Below, one piece after another: positions 1 through 64,000 of a stretch of DNA of 64,000 bases (its first letter is position 1; each line of letters opens with the position of its first letter). A program made the position numbers and the translations under genes. The stretch is from assembly GCA_944389075.1 (NCBI GenBank), contig CALXLA010000051.1, forward strand, positions 1-64,000, in the 5' to 3' direction. The stretch is from an uncultured Spirochaetaceae bacterium (lineage in GTDB: Bacteria > Spirochaetota > Spirochaetia > Sphaerochaetales > Sphaerochaetaceae). The notes under the pieces were generated by a model. That model saw only the letters and a program-made list of their open reading frames with translations, did not search any database and had not been told where the DNA came from.

Positions 1-126
1 GTCCAGCAATCCGGGCAGGCTGCAGTCAATCAGCCGTATGGATGGGGTGCCACAGGTAAACCGGAGACGGAGCCTATGGGCAAAACGCTCACGTCCAAGC
101 CTCAGGCTTGTCCTGAAGGTCGTTGA
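1..126 (+). pseudogene. 3' fragment of an IS200/IS605-type TnpB/OrfB gene (partial at window edge)
   Basis: Frame 1 is open from the window edge to a TGA at 124-126 and encodes 41 residues ending QACPEGR. This basic, Gly/Pro-rich tail without fold resembles the disordered C-termini of IS605-family TnpB/OrfB proteins. The reading is supported by its position: the sequence runs straight into a TetR gene that loses homology at exactly this point, and a second TnpB remnant of N-terminal type lies at 47752. The body of the gene lies outside the window, so I cannot say whether it is intact. The family call rests on the tail and context only. Confidence 0.4.
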
Positions 127-241
127 CCCTTGATTGCAATGTCAAACTGATCTCGCTGATTGTGATCTTATCCATCGGCTTTTCTTCCAACAGCTGCAGA
201 TACGCATTCTTTATAGCTTCCTCGGTCAGCTTACCGGCCAT
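89..241 (-). pseudogene. truncated TetR-family regulator (N-terminal helix-turn-helix start only)
   Basis: An ATG at 241 with an AGGAGGTG ribosome site directly upstream opens a frame that begins like a TetR DNA-binding domain (helix 1 of type AIKNAYLQLLEEKPMDKITI, then SEI). After SEI, roughly residue 30, the sequence no longer resembles TetR and stops at 89 after 50 codons. The missing part of the helix-turn-helix coincides with the TnpB-like tail on the other strand, so the gene looks interrupted by an IS605-type insertion. It points away from the operon starting at 360 and may once have controlled it. Confidence 0.55.
96..110. repeat. short hairpin at the presumed IS right end
   Basis: CAAGCC (96-101) and GGCTTG (105-110) form a perfect stem with a three-base loop, just before the stop of the TnpB-like frame. 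IS200/IS605 elements carry subterminal hairpins near their right end, and in TnpB elements this region also encodes the 3' scaffold of the guide (omega) RNA. Assigning it here is inference. Confidence 0.35.
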
Positions 242-359
242 GACACCTCCTGGCTCTCAGGGATTTTACCATATGGCGACGTAATCTGGAACTTTCGCAA
301 GGCATCTTCCAATTTCTCTGTTTTTCTGTAGAGTAGTAGATGCTTATTAGGAGGGATTT

Positions 360-1151
360 ATGAAGACGTTTGCAATCGCAGGATGCGGCCATCTTGGAAA
401 TATCGTCAAGAAAGCATATGAGAATGGTCTTCTCAAAGGATATAGTCTTGCAGCTGTCTATTCGCTCAGGAAAGAGGATGCGGAGAAGCTTGCGGAAGGA
501 ACTGGTGCGAAGGTTGCCTCATCTATTGATGAAGTCATCGAGATCAGGCCTGATTTCATTATAGAGACAGCGGCTATCGCGCTATTGAAGGACTTCGCAG
601 TCAAGGCACTGAGTAAAGGAATCAGCATAATTCCTCTTTCCATCGGTGCATTCGCAGACAACAGCTTCCGCCAGAGCGCACTGCAGGCTGCTGAGGAAGG
701 CAATGCAAGGATCTACATCCCATCAGGCGCTGTCGGCGGCTTTGATGTGCTGAGGACGATTTCCCTTATTGCTGAGGCAAATGGCTGGGATATAAAGGCA
801 GGAATACATACACATAAGGGTCCTGATTCCCTCAGGAACACTCCATTGTATGCTGGTGAGCTTCAGGATAAAGAGCAGAGCGTATTCTCCGGATCTACTA
901 AGGAAGCCATCGCGCTTCTTCCTACCAAAGTCAATGTCGCAGTCGCATCTGCTCTGGCAACAATCGGGCCGGAGAACGCCACAGCAGAGATCACAAGCGT
1001 GCCTAAATTCATTGGGGACGATCACTGCATCACTGTCGAGACCGATGGCCTGAAAGCAGTTGTCGATATCTATTCAGCCAATAGTGATATCGCGGCATGG
1101 TCTGTTGTCGCATTGATGAGGAATCTCTCATCCACGATGATGTTCTTCTAG
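360..1151 (+). CDS. NadX-like aspartate dehydrogenase domain protein
   Basis: 263 residues. The N-terminal Rossmann fold has a dinucleotide motif GCGHLG at residues 9-14, and the C-terminal half carries the PSGAVGGFD segment typical of the aspartate dehydrogenase/NadX (DUF108) family. NadX enzymes oxidise L-aspartate to iminoaspartate using NAD(P); some relatives act on other amino acids. No nadA or nadC lies nearby, so a role in NAD synthesis cannot be assumed. The AGGAGGG site just before the ATG makes the start secure. The next gene starts 9 nt downstream, so the two dehydrogenases are probably cotranscribed and may act on related substrates. Confidence 0.8.
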   Translation: MKTFAIAGCGHLGNIVKKAYENGLLKGYSLAAVYSLRKEDAEKLAEGTGAKVASSIDEVIEIRPDFIIETAAIALLKDFAVKALSKGISIIPLSIGAFADNSFRQSALQAAEEGNARIYIPSGAVGGFDVLRTISLIAEANGWDIKAGIHTHKGPDSLRNTPLYAGELQDKEQSVFSGSTKEAIALLPTKVNVAVASALATIGPENATAEITSVPKFIGDDHCITVETDGLKAVVDIYSANSDIAAWSVVALMRNLSSTMMFF

Positions 1152-1160
1152 GAGGCCAGT

Positions 1161-2063
1161 ATGGAAAAGTTCAGGAAACTCGTTGAGGCAGGTCCTATCG
1201 GACTTCAGCCATGGGCAGAGAAGAAGCTTGAGGAATATGCTTCTGAGATTGTGAGATTCGACACTCTTCCGGAAACTGAGGATGAGCTTGTAGAGAGGAT
1301 AGGGGATGCGGATGCTGTCCTTGTGAGGACTCTCCCTCTTGTTCCGGCATCTGTCCTTTCAAGGTGCGGGAATCTCCGCTATGTAGGCATGTGCTGCTCG
1401 CTGTATTCAAAGGAAAGTGCCAATGTCGATATCGATTATGCAGAGAAGCATGGCATAACGGTCTATGGCATCAGGGACTATGGTGACAAAGGTGTCACAG
1501 AATTCGTCGTCTATGCGCTTGTCAGGATTCTGCATGGCTATGAGTGGCCGATGTGGAGGTCAAGGCCAAAGGAGATAACAGGCCTGAAGATCGGTTTCGT
1601 AGGGTTCGGAACGAGCGGTCAGATGACTGCACGCCTTCTGAAGGCTATGGGGGCCGAGATCTCTTACTATGCGAGACACGAGAAGGAAGAGTGCGAGAAG
1701 GAAGGCATGCATTACAAGCCGCTTCATGAGCTTCTCAAACAGTCCGAGGTCATTGTCACATGTCTGAATAAGGGCGTGATACTTCTTGGGGATGAGGAAT
1801 TCAGAGAGCTCGGAAATGGCAAGATAATGATCAATACATCGATAGGACCCTCTTCTGAGATGGATGTTCTGAGGAGATGGATCCTTGATGACAGCAATAC
1901 ATTTGTCGCGGATACGGCAGGAGCTGTCGGCGATATCTACAACGAAGTGAAGGACAGGAATAATGTGCTCTGCCCGGATGTCTCCGCAGGTATGACAGAA
2001 GAGGCTTATGACCTGATGAGCCAGAAGGTCCTTGCCAATATAGAGAAGATGCTTGAAAGGTGA
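1161..2063 (+). CDS. D-isomer-specific 2-hydroxyacid dehydrogenase homologue with altered active site
   Basis: 300 residues. The N-terminal substrate domain is followed by an NAD-binding domain with GFGTSG at residues 148-153, as in D-2-hydroxyacid dehydrogenases. The family normally has a catalytic Arg in an N-T-x-R-G loop and a catalytic His in P-H-x-x-G. Here the corresponding segments read NTSIG (225-229, Ile for Arg) and PDVSAG (272-277, Asp for His). It is therefore either a divergent enzyme with a different mechanism or a binding protein. It follows the NadX-like gene with a GGAGG site in the 9-nt gap, so the two are likely one operon. Confidence 0.78.
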   Translation: MEKFRKLVEAGPIGLQPWAEKKLEEYASEIVRFDTLPETEDELVERIGDADAVLVRTLPLVPASVLSRCGNLRYVGMCCSLYSKESANVDIDYAEKHGITVYGIRDYGDKGVTEFVVYALVRILHGYEWPMWRSRPKEITGLKIGFVGFGTSGQMTARLLKAMGAEISYYARHEKEECEKEGMHYKPLHELLKQSEVIVTCLNKGVILLGDEEFRELGNGKIMINTSIGPSSEMDVLRRWILDDSNTFVADTAGAVGDIYNEVKDRNNVLCPDVSAGMTEEAYDLMSQKVLANIEKMLER

Positions 2064-2080
2064 GGAGTCTTTCTTCGATG

Positions 2081-2106
2081 CAGGCCCTTATCCAGGGGCC
2101 TGTTTC
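2081..2106 (+). terminator. hairpin terminator after the two-dehydrogenase operon
   Basis: CAGGCCC (2081-2087) pairs perfectly with GGGCCTG (2096-2102), followed by GTTTCC. The T-run is weak, but the position 18 nt after the stop fits a terminator. Confidence 0.6.
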
Positions 2107-2123
2107 CATCACTTGGCCATTTC

Positions 2124-2138
2124 TGGTAAATTCTTCTT
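2124..2138 (+). promoter_or_regulatory. extended -10 promoter abutting the PAP2 start (leaderless type)
   Basis: TGG-TAAATT (2124-2132) is a TGn extended -10 box followed by 6 nt and then ATG. No ribosome site is present. Predicted transcription would begin at the start codon. Confidence 0.6.
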
Positions 2139-3035
2139 ATGCAGCTTGATATAATGTTGTTTTTCCAGTCAGTCAGGAGTGATTTCCTCGATGTCCTGAT
2201 GAATACGATCTCCCTTTTCGGCGAGATCCTGATTCCGCTTGCAGTAATAACAATCATCTACTGGTGCATCGATAAGAAGAAAGGTTTTGTCATTACGCTC
2301 TCGATCCTGACTGCATTGATGACGACACAGATAGTCAAATCAATCGTAAGGTATCCACGCCCATTCCAGGCATATCCGGAGCTGATTCTGGGAGACAGGA
2401 TTTCCACGGCGACCGGCTATTCATTCCCATCAGGACATTCGACTCTCTCATCATCCTTCTATCCGGCTCTCTATCTGGCTTTCAGGACAAAGGTACTGCT
2501 TGTCGTTGCGATTGTGCTCACGATCATGGTCCCTGTCTCAAGGCTCTATCTCGGCGTGCACTGGCCGATGGATGTCATATGCGGCACTATTATCGGTCTT
2601 TCATCGAGTATCCTCTTTGCAAGAATCGCCGATGATATCACAAAGGATGATGCATCCTACAGAAGGTATTCCATGATATATGGCATCGCTGCTGGCATTG
2701 TCTCCCTGGTATTCACTATCCTGCTGACAGCGGATGCTGTTGACCATACAGCGTTCAGCGATCTTGCATCCAATGCCGCAATAGCATCAGGTGCCATGAT
2801 CGGCTTCGCACTTGAAAGTTATTTTGTACGTTTCAGGATTTCCGGCGGAATGGGGAAGAAGGTACTGAATGTCGCTATCGGGATCATCCTGATGGTCCTT
2901 GTGCTTATCCTGCTGACTCTTATTCCGATGCCGCACTCTGTATCTGTTTTCGTGATGATGTTCGCTGCAGGTATGTGGGTCTCATTCCTGTACCCTCTGA
3001 TTGCTACAAGAACAGGGCTTATGGATCATAGCTGA
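2139..3035 (+). CDS. PAP2-family membrane phosphatase
   Basis: 298 residues with several hydrophobic segments. All three PAP2 phosphatase motifs are present: K-x6-RP (KSIVRYPRP, about residues 69-77), PSGH (about 97-100), and SR-x5-H-x3-D (SRLYLGVHWPMD, about 131-142). Proteins of this class dephosphorylate lipid phosphates such as undecaprenyl pyrophosphate or phosphatidic acid at the membrane. The C-terminal half has additional membrane helices beyond the minimal PAP2 core. There is no Shine-Dalgarno sequence; the ATG sits 6 nt after an extended -10 box. Its 3' end overlaps the convergent exonuclease by 10 nt. The substrate is not evident. Confidence 0.88.
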   Translation: MQLDIMLFFQSVRSDFLDVLMNTISLFGEILIPLAVITIIYWCIDKKKGFVITLSILTALMTTQIVKSIVRYPRPFQAYPELILGDRISTATGYSFPSGHSTLSSSFYPALYLAFRTKVLLVVAIVLTIMVPVSRLYLGVHWPMDVICGTIIGLSSSILFARIADDITKDDASYRRYSMIYGIAAGIVSLVFTILLTADAVDHTAFSDLASNAAIASGAMIGFALESYFVRFRISGGMGKKVLNVAIGIILMVLVLILLTLIPMPHSVSVFVMMFAAGMWVSFLYPLIATRTGLMDHS

Positions 3036-3607
3036 GGAATCTTAGGGTAACGTCCTTTTCTTTCCTTGTAGATGCTGCGGAAGAACGCCTCAGCATCTTT
3101 TTCATCAAGGAGCGCATCTCCACAGAGTTTCTTGAAGAGCTTCCCGCAGATCTCGCTGTCCGCAAGTGCGTTATGCGCGTCATATTCCCACCCGAAGCGT
3201 TGTGCCAGTGCTGTCAGCCTGTACGAAGGCTCACCTTTCATCACTTTCCGGGCAAGGGAAAGCGTGCAGAAATATGGATTCATGACAGGCTCCAGTCCCC
3301 ATGATGCAAGCGAAGCGTTCAGTACTTTGATGTCAAACTGGGCATTATGGGCGACAAGCGGAGAGTCTGCGATGAATGCCTTGATATCATCGGCAATCTC
3401 GGCAATGGTCGGAGCCGTGAGTATATCTTCCTCGCTTAAATGATGGATCTCCGTGCAGAAGGGATCGAATATAGGCACTTTGGGGCATATCAGCGAATAG
3501 AACCTGTCGATGACATCTCCATCGCCATCCATCCTCACAAGGCCTATCGAGCACGCGCTTTCAGGCCATCTTGAAGCTGTTTCGAAATCAATTGCGCAGT
3601 ATTCCAT
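3026..3607 (-). CDS. DEDDh 3'-5' exonuclease (DNA polymerase III epsilon-like)
   Basis: 193 residues. The ExoI motif is present as DFET near the start (D7, E9), ExoII as HNAQFD, and ExoIII as HNALADS, giving the full D-E-D-H-D metal site of the DEDDh family. A stand-alone domain of this size is typical of RNase T/DnaQ-like exonucleases involved in proofreading or RNA/DNA end trimming. No BRCT or polymerase domain is attached. The upstream -10-like TAGAAT ends 9 nt before the ATG, so the leader would be only a few bases. It overlaps the end of the PAP2 gene. Confidence 0.85.
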   Translation of the reverse strand: MEYCAIDFETASRWPESACSIGLVRMDGDGDVIDRFYSLICPKVPIFDPFCTEIHHLSEEDILTAPTIAEIADDIKAFIADSPLVAHNAQFDIKVLNASLASWGLEPVMNPYFCTLSLARKVMKGEPSYRLTALAQRFGWEYDAHNALADSEICGKLFKKLCGDALLDEKDAEAFFRSIYKERKGRYPKIPQL

Positions 3608-3631
3608 CAGACAAGCATTCTAGCAGGATGC

Positions 3632-3667
3632 TTGAACACCGTCCACGATGCAAATAGCATTACAGGG
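3632..3667 (+). promoter_or_regulatory. leaderless-type promoter of the MATE gene
   Basis: TTGAAC (3632-3637), 17-bp spacer, TAGCAT (3655-3660), 7 nt, ATG (3668). The TTG at 3632 is in frame with the gene and could be mistaken for a start, but it is better read as the -35 box. Confidence 0.65.
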
Positions 3668-5011
3668 ATGACTGATAGAGAACTGATTGAAGGAAATGTG
3701 GCAAAAGCCCTGGTAACATTTACCATCCCGCTTGTCCTTAGCGGAATATTCCAGCAGCTGTTTGCATGGGTCGATGCATTCATAGTCGGCAATTTCAATG
3801 GGGAGACGGCCCTCGGAGGCATTGGCGCAACGACATCGATATATAATCTTTTTGTCACGATCCTCACTGGATTGGCGCTTGGAATCTCGGTATTCTCCGC
3901 GCAGCTGTTCGGAAGCGGAAAGAAGGAAATCTGCGGGAGGCTTCTTTCCTCGTATTCTGTACTGCTTGGCATCATCTCGGCTGCGGCAGCTGCAGCCGGC
4001 AGCTTCTTCTCTGGTTCCATACTCTCTGCCATGGATACGCCTGCTGATATATACGCAAGTGCTGAAAGCTATCTTTCCGTTCTTCTTCTGGGACTGCCTT
4101 TTCTCGCTATCTACAATGTCTATTCCGCGATACTCCGCGGTATAGGCAACAGCAGGATGCCTTTTGTCGCGATAGTCATATCGTCATCAGTGAATGTCGT
4201 TCTTGATATCATCCTTGTCGCGTATATGGGGAAGGGCGTTGCAGGAGCTGCCGCTGCGACAGTTGTCTCACAGGCTGCAATGGCAATCTTCATCGTCATC
4301 TATGCATGCGTGAGATATCCTTATCTCCGCTTCAGGCCTGGAATCAGGGCAATCGACGGGAAGATACTCGCTCAGGGAGCCGCCTTCGCGATTCCTCCTG
4401 CCATACAGTCTGGCGCGACATCGATAGGAAGCGTGATCCTCCAGCAGTTCATGAATGGATTCGGCGCTCAGACAGTTGCCGCTATAACCACTGCATACAG
4501 AGTCGATACTGTAGTGCTCCTGCCAATCATAAATCTGGGGGCAGGCATTTCAACAGCTGTCGCGCAGAATATGGGAGCAGGGAAGGATGAGCGTGCTCGT
4601 AATGCAGTAAGGGCCGGCGTCATTATGATGATCGGTGTATCTCTTCTCCTGACCCTGTTCGTCTTCCTTGCAGGAGGAAGTCTGATAGCGCTTTTCGGGC
4701 TTGAGGCTGAGACTGTTGCAATCGGCGAGGCTTTCTTCCATTCTCTTGCTGCTTTCTATGTTGTATTCGGGTTGAGCACTGCGCTCAGAGGATACATAGA
4801 GGGAATCGGGGATATGCTGTTCTCCGGTATTGCAGGAATCCTTTCGCTTGCAGTGAGAATTGCGGCATCTTATGCTCTTGTTGGCATATTCGGGAGCAAG
4901 GTGATCGCATACGCTGAGATCATTGCATGGCTTTTCCTTCTTGCTGTCATAGCAGTACGCTTTTTCTCGAAATACTCTAAGGGAAAAGCACCCGGAAAGC
5001 TGCAAGGATAG
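3668..5011 (+). CDS. MATE-family efflux transporter
   Basis: 447 residues, close to the usual MATE length, with about twelve membrane segments in two related halves. It opens with the family-typical M-T-x-x-x-L-I-E-G-N leader followed by a TIP-containing first helix and an FQQLF segment. MATE proteins export drugs, metabolites or dyes by Na+ or H+ antiport. I place the start at ATG 3668 rather than the upstream in-frame TTG because that TTG forms the -35 box of a promoter whose -10 ends 7 nt before this ATG. The 3' end overlaps the convergent permease gene by 35 nt. The substrate cannot be read from sequence. Confidence 0.9.
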   Translation: MTDRELIEGNVAKALVTFTIPLVLSGIFQQLFAWVDAFIVGNFNGETALGGIGATTSIYNLFVTILTGLALGISVFSAQLFGSGKKEICGRLLSSYSVLLGIISAAAAAAGSFFSGSILSAMDTPADIYASAESYLSVLLLGLPFLAIYNVYSAILRGIGNSRMPFVAIVISSSVNVVLDIILVAYMGKGVAGAAAATVVSQAAMAIFIVIYACVRYPYLRFRPGIRAIDGKILAQGAAFAIPPAIQSGATSIGSVILQQFMNGFGAQTVAAITTAYRVDTVVLLPIINLGAGISTAVAQNMGAGKDERARNAVRAGVIMMIGVSLLLTLFVFLAGGSLIALFGLEAETVAIGEAFFHSLAAFYVVFGLSTALRGYIEGIGDMLFSGIAGILSLAVRIAASYALVGIFGSKVIAYAEIIAWLFLLAVIAVRFFSKYSKGKAPGKLQG

Positions 5012-6083
5012 CAAGCAGGAGCAGATTGAGTGAGAGGAAGACAGCCATATACATGGCTTTATTCCCGTCCTTCCTTGAGAAATAAAACTTCAGAGAGATA
5101 AGCGATGCAAGCGATGCAATCGGTGTTCCGAGACCTCCTATATCTGTACCGATGAGTATTCCTTCAAAGCTCTCTGCAAATGGCGATAGGAGTATAGCTG
5201 CAGGAACATTGCTTATGACCTGAGACACCAGCGCAGATACAGCGGCAGGATGTGTTGCCATAGGTTCGGAGATGAGGCTGCTTATCTTCTCAATGGATCG
5301 TATGTTCTCACTGAAGATGAAGAACGCGATGAATGTCAGCAGAAGGATATAGTCAATGCGTCTGAATACCTTTCTGTCCACTGCAAGTATGGCTATGCAT
5401 TCAGATATCAGGAGTGTTTTCCAGCTTATGATGCGGAAGACGGAGAGCATCGCTATTACAAGGAAAGCAATATACATCATGCTCCTTGGCCTATCGATTT
5501 CCATAGGCTTTCCATTTTTGTGCAGAAGCGGCTTGTCATGTGAAAGCAGGAGTCGTGAGAGAATCGCAATCAGAATTGCAGAGAGCACTGAGTATGGAAG
5601 TATCGCAGAGAAGAAATCTCCTGCATCCACACCGAAGAATGAACAGATATAGAGATTCTGAGGATTGCCTACAGGTGTTGTCATTGATCCTAGGTTCGCG
5701 CTTATGGTCTCGATCACTACAGTTGTGGCTATATAGCGCTCATCCGCTCCTGAATTGTCCAGAAGCATCATCGTAAATGGGACGAATACGAGAAGTGCTA
5801 CGTCATTCGTGAAGAACATCGATGAGATGAATACTATTGCAATAAGCAGATATGACAGCTGTCTCATGCTGCCTGAGACTACCGCAAGCTGTGAGGCCGC
5901 TGTGCTGAATAGTCCAGAAGCCTTCAGCCCTTCGGAGATTCCCATAAGGGAGAAGAGTATTGCGATAGTCCTGAAATCTATCGCATCGATCCATTCCATT
6001 GATGGTGGATTGAAGAAAGCGGTAATCAGCGCTGCAGCTGATGCGATTACGAATACGATTTCTCTTTTAATGAAGCTGATCAT
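4977..6083 (-). CDS. ArsB/NhaD-type (ion transporter superfamily) permease
   Basis: About 368 residues and ten or so membrane segments. Recognisable are a FFTNDVALLVFVP stretch and a T-P-V-G-N-P-Q-N-L motif, the hallmark of SLC13/CitMHS/ArsB-like permeases, plus a repeated inverted-half motif near the C-terminus (ISNVPAAILLSPF). The family exports arsenite or exchanges Na+/H+ or carboxylates. No arsenic genes are adjacent, so the substrate is open. An in-frame TTG lies at 6110 and an ATG at 6095, but the ATG at 6083 is preferred because a TTGAAG/TATCAT promoter overlaps the longer versions. Confidence 0.82.
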   Translation of the reverse strand: MISFIKREIVFVIASAAALITAFFNPPSMEWIDAIDFRTIAILFSLMGISEGLKASGLFSTAASQLAVVSGSMRQLSYLLIAIVFISSMFFTNDVALLVFVPFTMMLLDNSGADERYIATTVVIETISANLGSMTTPVGNPQNLYICSFFGVDAGDFFSAILPYSVLSAILIAILSRLLLSHDKPLLHKNGKPMEIDRPRSMMYIAFLVIAMLSVFRIISWKTLLISECIAILAVDRKVFRRIDYILLLTFIAFFIFSENIRSIEKISSLISEPMATHPAAVSALVSQVISNVPAAILLSPFAESFEGILIGTDIGGLGTPIASLASLISLKFYFSRKDGNKAMYMAVFLSLNLLLLAILAAFRVLFP

Positions 6084-6122
6084 TGCATCAAGCATGATAT
6101 GTACAATCAATCAGAACTTCAA
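6084..6122 (-). promoter_or_regulatory. promoter of the ArsB-like permease
   Basis: On the minus strand TTGAAG (6122-6117), 17-bp spacer, TATCAT (6099-6094), then 10 nt to ATG 6083. The leader would be about 3-4 nt, with no ribosome site. Confidence 0.5.
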
Positions 6123-6253
6123 TCTTTAGTAGTCTTCATTTTTTCTAAGTGGAAATAAAAAGTGAATATGAATGAAGAAAGATTGGATTGATGAAGGATA
6201 TGAGTCCGAAGTCGAGGTTGCAGTGTGCTTTTCTGAGATGAATGATAGTTTGC

Positions 6254-6289
6254 TTGATGAAATGGCTGGAGAGCGCTTATCCTTGCCAT
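6254..6289 (+). promoter_or_regulatory. leaderless-type promoter of the pectinesterase gene
   Basis: TTGATG (6254-6259), 17-bp spacer, TTATCC (6277-6282), 7 nt, ATG 6290. The -10 is poor, but the spacing matches the five better examples exactly. Confidence 0.45.
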
Positions 6290-7210
6290 ATGCTGAGGAT
6301 AACAGTCGGAAAAAGTGATGAGGATTATTCATCTGTACAGGAAGCATTGAATGCAGTTCCCTATGATGTCCCTGCGGAGATCGTGATTTCCGAGGGAATC
6401 TATAAGGAGAAGATCTTCTCCGATAAGGAGTCCATTTCGCTTGTGGGAAAAGGAAATGTACTCATCACGAATGATGATGCCGGGTATGAGATTCTCGACA
6501 GGGGAATCAAGCGCGGGACATTCCGCTCTTATACCGCATTCTTCTCAGGAGGAAGTGTCCGCCTTTCAGGACTCACTATCCAGAACAGCTCAGGGGAAGG
6601 AAGCCTTGTGGGGCAGGGAATCGCGCTATATCTTGATGCAGGTGAGTCTTTTGTCGATAACTGTACGCTTCTTGGCCATCAGGATACATTGTTTATCGCA
6701 CCGCTTCCTGATGAGGAAAGGGAAAAGAACGGCTTCTATGGCCCTAGATATCTTCTTCCGCGGATCAGGAGACGCGCTGTATTCAATCATTGCAGTATTG
6801 AAGGCACTGTTGATTTCATCTTCGGTTCCGGAGATACGCTTTTCGAGGATTGCGACATCATAAGCAGAGGCCCGGGGTATGTCACAGCTCCATCAGGAAA
6901 GAAAGACTGGATTGGCTTTGTATTCCATAACTGCCGGTTCTCATCTTCTCTGGATATCCAGGAATGCGTCTATCTGATGAGGCCATGGAGGAAGGCGGGG
7001 AAGGCACTTTTCTCTTCATGCACCTTCGGCCATCACATCGCACCTGAGGGGCTTATCGCATGGCCGGGACACGATGATGAGATAGGGCACTGTACATTCC
7101 TTGTATCAGACTGCATATTCGAAGGCAGGAATGCTATAGATTCCTCTCATCTCGTATCAGAAGAACAGACCCGGATGATAATCGCATCCTTTGGCCTGTC
7201 TGCTGAATAA
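6290..7210 (+). CDS. pectinesterase (pectin methylesterase, CE8), cytoplasmic
   Basis: 306 residues forming a CE8 right-handed beta-helix. Visible family motifs in order are GQG (oxyanion Gln), GHQDTLF (catalytic Asp in the QD pair), GTVDFIFG (nucleophile Asp) and RPW (substrate-binding Arg). The enzyme removes methyl esters from galacturonate residues of pectin. There is no signal peptide, unlike secreted plant-pathogen enzymes, so it should act on imported oligogalacturonides inside the cell. The start at 6290 is chosen because the protein then begins with the family-like LRITVGKSDEDYSSVQEAL sequence, and because promoter-like boxes cover the upstream ATGs. It is the first gene of the pectin locus. 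Confidence 0.88.
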   Translation: MLRITVGKSDEDYSSVQEALNAVPYDVPAEIVISEGIYKEKIFSDKESISLVGKGNVLITNDDAGYEILDRGIKRGTFRSYTAFFSGGSVRLSGLTIQNSSGEGSLVGQGIALYLDAGESFVDNCTLLGHQDTLFIAPLPDEEREKNGFYGPRYLLPRIRRRAVFNHCSIEGTVDFIFGSGDTLFEDCDIISRGPGYVTAPSGKKDWIGFVFHNCRFSSSLDIQECVYLMRPWRKAGKALFSSCTFGHHIAPEGLIAWPGHDDEIGHCTFLVSDCIFEGRNAIDSSHLVSEEQTRMIIASFGLSAE

Positions 7211-7246
7211 TGCAAAAAGTCACCATAAAAGGTCAGCTCTGCGGAT

Positions 7247-8125
7247 TTAGTATTTTTCTAGAGTCACCGTTGTGTTCTGAACTGTCTTGGGATTGAGATT
7301 CTCTAGAAGCCAGGGCACATCGATTTCCCTTCTGTGAAGCTCTTCTGCGAAGGCTTTCCATCTGAAGCAGCCTGTAAGGGCAGGAATGTTGCCGACTTTC
7401 GTGCCATCCTCATTCAGATAGTAGTCCTTGCAGTGAATAGCTGCCAGGCGGTCGCCTATGATGTCCAGGATGGAGCGTACCCAGCTTCCTTCTGCCTCTT
7501 CCGAAGGCACCTTGAGCGGTACGCCGTCATATTCTGGTATTCCTGTCCAGGGGATGAGATTCACAGGATCGAATATGACTTTGAGATGATCGGACCTGAA
7601 TTCGTCCAGTATCGAGCTGAGGCGTTCAGGGCTTGAGATTGTATGGACGCGCGAAACAGCTTCGATTGCGACATATGAGCCATAGCTCTCTGCAGCATCG
7701 ACAATCTGCGAAAGCCCGTCTCTGAATATCTCGAGATTCTTCCGGTCTGATGTATCGAGGCTGAAGCCTCCTTTAGGATTCGCGTTGCCTGTCTCCGTGC
7801 CGACATAAGGACATCCGAATGCCTTGGCAAGGGAGAGGGACTTCCTGAAGCGGGCTATCTCACGACTGCGCTTCTCTTCATCCGGTTCGATGAAGTTGAT
7901 GTAGCAGCCTATGATGGCTATCGATACACCATGCTCCTTAAGCGTGGATGAAAGCGATGAGATGTATTCCTCATCCCATTCCTGCCAGGGGCGTGCCGAG
8001 GGGATGACTTTATTGAGCGCAAGCTGGATAAAAGATTCCTTTCTGATTTTCTCTACTGTCTGGCCAAGCTCGGCAGCAGAGTTGAATGAGCCTAGATCAT
8101 GGGCTCTGAAACCGATTCTGAGCAT
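7247..8125 (-). CDS. sugar phosphate isomerase/epimerase (xylose isomerase-like TIM barrel)
   Basis: 292 residues. The sequence fits the AP-endonuclease-2/xylose-isomerase-like TIM barrel, with metal-binding type segments IEAVSR, FDPVNL, and IHCKDYY in the expected order. Such enzymes interconvert keto-sugars, tagaturonate-like acids or inosose. Its place between the pectinesterase and polygalacturonase genes suggests a step in uronate or rhamnose metabolism, but the substrate is inferred only from context. Frames extend upstream to 8251, but similarity starts at MLRIGFRAH (8125), and a TACCAT -10 box ends 6 nt before that ATG. Confidence 0.75.
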   Translation of the reverse strand: MLRIGFRAHDLGSFNSAAELGQTVEKIRKESFIQLALNKVIPSARPWQEWDEEYISSLSSTLKEHGVSIAIIGCYINFIEPDEEKRSREIARFRKSLSLAKAFGCPYVGTETGNANPKGGFSLDTSDRKNLEIFRDGLSQIVDAAESYGSYVAIEAVSRVHTISSPERLSSILDEFRSDHLKVIFDPVNLIPWTGIPEYDGVPLKVPSEEAEGSWVRSILDIIGDRLAAIHCKDYYLNEDGTKVGNIPALTGCFRWKAFAEELHRREIDVPWLLENLNPKTVQNTTVTLEKY

Positions 8126-8137
8126 GTGCTTATGGTA
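8126..8137 (-). promoter_or_regulatory. -10 box abutting the TIM-barrel gene (leaderless type)
   Basis: On the minus strand TACCAT (8137-8132) is followed by 6 nt and ATG 8125. It lies in the intergenic space shared with the divergent GH28 gene, which uses a ribosome site instead. The -35 is not convincing. Confidence 0.45.
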
Positions 8138-8167
8138 CACTCGGAATTGAATAAAAGGAAGGCTGAG

Positions 8168-9508
8168 ATGTTTGACGCTGCAGGTTACGGAATCAGGGCT
8201 GATGGCCGCGATATTGCTGCCGGGCTGATGAGGGCTGTTGAGGAAGGACATGAGATTGTTCTGGAAAAGGGAACATATCTCTCATCTCCGATAAAGATCG
8301 GATGCAGGGCTCATATAAGACTCGAAGAGGGTGCGGAGCTCAAGTTCATCCCTGACTTCACCCTCTATCCTCCTGTATTCACGAGATGGGAAGGAGTCAG
8401 ATGCTGGTGCATGCATCCATGCCTTTTCATAGAAAATGCCGAGGATGTGCTTATTGACGGAGATGGCACGATAGATGGCAGTGGTGAGGCATGGTGGGCA
8501 GAATGCTCAAAGAAGAGGGAGAAGGAAGGAGCTGTTCCTGAGACGGAGATCGAGAAGAAGTTCGCAGCTCTTAATCCTGACTATAAGTCACAGCCTGGAG
8601 GAGGCGGTGGCCGTGGCTTCCAGTTCCTGAGGCCGCCTCTTATTCAGATAAAGAACAGCAGGCGTGTTACGCTTTCAGGTATAACCGTGCAGAATTCGCC
8701 GTTCTGGACAATTCATCCACTGTATTCTGAGGATATCCTGATTGATTCAGTGAAAGTAATAAATCCATATGAAGCTCCTAATACGGATGGAATTGATGTA
8801 GAATCAAGCATGAATGTGACTGTGCGCAACAGCTTCGTATTCGTAGGCGATGATGGGATTGCTATCAAATCCGGCTCAGGAGAGGACGGGATTGCTGACA
8901 ACAAGCCTTGCCGCGATGTGCATATCATAGGGTGTACGGTCAAGTCAGCACATGGCGGTGCTGTCATCGGATCTGAGACTGCAGGCGAAATCAGCTCTAT
9001 ATCAGTTGAGGACTGTGTGTTCGATGGCACTGACAGGGGAATAAGAATCAAGAGCAGGAGAGGACGCGGTGGCTGTATCCATGGACTGAAGTTCCGGAAT
9101 ATCATAATGCGAGGCAATCTCTGTCCGCTTGTCATAAACATGTATTACAGATGTGGTGCGGATGATCCTGGCGCTTTCTCTCTGGATAAGCAGCCGGTGA
9201 CTGCATCGACGCCTGCAGTATTCGATGTCGATATCTCCCAGTGCCATGCGATTGATTCGCTTGCAAGTGCCGGGATGCTTGTGGGACTTCCCGAAGTTCC
9301 TGTGAAAGGACTTTCAGTCAGGGACTGCTCATTTGCCGTGAAGAAGGGTACGGAGACACCTGTTTCTGATTCAGATATGTACAGAGGACTTCCAGATCCT
9401 CCATCAAGAGGCCTCAGGATCAGAAATGCGGAGATCCATATGGAAAACGTCGAAGTCACGTGCGAAGGCGAGAGGATCATCAAAGAGGATAATGTGGCAA
9501 TCATATGA
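8168..9508 (+). CDS. polygalacturonase, glycoside hydrolase family 28
   Basis: 446 residues of right-handed beta-helix. The GH28 active-site motifs are all present: NTDG (about residue 199), GDDGIAIKSG (the catalytic Asp pair), HGGAVIGSE (the His loop) and RGIRIKSRRG (the R-I-K substrate site). It hydrolyses alpha-1,4-galacturonan, and the family branch with an N-terminal FDAAGYGIRADG-like segment is often exo-acting. No signal peptide is present, so it is expected in the cytoplasm on imported oligomers. The start at 8168 follows a GGAAGG site at 5-nt spacing. The stop overlaps the next ATG (ATGA), so GH28 and the esterase are translationally coupled. Confidence 0.92.
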   Translation: MFDAAGYGIRADGRDIAAGLMRAVEEGHEIVLEKGTYLSSPIKIGCRAHIRLEEGAELKFIPDFTLYPPVFTRWEGVRCWCMHPCLFIENAEDVLIDGDGTIDGSGEAWWAECSKKREKEGAVPETEIEKKFAALNPDYKSQPGGGGGRGFQFLRPPLIQIKNSRRVTLSGITVQNSPFWTIHPLYSEDILIDSVKVINPYEAPNTDGIDVESSMNVTVRNSFVFVGDDGIAIKSGSGEDGIADNKPCRDVHIIGCTVKSAHGGAVIGSETAGEISSISVEDCVFDGTDRGIRIKSRRGRGGCIHGLKFRNIIMRGNLCPLVINMYYRCGADDPGAFSLDKQPVTASTPAVFDVDISQCHAIDSLASAGMLVGLPEVPVKGLSVRDCSFAVKKGTETPVSDSDMYRGLPDPPSRGLRIRNAEIHMENVEVTCEGERIIKEDNVAII

Positions 9509-10161
9509 GAAAGCTGTTTCTGCTGGGAGATTCGACATGTGCCATAAAGGAAGAATCAAAGCGTCCTGAGACGGGCTGGGGCGAGATGTTCCAGCCATAT
9601 CTGGGGGAAGGATGGCTCGTTGAGAACAGAGCAGTAAATGGCATGTCCACACGTTCATGTATTGAGAAGGGTGTATTCTCAGCTGTCCTTGAAGAAGTTT
9701 CAGACGGAGATGCCGCGATAATCCAGTTCGGGCACAATGACCAGAAGGAAGATGAGCGCCATACAGATCCATGGTCAGGTTATCTGGTCAATCTTGTGTA
9801 TATGGTGGATAAGCTCAGGGATAATGGGGCCTCTGCCGTGATAGCTACATCGATTCCAAGGCGCAGATTCCTGTCAGGCATACTTCAGGATACTCATGGT
9901 GACTATATAGCGGCGGCCATTGCCGCAGCTCATCAGGCATCTGTGCCTTGCATCAATGTGACTCTGCCTGCGATGCTTGAGTACCAGAGGATCGGCGATG
10001 AAGGAACCAGGAGATTCCATATGAATTTCGCTCCAGGGCTCTATGCCAATTATCCTGATGGCGATGATGACGACACTCATCTCCGGCCTGAAGGCGCAGA
10101 GTTCTATGCTTCTCTGATTTACAAGCTTCTTTCAGTCTGTGATGTCTCATTTCTTAAATAG
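9505..10161 (+). CDS. SGNH hydrolase, rhamnogalacturonan acetylesterase-like (CE12)
   Basis: 218 residues. The CE12 signature blocks are GDST at residues 8-11 (nucleophile Ser), QFGHND (Gly/Asn oxyanion) and DDTHLRPEGA (Asp/His pair). CE12 enzymes remove acetyl groups from rhamnogalacturonan or galacturonate, clearing the chain for hydrolases. It has no signal peptide, matching its GH28 neighbour, with which it shares a 4-nt ATGA overlap. The operon therefore carries demethylation, deacetylation and depolymerisation side by side. Confidence 0.88.
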   Translation: MRKLFLLGDSTCAIKEESKRPETGWGEMFQPYLGEGWLVENRAVNGMSTRSCIEKGVFSAVLEEVSDGDAAIIQFGHNDQKEDERHTDPWSGYLVNLVYMVDKLRDNGASAVIATSIPRRRFLSGILQDTHGDYIAAAIAAAHQASVPCINVTLPAMLEYQRIGDEGTRRFHMNFAPGLYANYPDGDDDDTHLRPEGAEFYASLIYKLLSVCDVSFLK

Positions 10162-10181
10162 AGCACATTACCTTTTTCGTG

Positions 10182-10193
10182 TATAATCTGCCT
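10182..10193 (+). promoter_or_regulatory. perfect TATAAT abutting the AraC-type regulator start (leaderless type)
   Basis: TATAAT (10182-10187), then 6 nt, then ATG 10194. No ribosome site precedes this ATG. The 18-nt upstream region lacks a strong -35. Confidence 0.65.
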
Positions 10194-13100
10194 ATGGGCA
10201 GACGGAAGGGCTTCATACTTGCCGATATAAATCATGGCGCGGGAATCAGGATGTGGAAAGCTATGAACAAGGCTTTCTCCTCATCTTCTGATGATGCCCT
10301 GTTCGTGTTTCCCGGTGGTCGCATAGATTTCAAGAATGGCAATGAGTACCTGAGGAATGCAATATATGACCTCGCATCAGGGAATAATATCGATGATGTC
10401 ATAATCTGGGCTTCATCCCTTGCAGGAGCCGTGGGGAAGGATACAATCGCGGATTTCGTAAGGGAAAAAGCCTCCAGCATCCCTGTCGTGGCCATCGGCA
10501 TGAGAATCGATGGCATAGCTTCTGTCGATTTCGATGCCTATAGCGGAATGGCTTGCGAGATAAGCCATTTCATAAATGAGCATAAGCAGAGAAGGATAGC
10601 ATTTCTCCGAGGTCCTGCTACGCATGAAAGCGCCGAAGAACGATACAGGGCATATTGCGATGAGCTTGAGAAAGCCGGGATCCCATATGATGATGCGCTA
10701 GTCTCATCTCCTCATCCCTGGGCAGAAGGAGAGGCCTCGATAAAGGAACTTGTAGTGGAAAGGGGACTGATTCCCGGAAAAGACTTCACTGCGCTTGTTG
10801 CAGCCAGTGATCTCATTCTCCTTGGTGCCCAGGACTATCTTGTCTCTTCTGGAGTCCGCATCCCTGAGGATATCATCACAGGCAGTTTCAACGGCAATGA
10901 AGAGAATATCCTGATGAGCCCTGAGCCGACTACGGTACTGATGCCTATCGATGCACTTGCAAGAACTGCATACTCCCTTTCCGGGAAGGATCTGGATTCT
11001 TATATAAAGCTTCCCGCCGTTCTGGATGTGAAGGATTCCTGCGGCTGCAGTGGAAAGATAGTCAGCAAGGATGCATTCCTCTCATCACTTGACAGAAGGA
11101 TCGCAGATGATGGTCTGAGGGCTTTAACCCTTGAGATATTCGATGAGGCTGAAGCAGGTTTCCACGGGCTTCCAAGGATAATAGGGGAATTCATCGGAGC
11201 CGGCGGCGACAGCACGATTCTTTCGCAATATGCGTCATTCTTGGATGACAGAAGCATATTCTACGATGCGATTGTGAAGGCGGAGCGGAAATCCAATGCG
11301 ATAGAGAGGGTCCGGACACGGCAGTATGCACATATCCTTGATGAATTCAAGAACAGCCTTCTTGCCACGAGATCATTTCGTGACCTCTCTCCGATAATGG
11401 CCAGGATATTTCCTTCTTTGGGCATAAGAAGAGCGTTCCTTGTACTTTACCGTGATTTCTTCCAGTCGGAACTGAGGGCGGGCTTTTCTTCGGCGGGGCT
11501 GTTCTCTGATTCGGTATTCCCACGTTCGGGGCTTCTCCCGGAGGTTCTTTCCGGGGAAATCGAAAAAGGCATTTTCGTGGTTGAGCCACTGTACTATGAC
11601 AATCAGGAGCTTGGCTATCTGATTCTGGAGGCTGCAGAGGCCAATGTGACTCTCATCGAGGATATAAGAGCGGCTGTCTCTTCATCAGTCAGGAGCATGA
11701 TGCTCTTTGATGAGATAAGGGATGCGAAAGATGCGGCGGAGAAGGGTGAGCAGGCAGCTCTTGATTTCTATTCCAAGGTCTCCGATGGCATCAGACAGTC
11801 GCTTTCGGAAATCAGAAGGAAACTCCTTGATGACAGGGTTTCCCCGCAGTCCATCTCCGATACCATTGTCGGTGCTGAGAATCTTCTGGAATTGTCTCTT
11901 GCGGAATATGAGGATGTGGAATTCGAAAAGCGCTTCGTGAATGCATCCTCGATAGCTGATGATGCCCTTTCAGCGGGGATTTCCGCTGGTGATATACCGA
12001 AATCGCTTCCATCTGTGGAAGCTGATAGGAAGCTCCTCGGGAAAGCTTTCTCCGTTGTGTCTTATCTGATGGGTGGCAATGCAAGGCTTTCCGTATATCT
12101 GGCACCTTCCTCAATTTGCTTTATCATTGAAGGCCGCATTTCCATAACGGACAGAAATTCAGTCCTCCTCGTGGAGAAATATGCCATTATCCACTCAGGC
12201 TCCGCGGTTTTCGCGGATGATTCCGTGACGATAAAGCTTCCTTATCCGGCCTTTTCGGGGAACTCTGCGTCATCTGATGCAGGTGGCAGCATCATCTACA
12301 TCTCTTCAGGTGATTATGACGCTGTTCCTGATGCTCTTCTTCCTCTGTCGCCTCTGACCGTACCTGCTTCGAATCTCTCGGATCTCCTTTCGGTTTCCAG
12401 CCATCTTCAGGCTGTCTCGTGGACAAGCTCAGGAGAGAAGGAGACGAGTTTCATAGTCAATCTTCTCAGAAGTCATCGCAATACGAAGAACATACCATGC
12501 ATATGCTTTGGCTCCGATGCTGAAGCGATTTCATTCAGAAGCGCATTGGAAGGCAAGGAGCTTCCTGCATCTACTGCAATCCTCGCTCTTGGTAATGTGA
12601 ATGTTCCGCCGATCCTCGGTGAATATGGTATGATAACGCATGTCTCTTCTTTTGAAGAGGCTTCCGGGGCTGCAGGAGATGTCCGGATGATATTAATGGA
12701 AGGGCTTTCCTATGAGATGATCTCGAAATTCAGGAAAAACCATAGATTCGCTACAGTCCCGATAGTCTCCGTATGCGATTCCCTTGCGGACAGCGGTGCT
12801 GAGAATATGGAGGAGATCCCGAACCTGATCGTGGTCAACACCTCGATACTCGATGCATCAGGCTTCGTATCGCGCCTTATCGCGATAATGGCTGGCAGCA
12901 GCCTTCTTCCTCCGCTTACAGGCATCATCGTGAAAAGAGCTGTCGTCTATATGAACAGGTGGGCAAGAAGACCTATAACGCGATGGAAGATCGCGGATGC
13001 TGTGAACATAAGCGAGGATTATCTGACCAGGATCTTCCGCAAGGAGATAGGCATCTCTCCCTGGGATTATCTGAACAGATACAGGATACAGCTCGCATCA

Positions 13101-13235
13101 ACGCTCCTTACCGGGACCGGCATGTCCATGAGCGAGGTCGCGCATGAGACAGGCTTCCAGGACCAGGCCTATTTCTGCCGTGTTTTCAAGAAAATAAAGG
13201 GCATTTCTCCTCGTCAGCTCAGAAAACATGGCTGA
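10194..13235 (+). CDS. large multidomain regulator: binding-protein-like sensor, GAF-like, degenerate kinase/receiver-like region, AraC HTH
   Basis: 1013 residues and no membrane segment, so cytoplasmic. About residues 5-290 look like a LacI-type periplasmic-binding-protein fold (FILADINHG start, IPVVAIG, RRIAFLRGP, PEDIITGSFNG). About 360-520 looks GAF-like, followed by a helical stretch and a region that recalls a histidine kinase and receiver but shows no clear phospho-His or phospho-Asp. The last 105 residues are a classical AraC double helix-turn-helix (KIADAVNISEDYLTRIFRKE, then MSEVAHETGFQDQAYFCRVF). It sits between the pectin enzymes and the ABC importer and is the obvious controller of both, most likely responding to an imported uronide. 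Central domain assignments are tentative. Confidence 0.82.
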   Translation: MGRRKGFILADINHGAGIRMWKAMNKAFSSSSDDALFVFPGGRIDFKNGNEYLRNAIYDLASGNNIDDVIIWASSLAGAVGKDTIADFVREKASSIPVVAIGMRIDGIASVDFDAYSGMACEISHFINEHKQRRIAFLRGPATHESAEERYRAYCDELEKAGIPYDDALVSSPHPWAEGEASIKELVVERGLIPGKDFTALVAASDLILLGAQDYLVSSGVRIPEDIITGSFNGNEENILMSPEPTTVLMPIDALARTAYSLSGKDLDSYIKLPAVLDVKDSCGCSGKIVSKDAFLSSLDRRIADDGLRALTLEIFDEAEAGFHGLPRIIGEFIGAGGDSTILSQYASFLDDRSIFYDAIVKAERKSNAIERVRTRQYAHILDEFKNSLLATRSFRDLSPIMARIFPSLGIRRAFLVLYRDFFQSELRAGFSSAGLFSDSVFPRSGLLPEVLSGEIEKGIFVVEPLYYDNQELGYLILEAAEANVTLIEDIRAAVSSSVRSMMLFDEIRDAKDAAEKGEQAALDFYSKVSDGIRQSLSEIRRKLLDDRVSPQSISDTIVGAENLLELSLAEYEDVEFEKRFVNASSIADDALSAGISAGDIPKSLPSVEADRKLLGKAFSVVSYLMGGNARLSVYLAPSSICFIIEGRISITDRNSVLLVEKYAIIHSGSAVFADDSVTIKLPYPAFSGNSASSDAGGSIIYISSGDYDAVPDALLPLSPLTVPASNLSDLLSVSSHLQAVSWTSSGEKETSFIVNLLRSHRNTKNIPCICFGSDAEAISFRSALEGKELPASTAILALGNVNVPPILGEYGMITHVSSFEEASGAAGDVRMILMEGLSYEMISKFRKNHRFATVPIVSVCDSLADSGAENMEEIPNLIVVNTSILDASGFVSRLIAIMAGSSLLPPLTGIIVKRAVVYMNRWARRPITRWKIADAVNISEDYLTRIFRKEIGISPWDYLNRYRIQLASTLLTGTGMSMSEVAHETGFQDQAYFCRVFKKIKGISPRQLRKHG

Positions 13236-13244
13236 AACATTAAT

Positions 13245-13292
13245 ATATGAGATGTCTGAATTTTTCAATCATCGGTTTGGATTATCTCATAT
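13245..13292. repeat. 9-bp inverted repeat upstream of the importer operon
   Basis: ATATGAGAT (13245-13253) is matched by ATCTCATAT (13284-13292), arms separated by 30 nt. It lies between the regulator stop and the first permease gene, and could be an operator for the AraC-type regulator or a weak terminator. It is only 35 nt before the permease start. Confidence 0.4.
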
Positions 13293-13326
13293 TGCTGTCT
13301 TAACCTGAAAATAACGAGGTAGACTT

Positions 13327-14283
13327 ATGAAGACAAAAACACAGGGGAGTGCTGTTTCCATACCGAAGGAAATACAGCGGAGCAAGCTCAGGCGCGAGAT
13401 TGCAAGACATCGCTCTGTTTACCTGCTTGCGCTTGTACCTCTCATCTACTACATCATCTTCAAGTATGTTCCGATCTGGAACTCACAGATTGCATTCAAG
13501 GATTTCATGGCAATCGATGGCGTCCTTGGCTCTCCATGGATAGGGCTTGAGAATTTCAGGACGTTTATCAATTCATTTTATTTCTGGTCCCTGATCCGCA
13601 ATACAGTGATGTACTCAGTCGGAAAGCTTCTTATATCGCTTCCTCTCTCAATCATCCTCGCTATAGCGATATATGAATGCACCAGGCCGATTCTCAGGAA
13701 GGTCGTGCAGACACTCGCATATCTGCCGCACTTCCTCTCATGGGTCATCATGTATGGTATCCTTCTCGCTCTTCTCGCTCCTGGAGATGGCGTTTTCAAT
13801 GATGTGATTGAGCTTTTTGGCGGAAAGGCTGTTGATTTCCTTTCCAATACAAAGACATTCCCATGGGTAGTCCTCATCTCAGACGCATGGAAGGAGATGG
13901 GCTGGTCGGCAATCATCTTCATCGCGGCTCTGATGGGCATCGATGTATCGCTTTTCGAGGCTGCCATGGTGGAAGGCGCCAACAGCTGGCAGAGGGTGAG
14001 ATACATAACGCTCCCGGCAATCGCTCCTGTTATCGTGACTGTCCTCATACTCAAGCTCGGAACGATTCTCGATGCTGGCTTCAACCAGATATTCATGCTT
14101 TATTCACCGCAGGTATATGCCGTTGCAGATATCATTGACACATGGGTATACAGACAGGGCCTTCTTGAGTTCGAATTCGGTCTTGCTACGGCTGTAGGAC
14201 TCTTCAAAGGTGTATTCGGCATGATTCTCGTGCTTCTTGCGAACTGGCTTTCAAAGAAGCTTACGGACAGCTCATTGTTCTAG
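13327..14283 (+). CDS. ABC sugar transporter permease, LplB/YtcP partner type
   Basis: 318 residues with six membrane segments and the EAA loop (EAAMVEGANSWQRVRYITLPAI) that contacts the ATPase. The sequence pattern YVPIWNSQIAFKDF near the N-terminus is that of LplB-like permeases of CUT1 importers for complex oligosaccharides, including rhamnogalacturonan/oligogalacturonide systems such as YtcP-LplB-LipO. It is followed 10 nt later by the second permease. No ATPase gene is present here; CUT1 systems of this type often share a distant MsmX-like ATPase. Confidence 0.88.
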   Translation: MKTKTQGSAVSIPKEIQRSKLRREIARHRSVYLLALVPLIYYIIFKYVPIWNSQIAFKDFMAIDGVLGSPWIGLENFRTFINSFYFWSLIRNTVMYSVGKLLISLPLSIILAIAIYECTRPILRKVVQTLAYLPHFLSWVIMYGILLALLAPGDGVFNDVIELFGGKAVDFLSNTKTFPWVVLISDAWKEMGWSAIIFIAALMGIDVSLFEAAMVEGANSWQRVRYITLPAIAPVIVTVLILKLGTILDAGFNQIFMLYSPQVYAVADIIDTWVYRQGLLEFEFGLATAVGLFKGVFGMILVLLANWLSKKLTDSSLF

Positions 14284-14293
14284 GAGGCAGAAG

Positions 14294-15211
14294 ATGGCAG
14301 AAAACAAGCAGAAGCATCTGAAACCTCAGATGCAGAACAAGAAAGTAAAGCTGACAGCAGCGGACCATGTATTCAATGTCTGTGTGAATGTATTCATGGT
14401 CTTCATCCTGATTGCAATAATCATCCCGGTGTGGTCGACGGTGACACTCTCATTCAGACCAGCTGATTTCCTTGGTACGAACCTCGAGGGCATGTTCCTA
14501 CCGCCATGGGAATGGTCGACTGATGCATATTCGGCACTTCTTGGGAATGATGGATTCCTTGATGCATTCCTCAACAGCTTCAAGATCCTTGTCGGGGGTG
14601 TCGCCTGTGCCCTGATTCTTACAGTCCCCATGGCTTATGTGCTTTCCGTGCAATCGCTTCCAGGACGCAAGATAATCAACCTGATTGTCATCATCCCTTA
14701 TGTCTTCAATGTAGGCATGATCCCTGCATACCTTCTTGTGAAGGACATCGGACTGATAGGGCATCTTCCTGCCGTTTTCCTTCCGGGAGCCATATCGACA
14801 TACAACTGCATCATCATGAGGCAGTTCTTCGTCGGGATCCCGAATGAGCTGAAGGAATCCGCAAGGATTGATGGCTGTACAGAGCTTCAGGTCCTCTTCA
14901 GGATAATCCTGCCGCTCTCTAAAGCTATCGTTATGACAATCGGACTGTATTATGGCGTATCATTCTGGAATGACTTCTTCAATGCTATGCTTTATCTCAA
15001 TGACAACTATCCGCTGCCGATACTGCTGAGGAACATCCTTCTCGCATCAGGCATGAACGAATACGTCGAAGTCAGTGCTTTCGGCAACGCTCCTGTCAAT
15101 GCGATCAAGGCAGCATCCGTATTCATGAGCGCAATTCCAATGGTAATTGCATATCCATTCATCCAGAAGTACTTCACGAAGGGTACTCTGCTTGGATCGG
15201 TCAAAGGTTGA
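14294..15211 (+). CDS. ABC sugar transporter permease, YtcP-type
   Basis: 305 residues with about six membrane segments and an EAA loop of the type ELKESARIDGCTELQVLFRIILPLS. It ends with the GTLLGSVKG tail typical of YtcP-like permeases. The start at ATG 14294 follows TAGGAGGCAG, where the first permease stop is built into the site, so the two are cotranscribed. Longer frames from 14237 overlap the previous gene and have no ribosome site. It should pair with the preceding permease to import pectin-derived oligomers delivered by the next-encoded binding protein. Confidence 0.88.
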   Translation: MAENKQKHLKPQMQNKKVKLTAADHVFNVCVNVFMVFILIAIIIPVWSTVTLSFRPADFLGTNLEGMFLPPWEWSTDAYSALLGNDGFLDAFLNSFKILVGGVACALILTVPMAYVLSVQSLPGRKIINLIVIIPYVFNVGMIPAYLLVKDIGLIGHLPAVFLPGAISTYNCIIMRQFFVGIPNELKESARIDGCTELQVLFRIILPLSKAIVMTIGLYYGVSFWNDFFNAMLYLNDNYPLPILLRNILLASGMNEYVEVSAFGNAPVNAIKAASVFMSAIPMVIAYPFIQKYFTKGTLLGSVKG

Positions 15212-15231
15212 TAAACAAATAAGGAGGCAAA

Positions 15232-16806
15232 ATGAAAACTCTGAAGAAAATCACTATTGCACTGCTTGTGTTTGCTGCAGTGCTTCCCCTTGCTGCTGGA
15301 GGCAGCAAAGAGAGTGCGGCTTCTGTAGATGGTCCTGTCCAGATCGAACTCTGGTTCGGTGCCGCAATGACGGAAGCAGGTATGATTCCAGATGACTGGG
15401 TAGGCTATGACATCATCCGCGATAAGCTGAACATAGATCTCAAGCTCACGATGCTCCCATCCAATGAGAGCGATCAGGATGTTAAGATCCAGGCTGCAGG
15501 CGCAGGCAATGCGCTTCCTGATGTATTCATGGTCCGCCGTCCTGTTCTTGTCAATCTCGTAAAGCAGGGCCTTGTTGCTCCTGTCGATGACTGCTTTGAC
15601 AAGATGCCTAACCGCACCACCCTGATGTATGACAATGATGCGAAGGCACATGCGACAATCAATGGACACATTTATGGATTCCCATCACCTGGTATGATCA
15701 TCAAGAATGAGGGTCTTCTCATCAGGAAGGACTGGCTTGACAAGCTCGGTCTTGAGGTTCCTACGACAACAGAGGAATTCCTTGAAGTCGCAAGAGCTTT
15801 CACATTCAATGATCCAGATGGCAATGGCGTGAATGACACATATGGATATGGCGCATTCATCGAAGTCGATTCCAACCTCAAGGGCTATCCAGGCTCAAGG
15901 CTCTGGCCGATCATGGGAGCATTCGGTGTCGAGGGACTTTGGTCGATGAAGAACGGGGAAGAGGGGCTGAATATCTACAAGCCTGAGTTCTATGACTTCA
16001 TGGTCTTCCTCAAGGGAATGTGCGATGAGGGAATCATCGATCCTAACTGGCTTTCATACAAGAAGGATGACTTCAGGGCTGCATGGAAGCAGGGCAGATT
16101 CGGTATGATGTATGAGCAGAATGCCGCTTATGCCGCTACAAGCAACTATGCTCCATTTGATAAGAACTTCCCTGATGGCGAATGGATTGTCATCGATGCG
16201 ATCTCCGGTCCTGAGGGCAAGGCAGCAATCGGTGCCTATGATATGAACTACAGAATCTATGCTGTATCCCAGAAGGCTGCGCAGGCTGGAAAGCTTGACA
16301 AGATCTGCGAGCTTCTTGAATGGATGAGCTCTGATGAAGGCTATTACCTCCTTGGCTGGGGTACAGAGGGTGTCAACTATGTTCTCGATGAGAGTGGCAT
16401 TCCTGTAGCAGGGGATCTTGGCGATATGGCATTCACAGGATCTAAGGGACAGGTCTACACGCAGCTCAGGAACATCGTATTCTACAATGGCGATGTCGAG
16501 CTTGCTTCAAGGTATCCTACTTACATCACAGAGGTTTCCAAGAAGGAGATGTCAGCTCTCAAGACTCTGAGGGAGATGCAGGCAATGACATGGACGAACG
16601 CAATCGGTTCTGGCAATCTGCCTACACCTAACGCAGACGTCAAGAGGTTCTATGAGCAGACACTCGGCGAGTTCCTCACAGGTGCAAGGCCGCTCAATGA
16701 AGAGACATGGCAGGCATTCATCGATGGCTTCAACTCAATTGGAGGAAAGGCCTGGAATGATGATGGCGTGGCTTATATGAAGGAGAATGGTCTCCTGCAC
16801 GACTGA
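15232..16806 (+). CDS. ABC transporter extracellular solute-binding protein (oligosaccharide type)
   Basis: 524 residues, the large size of LipO-like binding proteins. A signal peptide of about 22 residues ends in LAAGGSKES; it lacks a lipobox Cys, so the protein may be periplasmic rather than a lipoprotein. The body includes KLNIDLKLTMLPSN and a DPDGNGVNDTYGYG loop (a Ca-binding-like Asp-rich loop common in this family). An AGGAGG site precedes the ATG. It is the third gene of the importer operon and is followed by a strong hairpin, which could keep its message more abundant than the downstream GH105. Confidence 0.88.
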   Translation: MKTLKKITIALLVFAAVLPLAAGGSKESAASVDGPVQIELWFGAAMTEAGMIPDDWVGYDIIRDKLNIDLKLTMLPSNESDQDVKIQAAGAGNALPDVFMVRRPVLVNLVKQGLVAPVDDCFDKMPNRTTLMYDNDAKAHATINGHIYGFPSPGMIIKNEGLLIRKDWLDKLGLEVPTTTEEFLEVARAFTFNDPDGNGVNDTYGYGAFIEVDSNLKGYPGSRLWPIMGAFGVEGLWSMKNGEEGLNIYKPEFYDFMVFLKGMCDEGIIDPNWLSYKKDDFRAAWKQGRFGMMYEQNAAYAATSNYAPFDKNFPDGEWIVIDAISGPEGKAAIGAYDMNYRIYAVSQKAAQAGKLDKICELLEWMSSDEGYYLLGWGTEGVNYVLDESGIPVAGDLGDMAFTGSKGQVYTQLRNIVFYNGDVELASRYPTYITEVSKKEMSALKTLREMQAMTWTNAIGSGNLPTPNADVKRFYEQTLGEFLTGARPLNEETWQAFIDGFNSIGGKAWNDDGVAYMKENGLLHD

Positions 16807-16813
16807 TTATCTG

Positions 16814-16846
16814 AGCCAGCCGCTTTCTGGTGGCTGGCTTGTTCTT
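16814..16846 (+). terminator. hairpin between binding protein and GH105 (attenuator)
   Basis: AGCCAGCC (16814-16821) and GGCTGGCT (16832-16839) form a perfect 8-bp stem followed by TGTTCTT. The GH105 ribosome site (AGGAGG) lies just after it, so it most likely gives partial termination or 3'-end protection. Confidence 0.7.
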
Positions 16847-16856
16847 AGGAGGATTT

Positions 16857-17933
16857 ATGTCAGTTCCTTTATCGCTTGCTCTTGCTCAGAGCGTAAGGAA
16901 GAGATACACGCCGGGAATGATGGTGTGGCATTATGAGCATGGCCATGTGCTTCTCGCATCGCTGATTGCAGCTGAGGAGCATGGTGATGAGACAATCTAT
17001 CCGTGGGTCTATTCGATGTATGACAGGCTTATCGGCAGCGATGGCACAATCGCCACATACAGACAGGGCGAGTACAATCTCGATATGATCAATGCCGGCA
17101 GAGCTCTTTTCACCCTTGCCAGAGTCAGCGGGGAAGAGAGGTTCTCAAAAGCTGCGGAAGCTCTTCACAGGCAACTTGAATCACAGCCGAGATGCAAGAA
17201 TGGCGTCTACTGGCATAAGGAAATCTATCCATGGCAGATCTGGCTTGATGGGCTCTATATGGAAGGTCCTTTCAAGGCTGAGTATGCATCTGTCAATGGA
17301 TGCGCTGCTGACTTTGAGGATATCGTAAACCAGATCATCATCGTCAATGATGTGATGAGAGATCCGAAGACAGGACTTCTTTATCATTGCTTTGATGAAT
17401 CGCGCGGAATGAAGTGGTCTGATGACATCACAGGGCTTTCGCCGCACTTCTGGTCAAGATCAATCGGTTGGTACATGATGGCAATCATCGATGTACTTGA
17501 TTTCCTGCCTCAGTCACAGCCTGGCCGCGATAAGCTTCTCTCGATACTCAGGAACCTTGTCGATTCTGTGCTTAAGTTCCAGAGCGAGGGAATGTGGTAT
17601 CAGGTGACGGATCAGGGTGGCAGGGAAGGAAACTATCTTGAGACATCGGCATCCAGCATGTTCGCTTACTCTATCCTCAAAGGCGTCAGGCTTGGCTATC
17701 TCGATCCTCAGCTGAAGGAGAGAGGCCTCGAGGCTGTCAAGGCAATCAGGGAAAGATACCTTACAGAAAGGGATGGTGAGCTCCATCTCGGAGGAATCTG
17801 CTCTGTTGCAGGTCTTGGCGGCAATCCTTACAGGGACGGCACTTACCGCTACTACATAAGCGAGAAGGTTGTTGAAGATGACTTCAAGGGTGTCGGTTCC
17901 TATATTCTTGCTTGTACTGAGGAAGAGCGCTGA
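16857..17933 (+). CDS. unsaturated rhamnogalacturonyl hydrolase, GH105 (YteR/YesR-like)
   Basis: 358 residues forming an (alpha/alpha)6 barrel. Recognisable are WHYEHGHVL, the LDMINAGRALF segment carrying the proposed catalytic Asp, and WSRSIGWYMMAIIDVLDFLP, characteristic of GH105. These enzymes cut the delta-4,5-unsaturated uronic acid off the non-reducing end of oligomers left by pectate or rhamnogalacturonan lyases. The free unsaturated uronate is the substrate of KdgF, encoded nearby at 18620. No signal peptide. The start at ATG 16857 follows TTAGGAGG; the upstream GTG is inside the hairpin and is rejected. Confidence 0.92.
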   Translation: MSVPLSLALAQSVRKRYTPGMMVWHYEHGHVLLASLIAAEEHGDETIYPWVYSMYDRLIGSDGTIATYRQGEYNLDMINAGRALFTLARVSGEERFSKAAEALHRQLESQPRCKNGVYWHKEIYPWQIWLDGLYMEGPFKAEYASVNGCAADFEDIVNQIIIVNDVMRDPKTGLLYHCFDESRGMKWSDDITGLSPHFWSRSIGWYMMAIIDVLDFLPQSQPGRDKLLSILRNLVDSVLKFQSEGMWYQVTDQGGREGNYLETSASSMFAYSILKGVRLGYLDPQLKERGLEAVKAIRERYLTERDGELHLGGICSVAGLGGNPYRDGTYRYYISEKVVEDDFKGVGSYILACTEEER

Positions 17934-17971
17934 GCCCTTCCTCATGAAAGTCTATCTCGTGCCATTGGCAC

Positions 17972-18000
17972 ACGGGTCCGAAAGGGCCCGTTTCTCTTAT
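17972..18000. terminator. bidirectional hairpin terminator between convergent genes
   Basis: ACGGGTCC (17972-17979), GAAA tetraloop, GGGCCCGT (17984-17991), then TTCTCTTAT. It ends the GH105 operon and probably also the minus-strand SGNH gene. Confidence 0.75.
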
Positions 18001-18623
18001 ATTATGCTGCGTATTTCCTTTGCAAGCGCTTCTGCGAGTGCCTTATGTGAATCTGCATCCATATGGAGTAAATCAGGGCCGGGGGAGGCGACAGCTGCTG
18101 CATCGAAGAAGTGCACGCCTTTGAGTTTCGCTATAGTTCTGTATTCTTCTGCAAATGCCTCAGACCTCGCGACGGATGTTTCATCATATGTCCCGAAAGC
18201 TGAATTCTCGGCACCTTTTCCGATCCTTATCGGTGATATGAGAAGGATTTCAGGCGAATTCCCGCTCCACATAGACCATCTCTGTATTGTCTCTATGATC
18301 TTCAGACAGCCCCATGCGATAGTTCTTGCACTTCCCGCGAAGCATGCCTTCGCATCGTTTGTCCCCAGCATTATAGTGATGAGATCAAGCGGCTTATGCG
18401 TCTCAAGAAGCATCTCGATGACATCAAGGCCTCTTCTGTATGGGACATGAGGATCAGCAGCAGCTGCTGTACGTCCTCCGAGTCCCTCCTCGATTACCCT
18501 GTACTCATGGCCGAGGAGCATCTGGAGCCTTCCTGTCCACCTTATGTCATATGGCCATCTTGTCCCATCATGTGGATTGGAACCGAATGTATTCGAGTCC
18601 CCGAAGCAGAGGATGTTCTTCAT
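17997..18623 (-). CDS. SGNH/GDSL-family esterase
   Basis: 208 residues. Block I is FGDSNTFG near the start (nucleophile Ser10), block III is MLGTND (oxyanion Asn) and block V is LLHMDADSH (Asp/His). The spacing fits arylesterase/acetylesterase-like SGNH hydrolases. It is encoded directly after KdgF with an ATGA overlap at 18620-18623, so translation is coupled. Together with the CE12-type enzyme it may deacetylate different positions of pectic sugars; the exact ester is unknown. No signal peptide. Confidence 0.82.
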   Translation of the reverse strand: MKNILCFGDSNTFGSNPHDGTRWPYDIRWTGRLQMLLGHEYRVIEEGLGGRTAAAADPHVPYRRGLDVIEMLLETHKPLDLITIMLGTNDAKACFAGSARTIAWGCLKIIETIQRWSMWSGNSPEILLISPIRIGKGAENSAFGTYDETSVARSEAFAEEYRTIAKLKGVHFFDAAAVASPGPDLLHMDADSHKALAEALAKEIRSII

Positions 18624-18946
18624 GAAAGGAAGTCCTTTCTCTCCGGTGTGAAGACATCAAGAAGCTCACCTTTCTCGATGCATTCAAGTCCATGTATCAC
18701 ATCAGAAGGGATATATACGCTGTCTCCTGCGGAAATCCTCTCGGTCTTTCCGTCAAGAGTGAAATCAAAGACACCTGAGAGTATATAGCAGATCTGCGTG
18801 TGGACGTGCTTGTGAGGTGTTCCGATACCGCCTTTTTCGAAGTAGAGATGACAGATCATCGCATCTTCATCGTGTGCGAGTACCTTTCTTGATGATTTCT
18901 CATCAAGGACCTTTGCCTTGATATCCTTGTCGTAAAAGAAGCTCAT
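18620..18946 (-). CDS. kdgF: KdgF-like cupin, unsaturated uronate linearisation
   Basis: 108 residues, a single cupin domain with HKHVHTQICY (metal-binding His pair and Gln) and VIHGLECIEKGELLDVFTPERKDFL, very like KdgF. KdgF converts 4,5-unsaturated uronates released by lyases or GH88/105 enzymes to the linear keto-deoxyuronate, feeding the KduI/KduD or KdgK/KdgA routes. The start at 18946 follows an AGGAGG site; the frame that extends to 18973 lacks one. It is sandwiched between the MtaD-like gene and the SGNH esterase, and its function fits the GH105 at 16857. Confidence 0.88.
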   Translation of the reverse strand: MSFFYDKDIKAKVLDEKSSRKVLAHDEDAMICHLYFEKGGIGTPHKHVHTQICYILSGVFDFTLDGKTERISAGDSVYIPSDVIHGLECIEKGELLDVFTPERKDFLS

Positions 18947-18948
18947 GC

Positions 18949-20202
18949 TTACCTCCTGAGAAGCTTTTCCCACTGTTCCTGGGTTTTTGTTATCGCTTCA
19001 TCCTTATCGATTGTCAGAAGTCTGCCATGCTCAAGCAGTTTCTGTCCTTTGCAGAATACCGTGTCGATATTCTTCCTGTCTGTCGAGAATGCCACAGCAG
19101 AGAAGGGGTCGTTGAGCGGAGTCTCGTTGACCTGATCCGTATCGATGAGCACTATGTCTGCATCCTTACCGGTTTCAAGCGTTCCGATCCGGTCATCAAG
19201 TCTCAGTGCCTTGGCGCCATCCGCGGTTGCCATCCTGAGGATATCATAGGCGGAAAGCTCTGGCTGTGAAAGCAGTGCCGCGAGATTGATGTCCTTTATC
19301 ATGGAAAGATTGTTGTTCGATGATGCACCATCTGTGCCAAGTGCTACGTTGACGTCTTTCTTCTTCATTGATGCGACAGGCGCATAGCCCGATGCGAGCT
19401 TCAGATTGGATGCTGGATTATGGACCGCCGATGCTGTGCTGATATCTCCAAGGCGCTCGATTTCCGCCTCTGTCAGATGCACGCAATGCGCAAGATAGGC
19501 TGGTGCCCGGAAGAAGCCGAATGAGTCAAGGTATTCAAGAGGTGTCTTTCCATGTTCCTTTATGCAATCCTCGACTTCTTTTCTTGTCTCAGAAAGGTGA
19601 GTATGCACCATTGCATTCCTGCTTATCGCCCAGTCTGCGGCCGCTTCATATGTTTCCCGTGTGCAAGTGTAGATAGCATGGGGAGCCGCATCGATGCGGA
19701 ACATATCGCTCGCTTCCGCATCCAGCATCTCAGGAAGCGTCTCCAGACGTTTTCTTGTCTCCTTGTCATCACCGAAAAGCGTCATCCCGATAATTCCCCT
19801 GATGCCTGCCTTCTTGAATGCTTTTATTGTATTCCATCCATAGAAGTACATATCAGCGGCTGTGGTACATCCGGATTCAATGAGTTCAGCTGCGGCTATC
19901 TCTGAGGCCCAGAAGATATCATCATCCTGAAGCTTGTCCTCGATCTTGAAGATCTCTGCAAGCCAGTCCTGTAGATTTGCCTTCCCGTCCTTGAAGTTCC
20001 TCATAAGTATCATCGCGGCATGGGTATGGCAGTTTACGAAGGATGGCATGGCTATCATCTTCGAGCCATCGATCTCTTCGTCTCCTTTCTCATCGATATT
20101 GCCTATCTGGAAGATTTTCCCGTCTTTGATGGAAATATCCCCACGAAAGAAAAAGTTCTTTTCCGTCATGGGGAGTATCGTTGCGTTTCTTATAACTGTC
20201 AT
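18949..20202 (-). CDS. amidohydrolase, MtaD-like (S-adenosylhomocysteine/5-methylthioadenosine deaminase type)
   Basis: 417 residues of the metal-dependent amidohydrolase superfamily. The metal motif HTHAAM, a second HTHLSET, HCVHLT, and GTDGASSNNNLSM in order match the TrzN/MtaD/SsnA-like subgroup. Such enzymes deaminate methylthioadenosine, S-adenosylhomocysteine or related adenosines to inosines. The gene ends 2 nt before KdgF and is cotranscribed with it, an unusual pairing with no obvious metabolic link. The ATG sits 6 nt after a perfect TATAAT. Confidence 0.8.
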   Translation of the reverse strand: MTVIRNATILPMTEKNFFFRGDISIKDGKIFQIGNIDEKGDEEIDGSKMIAMPSFVNCHTHAAMILMRNFKDGKANLQDWLAEIFKIEDKLQDDDIFWASEIAAAELIESGCTTAADMYFYGWNTIKAFKKAGIRGIIGMTLFGDDKETRKRLETLPEMLDAEASDMFRIDAAPHAIYTCTRETYEAAADWAISRNAMVHTHLSETRKEVEDCIKEHGKTPLEYLDSFGFFRAPAYLAHCVHLTEAEIERLGDISTASAVHNPASNLKLASGYAPVASMKKKDVNVALGTDGASSNNNLSMIKDINLAALLSQPELSAYDILRMATADGAKALRLDDRIGTLETGKDADIVLIDTDQVNETPLNDPFSAVAFSTDRKNIDTVFCKGQKLLEHGRLLTIDKDEAITKTQEQWEKLLRR

Positions 20203-20214
20203 AGTGCGATTATA
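20203..20214 (-). promoter_or_regulatory. perfect TATAAT abutting the MtaD-like gene (leaderless type)
   Basis: On the minus strand TATAAT (20214-20209), 6 nt, ATG 20202. No ribosome site. The box lies 4 nt after the start of the acyl-CoA ligase stop region (20219), so the two genes have separate transcripts. Confidence 0.65.
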
Positions 20215-20218
20215 GCAC

Positions 20219-21940
20219 TTATTTGGCGACAGTTGCTCTCTTGATCTTCTTTGTCGTAGTCATTTCCATTGGCTTGTCTACGATCGTGATCTTCTCGATC
20301 TTCTTGTAGCCGACAAGCTGCTTGTTGACCTCACCGACTATTTTCTCGATCTCAGCCTTCACAGCATCTGCGGATAGATTGTTCTCCTTGATGTAGTCAG
20401 GTGATGGATAGATGACAGCCTCGATGCTTTCGGAAGGAACATCCTTGTTCTGCTGGAAGCCTCTGATCAGGATCTGCTCAATCTGCCCATATAGCTGGAA
20501 CATATCCTCGATTTCCTCAGGGAAGACATTCTTTCCGCCTTCTGTGACGATGATGTTCTTCTTCCTGCCCTTGAGGTAGACATAGTTATCATTGTCCATA
20601 TAGCCGAGATCGCCGGTCTTGAGATATCCGTTCTCATCGAAGAGAGCCTTTGTGTTCTCCTCATCATCAAGATAGCCAATGCAGTTGTTAGGTCCCTTGA
20701 TTCTGATCTCTCCGATGCCATCGGCATCCTTGTCTGCGATGATCATATCGATGAATGCAAGAGGATGTCCTATTGAATCGACGATGAACTTCTCAGGCGG
20801 ATTGAGCGTCACGACAGGAGATGCCTCTGTAAGGCCGTAACCCTGAAGGAACTCAAGTCCGAGCTGCTGGTACTGCTTGAATACAGTAGGAGAGAGAGGA
20901 CCTGCACCGCAGATCAGGAGCTTGGCGTTGTCCAGACCGACCTGGCTTGTGATCTTTTTCTGGAAGAATCCTTTGAGAGGAGCTTTCCCGAAATGAACCT
21001 TGCACCAGCCATTGATTGCCATCAGTGTCTTTATCAGGCCATATGTGAATGCGCCTTTCTCCTTGACCTTCTTCATGATGCCAGCGATTACCTTGTTATA
21101 AAGAAGAGGAATGCCCATGAATACAGTGACTTTTCCCATCTTCATATCGGCAATCATCCTTGAGACGATGATTCCATGTCCAAAGAGACATTCTCCGCCG
21201 AACTTCACGGATTCAAGAAGGACTGTCGTGCAGCAGTAGCTGTGATGGAGAGGAAGCAGTGCATAGAAGACCTCGTGATCTGTCAGATACTTGATCTCAT
21301 TTGCTGCCTGGTAGACGTTGCATACGATGCTCTTGTGGGTAAGCACCGCACCCTTCTCGTTTCCTGTCGTTCCTGATGTGAAGAGAATGGCCGCATAATC
21401 ATTCTCAGAGACATCAGCTTTCTCTTCCATCGGCTCTATGTCGATATTGATGAACTTCTCGTAGTTGACATCGCGGCCTTTGAGCATAGCGACGCCGTAA
21501 AGCGAGTCATACCATGTTCCGCCGATAGCCTTCATTTTCTCGAGGATATCGAAATCAGCGATGGCGAATCTGACTTTCGCGAATTCAGAAAGCCTCATGC
21601 ATCTGTCCACATGCATCTGGTTGTCGATTGGTACGATGACACCACCTGCATAGAGGATCGCGAAGTAGGCGATAGCCCAGTCAGGGCTGTTCTTTCCGTT
21701 GAGCAGGACCCTGTCGCCCTTCTTTATGCCCTTGGATCTCAGATATGCTGCTCCCTTCTTTATCTTTTCCCATGCCTGCGCGAATGTCAGGGCCTTCTTC
21801 TCCGGCTCGAAAACAGAGAAGGAAATGTGGTCTGGCCATCTTTTTACAGCCATCTCATAAAGCTCTGGTATAGTCGGCCATTCTCCTTTGACTATATTTC
21901 CTCTGAATTTCTCTATCTCGTCCCATGAATTCACTGCCAT
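20219..21940 (-). CDS. AMP-dependent long-chain acyl-CoA ligase-like protein
   Basis: 573 residues. The adenylate-forming motifs are present: FTSGTTGNEKGAVLTH (A3), GYGLTEASPVV (A5) and TGDLGYMDNDNYVYLKGRKKNIIV (A7/A8), with a late KIKRATVAK lysine segment. This is the layout of long-chain fatty acid-CoA ligases, which activate fatty acids with ATP and CoA. A GGAGG site precedes ATG 21940. The gene stands alone, with the tRNA-Pro region divergent upstream. Confidence 0.88.
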   Translation of the reverse strand: MAVNSWDEIEKFRGNIVKGEWPTIPELYEMAVKRWPDHISFSVFEPEKKALTFAQAWEKIKKGAAYLRSKGIKKGDRVLLNGKNSPDWAIAYFAILYAGGVIVPIDNQMHVDRCMRLSEFAKVRFAIADFDILEKMKAIGGTWYDSLYGVAMLKGRDVNYEKFINIDIEPMEEKADVSENDYAAILFTSGTTGNEKGAVLTHKSIVCNVYQAANEIKYLTDHEVFYALLPLHHSYCCTTVLLESVKFGGECLFGHGIIVSRMIADMKMGKVTVFMGIPLLYNKVIAGIMKKVKEKGAFTYGLIKTLMAINGWCKVHFGKAPLKGFFQKKITSQVGLDNAKLLICGAGPLSPTVFKQYQQLGLEFLQGYGLTEASPVVTLNPPEKFIVDSIGHPLAFIDMIIADKDADGIGEIRIKGPNNCIGYLDDEENTKALFDENGYLKTGDLGYMDNDNYVYLKGRKKNIIVTEGGKNVFPEEIEDMFQLYGQIEQILIRGFQQNKDVPSESIEAVIYPSPDYIKENNLSADAVKAEIEKIVGEVNKQLVGYKKIEKITIVDKPMEMTTTKKIKRATVAK

Positions 21941-22098
21941 GAAAAGCCTCCAAATCTTGATGCTACTTGCATTTTGACGTTTGATGAAGAAAGTGTCAAC
22001 AACATATAGAATGAGAAGAATCCATCACTAATTTATCTTAAGAGAATTCTGGTGACTGCTATGCATGATTTCAATACTGAAAACTTTTCCCTTAGCTG

Positions 22099-22127
22099 TT
22101 TACAACAAAGGCCAAAGAAAGTATACT
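22099..22127 (+). promoter_or_regulatory. promoter of tRNA-Pro
   Basis: TTTACA (22099-22104), 17-bp spacer, TATACT (22122-22127). The tRNA begins 11 nt after the -10, leaving a 5-nt leader. Confidence 0.75.
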
Positions 22128-22138
22128 CGCTAAAGCTT

Positions 22139-22211
22139 CGGGTAGTAGCGCAGGGGCTAGCGCACTTGGTTCGGGACCAAGGGGTCGGAGGTTCAAATCC
22201 TCTCTGCCCGA
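22139..22211 (+). tRNA. tRNA-Pro (anticodon CGG)
   Basis: The acceptor arm CGGGTAG pairs with CTGCCCG, the T arm contains GGTTCAAATCC, and the anticodon stem CTTGG/CCAAG encloses the loop TTCGGGA with anticodon CGG (codon CCG). The discriminator is A at 22211, and no CCA is encoded. A protein-like frame on the opposite strand is a shadow of this gene. Confidence 0.93.
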
Positions 22212-22214
22212 TAT

Positions 22215-22247
22215 AAGGACTCTGTTTTGCAGGGTCCTTTTTCTTTT
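22215..22247 (+). terminator. rho-independent terminator of tRNA-Pro
   Basis: AAGGAC (22215-22220) and GTCCTT (22234-22239) form a stem followed by TTTTTCTTTT. Confidence 0.85.
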
Positions 22248-22299
22248 CCCTTGGTATTTTGCCGTAAAGCTATGCAATACTGAGCAGAGGAAGGGGAAT

Positions 22300-22983
22300 A
22301 TGAGGAATCTCTTGGCGGCTTTTGCCGTAGCTGTATTGCTTTCTTCAGCTCTTTTTGCGGAAAGCGGATGGTATATCGGAATAGAAGCAGGATACAGCTA
22401 CAGCATTGTCGATACAGCTACAGGCTGGGATAACACATACAACGAAAACGGACATGGCTTTGATATATCGATACCTGTTGAATACAGGGTAAATGATAAT
22501 TTCTCTGTCAATACAGGTCTGAGATGGATCATGAAAAGCTCGGAGTACACCAAACTCGATCCCGTCGGCAGCGTAGTCGATGACCTGACGAAGATGCATC
22601 ATTTCATAGAAATACCTCTGACTGTGCGTTTCTATACAGGCAATGATCTGATCAAAGGTTTCCTTGGAGCTGGTGGCTATATAGGTGTCAGAGTCATGGA
22701 TATCGATGCAGGAATGATATTCTCCAATTCCTATGAGCCTGATCTCTCCAATGTCGAAGAGCATGTGTATCAGCTGATTCCATTCACACCCGATGACAAT
22801 CTATTTGATGCAGGCGTGATAGGCGAGGCTGGTCTTACATTCACATTTACGGATCTCGGATACCTATACACTGTCTTCAGAGTACAGTATGGCCTCACGA
22901 GCCTTGAGAAGAAGCATCTCAGTTCAGTCGATAAATACTTCACGAATCTGTCTGCCGATGTTGGCTTCATGTTCGCGCTGTAG
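22300..22983 (+). CDS. outer-membrane beta-barrel protein (porin-like)
   Basis: 227 residues. A signal peptide of about 20 residues ends ALFAES, and the rest is rich in alternating aromatic/polar strands (GIEAGYSYSIV, NDNFSVNTGLRW, TVRFYTGND). It ends in FMFAL, an aromatic-containing terminal strand as in small eight-strand barrels of the OmpA/opacity type. The length suits an 8-10 strand barrel. An AGGAAGGGG site sets the start. The S41 lipoprotein gene follows after 8 nt, so both act at the cell envelope and are probably cotranscribed. The specific role is unknown. Confidence 0.72.
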   Translation: MRNLLAAFAVAVLLSSALFAESGWYIGIEAGYSYSIVDTATGWDNTYNENGHGFDISIPVEYRVNDNFSVNTGLRWIMKSSEYTKLDPVGSVVDDLTKMHHFIEIPLTVRFYTGNDLIKGFLGAGGYIGVRVMDIDAGMIFSNSYEPDLSNVEEHVYQLIPFTPDDNLFDAGVIGEAGLTFTFTDLGYLYTVFRVQYGLTSLEKKHLSSVDKYFTNLSADVGFMFAL

Positions 22984-22991
22984 GAGAGAGT

Positions 22992-24398
22992 ATGAAAAGA
23001 ACAATAAGAACCATATCCATTCTGCTTCTTATCCTTATCGCAGCAGCATCATGCCGCAATCAGACAATACCTGATTATGAATATGAGACACCGACTACAT
23101 GGGCTGGCCTCTTCGATATCTTCTGGATGAAGATGAATACCAACTATCTCTTCTGGAATCTTGAATATGAGAAGGGGCTTGACTGGGATGATGTCTATAC
23201 TGAGTACCATGATGACTTTGAGAAGCTTGGAGCTATCACAGATAATAGCAGCAGATCTAAAGATGAGCAGAAATCAAATACCCAAACAGCATATAGGCTT
23301 TTCTTCAATATCCTGAAGGATCTCAGCGATGGACACTATAACTTGCAGATGACAGATACAGAAGGAAATGAGATATCAATTTCTCCATATACCATCAGAA
23401 TCATGCGATCTCTTGGTATTTCAGATGAACGGATATTCAATTTGTCTGTCATGCCATCAGACAAAAGACACGAGCAAGAAGAATATATTTCTTATACTAA
23501 GCATGAATCGTATCTAGAAAATACATTGAATATCGCAAAGCATTCTTTCGGTATAACGAACACTTCTGAGTCACAGAACAACCATACAGTAACAGACTTA
23601 ACAAACAGCTATGGCTTCAGTGAAATGACTTTCTATGACTCATCTGATCTGGTAGTCCTTTATGGAAAATCTTCGGATGGAATAGCATATCTTGGATTCA
23701 GCGGTTTCTCTTTTGCAGAAATCCCGGACACTCTATCAGATATACTCTACAATTTCTATAACATGCTTAGTGATGCAAAGGGTGTGATTATAGATCTCAG
23801 AGGCAATGGCGGAGGATCTGTTTCGGATATCCCGACCCTTTGGAGCCCATTCATTACTGATGATACAGGTAGCGTTCATTTCGCTGATACCAGACGCAAG
23901 TCAGGCGACAACAGGATGGATTATGGTCCATGGGCAGCTTTTGAGCTATTTCCGAGAAGCCAGTATACAGGGGATTTCTATCTGGATATTCCTCCTGTTT
24001 CCTTTGATAAGGATATCCCGATTGCGATTCTCCATAATAGCGGAAGCGTGTCATGCGCGGAATTCTCGGTTATGTTCTTCAGGGCACTTAGGCAGTTCTA
24101 TGGATACAACGTAAAGACTTTCGGCTCAGCTACTGCAGGCGGAAATGGCATGCTCCTGAATGAGGATACGCATACAGAATCAGAGATTCTCTTCAATGCA
24201 GGCATCACGGATATAAAGCCATATGTCACGCTTCTATATACGCCATACTGCCAGATGCGCTATGTTGATGGAACAATCTATGAAGGAGTCGGGATACCGC
24301 CAGATAAGCTATCAGATTTCGTATCTGAGGATTTCGAAGCCGGAACAGATGCCAGGCTTCAGGCTGCGATAGACTGGATTACAGAGCAAGAAAGCTGA
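22992..24398 (+). CDS. S41-family peptidase-like lipoprotein
   Basis: 468 residues. The signal peptide ends with a lipobox AAASC (Cys about residue 18), so the protein is lipid-anchored. The C-terminal half carries the tail-specific protease fold: VIIDLRGNGGG, then NSGSVSCAEF with the nucleophile-type Ser, and TFGSATAGGNGML. No PDZ domain is evident, as in the C-terminal-processing-like S41 proteins of Bacteroidetes and spirochaetes. It likely cleaves peptides at the cell surface or in the periplasm. It overlaps the convergent patatin gene by 20 nt. Confidence 0.8.
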   Translation: MKRTIRTISILLLILIAAASCRNQTIPDYEYETPTTWAGLFDIFWMKMNTNYLFWNLEYEKGLDWDDVYTEYHDDFEKLGAITDNSSRSKDEQKSNTQTAYRLFFNILKDLSDGHYNLQMTDTEGNEISISPYTIRIMRSLGISDERIFNLSVMPSDKRHEQEEYISYTKHESYLENTLNIAKHSFGITNTSESQNNHTVTDLTNSYGFSEMTFYDSSDLVVLYGKSSDGIAYLGFSGFSFAEIPDTLSDILYNFYNMLSDAKGVIIDLRGNGGGSVSDIPTLWSPFITDDTGSVHFADTRRKSGDNRMDYGPWAAFELFPRSQYTGDFYLDIPPVSFDKDIPIAILHNSGSVSCAEFSVMFFRALRQFYGYNVKTFGSATAGGNGMLLNEDTHTESEILFNAGITDIKPYVTLLYTPYCQMRYVDGTIYEGVGIPPDKLSDFVSEDFEAGTDARLQAAIDWITEQES

Positions 24399-25224
24399 TG
24401 ATTTTCTCAGCATCCTTATAGCCTTTGCTGTAGAGTGCCAGGATGTCATCCCTTCTGTGCCTGAGGGTGGTTACTCCGCATGTGCCATCAGGAGCGATGA
24501 CAAGAAGCCTGCCTTCATCCTCATAGCGCTTCATGCCGTCTAGCTGTCTGTTGTATGTCTCTGCACGCAGCTCCATGGCCTTTCCTGCTTTCGGATACTT
24601 CTTTGAGATTATATCCGCTATCAGCTTGTCCTTTCCCTGTGTTCTGTGGAAGTTCCGTGGCTTGGTAAGGATTACTATTACCTTGTCCGCACCCATCTCA
24701 AAGGCCTTCATATAAGGGATAGGATCTGTCATTCCTCCGTCATAGCAGAGCCTGCCTTCGATTTCTATGGGCTTGCATGCAACAGGCAGTGCGGAGGAAG
24801 CCTCAAGTATCCGCAGGTCTCCATTCTTAAGCGTTGATTTCGGAAAGTAGACAGGCTCACCTGTACGGGCATCTGTCGTGACGAATACCATATCTTCCTT
24901 TGATGCATGGAAGGCTGCAGTATCAAAGGGATCTTCCATACTAGGATTGGAAAGATCCTCATAAATATATTTCAGATTCAGGAACGTGCCATGTTTCAGC
25001 AGTGGCCAGAGTCCCATGTATTCTTTTCTGTTCGGATAGATCTCATAGAATCTCAGGACTCGTCCTCTCTGTCTAGCAATATAAGTCGCAAGGTCCGCAG
25101 CTCCTGCAGATACTCCTATTCCGAAAGTGAACGGATACACATCATTGTCCATCAGAAAGTCATATATGCCGGCTCCGTATACAGCTCTCATGCCGCCGCC
25201 GACATCTATAAGCGCTGTCCTCAT
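24379..25224 (-). CDS. patatin-like phospholipase, cytoplasmic
   Basis: 281 residues. The patatin Ser-Asp dyad is intact: the GVSAGA nucleophile elbow (G-x-S-x-G) near residue 37-42 and the DGG motif in CYDGGMTDPIP. A GGGMR oxyanion loop lies at the N-terminus. The size is that of the YjjU/RssA-like family of bacterial acyl hydrolases. No signal peptide. A TAGAAT box ends 8 nt before the ATG, so any leader is only a few bases long. It is convergent with, and overlaps, the S41 gene. Confidence 0.85.
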   Translation of the reverse strand: MRTALIDVGGGMRAVYGAGIYDFLMDNDVYPFTFGIGVSAGAADLATYIARQRGRVLRFYEIYPNRKEYMGLWPLLKHGTFLNLKYIYEDLSNPSMEDPFDTAAFHASKEDMVFVTTDARTGEPVYFPKSTLKNGDLRILEASSALPVACKPIEIEGRLCYDGGMTDPIPYMKAFEMGADKVIVILTKPRNFHRTQGKDKLIADIISKKYPKAGKAMELRAETYNRQLDGMKRYEDEGRLLVIAPDGTCGVTTLRHRRDDILALYSKGYKDAEKIISFLAL

Positions 25225-25279
25225 GATTTTCCATTCTACTATTTTGGCTGGTTTTCTGGAATCAGGAAGGAAGCCGTTG

Positions 25280-25291
25280 TATCATCATGTC
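25280..25291 (+). promoter_or_regulatory. -10 box abutting the nitroreductase start (leaderless type)
   Basis: TATCAT (25280-25285), 6 nt, ATG 25292. No ribosome site and no clear -35. Confidence 0.5.
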
Positions 25292-25816
25292 ATGATGGAA
25301 AACAAAGTAATCAAATCACTTGTTGAGAGACGCAGTTGCCGCAGCTATAAAGCTGAGCAGATCAAAGATGAAGAACTCGAGGCAGTTCTTACAGCAGGCT
25401 CATATGCTCCCTCTGCAATGGGCAGGCAGCCCTGCAAGATCATAGCAGTGCAGAATAAGGAAATACTGGGACATCTTTCCAGAATGAATGCCGCTGTCAT
25501 GAACAGTGACTCCGATCCATTCTATGGTGCTCCCACAGCTGTCGTTGTCCTTGTCGATGCCGCTGACGGCAATGGATTCCAGGATGGAAGCTGTGTAATG
25601 GCAAACATGCTGAACGCAGCTCATGCCGTGGGCCTTGGCTCCTGCTGGATCAACAGATGCTATGAGATGTTCGAAACAGATGAGGGCAAGGCTCTTCTTA
25701 AGGAGTGGGGCATCGCAGGAAGCTGGAAAGGTGTTGCAATCTGCATTCTTGGCTATCCGAAAGAGGAAGCTGAGGCAAAGCCCAGAAAGAAAGATATGAT
25801 AGTCAGAATCAGGTGA
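25292..25816 (+). CDS. nitroreductase-family FMN oxidoreductase
   Basis: 174 residues from ATG 25292. RRSCRSYKAEQI and SYAPSAMGRQPCKIIAV form the FMN-binding N-terminal region; HAVGLGSCWINRCYE and CILGYPKEEAEAKPRKK complete the fold. Family members reduce nitroaromatics, quinones or flavins using NAD(P)H as homodimers. An in-frame frame reaching back to 25127 is the antisense of the patatin promoter region and is rejected. The stop overlaps the convergent YbaK gene by 8 nt. Confidence 0.87.
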   Translation: MMENKVIKSLVERRSCRSYKAEQIKDEELEAVLTAGSYAPSAMGRQPCKIIAVQNKEILGHLSRMNAAVMNSDSDPFYGAPTAVVVLVDAADGNGFQDGSCVMANMLNAAHAVGLGSCWINRCYEMFETDEGKALLKEWGIAGSWKGVAICILGYPKEEAEAKPRKKDMIVRIR

Positions 25817-26273
25817 GATCCGCAAACTGGGCATCAGCGGCCAATGCAAGGTCTGCGGGTTTTACTTCAAGCTGCACGCCACGTTGCCCAGCTGATACAT
25901 AGATTGTCTCTTCAAGAGTCGCAAGCTCCTCGATGAATGTGGGGAACTTCCTCTTCATTCCCAGAGGCGAGCAGCCGCCCCTTATGTATCCTGTAAGTGG
26001 CTGAAGCTGGGTTAGCTTTATCAGATCTATCTCCTTTGATCCTGTCAGTGCTCTTGCTTTCTTGAGAGAGACTTCTGCCTCAGCAGGCAGGCAGAAGACG
26101 AAAGTCTCCTTGCTCTGATTCTGCATGACAATGGTTTTGTAGACTCTCTCTATGGGGAGTCCTGCGCTTTCTGCCGCATGAACAGCATCAAGGTGATCCT
26201 CATCGAATGAGTATGTATGTACTTTATAGTCTATCTTCAGGCTTTCAAGTATGCGCATGGCATTTGTCTTCAT
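25809..26273 (-). CDS. ybaK: YbaK/EbsC-family Cys-tRNA(Pro) deacylase
   Basis: 154 residues. The INS-like editing fold is seen in KTNAMRILE, SLKKARALTG, GGCSPLGMKRKFPTFI and VSAGQRGVQLEVKP, the typical YbaK sequence pattern. YbaK hydrolyses Cys-tRNA-Pro formed in error by prolyl-tRNA synthetase, acting in trans. The ATG lies 7 nt after TATTAT without a ribosome site. The hemolysin III gene lies upstream in the same direction, but with its own promoter. Confidence 0.92.
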   Translation of the reverse strand: MKTNAMRILESLKIDYKVHTYSFDEDHLDAVHAAESAGLPIERVYKTIVMQNQSKETFVFCLPAEAEVSLKKARALTGSKEIDLIKLTQLQPLTGYIRGGCSPLGMKRKFPTFIEELATLEETIYVSAGQRGVQLEVKPADLALAADAQFADLT

Positions 26274-26286
26274 AGCCCAGATAATA
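26274..26286 (-). promoter_or_regulatory. -10 box abutting ybaK (leaderless type)
   Basis: On the minus strand TATTAT (26286-26281), 7 nt, ATG 26273. It overlaps the 3' end of the gene upstream only at its edge. Confidence 0.5.
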
Positions 26287-26288
26287 CT

Positions 26289-26930
26289 TCAGATGAGATA
26301 GATAGCATAGCCTGCGAAGAAGATGATGCTTCCTGCTAGTACGAATATATGCCAGATGAGGTGATTGTGCGGTATCTTCTTCACTGCATAGAAGAGGATT
26401 CCCGCAGTATATGTCACGCCCCCTGTGATGAGATATCCAAAAAGACCTGCAGGCAGATGTGGCGACACCTCAGGCCATACTGCGATTATCGACCATCCCA
26501 TGACCGCATACAGTGCGATGTGCAGCGCATAGAGCTTTCCCCAGTATCTTGCTGTCAGCGCTATTCCGATGGCTGTTGCAAGCCACATGCCAGCTGTATA
26601 GCCATAGGATAGAGGTGTCGCGATATACAGTAATACAGGAGTGTAGGAACCTGCTATCAGGATGTAGATCGAGGAATGATCCATTATCCTCATAAGGCGT
26701 TTGAAAGCACTGGCTGGAAGATAATGGTAAAGGAATGATGAGCCATACATGATTACATTCGAAAGTGCGAATACCATCATTCCTGGATTCATTCCATCTG
26801 CCGCAATCACCCAGAAAAGCCCGAGGAATGCAAGTATAAGACCTGCAAGATGTGAATAGGCATTTTCCTTCTCTATGCTGATGTTCTTGTATTCAGGAAG
26901 CGTTATATGTGTGTTCAGCCAATTTTCCAT
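26289..26930 (-). CDS. hemolysin III-family (TrhA/PAQR-like) membrane protein
   Basis: 213 residues with seven predicted membrane segments. The family motifs are the conserved SHLAG, SSFLYH (Ser/His), MRIMDHSSIYILIAGSYTPVLL (Asp/His) and HLIWHIF (His). This is the PAQR-like zinc-dependent membrane hydrolase fold (hemolysin III/YqfA). Reported roles involve membrane energetics and lipid homeostasis; cytolysis by the family is not a safe assumption. The ATG lies 6 nt after TAGATT with TTGCAG 18 bp further upstream. Confidence 0.9.
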   Translation of the reverse strand: MENWLNTHITLPEYKNISIEKENAYSHLAGLILAFLGLFWVIAADGMNPGMMVFALSNVIMYGSSFLYHYLPASAFKRLMRIMDHSSIYILIAGSYTPVLLYIATPLSYGYTAGMWLATAIGIALTARYWGKLYALHIALYAVMGWSIIAVWPEVSPHLPAGLFGYLITGGVTYTAGILFYAVKKIPHNHLIWHIFVLAGSIIFFAGYAIYLI

Positions 26931-26966
26931 ACGCTGAATCTAAACCTGTCAGGTATTGTTCTGCAA
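26931..26966 (-). promoter_or_regulatory. promoter abutting the hemolysin III gene (leaderless type)
   Basis: On the minus strand TTGCAG (26966-26961), 18-bp spacer, TAGATT (26942-26937), 6 nt, ATG 26930. Confidence 0.6.
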
Positions 26967-27088
26967 AAGCGCATATTTGCTATTTTGCATATTGAGTTCG
27001 GTAGTAAAAATTGACTATATCGATGCAATTGCTTGCCTGATTACAATTTGCATCGGTTGATCAATTCCGCTATGATCTGTCTTTTTCC

Positions 27089-27122
27089 TTGAGGGAATTT
27101 CTTTTGAAGCTACAATCTAAAT
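27089..27122 (+). promoter_or_regulatory. promoter abutting the symporter start (leaderless type)
   Basis: TTGAGG (27089-27094), 16-bp spacer, TACAAT (27111-27116), 6 nt, ATG 27123. It shares the 190-nt region from 26931 with the divergent promoter. Confidence 0.6.
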
Positions 27123-28592
27123 ATGGAAAATGATGCAAAGGGTAGACGTAATCTGCTATTTTTCCCCCTAGGGTCGTTTGGCCGTGACATGATTTATTCC
27201 CTCGTGACGAATTTCCTGCTGACGTTCATCTTGTTCACGAAGAATCTTGATGCCGCACAGCTTGCCGCAATCACTGCGATCATGATCGGAGCAAGGGTGT
27301 TCGATGCGCTCAATGATCCTGTGATGGGGAATATAATTGAGCGCACGAGATCCAGATGGGGAAAATTCAAGCCATGGCTTGCCATCGGCATCATGCTGAC
27401 ATTCATCGTTGTTCTGATGATATTCAACAATCCATCGGGTGGCTGGACATTCGTTGCCACATTCGGTGTTCTATATTTCCTGTATAGCATAGCCTACACG
27501 ATGCATGATATTTCCTATTGGGGAATGATTCCTGCTTTAAGCCGCAATGCAGAGATGCGCAACAAGCTCACATCACGGGCAACGCTTGTCGCAGGTATAG
27601 GAGGAACTCTTGCAACTGTACTGATACCTATGCTCACAACAGGTAAGTTCGCTATCGGCGGATCTGCGAGCATCGCATATGGGCGGATTGCGATAGGGGC
27701 TGGAATTGTCGCGATCCTATTCCTTCTTTTCACGATCATCGGAGTAAGGGAAGACAGGAGTGACTTGGGAAAGTCTGCACCTCCCGTAAGCTTCAGGAAG
27801 ATCCTTTCGACAGTCATGGATAATGATCAGCTTGTATGGTGCTGCATTTTCCTTCTCATGCAGCAGGTCGGGAATACGCTTCCGCTATCTGGTATTGCTG
27901 CTACATATATCTATTTCACATTCGGCTACAGCGGCGGCCTTTTCTCCATTTACACAACAATAGGAATGCTGCCAACTGCGTTCCTCATGATCTTCTATCC
28001 TGCACTGAGCAGGCGTTTCGGGAGAAGAACGCTTGTAAAGACTCTGAGCATTGCGGCATTGATAGGTTATGCATTCACACTTGCATCTGGATTGTTCCTT
28101 GATGTTTCCGCGATTAAGTTCGCAATGCTGACAGCTGGCTATGTGATCGTGAACTTCGGGCAATATGGTCTTTACCTTATCGCCATGGTTTCGATACTCA
28201 ACACAGTTGAATACAACGAGTACAAAAACGGGACAAGGGATGAGGCGATCATCGCATCGATGAGACCATTCTTCACAAAGCTCGCATCAGCTCTAACTGT
28301 CCTTATAGCTACAACTAGCTATATCATATTCGGCATAACAAGTTATACGAACAGCATCTCGGATTATGAGAACCTTGCTGCAAGAGGCCTTATAGGCGAA
28401 GCAGAGAAAATCGCGGGAATCGAGAGCCTGATCAGTTCTGCAAGTACAGGGCAGTCAGCAGCGCTCCTCTGTACGATGTGCATTATACCTGCGATTCTTC
28501 TGATCATCTCAAGCACAATCTATCTCAGGAAATATACGCTTGACGAGAAGTATTATGATGAAATCTGCAGAGAGCTTGAAAGGAGGGGATGA
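27123..28592 (+). CDS. GPH-family sugar symporter (MelB/YicJ-like)
   Basis: 489 residues with twelve membrane segments. Typical of the glycoside-pentoside-hexuronide cation symporters are FPLGSFGRDMIYSLV at the N-terminus, NDPVMGNIIERTRSRWGKFKPW between helices 2 and 3, and YGLYLIAMVSILNTVEYNEYKNGTRDEAII near helix 10. The family moves glycosides, pentosides or hexuronides with Na+ or H+. The neighbour PIG-L deacetylase overlaps its stop (ATGA at 28589-28592), so uptake and deacetylation may be linked, for instance of an N-acetylated or acetylated sugar. That link is inferred from operon order. Confidence 0.88.
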   Translation: MENDAKGRRNLLFFPLGSFGRDMIYSLVTNFLLTFILFTKNLDAAQLAAITAIMIGARVFDALNDPVMGNIIERTRSRWGKFKPWLAIGIMLTFIVVLMIFNNPSGGWTFVATFGVLYFLYSIAYTMHDISYWGMIPALSRNAEMRNKLTSRATLVAGIGGTLATVLIPMLTTGKFAIGGSASIAYGRIAIGAGIVAILFLLFTIIGVREDRSDLGKSAPPVSFRKILSTVMDNDQLVWCCIFLLMQQVGNTLPLSGIAATYIYFTFGYSGGLFSIYTTIGMLPTAFLMIFYPALSRRFGRRTLVKTLSIAALIGYAFTLASGLFLDVSAIKFAMLTAGYVIVNFGQYGLYLIAMVSILNTVEYNEYKNGTRDEAIIASMRPFFTKLASALTVLIATTSYIIFGITSYTNSISDYENLAARGLIGEAEKIAGIESLISSASTGQSAALLCTMCIIPAILLIISSTIYLRKYTLDEKYYDEICRELERRG

Positions 28593-29341
28593 TGGGAATC
28601 ACGAAGCTTGCTCTCAAATATGCAGTCGGACGTATTGATCTTATGAAGTATGACCGGTATCTGTTTCTTGGGCCGCATCCTGATGATATCGAGATAGGGG
28701 CAGGAGCTACGGCTGCAAGGCTTGCAGGAATGGGAAAGGCTGTCCGCTTCGTTGTCTGTACGGATGGAAGATTCGGCTCAGATACGATAGGATGCGATGA
28801 GCTTGTCATGATAAGACACGAAGAGGCTGTCTATTCTGCACGCTTCCTCGGCGTTGATGATATAGCTTTCCTTCCTTTCTCTGATGGTGCCTGTTATCTT
28901 CTTGATGATATGGAGAAGGCGATTGCCTCTGAGATCGCATCATTTCAGCCCGATGTCATATTCGCACCTGATCCCTTTGTCCCGAATGAATGCCATCAGG
29001 ACCACCTTAATGTAGGTATGTGCGCAAGAAAGCTCGCATGCTTTTCGCCTTATGGCGGCATCATGAAGGAAAGGTATTCCTGCAATCCCGCAGAGGTGAA
29101 GGCTCTTGCTTTTTATATGACAGCGCATCCGAATACTTATGTTAAGACATCATCTGTGCTTCTGAGAAAGCAGCTTGATGCGATAAAGCTCCATGAATCA
29201 CAGTTCTCAGCTGGTGCGGATGTCTTTGCATATCTCAGGCTCAGATCCGCTGATATGGGAATCCGCAGATTTCATCTTCATGCAGAAGGCTTCAGGGCAT
29301 ACAGCCAGACAGGAATGCATTGCCTGCCTGAGCTTGGATGA
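28589..29341 (+). CDS. PIG-L family deacetylase (LmbE-like)
   Basis: 250 residues. The zinc site is seen as LGPHPDDIEIGAG (His, Asp) near residue 29-40 and as ECHQDHLN (HxxDH). PIG-L/LmbE enzymes remove acetyl groups from N-acetylglucosamine-containing conjugates and oligosaccharides. No signal peptide, so the substrate is cytoplasmic. It overlaps the symporter by 4 nt and is preceded by AAAGGAGGGG. The start could be either of two adjacent ATGs (28589 or 28592). Confidence 0.88.
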   Translation: MMGITKLALKYAVGRIDLMKYDRYLFLGPHPDDIEIGAGATAARLAGMGKAVRFVVCTDGRFGSDTIGCDELVMIRHEEAVYSARFLGVDDIAFLPFSDGACYLLDDMEKAIASEIASFQPDVIFAPDPFVPNECHQDHLNVGMCARKLACFSPYGGIMKERYSCNPAEVKALAFYMTAHPNTYVKTSSVLLRKQLDAIKLHESQFSAGADVFAYLRLRSADMGIRRFHLHAEGFRAYSQTGMHCLPELG

Positions 29342-29465
29342 TATCAGCAGGAACCGGAAAAGCTTGTTGATGCTTGCTCAATACTTACGGCTTCAGACAA
29401 TTATCTATCTGGGATGTCGGAATTAAATATATATGATATTTGAAATTGTTTAATGATATTATCAA

Positions 29466-29549
29466 TGCCGATAGTCGGAATCGAACCGACATGGAGTTGC
29501 CCCCGGCAGATTTTGAGTCTACTGCGTCTACCAGTTCCGCCATATCGGC
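29466..29549 (-). tRNA. tRNA-Leu (anticodon CAA)
   Basis: Read on the minus strand the gene begins GCCGATA and ends TATCGGC with discriminator A. The T arm contains GGTTCGATTCC, a long variable arm is present (typical for Leu), and the anticodon stem GTAGA/TCTGC holds the loop CTCAAAA with anticodon CAA (codon TTG). No CCA is encoded. Confidence 0.93.
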
Positions 29550-29561
29550 AATGATAGAAGA

Positions 29562-29590
29562 AATCTATTTCATTTTCATTTTATTTTCAA
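29562..29590 (-). promoter_or_regulatory. promoter of tRNA-Leu
   Basis: On the minus strand TTGAAA (29590-29585), 17-bp spacer, TAGATT (29567-29562), and the tRNA starts 12 nt later. Confidence 0.7.
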
Positions 29591-29602
29591 GGTGCAATTC
29601 CA

Positions 29603-29638
29603 TTGAAGGCACTGATGTTTTGGTTTAGGCTTAAAGAC
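29603..29638 (+). promoter_or_regulatory. leaderless-type promoter of the patatin/barrel gene
   Basis: TTGAAG (29603-29608), 17-bp spacer, TAGGCT (29626-29631), 7 nt, ATG 29639. The in-frame TTG at 29603 is taken as the -35 box, not as a start. Confidence 0.6.
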
Positions 29639-31636
29639 ATGGGCAGGAAATTTGCAGTATTGGCGCTGATTGTGGCTGTTTTCGTTTCTTCTGCATGGGC
29701 AGAGGATGTTTATTCACATGTTCTTTCAATGAATGAACCTGTAGTCTATGGCGAGGCTACCTTCAGGGAACGGATACTGCAGCGCACGGAAGGCAAAAGA
29801 GATCCTGTAGGTCTGGTTATGACAGGGAGCTGGGCACCAGCTGCATCCCATCTTGGAGTACTGTATTATCTTGAGGAAAATTCGATTGTTCCTGATTTCA
29901 TCATCGCGAATTCATCATCTGCCGTCCTTGCCGTGCTGTATTCAGCCGGAGCATCTCCTGAGGATATAGCGTACTTCCTTGAGCATCTTGATACTTCCGC
30001 AGCCCTGACCCTTACATTCCCAGTAGAAGGCGGATTCATCGATTCATCATCGCTTGAGGCTCTCTTTGGGGAAGTCCTTGGATGCGATACACGGCTTGAG
30101 AATCTCCGTATTCCTATAATGATAGTGACTGAAGACCTCGTGACAGGCCGCGAGGTTAGATTCGCAGAAGGGAATGCCGCTGTGCTTTCCGTTGCCTCGA
30201 TGTCATATCCTGCGCTATTTCCGCCTGTGGAGTATGAAGGTCATCTTCTCACTGACAGCATAACAGCGGTCGCCGCACCACTGGAGCTGGCTTATCAGTA
30301 TACGGATACTGTGATCCTCTCAACTGCTTTCAGATACGATCCAAAAGCGAATCTTCTGGATCTTGCGAACTCGGATTCGTTCTCGATACCTGCCATGCAG
30401 GGAGCTTCCGATGAAATATCTTCCAGAGATGATATCATATGGATCAATCCAGACACATCCATGTATGGCAGTCTTGATTACGGTAATTCATATGATATAG
30501 GTGTCCTTGGCTATGAAAGCGCTGCATTGTGGTCTGATTCGATTGCACTCATCGAAGGACATCCGGAAAGCTTCCCAGCTGAGGACAGAACTGTGATGAA
30601 GTCAGCTCTGGACAAGGGCCTTGGAAATCTCTGCTTCGGACGCATTGCTCCTGTCTCAGACAGCCATATACTTTCGCTTGATTTCGATTATGGCCCATTC
30701 TCAGACAACCGCTCATATCTCACTGCTGCCAGCAATCTCGCATTCAGATATACATTCCGCAACAGCTGGTTCGAAGGCGGTGGTGATGTTGGCTTCGCAT
30801 TCGATACCGGTCCCATAAAGGCAACAGGACCATATCGGCTTGGTGCCTATCCTATGGTAGGAGGCTTCGCGGCTTTCTATCCATTCTCACAGCTGAGGAT
30901 ATTCTTCGATCTTCAGGCGGAGTTCCTGCTTGAGGAACCTTATATTCCAGAACTCTATGGGAAGCAGGGACTTGATTTCATAATCATCAATAATGATCTG
31001 TATGATATCTCGGTATCTGAAAACATCGAGTACAGGACAGGATTCGAAACTAATTCATCCGCGCTCATCGCATCTGCGGGGATAAATACCGGCGTAAGAC
31101 CACTTTCATGGCTCTCTGTGAATGCAGATGCAGGATACATGCTTGCATCCCAGTATCTTCTGCCGGATTCTGTGGGGCATTACATACAGCTGGGTGCTTC
31201 TGTCCGTTTTGACATTCCTCCGCTTGATAATCAGCTCTATTTCACTGCAGGAGTGAAAAGCAGAATAGGAGTAGGCGGTGTGAGAGGTGCCGTGCTTTTC
31301 CAGACAGATGGATACCTCAGCCCGGAAATAAACAAGAATGAGGATTATTACTTCAGCCGGACCGGCATACATGCGACAATCATCAGCCTGTATGGAGGGT
31401 GGATAATTCCGGCAGAGCCATCGATCGGTTCTTTCTTCACTCTTGAAGGATGTGAGATAGGGGCATTCTGCGACATGCTTCTGAGAGGCAGTTCCTTCTC
31501 TGTTTCCTGCGGTGGTGAGCTCAGGACCACGATATCGCTTTTGGGTATTGCAAAGCTGCCGCTCCGACTGAGGCTTGGATATGACTCATGGGCTGACAGC
31601 TTTGTCTCATCGTTCTCAGTCGGATTTGCTTTTTAG
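29639..31636 (+). CDS. patatin-like protein with C-terminal outer-membrane beta-barrel
   Basis: 665 residues. A signal peptide (about 20 residues, ending SSAWAED) is followed by a patatin-like region (about 50-330). Its oxyanion loop, nucleophile elbow and Asp motif are altered: TGSWAPAASHLG for the Gly-rich loop, NSSSA where G-x-S-x-G is expected, and LTDSITAV where D-G-G/A is expected. From about residue 340 on, the protein is rich in alternating strands and ends in SVGFAF, a terminal Phe typical of BamA-inserted outer-membrane barrels. This recalls the patatin type V (PlpD/FplA) family but without an obvious POTRA domain. It may be enzymatically impaired. The start at 29639 gives a clean signal peptide. 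Confidence 0.72.
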   Translation: MGRKFAVLALIVAVFVSSAWAEDVYSHVLSMNEPVVYGEATFRERILQRTEGKRDPVGLVMTGSWAPAASHLGVLYYLEENSIVPDFIIANSSSAVLAVLYSAGASPEDIAYFLEHLDTSAALTLTFPVEGGFIDSSSLEALFGEVLGCDTRLENLRIPIMIVTEDLVTGREVRFAEGNAAVLSVASMSYPALFPPVEYEGHLLTDSITAVAAPLELAYQYTDTVILSTAFRYDPKANLLDLANSDSFSIPAMQGASDEISSRDDIIWINPDTSMYGSLDYGNSYDIGVLGYESAALWSDSIALIEGHPESFPAEDRTVMKSALDKGLGNLCFGRIAPVSDSHILSLDFDYGPFSDNRSYLTAASNLAFRYTFRNSWFEGGGDVGFAFDTGPIKATGPYRLGAYPMVGGFAAFYPFSQLRIFFDLQAEFLLEEPYIPELYGKQGLDFIIINNDLYDISVSENIEYRTGFETNSSALIASAGINTGVRPLSWLSVNADAGYMLASQYLLPDSVGHYIQLGASVRFDIPPLDNQLYFTAGVKSRIGVGGVRGAVLFQTDGYLSPEINKNEDYYFSRTGIHATIISLYGGWIIPAEPSIGSFFTLEGCEIGAFCDMLLRGSSFSVSCGGELRTTISLLGIAKLPLRLRLGYDSWADSFVSSFSVGFAF

Positions 31637-32694
31637 GAGTGACGGCGGATCCACTCCTCATCGCTTTCCGAAAGCTCTGTGCTGACATCATCTGAGTCTT
31701 CCTTTTCTTCCTCATCTTCGTAGGAGATTGAGGCAGGCTCTTCAAGCTCAAGTCCATTATGGGTCTTCTCCATCTCATGGCATGGCTCGTCAGCTTTTTC
31801 CCATTCAGGTACTTTCCCGTTTATGAATGAGAGAGTATCGCTGAATATCGCATTGACCGCAGGCATGATCTGCCAGTCATCATCCACAGCAGCGCCAAGT
31901 CTTGTGACATCATCCCTTGAATAGATTGATGTGATATGGAACACAGTTTCCCTGGCCTTTGAAAGGGCATCCTGCGCTTTCTCCCTTTCGCCATAGTAGA
32001 GATAGACCATCGCAAGATGGATATATGGATCTGCGAATGCAGGCGTTGCCTTCTCAAGAAGATCTGTGAGAAGCGAGCCAGCTGCCTTGTAGTTTCCTTC
32101 GAGGATATATGAGACAGCACGGAAATCAGCAAGGGCAGGGGAGTCCGGATCTATTGCAAGGCCTTCCTTCAGGTTTTCCCTGAACTTCTTCACATCACCG
32201 GTGCCAAGATAGTATGTGCAGAGATTGACATAGACATTCCTGTCCTTTCTTCCTTCTCCTTCCTTTGCGCTTTCACAAAGAGCGATTGCCTTTTCCGGAT
32301 CTTTGCTGAACCAGTAGTATATGGACAGTACGGTCTTCGCCTCAGCCGCACGTTTTTCGTTGCTACCTGCCGCTATAGGCTCAAGCGCATCCTTTGCCTT
32401 CACGCTCATACTTGACCTGAGAAGGACGGAGGCTGCGATTATCATATACTGGTCAGGGATCCCTGCGTCGAGCGCCTTCTCGAAGTAGGCTTTCGTCTTC
32501 TCAGGATCACCATTTGACTGGAAGAGCTTCACCGCTTTTGAGAAATACACGTTGCCTCTAGCATTTATGATCAGCAGCACAGCAGCTACTGCAAGGATCA
32601 CAAGCGAGATCCAAGCTGGGATCTGCTCATTTGTCATGAGTATCATCGCGATGACAAGAAGAACGATGCCGGGAATGTTTCTGTAACGTTTCAT
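31633..32694 (-). CDS. TPR-repeat protein with N-terminal membrane anchor
   Basis: 353 residues. Two hydrophobic segments (about 8-25 and 30-45) are followed by a helical array of TPR-like repeats through about residue 260 (for example AYFEKALDAGIPDQY and AFADPYIHLAMVYLYYGEREKAQDALSKA). A Glu/Asp-rich tail follows, with several EDEEEKEDSDD-like residues. It probably works as a membrane-tethered scaffold for protein-protein contacts. A TGG-TAACAT extended -10 sits 6 nt before ATG. It overlaps the convergent patatin gene by 4 nt. No partner can be named. Confidence 0.65.
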   Translation of the reverse strand: MKRYRNIPGIVLLVIAMILMTNEQIPAWISLVILAVAAVLLIINARGNVYFSKAVKLFQSNGDPEKTKAYFEKALDAGIPDQYMIIAASVLLRSSMSVKAKDALEPIAAGSNEKRAAEAKTVLSIYYWFSKDPEKAIALCESAKEGEGRKDRNVYVNLCTYYLGTGDVKKFRENLKEGLAIDPDSPALADFRAVSYILEGNYKAAGSLLTDLLEKATPAFADPYIHLAMVYLYYGEREKAQDALSKARETVFHITSIYSRDDVTRLGAAVDDDWQIMPAVNAIFSDTLSFINGKVPEWEKADEPCHEMEKTHNGLELEEPASISYEDEEEKEDSDDVSTELSESDEEWIRRHS

Positions 32695-32709
32695 AAAGCG
32701 ATGTTACCA
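32695..32709 (-). promoter_or_regulatory. extended -10 promoter abutting the TPR gene (leaderless type)
   Basis: On the minus strand TGG-TAACAT (32709-32701), 6 nt, ATG 32694. It is divergent with the queH promoter 35 nt away. Confidence 0.6.
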
Positions 32710-32743
32710 TGAAAGGGTGGGCAATGAAATACTTTGCCTTTTG

Positions 32744-32758
32744 TGATAGAATCAGGTC
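32744..32758 (+). promoter_or_regulatory. extended -10 promoter abutting queH (leaderless type)
   Basis: TGA-TAGAAT (32744-32752), 6 nt, ATG 32759. No ribosome site. Confidence 0.62.
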
Positions 32759-33292
32759 ATGGCGGAAAGACTGCTTCTTCATGTCTGCTGCGGACCTTGT
32801 TCCACATCATCTATAGAAAGACTCCTCGAAGAAGGCTATGAGCCTGTCCTTTTCTTCTCGGATAGCAATATATTCCCATATGAGGAGTTCATGAAGCGTT
32901 ATGAGAATCTCATGATTGTCGCTCAGCACTATGGCCTTGAGACGATTCTCGACAGCTGGGATCATGATGAATGGCTTGAATGGATCAAGGGACACGAGGA
33001 TGACAAGGAACACGGTGCGAGATGCTCCCTCTGCTTCCGATTCAATCTCCTGAGGGCAAAGGCAAAGGCCGAAGAGCTGGGGATCCATAAGTTCGCCACG
33101 ACTCTGACTGTGTCTCGGTTCAAGTCTTCTAGCACTATATTCTCGCAGGGAGAGGATCTTGAAGGCTTTGAGAAGATCGATTTCAAGAAGAAAGATGGCT
33201 TCAACAGGTCAATACAGATTTCGAAGGAGCTCGGGCTTTACAGACAGAAGTGGTGTGGCTGCGAGTTCTCTCTGAGGGATAGCGATGCGTAA
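32759..33292 (+). CDS. queH: epoxyqueuosine reductase QueH
   Basis: 177 residues. The family's Cys pattern is visible: HVCCGPC at residues 8-14, RCSLCFRFNL, and YRQKWCGCEFS near the C-terminus, for an Fe-S/Zn site. QueH reduces epoxyqueuosine to queuosine in tRNA, replacing the B12-dependent QueG in many anaerobes. No other queuosine genes are seen in the window. The gene is followed immediately by cardiolipin synthase with an 8-nt overlap. It begins 6 nt after an extended -10 box. Confidence 0.92.
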   Translation: MAERLLLHVCCGPCSTSSIERLLEEGYEPVLFFSDSNIFPYEEFMKRYENLMIVAQHYGLETILDSWDHDEWLEWIKGHEDDKEHGARCSLCFRFNLLRAKAKAEELGIHKFATTLTVSRFKSSSTIFSQGEDLEGFEKIDFKKKDGFNRSIQISKELGLYRQKWCGCEFSLRDSDA

Positions 33293-34802
33293 GGCACTGA
33301 GATTCTTCACCTCACGTCTTTTCTGGACGGTCCTTGTCATCGTTGTCCAGTTCCTTATCCTTGTCTATGCGGTCTTCTGGGCAAGCTTCCAGGCAGGCTA
33401 TATGTATGCGTTCATGACGCTTTCGGTAGTCATGAGCTTCGTGGTTTTCACTCGCAATGAGAAACCTGCATATAAAACTGTATGGATTTTCCTGATTGCC
33501 GTACTCCCGATTCTAGGCGGTGTGCTCTATGTCCTGATGGCCAATAAGAAACTGGGACGCTTCAGCAGGAAGAGGATCGGTTCGCTGCTTTCTGCCGTGA
33601 TGCAGAATCCTCCTGAAAGCAATGCGCTTCCGGTACTTGAAGAGAGCAGGCCTGAATGCGCGAGGATATCATCATTCGTGAAGAATGTGACAACATTATC
33701 TCCTTGGGTAGATACGTCGTCTGAATATTTCCGCTATGCTGACTCGTTCTTCATGGATCTTCTTGGGGAAATCGGAAAGGCGGAGAAGTTCATATTCATA
33801 GAGTATTTCATAATAGGTCAGGGCTATTGGTGGGATATGATACTCAGGGAACTTGAGGAGAGGGCAAGAAATGGTGTTGATGTCAGGGTCATCTACGATG
33901 ATATGGGATCGATCAATGTCCTTCCTTCGAATTATGACAGGATCCTCAGGCAGAAGGGAATCAAGGCAATAGCATTCAATAAAGTCAGACTGCATATCAA
34001 TCCGAGGATGAATTTCAGGGATCACCGCAAGATCTTCTGTATCGATGGCAATATATGCTATACAGGTGGTCTTAATCTTGCAGATGAGTATTCCAATGAT
34101 ATCATCCGATTTGGCTACTGGAAGGATAATGCAATCAAGATAAAAGGAGCGGCTGTATGGAACTTCACATGCATGTTCATCGCGATGTGGGATGCCCTCA
34201 CAGGAGAGAAGGATGACATTGCTGCCCATGCGCCGACGATAACCGTACCAAGCGATGGCTTTGTGCATCCTTTCGGCGATAATCCATTTGATAGGATAAC
34301 AGTCGGGGAGGATGTGTATATGCAGGTCATATCCTCTGCCAAGCGATATGTATGGATAATGACGCCATATCTCATACTTGATGATGCAATGGTCGGAACT
34401 CTGGGGATCGCCGCGCGTTCCGGAGTTGATGTGAGGATACTTATGCCTCATATCCCAGACAAGAAATCCGTATTCGAGGTATCGAGGTCGAACTATCTTC
34501 CTTTGCTTGAAGCTGGCGTGAGGATATATGAGTTCCTTCCGGGATTCCTGCATTCGAAGATGTTCCTTGCCGATGACCAGATTGCCGTCATAGGCACGAC
34601 AAACATGGATTACAGGTCTTTCTACCTCCATTTCGAGCTTTCTGTCCTTTTCTATGGCGCAGGCATCATAAAGGACGTTAAGGATGATTTCGAGGATACG
34701 TTCTCGATGTCTGAGGAGCAGACTGTCGAGAAGTGCCGCAATGTGGGGATCTTCACTAAGATCAAGCGCTACTTCTTCTGCCTTTTCTCATCCGCACTCT
34801 GA
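33285..34802 (+). CDS. cls: cardiolipin synthase (phospholipase D family)
   Basis: 505 residues. Two N-terminal membrane segments are followed by two HKD motifs: FRDHRKIFCIDGNICYTGG (first) and FLHSKMFLADDQIAVIGTTN (second), each with the trailing Asn-type residues of the active ClsA class. It joins two phosphatidylglycerol molecules into cardiolipin at the inner membrane. It overlaps queH by 8 nt and has a GAGGG site before its ATG, so the two are cotranscribed. Confidence 0.92.
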   Translation: MRKALRFFTSRLFWTVLVIVVQFLILVYAVFWASFQAGYMYAFMTLSVVMSFVVFTRNEKPAYKTVWIFLIAVLPILGGVLYVLMANKKLGRFSRKRIGSLLSAVMQNPPESNALPVLEESRPECARISSFVKNVTTLSPWVDTSSEYFRYADSFFMDLLGEIGKAEKFIFIEYFIIGQGYWWDMILRELEERARNGVDVRVIYDDMGSINVLPSNYDRILRQKGIKAIAFNKVRLHINPRMNFRDHRKIFCIDGNICYTGGLNLADEYSNDIIRFGYWKDNAIKIKGAAVWNFTCMFIAMWDALTGEKDDIAAHAPTITVPSDGFVHPFGDNPFDRITVGEDVYMQVISSAKRYVWIMTPYLILDDAMVGTLGIAARSGVDVRILMPHIPDKKSVFEVSRSNYLPLLEAGVRIYEFLPGFLHSKMFLADDQIAVIGTTNMDYRSFYLHFELSVLFYGAGIIKDVKDDFEDTFSMSEEQTVEKCRNVGIFTKIKRYFFCLFSSAL

Positions 34803-34804
34803 GC

Positions 34805-34840
34805 TTGACGGATGAAAAAGCGGATTGTACTCTTTCCAAT
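34805..34840 (+). promoter_or_regulatory. leaderless-type promoter of the TrpR-like regulator
   Basis: TTGACG (34805-34810), 17-bp spacer, TACTCT (34828-34833), 7 nt, ATG 34841. It starts right after the cardiolipin synthase stop. Confidence 0.62.
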
Positions 34841-35182
34841 ATGGATACTGTAGATAGAAAAAACAAGGATGTGCCTGTAGATAGAGAGAAGGAAGCACGG
34901 GATGCTGCCGATGAGATAATCAGGGTCATTACGAAGATAGGTGATGAGGCAGAGATGCGACTTCTGCTTGATGATCTCCTTACGGAATCGGAACTTAAGG
35001 ATATCGTTCAGAGATGGCTTCTTACGCGTGATGTCTTCCTTGGCAAGCCACAGCGCGAGATTGCCGCTGAAAGACGCATGTCGCTTTGCAAGATAACAAG
35101 AGGCAGCCGCATCCTCAAGAAGAAGAACGGGTTCCTGAAGCGTTATTTCATAGAGCTCTATGATGATCATACTCATATCTGA
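34841..35182 (+). CDS. YerC/YecD-type TrpR-like DNA-binding protein
   Basis: 113 residues. The TrpR superfamily helix-turn-helix appears as LLTESELKDIVQRWLLTRDVFLGKPQREIAAERRMSLCKITRGSRILKK, with the normal bulk of the YerC family. These proteins bind DNA as dimers; the ligand and target are not known from the sequence. The start at ATG 34841 is chosen because the in-frame TTG 36 nt upstream is the -35 hexamer. The residues before the domain are charged and probably disordered. Confidence 0.8.
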   Translation: MDTVDRKNKDVPVDREKEARDAADEIIRVITKIGDEAEMRLLLDDLLTESELKDIVQRWLLTRDVFLGKPQREIAAERRMSLCKITRGSRILKKKNGFLKRYFIELYDDHTHI

Positions 35183-35234
35183 TTAAGGTATTGTTAATGC
35201 CGCATTAAATTTTTACTGAATTTTACCAAAACAT

Positions 35235-35270
35235 TTGACAGTGATGTCCTTCTGTTGTCTAATGTGCCTG
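35235..35270 (+). promoter_or_regulatory. leaderless-type promoter of the LacI regulator
   Basis: TTGACA (35235-35240, consensus), 17-bp spacer, TCTAAT (35258-35263), 7 nt, ATG 35271. This is the clearest of the series. Confidence 0.7.
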
Positions 35271-36173
35271 ATGGCAGGTATAAGGGACATTGCTGAGAAG
35301 TGTGGCGTATCAGCTGGTGCCGTTTCACGGATACTGAATGGCGACCCATCTTTTTCCGTCACGCAACAGGTCCGTGAAGCTGTTGAGAAGGAAGCCGAAC
35401 GTCTTGGATATAAGACACCGAGACAGCGAAGAAATGATAATCCGCATATAATCCTCATGCTCGCTCCAATTGACAAGCCTGGGTTTGAGTCAGAGCTTTT
35501 CTCGATGCTGCAGCCGATGGCAAGACAGGCAGGCTTCGAATTGTCGCTGGCTGATTGTCATGGCAGAGCTGACGGACTTATCGCACTGGGGGAGTTCACG
35601 CCGGAGGAGATCGGGTGTTTCCAGAGCATGGCGGAACATCTGCTTTTCATAAATAACCTTGGTTTTGATTTCTCTTATGATTCAATAAAAGTCGATTACC
35701 GCTATGCAGAGGAACAGGTGATTGATTTCTTCCTTTCAAAAGGAATAAGACGCATCGGCTATGCTGGAGGGACTTTCCGCAGGAGCGGAGTCACGATAGG
35801 CAGGAGACGCTTTGAGGCATTTACGTCCATGCTTTCGGAGAAAGGACTTCTCAATGAGGACTGGGTGTTCTCCGGCAATATGGATGCCTCATCAGGCTAT
35901 GATGGGATAATGGCGATGACGGAAGTCCCCGATGGCATTCTTATTTCAGATCCTGAGACTGCGGAAGGTGTACACAGGGCGCTCCGGGAAAGAAAATCGG
36001 ATGCTATTGCCATCACATACAACAATTTCTTTCCGGTAAGCGGAACAGAACTGAGGATCTTTACGCCTGATGTCTGGCATACGGCTTTCAGGCTGATATC
36101 TGAAAAGATAAAAGGCGAGAGGGAGCAGAATCAATGCGTATTCTGTCCAGCACGTCTTTTGGAAAATACTTGA
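35271..36173 (+). CDS. LacI-family transcriptional regulator
   Basis: 300 residues. The N-terminal helix-turn-helix reads GIRDIAEKCGVSAGAVSRILNG with the hinge residues following, then a periplasmic-binding-like sensor domain. The sensor is shorter than the usual 330-340-residue form. Because it precedes the PhnD/PhnC/PhnE/PhnE/phosphatase genes by only 16 nt, it is probably cotranscribed with them and controls them together with its own promoter. The inducer may be the transported phosphate compound or its product. An alternative start at 35235 is the -35 box. Confidence 0.88.
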   Translation: MAGIRDIAEKCGVSAGAVSRILNGDPSFSVTQQVREAVEKEAERLGYKTPRQRRNDNPHIILMLAPIDKPGFESELFSMLQPMARQAGFELSLADCHGRADGLIALGEFTPEEIGCFQSMAEHLLFINNLGFDFSYDSIKVDYRYAEEQVIDFFLSKGIRRIGYAGGTFRRSGVTIGRRRFEAFTSMLSEKGLLNEDWVFSGNMDASSGYDGIMAMTEVPDGILISDPETAEGVHRALRERKSDAIAITYNNFFPVSGTELRIFTPDVWHTAFRLISEKIKGEREQNQCVFCPARLLENT

Positions 36174-36189
36174 GAAGGAGAACGAAGTT

Positions 36190-37230
36190 ATGAAAAAGGC
36201 TTTGCTTGTACTTGCTGTAGCGCTCATTTCGCTCAGCTTGTTCGCACAAGGGGGACAGGAATCCGCTTCCCAGAATGGGAATACTGTAATCCGCAATCTG
36301 AACATCATGTATGTGCCTTCGCGCGAACCAAGTGAGATCATCATGGTGACAGAGCCTCTGAAGGACATACTGACACAGGAACTTGCGACTCTTGGCTACG
36401 ATGTCCAGAATGTCAATATCTCTGTTGGCACGAACTATGAGGCTGTCGGTATCGCTCTCTCTGCAGGTACTGCTGATATCGCAGTGGGAATGCCAGCGAA
36501 TACATACATCCTTTATGAAGATGGCTGTGACGTCATACTTACTGCAACGCGCGATGGTCTTACTGTCGATAGCGATGATCCACGCGACTGGAACAGCAAT
36601 GAGCCTATCGGAGCAAGCACGGAACAGGCTGTGGGATACAGGGCCCTCATAATCGCAGGTCCATCGGCAAAGGGGCAGGAGCTTGCGGCAAAGGTCAATA
36701 ACGGCGAGGCCCTGACATGGGAAGACCTTGATTCGGCAAACTGGGCTGTCATGAGCTCGACAAGCTCTGCAGGATATGTCTATCCGACAATCTGGCTCAT
36801 GAACAACTATGATGGCAGGACGATCGGAGATCTCCAGCATACTGTCCAGGTTGATTCCTATCCGTCCGCATTCGCGCGCCTTGCTTCTGGTCAGGTTGAT
36901 GTCCTTTGCACATTCGCGGATGCAAGAAGGGACTATGAGGAAGATTGGACAACCACATTCGGGCGTACTGAGGATATCTGGACAGAGACAGATCTCATTG
37001 GCGTTACTCCTATGATCTACAACGATACAGTCTGTGTGTCCAAGACAAGCAGGACAATCACGCCTGAATTCGTATCTGCGCTTCAGACAGCTTTCATGAA
37101 CCTGAACAAGACAGAGGAAGGCAGGAATATCATAGCGATCTACAGCCACACCGGATATCTCCCGGCAACATCTGCTGATTACGACAATGAGAGGGTTGCC
37201 CAGGAGATCATGAGGAACTCAGGAATCTGA
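36190..37230 (+). CDS. phnD: PhnD-type phosphate/phosphonate ABC binding protein
   Basis: 346 residues. A signal peptide ends in FAQGGQES (no lipobox Cys), then a PhnD-type two-lobe binding fold with an ALSAGTADIAVG stretch, TSSAGYVYPTIWLM, SGQVDVLCTF and SKTSRTITPEF. PhnD proteins bind phosphonates, phosphite or phosphate esters outside the membrane for the PhnC/PhnE importer. It lies 16 nt after LacI, with GAGAAGGAG before the ATG. A hairpin after the stop separates it from phnC. Confidence 0.87.
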   Translation: MKKALLVLAVALISLSLFAQGGQESASQNGNTVIRNLNIMYVPSREPSEIIMVTEPLKDILTQELATLGYDVQNVNISVGTNYEAVGIALSAGTADIAVGMPANTYILYEDGCDVILTATRDGLTVDSDDPRDWNSNEPIGASTEQAVGYRALIIAGPSAKGQELAAKVNNGEALTWEDLDSANWAVMSSTSSAGYVYPTIWLMNNYDGRTIGDLQHTVQVDSYPSAFARLASGQVDVLCTFADARRDYEEDWTTTFGRTEDIWTETDLIGVTPMIYNDTVCVSKTSRTITPEFVSALQTAFMNLNKTEEGRNIIAIYSHTGYLPATSADYDNERVAQEIMRNSGI

Positions 37231-37238
37231 TTATACCA

Positions 37239-37266
37239 GGAGAGGGGATTTCCCCTCTCCGCTTTT
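37239..37266 (+). terminator. hairpin between phnD and phnC (attenuator)
   Basis: GGAGAGGGG (37239-37247), ATTT loop, CCCCTCTCC (37252-37260), followed by GCTTTT. The stem is perfect. As PhnC begins only 7 nt later, partial termination or mRNA stabilisation is likely. Confidence 0.75.
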
Positions 37267-37272
37267 GCAGAG

Positions 37273-38025
37273 ATGATAATTTTCAAAGACGTTACAAAAA
37301 TATACCCGAATGGGACTGTTGGCCTTAAGAATGTCAATCTTGACATCAGGGATGGCGAAGCTGTCGCTGTCATTGGGCTTTCAGGAGCTGGTAAGTCGAC
37401 ACTGATCAGGGCCATAAACAAGATGCATCCTATTTCATCAGGGACAATCACTGTCGATGGCACTGATGTCAATTCGCTTTCAGGAAAGGATCTGAGGATG
37501 CTGAGGCGTCGGATCGGAATGATCTTCCAGTCCTTCAATCTTGTCACCCGCACAACTGTGATCCGCAATGTACTGACAGCATTTGTTCCGGACCTCCCTG
37601 TCTGGAGGCGTGTTCTTGGCGTATTTCCGAAAGAAGACAAGCTGAAGGCTCTTGAGGCGCTCGATAAGGTCGGCATCCTTGAGAAGGCCTATACCAGGGT
37701 TGATCAGCTTTCAGGCGGCCAGCAGCAGAGAGTCGCGCTTGCGCGCACACTTGCTCAGAATCCATCGATAATACTTGCTGATGAGCCTGTCGCCGCACTC
37801 GATCCGGTTACTGCCAAGGCTGTCATGGATGATTTCAGGAACATAAACAGGAACATGGGGATAACGGTAATCATCAACATACATCATGTTGAGCTCGCGC
37901 TTGAGTACTGCGACAGGGTAATAGGCGTGAGAGCCGGACAGGTAGTGTTCGATGGCCCGGCATCATCTGTCAATGCTGCTGTCCTTTCCTCCATCTATGG
38001 TGATGAAGCCAATGAAGCAGAATAG
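37273..38025 (+). CDS. phnC: PhnC-type ABC ATPase
   Basis: 250 residues. Walker A is GLSGAGKST (about residues 36-44), the signature LSGGQQQRVALARTL and Walker B ILADEPVAALDP follow, and the switch His is in NIHHVELA. PhnC couples ATP hydrolysis to phosphonate or phosphate-ester import. It overlaps the next permease by 14 nt. Confidence 0.92.
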   Translation: MIIFKDVTKIYPNGTVGLKNVNLDIRDGEAVAVIGLSGAGKSTLIRAINKMHPISSGTITVDGTDVNSLSGKDLRMLRRRIGMIFQSFNLVTRTTVIRNVLTAFVPDLPVWRRVLGVFPKEDKLKALEALDKVGILEKAYTRVDQLSGGQQQRVALARTLAQNPSIILADEPVAALDPVTAKAVMDDFRNINRNMGITVIINIHHVELALEYCDRVIGVRAGQVVFDGPASSVNAAVLSSIYGDEANEAE

Positions 38026-38818
38026 GAAAGTATTCGTTCTTGCCAATGGCAAGACTGTGATAGAAAAGCGTTCCAAGGCACCTCTTGTAGCTGTGTTGCT
38101 TATCATTGCAGCGGTTGTTTCCGGTAAGGTGACAGGTTTTGATTTCTATGTCCTTGTGACAAGAATCAGTTACTTCTTCGTGATGATCGGAGATATGTTC
38201 CCTCCTGACTGGGGCTACATGAGTGCTGTCTGGACTCCGCTTCTTGATACGATAAAGATGAGTCTTCTTGGCTCAGCCATAGGCGCGCTTCTCTGCATAC
38301 CTGCGGCTATGCTCGCAAGCTCCAATCTCGTAAAGGCAAAGGCTGTCACGGCTTTCTTCAAGTTCTTCTTCTCTGTTGTGAGGACACTTCCGACGCTTGT
38401 TGTCGCTCTCATTGCGACATATGTCTTCGGTCTGGGAACGCTTGCAGGAACTGTAGCTATTGCTGTATTCACATTCGCATACTGCGGAAAGATCCTGTAT
38501 GAGCAGATAGAGACTGTGGATATGGGAGCCCATGAAGCTCTTGAGGCGCTTGGCATGGGAAGGCTTTCAGCGATAAGGCATTCTGTCTGGCCACAGGTCC
38601 TGCCGTCATTTCTTTCCACAGTGCTTTTCTGCTTTGAGGGAAATGTCAGATATGCATCGATTCTGGGCTATGTAGGAGCCGGAGGCCTTGGGATAATTCT
38701 GAATGAGAAAATCGGATGGCGTGAGTATCCGAGAGTAGGAATGATACTCATTGCGCTGTTCATCGCTGTTGTTGCAATAGAATCACTGAGCTCATGGCTC
38801 AGGAAGAAACTGACGTGA
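38012..38818 (+). CDS. phnE: PhnE-type ABC permease (first)
   Basis: 268 residues with about six membrane segments and an EAA-like ALEALGMGRLSAIRHSVWPQVLPSF. Several ATGs are possible (37997, 38003, 38012); 38012 is preferred because a GGTGAT site lies 7 nt before it. It overlaps phnC by 14 nt and is followed 7 nt later by a second permease gene. A two-permease organisation is common in PhnCDE operons. Confidence 0.88.
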   Translation: MKQNRKVFVLANGKTVIEKRSKAPLVAVLLIIAAVVSGKVTGFDFYVLVTRISYFFVMIGDMFPPDWGYMSAVWTPLLDTIKMSLLGSAIGALLCIPAAMLASSNLVKAKAVTAFFKFFFSVVRTLPTLVVALIATYVFGLGTLAGTVAIAVFTFAYCGKILYEQIETVDMGAHEALEALGMGRLSAIRHSVWPQVLPSFLSTVLFCFEGNVRYASILGYVGAGGLGIILNEKIGWREYPRVGMILIALFIAVVAIESLSSWLRKKLT

Positions 38819-38825
38819 GGTGTTC

Positions 38826-39644
38826 ATGGATGATATAAAGCTGACTCCGGCAGAGACGCTCTCGAAGGAGCCAAGGAGATGGATCGCCACTTTGCTTGCA
38901 GTTCTTGCTGCTGTCATTCTGGCTGCATGGTCTTCCAGTGCGCTTGAGTCAAACTCAACAGGGGGAGCTGGCCTTTCCGTTGCAAAGGGCATCATCCTTG
39001 GAATCCTGCATCCCACAACTGATATACTGTTCACTCTTGGACAGAATGGCATTCCTTATCTTCTCCTTGAGACGATGTGCATCGCATTCCTTGGCACGCT
39101 CGTGGGTGCTGTCATCTCGATTCCTTTCGCATTCCTCGGTGCAGGTAATATAGTTTCAAAGCCTGTAGCGGTGGTCTTCCGCGTCATAGTGATGGCAATA
39201 CGCACCGTCCCGTCATTCGTATATGGCCTCATGTTCATCATGGTGACAGGGCCTGGCGCCTTTGCAGGTCTTCTCACGATGTCTGTATGCTCAGTCGGGA
39301 TGCTTTCCAAGATGTTCATCGAGACAATCGAGGATCTTGATAAGGGAATTCTTGAATCGCTTTCCGCGTCTGGCTGCAATCTGTTCGACAAGATTCGCTA
39401 TGGGATAATCCCCCAGCTTATGCCATCTTTCGCATCCACACTGATATACAGATTCGATATGAATCTGAGAGATGCGACAGTCCTTGGCATCGTAGGTGCC
39501 GGCGGTATAGGCGCGCCATTGATCTTCGCTATGAACTCATACAGATGGAACGATGTAGGCGCGATCCTCCTCGGGCTTGTCGTGCTTGTCCTTCTTGTTG
39601 AATGGTTCTCATCGAAGCTAAGGACAAAGCTCATGAGAGGTTAG
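38826..39644 (+). CDS. phnE: PhnE-type ABC permease (second)
   Basis: 272 residues from ATG 38826, which follows a GAGGTG site. About six membrane segments; the EAA loop is ESLSASGCNLFDKIRYGIIPQLMPSF, and NLRDATVLGIVGAGGIG is the PhnE C-terminal signature. Together with the first permease it should form the membrane channel of the PhnD/PhnC importer. A single base separates its stop from the following phosphatase start. Confidence 0.9.
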   Translation: MDDIKLTPAETLSKEPRRWIATLLAVLAAVILAAWSSSALESNSTGGAGLSVAKGIILGILHPTTDILFTLGQNGIPYLLLETMCIAFLGTLVGAVISIPFAFLGAGNIVSKPVAVVFRVIVMAIRTVPSFVYGLMFIMVTGPGAFAGLLTMSVCSVGMLSKMFIETIEDLDKGILESLSASGCNLFDKIRYGIIPQLMPSFASTLIYRFDMNLRDATVLGIVGAGGIGAPLIFAMNSYRWNDVGAILLGLVVLVLLVEWFSSKLRTKLMRG

Positions 39645-39645
39645 C

Positions 39646-41124
39646 ATGGCAGACATTTATTTCACAAGCGATACTCATTCATATATCTATCCCACGGATT
39701 ATGTTTCCAGTGGAAAGAAGGATATGGGTTATATGGTGCTTGCCTCTTCCTTTTCAGATGGTGCGATCATTGCAGATGGAGGCGATGTCCTGCAGGGCTC
39801 ACCGCTTGTGCGTTATGAGATAGCCAATGGGATAAGGCCTTTTACGGCGGCTTCTGCCTTCAATGCGGCGGGACTCAGCATCTATACTCCTGGCAATCAT
39901 GATTTCAACTACGGCTATGATGTTCTTTCATCGTTTCTCTCAGGACTCGATGCGGATATCATAGCAGCGAATCTCATTGATGAAAGAGGTGAGCTTGGCG
40001 TCAAGCCATATGTCCTTAAGATAGCGTCTGATGGAACGAGATTGCTGTTCTCTGCTGTCATTACTGATTATGTGAATATATGGGAGAGCAGGGAGAACCT
40101 CGCAGGAATCAGAATTGCGGATTCCGTTGAAGCTGCCAGACTTGCCCTTGAAGAGGGCAGGATGCTTGATCCGGATTTCACGATACTGATCTATCATGGA
40201 GGCTTTGGCCAGGAAGCAGGGCCTGTCAAGGAGAACAGGGGGGATGAGCTCGCAGCCCTTGGATATGATGTGCTTCTCACAGCCCATCAGCATACTGTGA
40301 TAGAGCCTCATATGATAGGCAATACTCTTGTGATGCAGGCAGGCGCAAAGGCAATGCATGCCGCCCATGTCATGCTAAGAAAGGGATTTCCGATGAAGGC
40401 CGGGATAATCGATGCAGATTCATCTCTGCCTCTGAAGCCGGCTTTTGACAGCATCCCTGACGATGTGGAGAAAGAAGTGCTTGCATCTCTTCAGAACCGC
40501 ATAGGTACTGTGGATGGCGTGCTCCTGGATTCATCGAAACTTGAGAGTGCTCTTAATGGCTCATCGCTTGCAGATTACTTCAATGATGTACAGCTTGCGT
40601 TCTCCGGTGCTGATGTCTCTGCTGCATCTCTTTTCAATGAGCCATCTTCCCTTGGGCCTGATGTGACACTGGGAGGCCTGCTCTCTGCTTATCCGTTTTC
40701 CAACACGCTTCTGAAACTCCGGATAAATGGCAGGATATTGCGTCTTGCGATGGAACAATCAGCATCATATTTCGATATTGCTGGTGGACAGCCTGTCATA
40801 AGCAGAAGATTCACGGATCCGAAGGCCGAGCACTACAACTATGATTTCTACAGAGGTATCTCATATACCTATGATATCTCAAAGGATATCGGAAGCCGTG
40901 TGGTACGTCTCAGGCTCGGGAAAACGGATCTCCTTGAGAATCCTGATTTCTGCTTCACGATAGTGCTCAACAGCTACAGAGCTACAGGAACAGGCGGTTA
41001 TGGTATCTATCGGGAAGGGGAGGTCATCGAGCGTTACAGCCAGGATGTCCAGGATCTCCTGATAGAAAGCTTTTCCCATCCTGTTTCCATTCCAGATAAA
41101 ACGGATTTCTCGATCATATGGTGA
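39646..41124 (+). CDS. cytoplasmic metallophosphatase / 5'-nucleotidase (UshA-type)
   Basis: 492 residues. The metal-binding blocks are in order: SDTHSYIYP (D-x-H), GGDVLQGS (GD), GNHDFNYG (GNHD), YHGGFG and TAHQHTVIEPH (GH-like). The C-terminal half is the 5'-nucleotidase substrate domain (NTLLKLRINGRILRLAMEQSASYF). Unlike UshA there is no signal peptide, so it acts inside the cell. Its place as the last gene of the LacI-PhnDCEE operon suggests that the importer brings in a phosphate ester, for example a nucleotide, which it cleaves. No C-P lyase genes are present. Confidence 0.87.
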   Translation: MADIYFTSDTHSYIYPTDYVSSGKKDMGYMVLASSFSDGAIIADGGDVLQGSPLVRYEIANGIRPFTAASAFNAAGLSIYTPGNHDFNYGYDVLSSFLSGLDADIIAANLIDERGELGVKPYVLKIASDGTRLLFSAVITDYVNIWESRENLAGIRIADSVEAARLALEEGRMLDPDFTILIYHGGFGQEAGPVKENRGDELAALGYDVLLTAHQHTVIEPHMIGNTLVMQAGAKAMHAAHVMLRKGFPMKAGIIDADSSLPLKPAFDSIPDDVEKEVLASLQNRIGTVDGVLLDSSKLESALNGSSLADYFNDVQLAFSGADVSAASLFNEPSSLGPDVTLGGLLSAYPFSNTLLKLRINGRILRLAMEQSASYFDIAGGQPVISRRFTDPKAEHYNYDFYRGISYTYDISKDIGSRVVRLRLGKTDLLENPDFCFTIVLNSYRATGTGGYGIYREGEVIERYSQDVQDLLIESFSHPVSIPDKTDFSIIW

Positions 41125-41130
41125 AAAGAA

Positions 41131-41156
41131 TCTCCCTCATCGCGAGGGAGATTTCC
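41131..41156. terminator. bidirectional hairpin between convergent genes
   Basis: TCTCCCTC (41131-41138) and GAGGGAGA (41144-41151) form a perfect stem, then TTTCC. It is flanked by the phosphatase stop and the minus-strand symporter stop. Confidence 0.75.
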
Positions 41157-41169
41157 ATGACTTATTGTC

Positions 41170-42582
41170 TCAGTTCTCTTCTCTGTAGAAGAACTGGCTA
41201 GGCGATGCGAATGCACGCTTTCTCGCAAATACCTTGTAGGCGATTATGCATCCAAGGAGATAGATTGCGCAGAGGCCGGTCATCATCCAGAAGAACATCG
41301 GATTGCCTGTCGTGTAGCTGAGTGCCGGAAGGTTCACGCAGAGGATGATCGGAATGACTACGAAGAAGACGATTCCCGATGAATATACATAATCTGTCGC
41401 AACCGGCGTCTCGAAGTCAGGATCAAGTACTCTGAGAAGGCTGAGTCCTGTAGGAAGGGTTCCTGTAGCTGTTCCGAAGAGAAGGATCATCCTCTTGAAC
41501 TGGTGGTCATCATACAGCCTTGAGCAATACCATGGAAGAATAAGGCATGTGATGAATATGCCGATTATTACGAGAATGAGCACAGGTAACCAGTATGAGG
41601 CAACAGCCGCGATGCTGATCGATCCAAGCGATGCGATGACCGTGAAATCAACGGAGAGGCCATTGATTCTGTTCATCGTCATGTTGTCTATGGTATGTGC
41701 TGCGCCTGCCTTTATGATGATCATCCTTACGATATTTGCGCAGAACATGCTGAATACGAAGTTGATGCCCCAGAGACTGGTCATCAGTGAATCCCCAAGC
41801 GGTCCTGCAAGATGGAGAAGCATTCCGAGAAGCGACAGCAGACAGTAGCTGAGAAGATATGTTCCGAGAATCAGCGCGAGATGGTATGTGAATGAATCGA
41901 TTGATTCTCCTTCTGTCGTGTTTCTCGCTCCTTCCTTCTGCAGCTGGCGTGGGATGAAACCGCTTCTGACTCCACCTTTCTCAAGCTTTGCGGCATCTTC
42001 CTGGCTGACCCAGCCTTTCCTGATGCCGATATTGATCAGTATTACTCCGCCGACACTGCCGACTATGAAACCGATTGCAGCCATCGCAAGACCTACGGAT
42101 GTCGCTCCATCAAATCCCATTTCGATCCATGGAAGCGTCATAGAATAAGCCTGGCCTGGCCCAAGTTCGAATCCGAGGGGAAGTGTCAGTGCGATAGCAG
42201 GGAAGAGATCCGGCATTATCGTGCCGATGAGAATGGCTATTGCAAGCAGTGGCAGGAGACACTGTAATCCATACTGGGCGACCACTCCTATTACATTGGC
42301 CCCTACGCCTCTTCTTGATTTCTTCCCATCCTTTTCAGGGATACGGAGTGCCATCGCTATGAATGAGACATTCAGAAGATGATATACGAGATCTCCAAGG
42401 AACGATGAATCAAGTCCCATATGAGGCGCGGCATAGTTGTAGAAAAGAAGGAGAAAGGCTCCTCCTATGATCGATGATGGAATCAGGTACTTCTGGAGTA
42501 CTCTGACATGGGAGCGGAGGAATGTGCCAAGAAGCAATGCTATGGCAACAATTCCTGCGTGGATCATGTATGTGAAATTCAT
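41170..42582 (-). CDS. sodium/glutamate symporter-type (GltS) permease
   Basis: 470 residues with about twelve membrane segments. The family features are LIPSSIIGGAFLLLF near the N-terminus, LPLGFELGPGQAYSM (a Gly-rich reentrant loop) and a second FGTATGTLPTGLSLLR loop in the C-terminal half. GltS proteins import glutamate with Na+, but related members may take other dicarboxylates. It overlaps the acyltransferase gene upstream by 4 nt, and a GAGGAGG site lies just before its ATG inside that gene, so it is operon-internal. Confidence 0.82.
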   Translation of the reverse strand: MNFTYMIHAGIVAIALLLGTFLRSHVRVLQKYLIPSSIIGGAFLLLFYNYAAPHMGLDSSFLGDLVYHLLNVSFIAMALRIPEKDGKKSRRGVGANVIGVVAQYGLQCLLPLLAIAILIGTIMPDLFPAIALTLPLGFELGPGQAYSMTLPWIEMGFDGATSVGLAMAAIGFIVGSVGGVILINIGIRKGWVSQEDAAKLEKGGVRSGFIPRQLQKEGARNTTEGESIDSFTYHLALILGTYLLSYCLLSLLGMLLHLAGPLGDSLMTSLWGINFVFSMFCANIVRMIIIKAGAAHTIDNMTMNRINGLSVDFTVIASLGSISIAAVASYWLPVLILVIIGIFITCLILPWYCSRLYDDHQFKRMILLFGTATGTLPTGLSLLRVLDPDFETPVATDYVYSSGIVFFVVIPIILCVNLPALSYTTGNPMFFWMMTGLCAIYLLGCIIAYKVFARKRAFASPSQFFYREEN

Positions 42583-43769
42583 CTATCCTCCTCAAGATCC
42601 TGTACGCAGTTGTACAGTTCCCAGATTTTGAGAGGACTCCGGCCTTTGGCAAGCCGGAATCTGTATACTTCATTGCTGGAAAACAGCTCTATGGTCTGTT
42701 TTGCATTTATCACCATGGATGAGATTGCAGAGAAAGGAAAACGGAGACCTTTCTCCGGAATGGTTATGCCTTTTCTGTCAGTGATGACTGTGAATGACTT
42801 CGAGAGCACCTTGAACCGATGTCCCTCAAGCTTCATCAGCAGCACGCCATCGTCTTCAGGGAAGACCGGCTTCCCATCATCTTCCGCCTTGCATAGTGCG
42901 TCGATACCATTCCTTTCCCAGAGATGCCATTGGGAAAGATACCTGAATGGTATTTTGCGGCTATTGCATATCCTGTCATAGTCATCAAGCTCTGCAGAAG
43001 CACCGCAGGATGTGCATCTGAATGCATTTCCTTCGGCTTTGATGGCTGAGTATGTTCCGCAGGAAGGGCATCTGTAGAAAAGGCTCTCGATACCTTCTGC
43101 GCGTCTTTTCCCCTTATATGGTATCATTGCGCTTTCCTGCCACTTATCGTTGGAGAATGACAGATTCTCCTGCACGGCCTTTGTGATCTGAGGGAGATCC
43201 ATTGCCTTTATCTCCTCAGATGTGAGCACTCTCTTGACAGATATCGCTATAGGACCTTTCCGTTCATGGTCCGCCCATCTCGGATGTGAGGGGAATCCTC
43301 CTTTGATGTGTATGAACACGACAGGAACCTTGAATATGCGTATCAGTTTCGCAGTTGCCGTCGTTATATCCATCATATCGCCATCCCATGTCCTTGTTCC
43401 TTCAGGGAAGAGACCGACTATCTCGTTCCGCTTCAGTACTTCGGAGATTGACCTTATGGTGCTGTAGTCGCTTCGTCCCTGTGTCTTCGGTATGCTGTGG
43501 ACCCAGTGCTTCAGGAGATAGCCGACGCCCTTCATCTTGAACAGATAGGATCCGGCGACCCAGCTTATATGATATGGATATACTGCGGATATCAGGAAAG
43601 GATCGAGCGTGTGTGCGTGGTTCGCGAAGACGAAGGCTGGTCCCTTTATAGGAAGAACACTGGCAAGTCCTTCTGTCTTCATTCTGTAATGCAGCTTCAG
43701 ATACCTTCCATAAAATGGCACAAGCAGGAATCTTTCGGCCGCAGTCAATGCTGAATGATTATCGCCCAT
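42579..43769 (-). CDS. PlsC-like acyltransferase with zinc-ribbon and C-terminal PH-like region
   Basis: 396 residues. The N-terminal acyltransferase domain shows HTLDPFLIS (H-x4-D, about residue 52) and FPEGTRTWDG. About residues 230-260 hold a zinc ribbon (CPSCGTYSAIK, then CTSCGA). The C-terminal 100 residues are beta-rich and ELFSSNEVYRFRLA-like, resembling a PH-type domain. The combination is unusual: the core should acylate lysophosphatidic acid or a similar acceptor at the membrane, and the ribbon/PH-like part may anchor or regulate it. It starts 6 nt after TGC-TAATCT, so it is the first gene of a unit with GltS. Confidence 0.78.
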   Translation of the reverse strand: MGDNHSALTAAERFLLVPFYGRYLKLHYRMKTEGLASVLPIKGPAFVFANHAHTLDPFLISAVYPYHISWVAGSYLFKMKGVGYLLKHWVHSIPKTQGRSDYSTIRSISEVLKRNEIVGLFPEGTRTWDGDMMDITTATAKLIRIFKVPVVFIHIKGGFPSHPRWADHERKGPIAISVKRVLTSEEIKAMDLPQITKAVQENLSFSNDKWQESAMIPYKGKRRAEGIESLFYRCPSCGTYSAIKAEGNAFRCTSCGASAELDDYDRICNSRKIPFRYLSQWHLWERNGIDALCKAEDDGKPVFPEDDGVLLMKLEGHRFKVLSKSFTVITDRKGITIPEKGLRFPFSAISSMVINAKQTIELFSSNEVYRFRLAKGRSPLKIWELYNCVQDLEEDR

Positions 43770-43784
43770 AAGGACAGATTAGCA
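43770..43784 (-). promoter_or_regulatory. extended -10 promoter abutting the acyltransferase (leaderless type)
   Basis: On the minus strand TGC-TAATCT (43784-43776), 6 nt, ATG 43769. Confidence 0.5.
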
Positions 43785-43836
43785 AAACTCATGGTCATGC
43801 ACAATATACACGACAATCAGGCCTGTTTCTGTATTG

Positions 43837-45210
43837 CTAAATCCTCAGGCCTTCCTTCTCCCTCTTCTGGAGTATCCTGCCAAGGTTCCTGTAGACCACA
43901 ATTGTCCCCACAGTGCAGGAGATGATGTCGGAGATAGGCTCAGAGAAGAATGCCGCATCTGCTGCGAACAGTACCGGAAGTATGATTGATGCGATCATGA
44001 ATGAGATTTTCCTCAGAAGAGAGAGCGGAAGCGATATATGTATCTGCCCGAGTGCTGTCATCATATCGACATTTACGTACTGGAATGAAAGCGGGATTAT
44101 CATGCTTTCGAAGATTATCATGTACTTCACGGACAGTGTCAGGATCTCATTATCCGAAGTGAACAGCATTGCAAAGTATCCGGGGAAAATGAATGTCAGT
44201 GCAGTCATTGCCACTGTATATGATGTTATCAGGATCTGGAGATCCGAGATGCTCTTCCTTACGCGGTCTGTGTATCCTGCGCCATAGTTGTAGCTTACGA
44301 GTCCCTGGCAGCCAGCCGTCATTCCTCCCATAGGATATGTGACAAGTATATGATAGCTCTGGACTATCGTTGAGCAGGTGATGAGGATATCTCCCATCTC
44401 CGGGCCTCCATAGCGTTGGAGCATGGCATTGAGTATTACAAGCAGGAGGCTGTCTGTTGATATGATTATGAAGGATGAGAGCCCGAACTTTATGATCTTG
44501 GTGATCTGTGATGGCATGAAGCCTCTGAATCGGAGCTTTATAGTGGCATCGCTTCCCCTGAGCGCCATGATGGAGACGCACATAGAGGCAAGCTGTGAAA
44601 GCACTGTTGCGATGGCGGCTCCTTTCACACCCATGGAGAATGTGAATATGAAGAGAGGGTCAAGCATTATGTTCAGCACAGCTCCCGTAAGGACAGAAGC
44701 CATGCCTTTTCTGGACATCCCCTGATTGATCACAAAGCTGTTCAGTCCACCTGCAAGAAGCGCGAATGGCGTTCCTAAAAGGTACCAGCCAAGATATTCG
44801 GACGCATAGGGGAGAGTGACAGGTGATGCGCCGAATGCAAGGAGTATCGGATCCCTGAAGAAAAAGAATACGGGAGTGAGCAGGGCCGATGAGATTATCA
44901 GGAGATAGAAGCCCGTGGTTACGATCTTCTCGGCCTTCTCATGGTCTCCATGACCTTCGCTCATTGCCATCAGCGGAGCGCCGCCCATTCCTATGAGGGT
45001 CGCGAATGACGAGATGAATGTCGCGATAGGCGCTGCGACTCCGACACCTGCCAGCGCGATGTCACCATAGCCAGCTATGTGGCCTATGAACATCCTGTCA
45101 ACGATTGCATACAGGACATTGACAGCCTGAGCAAGTGCCGTAGGAAGCGCAAGCGAAAGCACCAGAGTCCAGATTCCGTCTCTGCCGAGGTCATATTTTC
45201 TATGAGACAT
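43837..45210 (-). CDS. MATE-family efflux transporter
   Basis: 457 residues with twelve membrane segments in two halves and the usual leader region (DLGRDGIWTLVLSLALPTALAQ). The family exports cationic drugs or metabolites by Na+ or H+ exchange. The gene stands alone; its ATG is 6 nt after the extended -10 TGATATAAT. The downstream 66 nt to the acyltransferase gene hold no evident gene. It is one of three MATE genes in this window; nothing in the sequence names its substrate. Confidence 0.9.
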   Translation of the reverse strand: MSHRKYDLGRDGIWTLVLSLALPTALAQAVNVLYAIVDRMFIGHIAGYGDIALAGVGVAAPIATFISSFATLIGMGGAPLMAMSEGHGDHEKAEKIVTTGFYLLIISSALLTPVFFFFRDPILLAFGASPVTLPYASEYLGWYLLGTPFALLAGGLNSFVINQGMSRKGMASVLTGAVLNIMLDPLFIFTFSMGVKGAAIATVLSQLASMCVSIMALRGSDATIKLRFRGFMPSQITKIIKFGLSSFIIISTDSLLLVILNAMLQRYGGPEMGDILITCSTIVQSYHILVTYPMGGMTAGCQGLVSYNYGAGYTDRVRKSISDLQILITSYTVAMTALTFIFPGYFAMLFTSDNEILTLSVKYMIIFESMIIPLSFQYVNVDMMTALGQIHISLPLSLLRKISFMIASIILPVLFAADAAFFSEPISDIISCTVGTIVVYRNLGRILQKREKEGLRI

Positions 45211-45225
45211 GGCCCGATTATATCA
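45211..45225 (-). promoter_or_regulatory. perfect extended -10 promoter abutting the second MATE gene (leaderless type)
   Basis: On the minus strand TGA-TATAAT (45225-45217), 6 nt, ATG 45210. It is a full TGnTATAAT. Confidence 0.75.
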
Positions 45226-45250
45226 ACAGAGGCGGTCTTCGATAACTAGG

Positions 45251-45568
45251 TCATGATCGGATGAAGCTGGTATCTATGTTCTCTTCGGGGATGAATTTCT
45301 CTGCTTTCATATGCAGGTCGTATTTCTCCCTCATTTCCGATATCTTTTTCATCATCGGTGAGCTGTGATGTTTGTCGAGCGACTCCTGGTCCTGCCATGC
45401 ATCAATTAGGAGTACAGTATCGGTATCTCCGAGTGGTACGAAATACTGATAGCGTAGATTCCCATCCTCCTTCCTGATCTCATCCGCAATTCCGCTTCTT
45501 TCCATTTCATCGGCAAAGCGCAGCGCGTTACCGTCTTTGCCTGTGTAATAGAGAGTGAATACGATCAT
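45251..45568 (-). CDS. antibiotic biosynthesis monooxygenase (ABM)-fold protein
   Basis: 105 residues of the dimeric alpha/beta ABM fold: IVFTLYYTGKDGNALRFADEM, then EDGNLRYQYFVPLGDTDTVLLIDAWQDQESLDKHHSSPMM. ABM proteins range from quinol monooxygenases to heme-degrading enzymes, and the sequence alone does not decide. The ATG at 45568 lies immediately beside the DUF362 stop, indicating translational coupling. It is the last gene of the TetR/flavodoxin/DUF362/ABM unit, which has a redox flavour. Confidence 0.78.
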   Translation of the reverse strand: MIVFTLYYTGKDGNALRFADEMERSGIADEIRKEDGNLRYQYFVPLGDTDTVLLIDAWQDQESLDKHHSSPMMKKISEMREKYDLHMKAEKFIPEENIDTSFIRS

Positions 45569-45569
45569 A

Positions 45570-46460
45570 TCAGAATTCAATGAGCTCGTATTCTCTGGAA
45601 CCGATTCCGAGTTCCGCGGCAGCTTCTATCGTATGTATGCCATTGCGGCTGTTCACCCTTTCCATGAAGTGTTCCTTTCCGGGATCGTCGGAGGAGAGCA
45701 CGAGATCGATGCATGTCTGATCTACCGCAACAGGGTCGAGAGATGCAAGTATTCCGATATCCTTCATGCAAGGATCTTCCGCGACCATGCAGCAGTCACA
45801 ATCCACGGAGAGGTTCTTCATTACATTGATGAACGCGATCCTGCCTTTGAAATGCTCAGTGACGCTTGATGCGGCATCTGCCATGGCTTCAGGAAATGCA
45901 TTGATGTCAGCATGCATCTTCCATGTATCGAAGCGGTCATCTGTCTTTCCTGCAGAATGGATCAGTGCCTTTCCGGATCTGCTCGCACATCCGATCGAGA
46001 GCTGTTTGAGGGCTCCGCCATATCCTCCCATCGGATGACCCTTGAAGTGGGCAAGGACGAGCATCGAGTCATAGTTGAGTATGTTCTTCCCAAGATGGTT
46101 TTCCTTCAGGACTTTCCCGCCAGGTATCTGCCAGATTACATCCGGGCCTTCCGCATCCATCAGATCGACATCGAAGTACTTGGTCCACTCATGGTCTTCG
46201 ATGAGTTTCCAATGTGACTCTGTATTATCCCTGACGCCACCTGCCGCGTCGCCGTATGCTGTATTGCATTCGACAATCGTGCCATGCACCTTGTCGACCA
46301 TTGGCTTGAAAAAATCAGGAGGGAGATAGTTCTGATTTCCCTTCTCCCCTGAATGCACCTTCACCGCTACTTTTCCAGGAAGCTCTATTCCGAGTTTCGA
46401 ATAAGCCTCTACGATAGCTTCTGGCGTGATCTTCCTTGTGAAATATACTTTTGATTTCAT
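45570..46460 (-). CDS. DUF362-family (iron-sulfur) protein
   Basis: 296 residues. A conserved KVHSGEKGNQNYLPPDF segment and the Cys cluster VDCDCCMVAEDPC (four Cys) fit DUF362 proteins, which are thought to be Fe-S or metal proteins of unknown function, often next to redox enzymes. It contains no extra 4Fe-4S ferredoxin domain. Its ribosome site is an unusual run of ten Gs (minus strand 46475-46466), five bases before ATG 46460. It is followed directly by ABM. Confidence 0.78.
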   Translation of the reverse strand: MKSKVYFTRKITPEAIVEAYSKLGIELPGKVAVKVHSGEKGNQNYLPPDFFKPMVDKVHGTIVECNTAYGDAAGGVRDNTESHWKLIEDHEWTKYFDVDLMDAEGPDVIWQIPGGKVLKENHLGKNILNYDSMLVLAHFKGHPMGGYGGALKQLSIGCASRSGKALIHSAGKTDDRFDTWKMHADINAFPEAMADAASSVTEHFKGRIAFINVMKNLSVDCDCCMVAEDPCMKDIGILASLDPVAVDQTCIDLVLSSDDPGKEHFMERVNSRNGIHTIEAAAELGIGSREYELIEF

Positions 46461-46465
46461 AAATT

Positions 46466-46476
46466 CCCCCCCCCCC
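46466..46476. repeat. 11-bp homopolymer tract (C on plus, G on minus)
   Basis: Eleven Cs. On the minus strand the first G finishes the flavodoxin TAG stop, and the other ten lie just before DUF362's ATG, where they act as the ribosome-binding sequence. Homopolymers of this length are slippage-prone and also a known site of assembly error. Confidence 0.95.
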
Positions 46477-46898
46477 TATATGAGCTTTCCGCTCTCTATA
46501 TCAAGTTCTGGATATTTTTCCTGGAGGTCTCTCACTGCAGGCAGGAGAGGACTTCCTCCAGATGTCGCGAATACTGTTACCTTCTTCCCAAGAGGCCTCG
46601 TCCTTTCGATGAAGGAATTTACTATCCTCGGAGCAACACCCCACCAGATGGGAAATCCAATATATAACTCAGAGAATGATGAGAGATCCGGAAGCGGACC
46701 CGCTATTTCAGGTCTTGCATTCTTATCCCTCATTTCAGCAGAGCTCCTGCTTTTCCTGTCTGTCCAGTCCAGGTCATGTGCGGTATATGGCTTTTCGGCC
46801 TTTATCTCATAACATTCCCCATTGATTTCTATTGCGATACGTTCCGCAGCTTTCCTGGTAGTGCCCGTAGGTGAGAAATATGCAATAAGAGCTGGCAT
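46476..46898 (-). CDS. flavodoxin
   Basis: 140 residues. The FMN phosphate loop is YFSPTGTTRKAAE (residues 7-19), with FPIWWGVAPRIVNSF and FATSGGSPL loops enclosing the flavin. At 140 residues it is shorter than typical (about 155-170), and the C-terminal helix appears to be missing. The start at 46898 follows a GGAGG site. TetR ends 1 nt upstream, so both are in one unit under TetR. The stop codon touches the homopolymer described separately. Confidence 0.82.
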   Translation of the reverse strand: MPALIAYFSPTGTTRKAAERIAIEINGECYEIKAEKPYTAHDLDWTDRKSRSSAEMRDKNARPEIAGPLPDLSSFSELYIGFPIWWGVAPRIVNSFIERTRPLGKKVTVFATSGGSPLLPAVRDLQEKYPELDIESGKLI

Positions 46899-46899
46899 C

Positions 46900-47532
46900 T
46901 TATTCCTCCTTATACTCAGCAAGAAGATCGCATATGCATCTTCCCGCAAGTTTCTTTATCGAGAGGCCAGATGGTGCAATCCCTGCCTTTGCCATAGCAG
47001 ATGACTGCTTTTCGGTAGGATGAGCATAAGGATAGAGCCCATACATGAAAGGGTAGAAGTCATAGATGAACCCTGTGATATCATCATCAGTCATGGCTGG
47101 TATGAACTTGCCGATGCAAGCTCTGAGGGCCTCAATCGATTTCCCATAGCTCATCTTGAAATCTATAAGACGTTCCTCCCTGCTGTTCTCCTCGATATCA
47201 TAGAGGTTCATGCACTGGATCCTCAGCATCAGCTTCCGTTCTTCAAGGGATTCCCCGATTCTGTCTGCAAGCTCCTTTTTCCTCATTGAGCTGTTCTCAA
47301 GAAGCTTCTCAAGTGATGTTGTCCATCGATCGAACTCATCTTTCAGGAGAGCCAGGAAGATTTCTTCCTTCGTCTGGAAATAGTTATAGATGGACGGACG
47401 GGATATGCTGGTCTCCTCGCTTATCCTGCTGATCGTTACTTCATGGAAAGACATCGTCTTATAAAGCTTCCTGCAGGCATTCACGATCTCTTCTGGCCTT
47501 GTCTCTACGATTTTCCTTGATACTCTTGGCAT
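46900..47532 (-). CDS. TetR-family regulator, autoregulated
   Basis: 210 residues. The N-terminal helix-turn-helix is intact: IVNACRKLYKTMSFHEVTISRISEETSISRPSIYNYFQTKEEIF. The C-terminal sensor half ends EQSSAMAKAGIAPSGL-like. The start at 47532 follows a TTGACT/TATTTA promoter; the longer TTG frame at 47559 sits between the -10 and the likely transcription start, so it is rejected. Two TGAC-N5-GTCA sites overlap the promoter, which strongly suggests self-repression and control of the flavodoxin/DUF362/ABM genes. Confidence 0.85.
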   Translation of the reverse strand: MPRVSRKIVETRPEEIVNACRKLYKTMSFHEVTISRISEETSISRPSIYNYFQTKEEIFLALLKDEFDRWTTSLEKLLENSSMRKKELADRIGESLEERKLMLRIQCMNLYDIEENSREERLIDFKMSYGKSIEALRACIGKFIPAMTDDDITGFIYDFYPFMYGLYPYAHPTEKQSSAMAKAGIAPSGLSIKKLAGRCICDLLAEYKEE

Positions 47533-47545
47533 TGCTTTTTTTTTC

Positions 47546-47588
47546 TGACCCTGTGTCAATAAATAACATTATTCTGACGCTAAGTCAA
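47546..47588 (-). promoter_or_regulatory. TetR promoter with two tandem operators
   Basis: TGAC-N5-GTCA at 47546-47558 and again at 47575-47587, each followed by AATAAA, 29 bp apart. The promoter TTGACT (47588-47583), 17-bp spacer, TATTTA (47565-47560) on the minus strand overlaps both: the -35 lies within the upstream site, and the other covers the start of transcription. Confidence 0.75.
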
Positions 47589-47751
47589 TAAAATATCATC
47601 ATATGAATCTGAATACACAGGGAAATAGCTTCGGGATGGTCTGCTGTTTATCACAAATAGGCAAGAAGACTCCATCCTCTGCAGGAAGGAGATGAATTGC
47701 CTGGCGTGCATGATGTATTTCTGATATTAATATGATATGATACAATAAATT

Positions 47752-48030
47752 ATGAATGAATCAGCGCGCATCGGGAAGAACATGGCAATCAAAGAGCACG
47801 GCAAGGAAACCCGTGTCCGTCACGGTTCGATGCGTCCTCTCTGCGTGGAGCTGAAGCTCGACCTGAAATGCCTTAACAAGACCGAACAGGAAAATCTCTG
47901 GCACTATTTCACCCAGTGCCGCTGGCTCTGCAATTACCTCATCTCGCTTGATGCCGATGCTTTCAGGACATTCAGCCTTCAATCTCAACAACTTCATTCC
48001 GCATTATTCTGGATAAAGAACAAGATCTGA
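47752..48030 (+). pseudogene. IS200/IS605 TnpB N-terminal remnant
   Basis: 92 codons. The first 75 residues are of TnpB type: RPLCVELKLDLKCLNKTEQENLWHYFTQCRWLCNYLISLDADAF, matching the N-terminal domain of IS605 OrfB. After about residue 80 the sequence loses similarity and stops at 48030, 4 nt before the HxlR gene's 3' end. About 300 residues, including the RuvC-like and zinc-finger parts, are missing. No TnpA is visible. It is likely the fossil of the element family that also left the tail at the window start. Confidence 0.7.
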
Positions 48031-48034
48031 TGAA

Positions 48035-48364
48035 TCATCTGCCAAATCTGGTCTTGTAGTCTTCTCCCCATTTCCTCATCACATCGAGAATTGGGGAGAG
48101 GCTCTGTCCGAGCTCTGTCAGCGTGTATTCGACTCTGGGAGGCACTTCCGCATATACATGTCTGGTCAGAAGCCCATCTTCCTCCATTGCCCTCAGCTGG
48201 GCAGTGAGTACTTTCTGAGATATGCTCCCGATAGCTTTCCTGAGCTGTCCGAAGCGTTTTGTTCCTCCGAGTAGCTCTCTGAGGATCAGCACTTTCCATT
48301 TATCGCCGATCACAAGGAGTGTTGTCTCAACAGGACATGGCGGGAGTTCTGCATTGTTTATCAT
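48035..48364 (-). CDS. HxlR-family transcriptional regulator
   Basis: 109 residues. The winged helix reads PVETTLLVIGDKWKVLILRELLGGTKRFGQLRKAIGSISQKVLTAQLRAMEEDGLL, the standard HxlR (DUF24) sequence with a Cys (C10) in the N-terminal part, as in thiol- or quinone-sensing members. It is divergent from the gene at 48542, with 177 bp between, and is likely its regulator. The ATG lies 7 nt after TATGCT. Its own promoter TTGACA is 17 bp upstream. Confidence 0.88.
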   Translation of the reverse strand: MINNAELPPCPVETTLLVIGDKWKVLILRELLGGTKRFGQLRKAIGSISQKVLTAQLRAMEEDGLLTRHVYAEVPPRVEYTLTELGQSLSPILDVMRKWGEDYKTRFGR

Positions 48365-48400
48365 AGTCTAAAGCATAGTAGTCTGCTGTATAGTTGTCAA
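48365..48400 (-). promoter_or_regulatory. leaderless-type promoter of the HxlR regulator
   Basis: On the minus strand TTGACA (48400-48395), 17-bp spacer, TATGCT (48377-48372), 7 nt, ATG 48364. Several ACTATA/TAGT-type half-sites in the region suggest HxlR operators. Confidence 0.65.
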
Positions 48401-48471
48401 TGATATTGAAATATTTATTTATAATATAAAATGGTATCTAAAAGTATACTATAGCACAATAAAGTGCTTAC

Positions 48472-48500
48472 TTTACATCAGATACTTTTGATTGTAGATT
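48472..48500 (+). promoter_or_regulatory. promoter of the ochre-interrupted gene
   Basis: TTTACA (48472-48477), 17-bp spacer, TAGATT (48495-48500), with an AAGGAG site before ATG 48542. Inverted AAAAGTAT/ATACTTTT arms at about 48439-48446 and 48482-48489 overlap it and could be the regulator's site. Confidence 0.55.
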
Positions 48501-48541
48501 GTCACCTGTCATCAGAGCTCATGACATAAGGAGTCAGGAAA

Positions 48542-49324
48542 ATGGAAAACAAGACAATAAAGATTCAGAAAGGCGAAGTGACAGTGTATTCGGCAAATGG
48601 AATAAATCTCCATGCATACAGGACAGCAGATCCTATGGATGATGAGGTATTCATCGTAGAGAAGAACGGCAGGGCTGCAGTGATTGAATCGCCTTGCTTC
48701 TTTGAGAATATCCATGAGCTGGAGGAATATATGAAGGATATGGATGCAGAGAGCGTTCTCATATCTTATCATGTGGCAGGAGGTACGTTCCTCAAAGATG
48801 TCAGGAAGTATTCTACTGACAATGCTGCCTCATATTCTGCGGCAGGAGGCGGAAAGACCTTGATTGACAATTTCACCTCTGCATTCGGTTCTGCTTTTGA
48901 TTCTTCTGTGCATAAGGCAACTGATATCATCGGGGAAGACGAGATTGAAATCGCGGGAATCAGATTCATCATAAAGAAGACAGCATAAGCCTTCGATATC
49001 GGGATTCCTGAGATAAATGCAGTATATACGCATATGCTTGGCCATGACTGTCATCCGATCATCGGAGGTAAAGCACATGCGCAGATGATGATTGATGAAC
49101 TCAATGGATATCTTGAGAAGGGCTATGAGCTCGTGCTCTCATCGCACTACACACCGGAAAGTCTTAAGGATGTAAGGACCAAGATCCAGTATCTTGAGAA
49201 TGTGATATCCATTGCTGGAGAGGCATCTGACAAGGAAGACTTCATCACCCGCATGAATAAGGCTTATCCTGATTACAGTGGCAGCAATTATCTTTCGATG
49301 ACGGCTTCTGCCTTCTTTGGCTGA
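48542..49324 (+). pseudogene. MBL-fold-like metallohydrolase gene interrupted by an in-frame TAA
   Basis: The reading frame runs from ATG 48542 to TAA at 48986-48988 (148 residues) and continues in the same frame, without another stop, to 49324 (96 more residues counted from ATG 49034, 111 from just after the stop). The fold looks continuous: DPMDDEVFIVEKNGRAAVIESP at the front and YTHMLGHDCHPIIGGKAHA, a metal-binding-type segment, after the stop. One stop codon therefore splits a 260-codon gene. The simplest account is a nonsense mutation; a basecall error or readthrough is less likely. TAA is neither a selenocysteine nor a pyrrolysine codon. The front part alone lacks most of the putative metal site. 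Confidence 0.65.
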
Positions 49325-49339
49325 TGATATAATCTTCCT
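49325..49339 (+). promoter_or_regulatory. perfect extended -10 promoter abutting a GTG start (leaderless type)
   Basis: TGA-TATAAT (49325-49333), 6 nt, GTG 49340. The ribosome site is missing. Confidence 0.72.
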
Positions 49340-49927
49340 GTGAGTGATAAGACTATAGACTATTACAGCAGGAATTCAGAAGAATATGCAGATGATACAT
49401 TCTCTGCTGATATGAGCGATATCTATGGCAGATTCCTTCCGTACATTCAGGAGAATGGCCGCATCCTTGATCTTGGGTGTGGCTCGGGAAGGGATGCTGC
49501 CTGTTTCTCATCGATGGGTTTTTCAGTGGAAGCTGTCGATGGCACTCCTGAGCTATGTATGATCGCAGAAAAGAATACAGGCCTCAATGTGAGATGCATG
49601 CGCTTTGATGAGCTCGATTATGTAGATGAATTCGATGGTGTCTGGGCATGTGCGTCACTTCTTCATCTTGAAAGAGAAGATCTTCCAGACGTCTTCTGGA
49701 AAATCCGCCGGGCTCTTCGTGAAGGAGGGGTATTCTACTGCTCATTCAAATACGGCACATCATCGTATGAGAGGAATGGAAGATTCTTCACTGACCTTGA
49801 TGAGGAATCATTCATTTCGCTTGCATCAGAGACAGGCTTCAGTCCTCTTGATTTGTTCAGGTCCGGGGATGTCAGAAAAGACAGGTCTGGCGAGCAATGG
49901 CTGAATGCGATATCAAGGAAGGTATGA
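49340..49927 (+). CDS. class I SAM-dependent methyltransferase
   Basis: 195 residues, GTG start. The SAM-binding loop is LDLGCGSGRDAACFSSMGFSVEAVD (motif I and post-I). The rest includes ACASLLHLEREDLPDVFWKIRRALREGGVFYCSFK, the normal end of the fold. The substrate is not indicated. It stands alone downstream of the interrupted gene with an independent TATAAT promoter. Confidence 0.87.
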   Translation: MSDKTIDYYSRNSEEYADDTFSADMSDIYGRFLPYIQENGRILDLGCGSGRDAACFSSMGFSVEAVDGTPELCMIAEKNTGLNVRCMRFDELDYVDEFDGVWACASLLHLEREDLPDVFWKIRRALREGGVFYCSFKYGTSSYERNGRFFTDLDEESFISLASETGFSPLDLFRSGDVRKDRSGEQWLNAISRKV

Positions 49928-50144
49928 GAGAAGTCTTAAATGTAATCAGTTTGATTCCATAGATTTGTTTTGGAGCTAATCGGATTTCCTGTAATATTTA
50001 TCTGAAGTGGGCCGCTTTTAATTAAGTATTTATTTAATAAAAATTTATATACAACCATTATTGTATTTGGATAATATTTTTATCTTATAAATATATCCAA
50101 TAACGGATTGTTATATTTGCAATATAATTGAAAAGATATTCTTG
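49928..50144. other. AT-rich intergenic region without recognised gene
   Basis: About 220 nt with very high A+T, especially 50030-50130. It contains no convincing ORF. It includes partial inverted repeats such as ATTTGGATA/ATATCCAAT. It precedes the thiamin operon promoter. Confidence 0.6.
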
Positions 50145-50172
50145 TTGTCATTCCCTTTGCATCGTGTAAAAT
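50145..50172 (+). promoter_or_regulatory. promoter of the thiamin operon
   Basis: TTGTCA (50145-50150), 16-bp spacer, TAAAAT (50167-50172). Transcription would begin about 50179, just before the riboswitch helix P1. Confidence 0.6.
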
Positions 50173-50180
50173 ATTCATGC

Positions 50181-50274
50181 ATGCAGGGGAGCTCATGCAG
50201 AGCTGAGAAGGTTAGAACCTGACCCTTGGAACCTGTTGGTTAATACCAGCGTAGGGAGCATCGTTCCTCTGCAT
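50181..50274 (+). ncRNA. TPP (THI element) riboswitch
   Basis: The conserved core is present: CTGAGA at 50203-50208, ACCC and GAACCTG, then TAATACCAGCGTAGGGA (50241-50257). P1 is closed by ATGCAGGGGA (50181-50190) with TCCTCTGCAT (50265-50274). The thiD ribosome site (AAGGAGG) lies immediately after P1 and no terminator hairpin is obvious, so control is more likely at translation initiation, with TPP repressing. Confidence 0.95.
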
Positions 50275-50285
50275 CAAGGAGGAAT

Positions 50286-51080
50286 ATGCATACAGCATTG
50301 ACAATCGCCGGTTCTGATTGCTCTGGTGGGGCAGGTATCCAGGCGGATCTCAAGACAATGTCGGCTCTTGGCGTCTTTGGCATGTCTGTAATCGTATCTG
50401 TAGTTGCTGAAAATACATGCAGGGTCATCTCTATTGAGGACATATCGACATCCGTGATTTCCGATCAGATCGATGCGGTATTCGAAGATATAGTCCCGGA
50501 TGCAGTCAAGGTCGGAATGCTTTCATCGCCTGAGTGCATGGAATGTGTAGCAGCAAAACTTGCTGAATATAAGCCTCGGCATATCGTCGTCGATCCTGTT
50601 ATGTATGCCAAGAATGGATCTCCTCTTATGGAAGAAGGCTCCATTGGCTCTCTCATACGTACAGTCATCCCTGTATCTACAGTGCTTACGCCAAATATCC
50701 CGGAGGCTGAGAAAATCGCAGATATGGAGATAACTACGATCGATGATATGAAACGAGCTGCTGAGAAGATCGCATCATTCGGAGCACATGCCGTTCTCGT
50801 GAAAGGCGGGCATCATATCGCATCGCCTGATGATGTCCTTTTCGATGGAAATGGTTTCCATATCTATCCAGGTACGAGGATCAACACAAAGAACACGCAT
50901 GGTACAGGCTGTACGCTTTCAAGTGCCATCGCTTCATATCTTGCACTGGGCTACAGCCTTGATGAAGCAGTGGGAAAAGCAAAGGAGTATGTCTCAGGTG
51001 CAATCAGGAATGCGCTTGAACTTGGAAAGGGCAATGGACCGACAGATCATTTCTTCATGTACAGGGAGGGACATAAATGA
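50286..51080 (+). CDS. thiD: hydroxymethylpyrimidine/phosphomethylpyrimidine kinase ThiD
   Basis: 264 residues of ribokinase fold. Signatures are [20 protein letters not shown] (N-terminal) and [20 protein letters not shown] (anion hole and catalytic Asp region). ThiD phosphorylates HMP twice to HMP-PP, one of the two halves of thiamin. It is the first gene after the riboswitch and overlaps tenA by 4 nt. No thiC lies in the window, so HMP must be salvaged or made elsewhere. Confidence 0.95.
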
Positions 51081-51739
51081 GCAAGATGGAAAAGATAATC
51101 GCGGATTCCATGGATCTCTGGCAGGCAGCTGCTGATGAGTCATTTCTCCAGAAGATGGGAGATGGTACGCTTTCGTCCGATCTCTTCAGGAACTACATAA
51201 TCCAGGACAGCATCTACCTCAGATATTACCTGAAGGCTTTTGCCATGGGTATGTTCAAGGCGTCAACGCTTCGTGATATGCAGTTCCTGTATTCGGTTCT
51301 TGGCTTTGTGAATGACAGCGAGAATGCGACAAGACTGAACTATCTCAAAGACTTCGGTATGACAGATGATGATGTTGAGACAGTTCCGCTTGCAGTGGCT
51401 TGCAGAAGCTATACATCATTCCTTATCAAGAGTTCGGAGGATGAAGCTCTTCCTGGCATACTGATGGCTGTCATGCCATGTATGCTTGGCTATGCATATG
51501 TCTTCAAGGAGACTCTGAACAGGCATCCAGATGTCATGAATGGCTATTATGGTCCACTTGTGGCCGACTACACCGCATCTGGCTACGATGAGTGCTGCCG
51601 CGTCTGGACTGAATACTGTGATGAGAAGCTTGAAGGAATCGATGGCGATGAGCTGAAGCGCCTTTCCGATATATTCCGTGAAGCAAGCCGTCAGGAGCTT
51701 ATATTCTGGCAGATGGCAGGAGGTGATGATCATGAATGA
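51077..51739 (+). CDS. tenA: TenA-type thiaminase II / aminopyrimidine aminohydrolase
   Basis: 220 residues, all alpha. Recognisable is LFRNYIIQDSIYLRYYLKAFAMG, with the catalytic Cys expected in MPCMLGYAYVFKE. TenA cuts degraded thiamin or hydrolyses aminopyrimidine to give HMP for salvage. It starts in a 4-nt overlap with thiD and ends overlapping thiM by 8 nt. Together with ThiM and ThiD it makes a salvage module. Confidence 0.93.
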   Translation: MSKMEKIIADSMDLWQAAADESFLQKMGDGTLSSDLFRNYIIQDSIYLRYYLKAFAMGMFKASTLRDMQFLYSVLGFVNDSENATRLNYLKDFGMTDDDVETVPLAVACRSYTSFLIKSSEDEALPGILMAVMPCMLGYAYVFKETLNRHPDVMNGYYGPLVADYTASGYDECCRVWTEYCDEKLEGIDGDELKRLSDIFREASRQELIFWQMAGGDDHE

Positions 51740-52529
51740 ATCAGCAAACGTAAGGGCAAAGTGCCCGCTTGTGCACTGCATCACAAATTATGTGACAGTC
51801 AATGATGTTGCAAATGCGATCCTCGCAGTCGGAGCATCTCCCATAATGTCAGATGAAATCAAGGATGTTGAGGATATCGTATCGATAAGTCAGGCGCTTG
51901 TACTTAATATAGGGACGCTGAATGAGCGTACAGTCGCATCAATGGTTGCAGCAGGAAAGAAGGCCAATAGCCTTTCCATTCCTGTAATATTCGATCCTGT
52001 AGGAGCAGGAGCTTCCCGCTACAGATGTGATGTGACTGATCTCCTTCTTGGCGAGGTCAAGTTCGCCGTGATAAGAGGCAATCTTTCTGAAATGTCGTAT
52101 ATTGCGGGCCTTGGCAGCGGTACGAAGGGCGTTGATTCCGCTCTTACTGAAGATGATATGGATCCTGTGAAGGTTGCTTCTTCTGTTTCTGAGTCCTTCG
52201 GGGCTGTTGCCGCTATCACAGGAAAGATTGATACAGTCGCATACAAGGGAAGAATAGCGAGAATCCACTCAGGATGCGCTGAGATGGGAAAGATCACAGG
52301 GACTGGCTGCATGCTTTCAGGTGTAATCGGTGCATTCGTAGGTGCAAACGACGATCATTTCGAGGCAACTGCCGCAGCTATAGCAGCGATTGGAGCATCA
52401 GGAGAAGCCGCATTGAAAGCAGCTAAAGGCAAAGGCACAGGTACGATGCATATGGCTCTGATTGATGCCCTGAGCAGGGTTGATGATGCTTTCATAGCAT
52501 CTGAAGGGAAGCTTTCATATGAAGGTTGA
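51732..52529 (+). CDS. thiM: hydroxyethylthiazole kinase ThiM
   Basis: 265 residues from ATG 51732, placed 8 nt after GGAGG. The family motifs are CPLVHCITNYVTVNDVANAILAVGASPIM and TGTGCMLSGVIGAF. ThiM phosphorylates the thiazole half taken up from outside. The in-frame ATG at 51726 is only two bases from the ribosome site and is less likely. It overlaps tenA by 8 nt and thiE by 11 nt, so translation is coupled. Confidence 0.94.
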   Translation: MNESANVRAKCPLVHCITNYVTVNDVANAILAVGASPIMSDEIKDVEDIVSISQALVLNIGTLNERTVASMVAAGKKANSLSIPVIFDPVGAGASRYRCDVTDLLLGEVKFAVIRGNLSEMSYIAGLGSGTKGVDSALTEDDMDPVKVASSVSESFGAVAAITGKIDTVAYKGRIARIHSGCAEMGKITGTGCMLSGVIGAFVGANDDHFEATAAAIAAIGASGEAALKAAKGKGTGTMHMALIDALSRVDDAFIASEGKLSYEG

Positions 52530-53139
52530 TTTCACTCTCTATGTCTGTACTGATAGACATCTGATGTCGTCATCTTCCATAGAGGAAAGTGTGGAGAAGG
52601 CGATAGCCGGAGGTGCCGGTGTCATCCAGCTCAGGGAGAAGGATATCTCAAGCAGGGAATTCTATGATACGGCACTCTCTGTCCACGCGATTACCAAAGC
52701 GCATGATGTTCCGCTCATCATCAATGACAGAGTTGATATAGCGCTTGCAGTTGGTGCGGAGGGAATACATGTAGGGCAGTCGGATCTTCCTGCTCTGGCA
52801 CTCAGGTCCATGATTCCAGCATCAATGCTCATAGGCGTTTCCGCATCCACTGTGGAGGAAGCTGTCCAGGCTGAGAAGGATGGGGCAGATTACCTCGGAG
52901 TCGGTGCGATGAATCCTACAGCTACGAAGACAGATGCTGATAATGTGACTGTCGAGGTCCTGAAGAAAATCAGGGCAGCTGTTTCCATACCTATCGTGAT
53001 CATAGGGGGAATCAACAAGACTACAATTCCTCTTTACAAAGGTCTTGGTATCGATGGCATTGCTGTCGTTTCTGCAGTAGTATCTGCTCCTGATCCTGAG
53101 AAAGCCGCAAGAGAGCTTAGGGCGCTATGGCTGAGCTGA
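52519..53139 (+). CDS. thiE: thiamine phosphate synthase ThiE
   Basis: 206 residues, a TIM barrel. ThiE features are VIQLREKDISSREF, PLIINDRVDIALAVGAEGIHVGQSDLP and DYLGVGAMNPTATKTDA. It joins HMP-PP and thiazole phosphate to thiamin phosphate. The final phosphorylation (ThiL) is not encoded in the window. It overlaps thiM by 11 nt and the HAD gene by 13 nt. Confidence 0.95.
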   Translation: MKVDFTLYVCTDRHLMSSSSIEESVEKAIAGGAGVIQLREKDISSREFYDTALSVHAITKAHDVPLIINDRVDIALAVGAEGIHVGQSDLPALALRSMIPASMLIGVSASTVEEAVQAEKDGADYLGVGAMNPTATKTDADNVTVEVLKKIRAAVSIPIVIIGGINKTTIPLYKGLGIDGIAVVSAVVSAPDPEKAARELRALWLS

Positions 53140-53759
53140 AGTGTGCGATTTTCGATCTTGATGGCACGCTTTTTGACTCATCTTCGCTTTGGGAGGATAT
53201 CGACAGGAGATTCCTCTCAGAGCGGGGCATCATCATGCCAGATGGCTTCATCGATACTCTTAACACGATGAGTTTCTCGGAAGCCGCTCTTTATACCAAG
53301 AACCTGTTTTCTCTCAAGGAGAGCCCCGAAGAACTCATTGATATCTGGAATGAGATGGCAAGGATGGCTTACTATCATGAGATTCCTCTGAAAAAGGGTG
53401 CTGCAGAGTATGTAAGGAACGTTTGCGAATCTGGTATTGCCATTGCTGCCGCAACAGACCTTGAAAGAGAACTTGCAGAAGCCTGCCTCGGAAGGAATGG
53501 CATCCTAAGTTTTTTCTCATTTATCTCCACTACAGCAGAATGTGGGAAGGATAAGTCATTTCCGGATGTATATCTGAGATGTGCGGAGCATTTTGGCCTT
53601 GAAAGCGGAAGATGCATTGTCTATGAGGATATCATCAAGGGGATAAGAACTGCGAAAGCCGCAGGTTTCAGGACTGTAGCAGTCTATGATAGCGCTTCCG
53701 CTTCCTCGTGGGGTGAGATGAAAGCAGAAGCAGATTCATTTATAGCATCATTCAGCTGA
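53127..53759 (+). CDS. HAD-superfamily phosphatase
   Basis: 210 residues. Motif I is DLDGTLFD (residues 9-16; nucleophile Asp), motif II is AATD, and motif III/IV are in CGKDKSFPDVYLR and YEDIIKGIRTAKAAG. The cap domain lies between motif I and II, as in beta-phosphoglucomutase-like HADs. Because it overlaps thiE by 13 nt and is the last gene of the thi unit, it may dephosphorylate thiamin phosphate or a precursor. That role is inferred from context. It overlaps the convergent MATE gene by 8 nt. Confidence 0.85.
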   Translation: MAELKCAIFDLDGTLFDSSSLWEDIDRRFLSERGIIMPDGFIDTLNTMSFSEAALYTKNLFSLKESPEELIDIWNEMARMAYYHEIPLKKGAAEYVRNVCESGIAIAAATDLERELAEACLGRNGILSFFSFISTTAECGKDKSFPDVYLRCAEHFGLESGRCIVYEDIIKGIRTAKAAGFRTVAVYDSASASSWGEMKAEADSFIASFS

Positions 53760-55092
53760 TTGCGTTTTGTCTTGTCCAGTGCCCGCTTCTATAGAAGGCT
53801 ATTGAGATGATAGTTCCGGCTGCCCATCCGATTGGCCAGCTGAGCCAGATGCCGGCAGCTCCAAGGAATGAAGAGAATATGAAAGCCAGTCCTGCTCGCA
53901 GTATCAGATCAGAGAATGTCGATACCATGAAAGGAACCATGTCGCCGGCACCTCTGAGTATCGAATCCGTGATGATCTTGAATGTCACGACTATATAGAA
54001 CGGCGCGACTATGCGGAGGAATCTCATTCCTTCCTGCAAGGCTTCTGATGCCTCTGTATTCATGAAAAGCAGCAGGAGATATCTTCCGAGGAAGACAAAG
54101 AGGAGGGTACATATGATGGAGAATGCAGATGCAATCATCAGTCCTTCTTTTCTTCCCTGACGGACTCTGTCAATCTTCGCGGCCCCTATGTTCTGAGCGC
54201 TGAAGCTCGATATTCCATTGCCGATGGTGGTGAGCGATGTAATGACCATGTTGTTCAGTTTTATTGATGCTGCATATCCTGCCATCACTGCAGGACCGAA
54301 GCTGTTCACCACGCTCTGAACGAGTATGTTACCGACTGATACGAATGACTGCTGCAGAATCGATGGTACAGCGATGACTATGATCCTGCCGAGTATGTGA
54401 AGAGAGAAGAGAGGCGCTTTCTCATCAGTCTCTCCTGTCTTCTTGAGCCTCATCATCAGGGCAATCATAGCAAGTATGCTGCTTATTCCCTGGCAGAGGA
54501 ACGTTGCCCATGCGACTCCTTCGACTCCCATGCCGAATGCTTTCACGAACAGGATATCCATTCCGATGTTCGCAGTTGATGAGATGGCGAGGAATATGAA
54601 TGGTGTACGGCTGTCTCCCATTGCAGTGAATATGCCTGTCGCGATGTTGTAGAAAAAGAGGAAGACAAGTCCATATATGTAGATATCAAGATAGCTTGCG
54701 CTCATCTGCAGAAGCTCAGGTGGTGTATTGATGAGTTCGAGAAGCGGATCCGTGAATACTATACCAAGGAGTGTCAGGACAGCAGACAGGATAAGTGTTG
54801 CGATGAATGTTGTTGTAATCGCTGTTTTCATCTCCTTTTTTCTGCCTGCCCCGAAGTACTGGGAGACTACTACAGACGCACCCATATTGGATCCGAATGC
54901 GAATGCTATGAATATAAGGGTGATTTCGTATGAGTTTCCGACAGCAGCAAGTGCATCCGCGCTTATGAATTTACCAGCGACGAGACTGTCTGCGATGTTA
55001 TACAGCTGCTGGAAGAGCATCGAGCCAAGCAGAGGCAGTGTAAAGCGCCATAGTATGCTTCTTATATTTCCATTCGTAAGATCCTGATTCAT
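53752..55092 (-). CDS. MATE-family efflux transporter
   Basis: 446 residues from ATG 55092 (the longer frame to 55152 crosses the promoter). The usual leader NQDLTNGNIRSILWRFTLPLLGSMLFQQLYNIADSLVAG and a repeated C-terminal half are present. It is the third MATE in the window and stands alone. The ATG is 7 nt after AATTAT with TTGACC 17 bp before, again without a ribosome site. Confidence 0.9.
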   Translation of the reverse strand: MNQDLTNGNIRSILWRFTLPLLGSMLFQQLYNIADSLVAGKFISADALAAVGNSYEITLIFIAFAFGSNMGASVVVSQYFGAGRKKEMKTAITTTFIATLILSAVLTLLGIVFTDPLLELINTPPELLQMSASYLDIYIYGLVFLFFYNIATGIFTAMGDSRTPFIFLAISSTANIGMDILFVKAFGMGVEGVAWATFLCQGISSILAMIALMMRLKKTGETDEKAPLFSLHILGRIIVIAVPSILQQSFVSVGNILVQSVVNSFGPAVMAGYAASIKLNNMVITSLTTIGNGISSFSAQNIGAAKIDRVRQGRKEGLMIASAFSIICTLLFVFLGRYLLLLFMNTEASEALQEGMRFLRIVAPFYIVVTFKIITDSILRGAGDMVPFMVSTFSDLILRAGLAFIFSSFLGAAGIWLSWPIGWAAGTIISIAFYRSGHWTRQNAIS

Positions 55093-55128
55093 GCCTTGGA
55101 TAATTGCACTGCGATGGAAAAAGGTCAA
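55093..55128 (-). promoter_or_regulatory. leaderless-type promoter of the third MATE gene
   Basis: On the minus strand TTGACC (55128-55123), 17-bp spacer, AATTAT (55105-55100), 7 nt, ATG 55092. Confidence 0.55.
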
Positions 55129-55263
55129 ACGGGGATTCACGATGCAGTACAATATTGTTCAAAAATCTGGAAAAGCAGTTCTCTGATATTTACATCCTGG
55201 GATGTTATGGTAATTTTTGCTCAGCAGCGCATGCTGCATCATACTTATTCTCAGGAGACCACT

Positions 55264-56709
55264 ATGAAAACAGACAGATCGATTCTGCTTGCCTTCTTAG
55301 CGATTATCCTTATAGGGCTTACAGCCTGTTCCGGATCTGGGGGAGACCCAGTAACTGCAAAAGTTTTCGTAAATGGAACTGCAATGTCAGCAAATACGAA
55401 AGCAGTATCAGACATCTCATTTGCATCTGCTGATATAAAAGTAGATGGCACGACCATTACAGATCAGTTAAGGCCTGTCGGAATTATCGATTCAGCAACT
55501 GGTGAAGCTGCTGAAGATCCCAATATCAATTCAGGAACTAATAATGTGGAGTTTGAAGCTGAGGTGCCTGTTACAGATACTACAGTAATTTATGAAGTAC
55601 AGCCAAAGGCCGGCTTCGTATTCGATGAATGGGAGATAATGAGATGGAAGCTTGTAAATGATCATCGTGACAACTGGCGCAGCATGATAGTTGAAATAAA
55701 GGAAGCTATTGCCGGAGATAGTCAGACTATCACCATAAGACCAGAGCTCATACAGTACATCCGCCCTGAATTCGACAGAGGCGCGTATGTTGACTTTGAA
55801 GCTGAGGAAGGAGGTGATGGTTCTTCGGGAAAACCATTCGATTCAATTTCCTCAGCAATAAGTTTTATCAAGAACGAAACAAGATATGATGACGATGAGT
55901 TTACGCTGAAGATACGGGGAACCAGTGCTCAATCTATTGATCTGACTAGCCTTTCTTCTGGATCAGGATATTGGGATGATGATCTTGAAGTGGAATTGAA
56001 GATTCTTGGCGGTTATGATGAAGATTGGAATCTGTCTGGTGACAACAGGACTGAAATAACATCGATTAAGCTTCCTTCAATCAACAGAGGCATTGAGATG
56101 GAGATAGAGCTTGAGTTCAGGAATATAACATTCGACGAACTTAATCTCTCTGATATCTTTGGAAACAGCAACATGAGGGATGATGACGATGATGAGATTG
56201 AGATCGATTTCCGTAACTGTATTGTAGATACATTGACAGGAGCTTCTAATCAGATTGTCAACGGACTTGTCGTGAAAAAACTCGCTGATAATACTTCAAA
56301 TGTCACATTCGTGAATTCCGATGCGCCATATGGAGATGGCAATAAATATTATCATTCTGTCATTCGCGGAGATTTTATAGGAGCAATCGATGGAAAGAAC
56401 AACATTGTTGTTGCAGTTGCTCCTGATGGTACTCCAAGTGGAAACGGTAATGACAATTATTACAATGCATCATTCGGAGAGGACTATAAGGATTCAAGCC
56501 TTGAGAAATTAATCTGTACTGCAGCACCTCTTAGTGAAGATAGTATTTCAGGTCTTGATGATGACGATATTCTTGAGGAAGATATCGAAGGCAGGGAACG
56601 CTATCTTTCGGATGAAGAAGATGGTGATGACGATGACGACGATCGTTCACCAGTAAGAGCCATAAGAGTATCCTATGGTCCTTATGAGTACAAACCGATT
56701 GATGATTAA
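55264..56709 (+). CDS. Asp-rich lipoprotein with beta-helix-like region
   Basis: 481 residues from ATG 55264, set by AGGAG just upstream. The signal peptide ends in a lipobox LTAC (Cys about residue 22), so the protein is lipid-anchored and probably surface-exposed. It has a GFVFDEWEI segment resembling bacterial repeat domains, then GSSGKPFDSISSAISFI, the start pattern of DUF1565-type right-handed beta-helices. Asp-rich tracts occur about residue 310 (RDDDDDEIE) and near the C-terminus (SDEEDGDDDDDD), which could bind Ca2+. I do not recognise a family, and codon use appears more A+T-rich than the neighbours. Accessory in character. Confidence 0.65.
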   Translation: MKTDRSILLAFLAIILIGLTACSGSGGDPVTAKVFVNGTAMSANTKAVSDISFASADIKVDGTTITDQLRPVGIIDSATGEAAEDPNINSGTNNVEFEAEVPVTDTTVIYEVQPKAGFVFDEWEIMRWKLVNDHRDNWRSMIVEIKEAIAGDSQTITIRPELIQYIRPEFDRGAYVDFEAEEGGDGSSGKPFDSISSAISFIKNETRYDDDEFTLKIRGTSAQSIDLTSLSSGSGYWDDDLEVELKILGGYDEDWNLSGDNRTEITSIKLPSINRGIEMEIELEFRNITFDELNLSDIFGNSNMRDDDDDEIEIDFRNCIVDTLTGASNQIVNGLVVKKLADNTSNVTFVNSDAPYGDGNKYYHSVIRGDFIGAIDGKNNIVVAVAPDGTPSGNGNDNYYNASFGEDYKDSSLEKLICTAAPLSEDSISGLDDDDILEEDIEGRERYLSDEEDGDDDDDDRSPVRAIRVSYGPYEYKPIDD

Positions 56710-56718
56710 GTAAATTCT

Positions 56719-56752
56719 GCAGGGCAGGCCATCGCTGAATGACTTGCCCTGC
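56719..56752. terminator. hairpin between convergent genes
   Basis: GCAGGGCA (56719-56726) and TGCCCTGC (56745-56752) form a perfect 8-bp stem. It lies between the lipoprotein stop and the VapC-like stop and may serve both; no strong T-run follows. Confidence 0.5.
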
Positions 56753-56783
56753 TGAGCTTTATGAATCAGAAGCCTGAATCCGA

Positions 56784-57164
56784 TTATCCAGTGTATTGTA
56801 TTTTCTGTAATTGCCTGGCAAGTTTTTTATCCATGGTCAGTACATTCTCTTTTGTAAGTTTTGCTACTGCTAGATAAAGACAATCAACATAATCCAGCTT
56901 TGGTACACCATAGCCATAAGATTCAAGTGCTTCAACAATTATTTCCTTTCTTTCAATTTCAACATCATAAAGAAGAGCTATGAGAGTTTCTGCAATTCTG
57001 CTCCTTTCCGCTTTGTAGACGCTTTCAAGGACAAAAACTGCCTCTGCAATGCTTTCTGGAAGTGTTCTGCAGCCATTTTCTATTGCTTCTTTCGCTTTGT
57101 CGAATGATGGTTCTGACGGACCTAGGATGAAACGGAGAATATAGTTGGTATCAATTAGATTCAT
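56784..57164 (-). CDS. vapC: PIN-domain toxin (VapC-like)
   Basis: 126 residues. The four acidic residues of a PIN nuclease are visible: D5 in LIDTNYIL, the Glu in SIAEAVFVLE, the Asp in LDYVDCLYLAVA and the Asp in VLTMDKKLA. VapC toxins cleave tRNA or rRNA and are blocked by their partner antitoxin. The start at 57164 lies within a 14-nt overlap with the antitoxin gene, as in classical VapBC pairs. The frame reaching to 57194 overlaps the antitoxin further and is less likely. Confidence 0.86.
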   Translation of the reverse strand: MNLIDTNYILRFILGPSEPSFDKAKEAIENGCRTLPESIAEAVFVLESVYKAERSRIAETLIALLYDVEIERKEIIVEALESYGYGVPKLDYVDCLYLAVAKLTKENVLTMDKKLARQLQKIQYTG

Positions 57165-57414
57165 ATTTCTTTGAAGCCGCCTTTTTCCACGCATCCTTTT
57201 CGAGCTCTCTCAGCTCTGGATTTGCATAGTCTGAGAGCATTCCTGCTGCTTTGAGTGATTTTTTCTCAGCTGTCTTCTTCCGTATGATGATGGATCCCGA
57301 AGCTGATATTATCTCAATGCTATCTCCTTTTGTGAGTCCTGTTTCCCTTAGGATTATTTCAGGGATTCTTATGGCTGATGAATTTCCCCACTGAGCTATC
57401 TGAGTAGAGTACAT
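57151..57414 (-). CDS. vapB: AbrB/SpoVT-type antitoxin (VapB-like)
   Basis: 87 residues. The N-terminal half is an AbrB/MazE swapped-hairpin domain: QIAQWGNSSAIRIPEIILRETGLTKGDSIEI. The C-terminal tail is charged and should bind and neutralise the toxin. The start at 57414 follows AAAGGAG. It overlaps the toxin by 14 nt. The palindrome upstream is the likely binding site. Confidence 0.86.
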   Translation of the reverse strand: MYSTQIAQWGNSSAIRIPEIILRETGLTKGDSIEIISASGSIIIRKKTAEKKSLKAAGMLSDYANPELRELEKDAWKKAASKKYESN

Positions 57415-57431
57415 GATATTCTCCTTTGTAT

Positions 57432-57451
57432 ATACAAGTATATACTTGTAT
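57432..57451. promoter_or_regulatory. perfect 20-bp palindromic operator of the vapBC pair
   Basis: ATACAAGTATATACTTGTAT is a perfect inverted repeat. The minus-strand promoter TTGTCT, 17-bp spacer, TATACT overlaps it, so antitoxin binding would block transcription. Confidence 0.85.
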
Positions 57452-57525
57452 TTTGGGAAAGACAATAAAGTCTATTCGGAGTCGTTACTGATGGATCCCG
57501 CAATCAATCTTTTTCTATTGGTTTT

Positions 57526-57595
57526 ATTTACGACCATATTGCAGTTGAAAATGGTTCTAAATACGACCATATAATATTCTAAATGGTTGTAAATA
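57526..57595. repeat. clustered inverted half-sites upstream of the DUF4143 ATPase
   Basis: ATTTACGACCAT (57526-57537), ATGGTTCTAAATACGACCAT (57551-57570, itself a near-palindrome) and AAATGGTTGTAAATA (57581-57595) are variants of one ATGGTYGTAAAT motif in both orientations. They occupy the 70 nt upstream of the gene and look like operator sites. Confidence 0.6.
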
Positions 57596-57609
57596 TGGAT
57601 TTCTGAATT

Positions 57610-57621
57610 TATGATGATGAT
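57610..57621 (+). promoter_or_regulatory. -10 box abutting the DUF4143 ATPase (leaderless type)
   Basis: TATGAT (57610-57615), 6 nt, ATG 57622. No ribosome site. Confidence 0.5.
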
Positions 57622-58929
57622 ATGCTTAAACGTAGGATAGATAGTGTGCTGCGTGCATGGAAGGGCAATCATGGCAATGAGTGCCTTCTTGTAAATGGTG
57701 CAAGGCAGATTGGAAAGACTTTCTCCATAAGGCAGTTCGGCCGGGAATGCTATAAAGAGTTCATAGAAATCAATTTCATCGAGAATCCGCTTATGCAGTC
57801 AGCATTTGATAATGCTCTTGATAGCGATTCCATAATCCGTCAGCTTAGGCTCCGTGTGCCTGGCTTTAATATAATAGAAGGGGATACGCTGATTTTCCTT
57901 GATGAAATCCAGCAATGCCCGAATGCCAGGACTGCCTTGAAATTCCTCAGCATGGATCATCGCTTTGATGTGATTGCTTCTGGTTCCCTTATTACTCTTA
58001 TGTCACAGGATGTGCCATCGCTTCCTGTAGGATATGAGAAAGAAATAATGATGTATCCTTTGTGCTTTGAGGAATATCTCTGGGCACGAGGATATGGCGA
58101 TGATGTGACTGATATCATTTCAGAAGCATTTGATAATCCTTCATTTCTCGATAGCAGTATCATATCGCAATATACATCGCTATTGACTGAATACATGATG
58201 GTAGGCGGGATGCCAGCAGCTGTAAGTGCGTCGCTTGAGAGCAGTTCCTGGGATAGCGTGCGGAATGTGCAGAATGATATACTCCGTCTCAATCTTCAGG
58301 ATATCGAGAAGTACAGCAGAGGTTTCGAGCGCAAGAAGATCCGCCTGTCTATGGATAGTGTCGTGCGGCAGTCCGGCGATGGGAAGAAAGCTTTCAGTTA
58401 TGCCCAGATCGAGAAGGGGAAATCAAGAGCCCGTGACTATATGCCTGCTGTCGAGTGGCTGCAGAAAGCCCAGCTTGTATACCAGTCTTCTTCCGTATCA
58501 CGTACTGATGTACCGCTGTCAATGTATGCAGAGCAGGGGACTTCAAGGTTCTATCTGTATGATATCGGAATGTTCTTCAATATGGTTGCAGGTGATAGCT
58601 ATCTTCTCCGCAATACCATTCTTGACAGGAAGTGGGGAGGTGCTGCAAAAGGCCGGTTCTATGAGGCCTTGGCTGCTGATCTCCTGCATAAGAATGGACA
58701 CAGACTGTATTATTATGATATTCCGCAGAAGCTGGAAATTGACTTCATAATCGAAACAGACAAAGCGCTTCTTCCTATCGAGGTGAAAAGCGGCAACAAC
58801 AAGGCATCGTCTCTTTCAAAGCTTCTTGCAGCTGCCGATATACCGATGGGACTTAAGCTGACTGAGGCATCGAGCGGAAAGGCAGATAAAATACTGACAT
58901 TGCCGCTTTTTATGGCAGCATTCCTCTGA
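57622..58929 (+). CDS. ATPase with DUF4143/PD-(D/E)XK-like C-terminus
   Basis: 435 residues. The AAA_14 N-terminus has Walker A GARQIGKT (about residues 26-33) and Walker B LIFLDEIQQ. The C-terminal DUF4143 half includes QKLEIDFIIETDKALLPIEVKSGNNK, a D...E-x-K pattern like restriction-nuclease-fold proteins. This protein family is abundant in anaerobes, often in variable copy numbers and near mobile elements; its function is unknown. It stands alone beside the vapBC pair, with repeated sites in its promoter, and appears accessory. Confidence 0.87.
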   Translation: MLKRRIDSVLRAWKGNHGNECLLVNGARQIGKTFSIRQFGRECYKEFIEINFIENPLMQSAFDNALDSDSIIRQLRLRVPGFNIIEGDTLIFLDEIQQCPNARTALKFLSMDHRFDVIASGSLITLMSQDVPSLPVGYEKEIMMYPLCFEEYLWARGYGDDVTDIISEAFDNPSFLDSSIISQYTSLLTEYMMVGGMPAAVSASLESSSWDSVRNVQNDILRLNLQDIEKYSRGFERKKIRLSMDSVVRQSGDGKKAFSYAQIEKGKSRARDYMPAVEWLQKAQLVYQSSSVSRTDVPLSMYAEQGTSRFYLYDIGMFFNMVAGDSYLLRNTILDRKWGGAAKGRFYEALAADLLHKNGHRLYYYDIPQKLEIDFIIETDKALLPIEVKSGNNKASSLSKLLAAADIPMGLKLTEASSGKADKILTLPLFMAAFL

Positions 58930-58949
58930 GATGCCGGCAGATAGCAGAT

Positions 58950-58990
58950 GAGCCTGGAGTCCATAGACTGGATTCAGGCTCCTTTCCTTG
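58950..58990 (+). terminator. terminator after the DUF4143 ATPase
   Basis: GAGCCTG (58950-58956) and CAGGCTC (58975-58981) form a stem, extended inward by GTCCA/TGGAT with a bulge. The downstream sequence is CTTTCCTTGCTT. Confidence 0.7.
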
Positions 58991-59235
58991 CTTATATCAT
59001 CTGAGTATTTTCACGCATTGCATCTTCTGATTGTTCCGGAATCTTTCCTTATGGATTGCTGTAAGACTTTTCAGTATGCAAATGAAACCGACCGAATATG
59101 CTGATAATAAGTTCCTTTGTGTTCCAGTATGAATGTATTCTGCGGTATCTGATATTTTTTTTCATAAATATGAAAAATTTATATTTTTAAGTAAAGTACT
59201 ATATTAAAATGAATTAAGCCGATTATGAGTTTTAT

Positions 59236-59282
59236 ATGAATTTGATGGATTTCTGTGTAGCGAAAAATTTTTTCAAATTCAT
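59236..59282. repeat. 9-bp inverted repeat upstream of the sugar-binding protein gene
   Basis: ATGAATTTG (59236-59244) and CAAATTCAT (59274-59282) are perfect complements separated by 29 nt; the second arm ends directly before TTGACT (59283). They are candidate operator or regulator sites in a 414-nt AT-rich gap (58930-59343), which I see no gene in. Confidence 0.45.
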
Positions 59283-59343
59283 TTGACTTATGGATGAAGC
59301 CATCGGAAAATCGATATGAAGAAACAGATAGGAGGTTCTGTTT

Positions 59344-60273
59344 ATGAAGAAGAAAGCTTTAGTACTTCTTGTTGTTTTCCTTTCGGTTGGGGCAATGCTC
59401 TTCGCTGCACCTCACAAAATCGGAATTCTTGCTCCAGCAGTAACTCATGGCTGGTCTGCAGGCGTTGCTTATTATGCTGAGCAGAGATGCGAGGAACTCA
59501 AAGCTGAAGGCACAATCGATTACATGATCTATACATCCAGCAACTCTGATGAGATGACAACTCAGCTTGATGACCTCATTCTCTGGGGCGCAGAGGCTAT
59601 CGTTGCATTCCCACAGTGGACAGGCATGGAAGTTCCTATCCAGAACGCAATCAACATGGGTATCACAGTCGTCAACTTCGATATCGAGATCGCAGCTGAA
59701 GGCGTATACCGCGTATCTGGCGACAACTACAACATGGGCGAAGAGGGTGCAAAGTACATCGTTGACAAGATCGGACCAGAAGGCACAGTCGTCATTCTCG
59801 ATGTTCCTACATCAGGTTCTGTCGCTGAGCTGAGAAAGGCTGGATTCCTTGATACGCTCGCTGAGATTGCACCAAACATGGAAGTCCTTACATACGCAAC
59901 ACAGTTCACAAGAGAAGCTGGTCTTGCTGATATGGCTGATATCCTCGTTGCAAATGATCATATCGATGCAGTATTCAGCATGGATGATGAGACATCAATC
60001 GGCGCTCTCCAGGCAATCAGGGAAGCTGGCAGGACAGATATCAAGGTCATCACAGGTGGTGGTGGATGCCAGGAATACTTCAATATGATGCCAGAGTATG
60101 AGGACATCTGGGTACAGTCTGCTCTCTACAGCCCAGACATGGTCATGGAAGCTGTTGACATGGCAGTGGATATCCTCGATGGAAAGGAAGTCGAGCAGGT
60201 CATGATCATTCCTACTACAGTTGTAGACAGGACAAACTATCAGGACTTCATCGATCCAAACTCACCATATTGA
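59344..60273 (+). CDS. ABC sugar-binding protein (RbsB-like)
   Basis: 309 residues. A signal peptide of about 20 residues ends LFAAP, so the mature protein is periplasmic. The RbsB-type fold shows GILAPAVTHGWSAGVAYYAEQRCEEL, then DVPTSGSVAELRKAGFLDTL, and TGGGGCQEYFNMMP. These proteins bind hexoses, pentoses, inositol or similar ligands for CUT2-type importers. An AGGAGG site lies 8 nt before ATG. It is the first gene of an operon with the ATPase and permease, separated from them by a hairpin. Confidence 0.9.
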   Translation: MKKKALVLLVVFLSVGAMLFAAPHKIGILAPAVTHGWSAGVAYYAEQRCEELKAEGTIDYMIYTSSNSDEMTTQLDDLILWGAEAIVAFPQWTGMEVPIQNAINMGITVVNFDIEIAAEGVYRVSGDNYNMGEEGAKYIVDKIGPEGTVVILDVPTSGSVAELRKAGFLDTLAEIAPNMEVLTYATQFTREAGLADMADILVANDHIDAVFSMDDETSIGALQAIREAGRTDIKVITGGGGCQEYFNMMPEYEDIWVQSALYSPDMVMEAVDMAVDILDGKEVEQVMIIPTTVVDRTNYQDFIDPNSPY

Positions 60274-60300
60274 TTCTTGCCGTATTTCCGGCAGTTTTAA

Positions 60301-60332
60301 GGCTGGCAGGTGCTCTCTTGCCAGCCTTGTTT
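60301..60332 (+). terminator. hairpin between binding protein and ATPase (attenuator)
   Basis: GGCTGGCA (60301-60308) and TGCCAGCC (60319-60326) form a perfect 8-bp stem, then TTGTTTCC. A smaller GCCG/CGGC stem with TTTT comes just before (about 60279-60297). The ATPase gene follows 24 nt on. Confidence 0.72.
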
Positions 60333-60349
60333 CCAGAAAGGGGATGTTT

Positions 60350-61831
60350 ATGAATCTCAGGATGACAGGAATCTCAAAATCCTTTGGTGCCAATCTTGTT
60401 CTTGATAAAGTATCGTTCTCGCTCAGCGGCGGTGAGATAATCGCCCTTCTTGGTGAGAATGGCGCAGGCAAGAGCACATTGATGAATATACTTGGCGGAG
60501 TCATTTCCTCTGATGAGGGGACGATCGAGATTGATGGGAAGGAAATCTCTTTCGCGAATCCGCGGGAATCGCTTGATGCCGGAATCGCATTCATACATCA
60601 GGAACTCAATCTTATAAATGATCTGGCAATATACGAAAATCTGTTCATAGGAAGGGAAATAAGGAACAGATGGGGCGTGCTTGACAAGAAAGCAATGATC
60701 GATAAGACAAGGGAAGTCTTTGATGGCATGGGCATCGATCTTGATCCGGAAGCCATGGTCAGGACGCTTGACGCTTCCTATAAGCAGATTGTCGAGATAT
60801 CAAGGGCAATGATGATGGATGCGCGCATCGTCATCATGGATGAGCCGACTACTAGCCTTACGGAAACGGAGATAAGCCGTGTATTCTCATTTATGAGGAC
60901 GCTGAAATCTCATGGCGTAGGCTTGATCTTCATATCGCATAAGCTCAACGAGGTCATGGAGATCTGTGACCGATATACGGTCCTCAGGGATGGTCATATG
61001 ATCTCATCAGGAACCATCGATTCTGTTGATACTGATGCTCTTGCGAAGATGATGGTCGGCCATGATGTCGTGGAAGAGAAGCGTGCAGTCCACAAAAGCG
61101 GGGATATCGTATTCTCAGCATCATCTGTCTCAGATGGAAAGTATTTCAATGACATATCATTCTCCGTCAGAAGCGGTGAGGTAGTAGGCTTCACAGGGCT
61201 TCTCGGTGATGGAAGAAGCGAGCTTTTCCTTTCGCTTTTCGGAGCAGGAACTCCTTATAGCGGTTCTGTCGAAGTCTCAGGAAAGCCCGTAACAATGCAC
61301 AATCCTCAGGAAGCTGTATCGCTTGGAATCGGCTATGTTCCGCGCAACCGCAAGGAGAATGGCATAGTCAAGGATCTCGATATCCTTGAGAATGGCTCGC
61401 TTGTTACAATGGGCATGAGGAAGAAAGGTCTCTTCCTGGATTCAAAGAGAATAGAAGAGGACTTTGAAAAAGAGAAGAAAGAGCTTTCGATAAAGATGGG
61501 AAATGAAACGGATCCCATCACAAGCCTCTCAGGCGGCAATCAGCAGAAAGTAGTACTTGCGAAGTGGCTTAGCGCTGATCCTCGCATACTCATCCTCGAT
61601 AACCCTACACAGGGTGTCGATGTAGGTGCGAAAGAGGAAATCTATACGATAATCTCCGATCTTGCGGATAAGGGGGTAGCTGTCATCGTGCTCTCATCTG
61701 AGGCACACGAGATAGTGCGTACATCCTCAAGATGCTATGTGATGTACCATGGCAGGATACTTACGGAGCTGGAAGGCGAAGGACTCAATGAACAGGAAAT
61801 CATGAGATGGGCAACAGGAGCGGCAATCTGA
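60350..61831 (+). CDS. CUT2-type sugar ABC ATPase (RbsA/MglA-like)
   Basis: 493 residues with two ABC domains, as in RbsA. The first has GENGAGKST (Walker A) and IVIMDEPTTSLTE (Walker B); the second has a degenerate Walker A GLLGDGRSE, an intact signature LSGGNQQKV and Walker B ILILDNPTQGVDVG. The ATG at 60350 is 6 nt after AAGGGG. It ends in a one-base overlap with the permease. The importer is a single-permease, two-domain ATPase type. Confidence 0.93.
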   Translation: MNLRMTGISKSFGANLVLDKVSFSLSGGEIIALLGENGAGKSTLMNILGGVISSDEGTIEIDGKEISFANPRESLDAGIAFIHQELNLINDLAIYENLFIGREIRNRWGVLDKKAMIDKTREVFDGMGIDLDPEAMVRTLDASYKQIVEISRAMMMDARIVIMDEPTTSLTETEISRVFSFMRTLKSHGVGLIFISHKLNEVMEICDRYTVLRDGHMISSGTIDSVDTDALAKMMVGHDVVEEKRAVHKSGDIVFSASSVSDGKYFNDISFSVRSGEVVGFTGLLGDGRSELFLSLFGAGTPYSGSVEVSGKPVTMHNPQEAVSLGIGYVPRNRKENGIVKDLDILENGSLVTMGMRKKGLFLDSKRIEEDFEKEKKELSIKMGNETDPITSLSGGNQQKVVLAKWLSADPRILILDNPTQGVDVGAKEEIYTIISDLADKGVAVIVLSSEAHEIVRTSSRCYVMYHGRILTELEGEGLNEQEIMRWATGAAI

Positions 61832-62868
61832 TGGAAAATACAAAGAATGGATTCAATTTCATACAGTGGTTCAGGAAGATGTGGACTCAGCATCCGCTCT
61901 TCAGCACAGCATGCGCACTTCTGCTTATGGCAGTTCTGCAGATCATCGCACTCGGTTTTGATCAGGCGACTTTCGGTGACTGGCTTTCAAGATATATAAG
62001 GAACTGGATCAATATCCTGCGCAATAATGCGACAATCGGTATCATCGCACTTGGCATGACTTTCGTCATCATTACAGGCGGCATAGATCTTGCAGTCGGT
62101 TCGACTCTCGTCGCCATCGGTGCGATAATCATGCTCTTTATCGACAGCTCCGCAACAGGTTTGCTGACAGCTATCGGCATAACAGGCATCCCCGCCTATA
62201 TCATAGGCATCCTGATGGGACTGCTTGCGGGGCTTATCCTCGGGGAATTCACCGGTATCCTGATAACAGTCGGCCGCATACCGCCATTCATCGCAACACT
62301 GGGTATGATGAAGATTTGCCGCTCTGTGACACAGCAGTGCATGCAGACAGTCAATCCTTCTGTGCCGATGCCATTCACGAAGATAGCGAATCTCGCGATA
62401 GGAAGACAGATGTTCATGCCGATAATCTACTGGCTTGTCATTGCCTTCATCATGTACTGGGTCTCAAAGCACACTGCTTTCGGCCGCCATGTCTTCGCAG
62501 TTGGTTCGAATGAGAGAGCATCCAAGCTTTCTGGCATCAATGTGAACAGGGTCAAGCGAGCAGTCTATGCGATCATGGGTCTTCTTGTCGGTGTCGCATC
62601 CGTCCTTCAGGTATCGCGTATCGGAGCAATGGACTTCGCAAATGCGGGAAGCGGATACGAGATGGATGCCATCGCAGCTGTCATTGTAGGTGGAACAAGC
62701 ATGGCAGGCGGAAGAGGAAGCATCGGCGGGACAGTCCTTGGCGTACTCATAATCGCTGTCATGAACAACCTTCTGAATCTTATCGGAGTCCCCCCATTCC
62801 TCAGGGAAGCTTTCAAGGGTGTCATCGTAATAGGCGCTGTCCTGCTTCAGAAAAAGGAGAAGAACTGA
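61831..62868 (+). CDS. CUT2-type sugar ABC permease (RbsC-like)
   Basis: 345 residues with about ten membrane segments. RbsC/MglC features include GMTFVIITGGIDLAVGSTLV, GFGRHVFAVG-like FGRHVFAVGSNERASKLSGINV, and GSGYEMDAIAAVIVGGTSMAGGRGSIGGTVLG. The ATG overlaps the ATPase stop by one base (TGATG). It probably transports the same ligand as the binding protein at 59344. Confidence 0.93.
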   Translation: MENTKNGFNFIQWFRKMWTQHPLFSTACALLLMAVLQIIALGFDQATFGDWLSRYIRNWINILRNNATIGIIALGMTFVIITGGIDLAVGSTLVAIGAIIMLFIDSSATGLLTAIGITGIPAYIIGILMGLLAGLILGEFTGILITVGRIPPFIATLGMMKICRSVTQQCMQTVNPSVPMPFTKIANLAIGRQMFMPIIYWLVIAFIMYWVSKHTAFGRHVFAVGSNERASKLSGINVNRVKRAVYAIMGLLVGVASVLQVSRIGAMDFANAGSGYEMDAIAAVIVGGTSMAGGRGSIGGTVLGVLIIAVMNNLLNLIGVPPFLREAFKGVIVIGAVLLQKKEKN

Positions 62869-63899
62869 TGTACAGAATCGGAATAATCGGATGCGGAAAG
62901 ATCGCACAGGTAAGGCATATACCGGAGTATATAGCTTCCGGCAAGGCTGAGATTACAGCTCTCTATGATATTAACAAGGAAAGGGCTGAGGAACTTGCCT
63001 CAAAATACAATGCCAAGGCATGCAAGACGATTGATGAACTTCTTTCATCTGGTGTGGATGCCGTTTCGGTATGTACATCGAATACAACCCACGCAGAGAT
63101 TTCGGTAAAGGCATTGGAGAAGAGGATCAACGTGCTTTGTGAGAAGCCTATGTCTGTCACTCTTGCTGAAGCCGAGGCAATGGCTGCAGCTGCAGAGAAA
63201 AGCGGAAAGGTACTGATGATCGGACAGAACCAGAGGCTTAACAGGACACATCAGGAGGCTAAGGCCCTGATTGAGAGAGGAGATATCGGACGTGTGATCT
63301 CATTCCGTACGATATTCGGGCATGGTGGTCCTGAGACATGGTCAATTGATCCGGGAAAGAACACCTGGTTCTTCGATAAATCCAAAGCCTCGATGGGTGC
63401 GATGGCGGATCTCGGAATCCACAAGACAGATCTGATTGACTATCTTCTTGACGATGAGGTCGTGAAAGTCAGCGCTGTCGTGTCAACGCTCGATAAGAAG
63501 GATGGCAATGGCAATCCTATCGGCGTTGATGACAATGCGATCTGCATATATACGATGAAGTCAGGCATTGTCGGCACAATGGAAGCAAGCTGGACATACT
63601 ATGGAGCTGAGGACAACTCAACGACAATCTATGGTACAGAAGGCATCATGACGATCTACGGTCCATCAGGACATTCAATCGTCATCATCCGTAAGGATGG
63701 CAGTCAGGTCCTCTATGATATCGACAGGATGCAGACAAATGATGCCCAGACATCATCAGGCGTCATCGATGAGTTCATACTCTCGCTTGAGCGTGGCTAT
63801 GCAGATATTTCGGCTAAGTCTGTGCTTCCTGCTATGAGGGCTGTATTCGGTGCACTCGAAAGCAGCAGGACAGGAAAGGAGGTAATACTATATGATTAA
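62868..63899 (+). CDS. Gfo/Idh/MocA-family oxidoreductase
   Basis: 343 residues. The Rossmann motif is GIIGCGKIAQVRH (residues 4-16), followed by NVLCEKPMSVTLAEAEAM with the EKP signature. The C-terminal half has the family substrate domain (DLGIHKTDLIDYLL). Gfo/Idh/MocA enzymes oxidise inositols, sugar-derived alcohols or sugar acids with NAD. The ATG overlaps the permease stop by one base. With the importer and the TIM-barrel epimerase next to it this is a typical polyol or inositol-type catabolic operon; the substrate is not fixed. Confidence 0.9.
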   Translation: MYRIGIIGCGKIAQVRHIPEYIASGKAEITALYDINKERAEELASKYNAKACKTIDELLSSGVDAVSVCTSNTTHAEISVKALEKRINVLCEKPMSVTLAEAEAMAAAAEKSGKVLMIGQNQRLNRTHQEAKALIERGDIGRVISFRTIFGHGGPETWSIDPGKNTWFFDKSKASMGAMADLGIHKTDLIDYLLDDEVVKVSAVVSTLDKKDGNGNPIGVDDNAICIYTMKSGIVGTMEASWTYYGAEDNSTTIYGTEGIMTIYGPSGHSIVIIRKDGSQVLYDIDRMQTNDAQTSSGVIDEFILSLERGYADISAKSVLPAMRAVFGALESSRTGKEVILYD

Positions 63900-64000
63900 G
63901 TTCGGGCTTCTTACGGCAATACTCGAAGATTGGGATTATAAGGAGATGATAGATACTGTCTCTGATATCGGATATGAATGCGTTGAAGTCGCATGCTGGC
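63892..64000 (+). CDS. sugar phosphate isomerase/epimerase, partial at window end
   Basis: 36 residues are visible, beginning MIKFGLLTAILEDWDYKEMIDTV and continuing past the window edge. The pattern matches the N-terminus of xylose isomerase-like TIM-barrel epimerases. AGGAGG lies before ATG 63892, which overlaps the oxidoreductase stop by 8 nt. It resembles IolE/IolI-type enzymes of inositol or related pathways, and so supports the operon's role. Confidence 0.75.
   Translation, partial: MIKFGLLTAILEDWDYKEMIDTVSDIGYECVEVACW

Follow-up and report, generated by a model that had tools for sequence, protein, structure and literature searches.

The segment from 6290 to 18946 of the window (the whole 64,000-nucleotide stretch of DNA analysed here) is probably a locus with which a gut or rumen spirochaete scavenges pectin oligomers; its regulator would serve as a one-component switch that works without phosphate transfer. 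The host belongs to the same genus as Candidatus Ornithospirochaeta and uncultured Spirochaetaceae MAGs. Cytoplasmic pectin-oligomer systems of this kind have already been published; the novel part of the locus is its regulator.

Gene content and export signals

This segment contains CE8, GH28, CE12-like, GH105, SGNH and KdgF genes, together with an importer (LplB-type, YtcP-type and solute-binding components) and a regulator of 1013 aa (Table 1). The sequence-only reading had listed this cluster, and both Pfam and PDB sequence matches bear it out, the families having mostly been named correctly. Missing from that list was a minus-strand TIM-barrel gene of the AP_endonuc_2 type within the cluster, which is found near GH28 in 9 of the 32 relatives compared. 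As this gene had no PDB sequence match at 1e-5 and its ribulose-phosphate epimerase scores were all below the cut-off, the assignment of a function to it was dropped. A plasmid origin of the cluster was rejected on the absence of a megablast match in a plasmid collection, weak evidence that says little on the matter.

Table 1. Features of the locus (enzyme activities predicted), domains of its regulator, and two further ABC ATPases of the window
Feature	Position	Strand	Evidence
CE8 pectin methylesterase, cytoplasmic	6290..7210	+	Pfam PF01095 3.2e-30; best PDB sequence match 8tne 4.3e-69; no signal peptide by hydropathy
AP_endonuc_2 TIM-barrel isomerase/epimerase-like gene	7247..8125	-	Pfam 7.3e-30; divergent from GH28
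GH28 exo-polygalacturonase-like, cytoplasmic	8168..9508	+	Pfam 3.8e-38; 3jur 3.8e-44
CE12-like (rhamnogalacturonan/pectin acetylesterase) SGNH esterase	9505..10161	+	Lipase_GDSL_2 8.6e-12; RG acetylesterase 1deo 6e-10
1013-aa regulator	10194..13235	+	Pfam Peripla_BP_3 and HTH_18; AF2; Foldseek/VIA; conservation
Domain 1: LacI/GalR-type sugar effector	10194..11063	+	Best 50 Foldseek matches: regulators of the LacI family or close to it, E 2e-14 to 2e-11
Domain 2: GAF-like alpha/beta, from predicted secondary structure	11376..11648	+	Aligned over this stretch with sensor proteins of the outgroup
Domain 3: DHp + CA histidine-kinase fold, phospho-His and DxGxG absent	11646..12263	+	VIA Z 13.8 EnvZ 4cti, 12.7 DivL 4q20
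Domains 4-5: two receiver-like (the first putative)	12288..12893	+	REC fold at model residues 313-424 (RpaA 9dvt Z 11.6)
Domain 6: AraC-type HTH_18	12990..13226	+	3.5e-24
LplB-type importer permease	13327..14283	+	BPD_transp_1 1.5e-14
YtcP-type importer permease	14294..15211	+	BPD_transp_1 3e-08
Solute-binding protein with N-terminal signal	15232..16806	+	SBP_bac_8 6e-11; hydropathy
GH105, YteR-type unsaturated uronyl hydrolase, cytoplasmic	16857..17933	+	Glyco_hydro_88 7.1e-90; 4wu0 1.1e-99; YteR 1nc5 5.4e-70
SGNH/GDSL esterase, probable acetylesterase	17997..18623	-	Lipase_GDSL_2 2.7e-17
KdgF-like cupin	18620..18946	-	KdgF 5fq0 5.9e-19; 5fpx 5.5e-17; best match cupin 7zyb 3.3e-26
PhnC ABC ATPase	37273-38025		Part of own transport operon
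MglA/RbsA-like ABC ATPase	60344-61831		Part of own transport operon

In the printed alignment the GH28 protein has motifs in common with the Thermotoga exo-polygalacturonase 3jur, and its stop is overlapped by 4 bp by the start of the CE12-like esterase. The KdgF-like protein is a small cupin which aligns over its full length with KdgF chains in the match table and shares His residues with the cupin 7zyb in the printed alignment; the closest PDB relatives of GH105 are CA_C0359 and YteR. Hydropathy, used here in place of a trained predictor, revealed a signal-like N-terminus in the solute-binding protein and in none of the locus enzymes, in agreement with the earlier proposal of an importer with a signal peptide and enzymes without one. 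If GH105 began at the upstream GTG, position 16830, its N-terminus would gain a hydrophobic stretch; the start at 16857 is favoured because AGGAGGA precedes the ATG at this position and the starts of the relatives agree with it.

Source, uptake and breakdown of the oligomers

GH105 and KdgF work on unsaturated products, and their presence therefore implies a lyase made by some organism. This lyase had been expected elsewhere in the same genome, an expectation that was not borne out and is rejected: PL1, PL9, RGI_lyase and PL22, the four lyase families searched, gave zero matches in the genome, a MAG that is 95% complete, and nearly all of the 48 genomes of the genus were likewise without these four families. 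Within the genus, a borderline PL1 match came from a single genome (1/48), where the same frame is also recognised as GH28; PL9 was matched weakly in 10 of 48 genomes, with five above the cut-off. The genome encodes three GH28s, all of which look unexported; in the two outside the locus no export signal was evident when the N-termini were read by eye. Since no tested lyase accompanies these three apparently unexported enzymes, a cross-feeding pectin scavenger is more likely than a self-sufficient degrader. The organism might still degrade pectin itself, by a lyase or an exported polygalacturonase that the incomplete MAG lacks, or by a lyase of another family: a lyase could have escaped an assembly of this completeness, four families were covered by the searches, and the scattered PL1 and PL9 matches in the genus point the same way. 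We consider this unlikely, as the tested families are lacking from its own genome and from nearly all the others and an export signal is evident in none of its GH28s.

The cytoplasmic pectin-oligomer reading has parallels in two described bacteria. In Paenibacillus amylolyticus 27C64 the sole CE8, a GH28 and GH105 enzymes are reported to be cytoplasmic, methylated oligomers being imported and de-esterified inside (PMC7267202), and CE8, GH28 and GH105 without export signals are common to that strain and the present locus. It is also reported to secrete a pectin lyase and four pectate lyases (PMC7267202), whereas the four tested families gave no match in the genome examined here. Sphaerochaeta-like Organism 2, from a sheep rumen pectin enrichment, is described as having PME, pectate lyase/polygalacturonase and GH88 enzymes that lack signal peptides as well as many oligosaccharide importers, and as growing together with a partner organism whose GH28s carry signal peptides (PMC7807696). 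Its genome is larger (3.6 Mb), and neither a locus nor an importer assignment, a regulator or a uronate pathway is described in the section concerned (PMC7807696). Gene content and published precedent thus lend good support to the earlier suggestion that pectic oligomers are imported and processed in the cytoplasm by enzymes of the predicted activities.

The importer consists of a solute-binding protein, weakly similar to known oligosaccharide/alginate SBPs, and two permeases, with no dedicated ATPase in the operon. The sequence-only reading had held that the window contains no ATPase and that one must lie elsewhere. The window does contain two ABC ATPases, each part of its own transport operon (Table 1); the second half of the claim stood, as an orphan MsmX/UgpC-type ATPase was found on another contig (L070:10166-11257; UgpC subfamily above cut-off, MsmX 6yir 4.5e-126). 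Judged from N-termini only, none of its immediate neighbours resembles a permease or SBP partner. In B. subtilis the YtcQP-YteP importer is reported to take up pectic oligomers and to be energised by MsmX (PMC5730181); the present system is similar to it in having an SBP and two permeases without their own ATPase and an MsmX-type ATPase elsewhere, with which the pectic importer may be paired.

For the catabolism of the imported sugars, the genome contains UxaC, UxaB, a KDG-kinase-like gene, Eda, KduI and a KdgR-like IclR. The UxaA candidate, of the dehydratase family, matches galactarate dehydratase only, below the cut-off, and the KduD candidate scores under the kduD cut-off and passes the gluconate 5-dehydrogenase model instead. 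One possible alternative is that the main substrate is a rhamnogalacturonan-I disaccharide and not homogalacturonan oligomers, as suggested by the CE12-like esterase, by RhaA and RhaB, which are encoded near the orphan ATPase, and by the kinship of GH105 to CA_C0359 and YteR, the latter described as an unsaturated rhamnogalacturonyl hydrolase in B. subtilis (PMC4528949). This is rather doubtful: CE8 and the exo-polygalacturonase-like GH28 target homogalacturonan, the genes neighbouring the locus in relatives are uxaBAC, and the YteR of P. amylolyticus is reported to be active on homogalacturonan oligomers (PMC7267202).

In the scheme that we infer for substrates, ligand, signal path and regulon, other microbes would release oligogalacturonides, and possibly rhamnogalacturonan disaccharides, outside the cell. 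The solute-binding protein would capture them and the LplB/YtcP-type permeases import them whole, with energy supplied by the shared MsmX-type ATPase. Once in the cytoplasm, the oligomers would lose their methyl and acetyl groups to CE8 and the esterases, their saturated galacturonate ends to GH28 and their unsaturated ends to GH105. Galacturonate would then be converted to KDG by UxaC, UxaB and UxaA, and unsaturated uronate would be led towards KDG by KdgF and KduI.

Conservation in the genus

The regulator locus was compared in 32 of the 41 same-genus relatives that match the regulator. Regulator, importer and GH105 occur together in 25 of the 32 loci, a clustering beyond chance, and uxaB is divergent from the regulator in 17, five of which have no close importer match; these three parts make up the conserved core, which is frequently placed divergently to uxaBAC. 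A close importer or GH105 match is absent in 7 of the 32, in at least one case (L049) because the contig ends beside the regulator. SGNH and KdgF lie near the regulator only in the closest relative (1/32), so that counting them as core parts of a conserved system was an overstatement and is rejected. Across 48 genomes, presence of the regulator was associated with presence of GH28 (41/1/1/5; Fisher p 2e-5, kinship uncorrected). In a rate comparison over 24 of the 32 loci and the window, the importer permeases were seen to change far more slowly than the regulator.

A regulator with a degenerate kinase-receiver scaffold

The AraC HTH of what had been called a large AraC-type regulator was confirmed; the multi-module make-up of the protein had gone unseen. 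An AF2 model (pLDDT 86), searched with Foldseek and VIA, gives the predicted order of a LacI-type sugar domain, a GAF-like domain, a degenerate histidine-kinase core, two receiver-like domains and the AraC HTH. ShkA 6qrj was aligned by VIA to the model over 41-422 with a poor rmsd; the VIA list is filled with kinase matches, and the absence of other folds from it carries no meaning. Other residues can serve in atypical kinases, and the structural matches include DivL, whose entry is titled a tyrosine kinase. By sequence and model the protein appears soluble, the first strand of the LacI-type domain starting at residue 4 and the single hydrophobic 19-mer lying near residue 900.

The residues needed for phosphate transfer have been lost. 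Neither the phospho-His nor DxGxG is kept in any of 39 regulator members (0/39 for each), their alignment shows no conserved N-box Asn, and the strand-3 ends of both receiver-like domains, as placed by the AF2 model, have no conserved Asp. Among seven outgroup proteins with the same sensor, four have intact kinases and three MCP signalling domains. The regulator could also still take part in phosphorelay, by way of non-canonical residues or of a separate kinase that phosphorylates it, as might be argued from the retained kinase and receiver folds, from D611 in the CA region, which is invariant in 39/39, and from the match to the atypical kinase DivL; with all four canonical features lost or unconserved, we regard this as quite improbable. 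With a scaffold that would no longer transfer phosphate, the regulator is better read as a one-component switch, and its make-up suggests descent from a hybrid two-component sensor. Its LacI-type domain would bind and sense a cytosolic uronate or short oligomer, the signal passing to the AraC domain through the kinase-receiver scaffold.

XylR-type regulators, of about 390 aa, have a LacI-like sensor fused directly to an AraC domain. Like them, the present protein begins with a LacI-type effector domain and ends with an AraC HTH; it differs in that GAF-like, kinase-like and receiver-like modules, together approximately 640 residues, separate the two and bring it to 1013 aa. With the Bacteroides hybrid two-component systems it shares a kinase, a receiver and an AraC-type output in one chain and an association with polysaccharide genes (PMC11253607). 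Those systems, however, are described as membrane proteins that phosphorylate (PMC11253607), whereas this regulator, which senses through a LacI-type domain and is without the phosphotransfer residues, appears to be soluble. Literature searches returned no match to this architecture, which does not by itself make it unpublished.

We give an even chance to the broader proposal that these proteins found a family of phosphorylation-dead hybrids, in which a cytosolic LacI-type sensor drives the AraC output mechanically via an inactive kinase-receiver scaffold, and which have reverted to a one-component switch with the chassis kept, alongside pectin-importer permeases that change at a far lower rate. 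If so, the regulator would be a test case for how kinase and receiver folds pass on a signal once phosphate transfer is lost, and the outgroup proteins that combine its sensor with an intact kinase allow a comparison with it. For the organism itself, the scavenging model, if true, would mean that these spirochaetes feed on pectin fragments produced by others and free methanol in their cytoplasm, which bears on the methanol supply of rumen methanogens.

Gene content and enzyme location

The source genome is metagenome-assembled (2.23 Mb, 95% complete). The genes listed in the sequence-only reading (pectinesterase, GH28, two GDSL esterases, GH88/105, a KdgF-like cupin, two permeases, a solute-binding protein and a large AraC-type regulator) were borne out by Pfam; absent from that list was an AP_endonuc_2 TIM-barrel gene lying between CE8 and GH28, a candidate uronate epimerase or isomerase which is found with GH28 in 9 of the 32 relatives' loci fetched. 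The starts of these two genes are divergent and only ~40 bp apart. When compared by sequence to solved structures, GH105 matched 4wu0 (1e-99) and YteR (5e-70), CE8 matched the pectinesterase 8tne (4e-69), the cupin KdgF (5fq0 and 5fpx), and the CE12-like gene rhamnogalacturonan acetylesterase (1deo). GH28 matched the Thermotoga exo-polygalacturonase 3jur (4e-44), in an alignment that shows the active-site motifs.

As claimed, hydropathy indicated a signal-peptide-like N-terminus on the solute-binding protein and on none of the enzymes. An upstream GTG would bring a hydrophobic stretch into GH105, but initiation at 16857 is indicated by the ribosome-binding site and by where its relatives begin. 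The genome has three GH28 genes, and the other two, read by eye, display no evident N-terminal signal peptide.

Features located in the window and in other loci
Feature	Location	Strand
AP_endonuc_2 TIM-barrel gene	window 7247-8125	minus
Interval between TIM-barrel and GH28 starts	window 8125-8168	
LacI-family regulator, then PhnC-type phosphonate transporter operon	window 35235-39644	
SBF/PanS-type sodium symporter adjoining uxaB (own-genome contig C48)	L129:2240-3247	
Bmp/PnrA-type operon after GH105, relative	L079:18046-22868	
Bmp/PnrA-type operon after GH105, relative	L087:5038-9774	
Bmp/PnrA-type operon after GH105, relative	L111:18615-22970	

Oligomer supply and onward catabolism

The expectation that a lyase must be encoded elsewhere was not supported: a search of this 95% complete genome for four families, PL1, RGI_lyase, PL9 and PL22, gave no match. 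Over 48 genomes of the genus, PL1 had one borderline match, RGI_lyase none, PL9 weak matches in 10 (5 of which exceed the cut-off), and PL22 under-cut-off matches in 2. The missing-lyase inference needs turning round, the most economical reading being that the organism is a scavenger of oligomers produced by others. This fits a rumen pectin enrichment in which a Sphaerochaeta-like spirochaete with pectin enzymes devoid of signal peptides was partnered by an organism with signal-peptide GH28s and a methanol-using methanogen (PMC7807696). Two further papers describe a cytoplasmic CE8, GH28 and GH105 set in Paenibacillus amylolyticus (PMC7267202) and MsmX-dependent uptake of pectic oligomers by YtcQP-YteP in B. 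subtilis (PMC5730181). Given these precedents the locus is ordinary in kind, and its pectin system belongs to a type already described; the original observation holds up for the most part, and the main inference drawn from it is sound.

The galacturonate route sits on a different contig from the locus. UxaB and UxaC both exceed the cut-off and share their contig with a KdgR-like IclR regulator, a KDG-kinase-like sugar kinase and KDPG aldolase; the UxaA candidate, of a dehydratase family, is under the cut-off. KduI was found, and the best KduD candidate falls under the kduD cut-off, passing the gluconate 5-dehydrogenase model instead. The symporter beside uxaB, also present in 9 of the 32 related loci, may carry a uronate or keto-acid. 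As RhaA (over cut-off) and RhaB-like genes are present, the organism could also use rhamnose derived from rhamnogalacturonan. An orphan UgpC/MsmX-type ATPase is encoded no more than about 10 kb from them, in agreement with the claim that the ATPase is elsewhere; the accompanying claim that the window has none did not stand, as it contains PhnC and MglA-like ABC ATPases, each within its own operon.

Conservation of the neighbourhood

Relatives matching the regulator are recorded as uncultured Spirochaetaceae/Spirochaetales and Candidatus Ornithospirochaeta; 32 same-genus loci were fetched out of 41 relatives with a match. The regulator is accompanied by close importer matches and GH105 in 25 of these loci, and by SGNH and KdgF in one. 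A divergent uxaB adjoins it in 17, of which 5 have no close importer match; this suggests that the inducer derives from a uronate. Across the 48 genomes, regulator and GH28 were both present in 41, both absent in 5 and single in 1 and 1 (Fisher p 2e-5, kinship ignored); the association with UxaC was weaker (40, 2, 3, 3; p 0.01). In several relatives GH105 is followed by a transporter operon of Bmp/PnrA type, which encodes a binding protein, a double ATPase and permeases.

Fold, divergence and origin of the regulator

In the window regulator Pfam detected two domains only, the LacI-type one and the AraC HTH; among 39 family members the first was found in 39 and the second in 38, with a weak HisKA match in 5 (best 1.4e-4). 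In an AF2 model built from the 39 sequences (mean pLDDT 86, pTM 0.54), residues 1-290 matched LacI-family effector domains. The central 424 residues, modelled separately (pLDDT 84.5), matched histidine kinases both by Foldseek (E to 4e-7) and by VIA, the latter giving EnvZ 4cti (Z 13.8, rmsd 6.1 over 177) and DivL 4q20 (Z 12.7, rmsd 2.8 over 174), and their C-terminal part matched the receiver domain of RpaA 9dvt (Z 11.6, rmsd 2.8 over 111). ShkA 6qrj aligned across nearly all of them, yet at an rmsd of 18 A. Secondary structure suggests that a GAF-like domain precedes the kinase-like part.

Canonical kinases and receivers carry a phospho-His, DxGxG, an N-box and a receiver Asp. In all 39 regulators the phospho-His position is E, D, S or G, with no His within four columns; none has DxGxG in the CA region, and neither the N-box Asn nor the third-strand Asp of either receiver-like domain is conserved among them. 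In 300 pairs (24 loci plus the window), regulator identity was below that of LplB, YtcP and the solute-binding protein in every pair and below GH105 in 299, the medians being 37% versus 78, 78, 71 and 67%. HTH (61%) and sensor (47%) are best conserved, most of the intervening part being at 20-35%. This is consistent with a dead scaffold under relaxed constraint, though the fold itself appears to be retained.

Beyond this genus, full-length matches occurred in just a few Treponema/Spirochaetales contigs. Six genomes from other parts of the class supplied eight partial matches, which served as outgroups; seven were scanned with Pfam, the eighth (L152) being truncated where its contig stops. Four of the seven join the regulator's sensor part to a kinase in which the His and DxGxG are retained; in the other three its partner is an MCP signalling domain, so the sensor module has been reused with different outputs. 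The spirochaete proteins at loci L147, L150 and L151, where an MCP signalling domain is joined to a LacI-type sugar domain that lacks an export signal, may be chemoreceptors that sense sugars in the cytosol.

The regulator is the part of the locus worth pursuing; its signal route, its ligand and the inactivity of its scaffold are what we infer. Since four of the outgroups share the sensor but retain an intact kinase, the most likely ancestor of the family is a hybrid kinase, its phosphate chemistry having since been lost.
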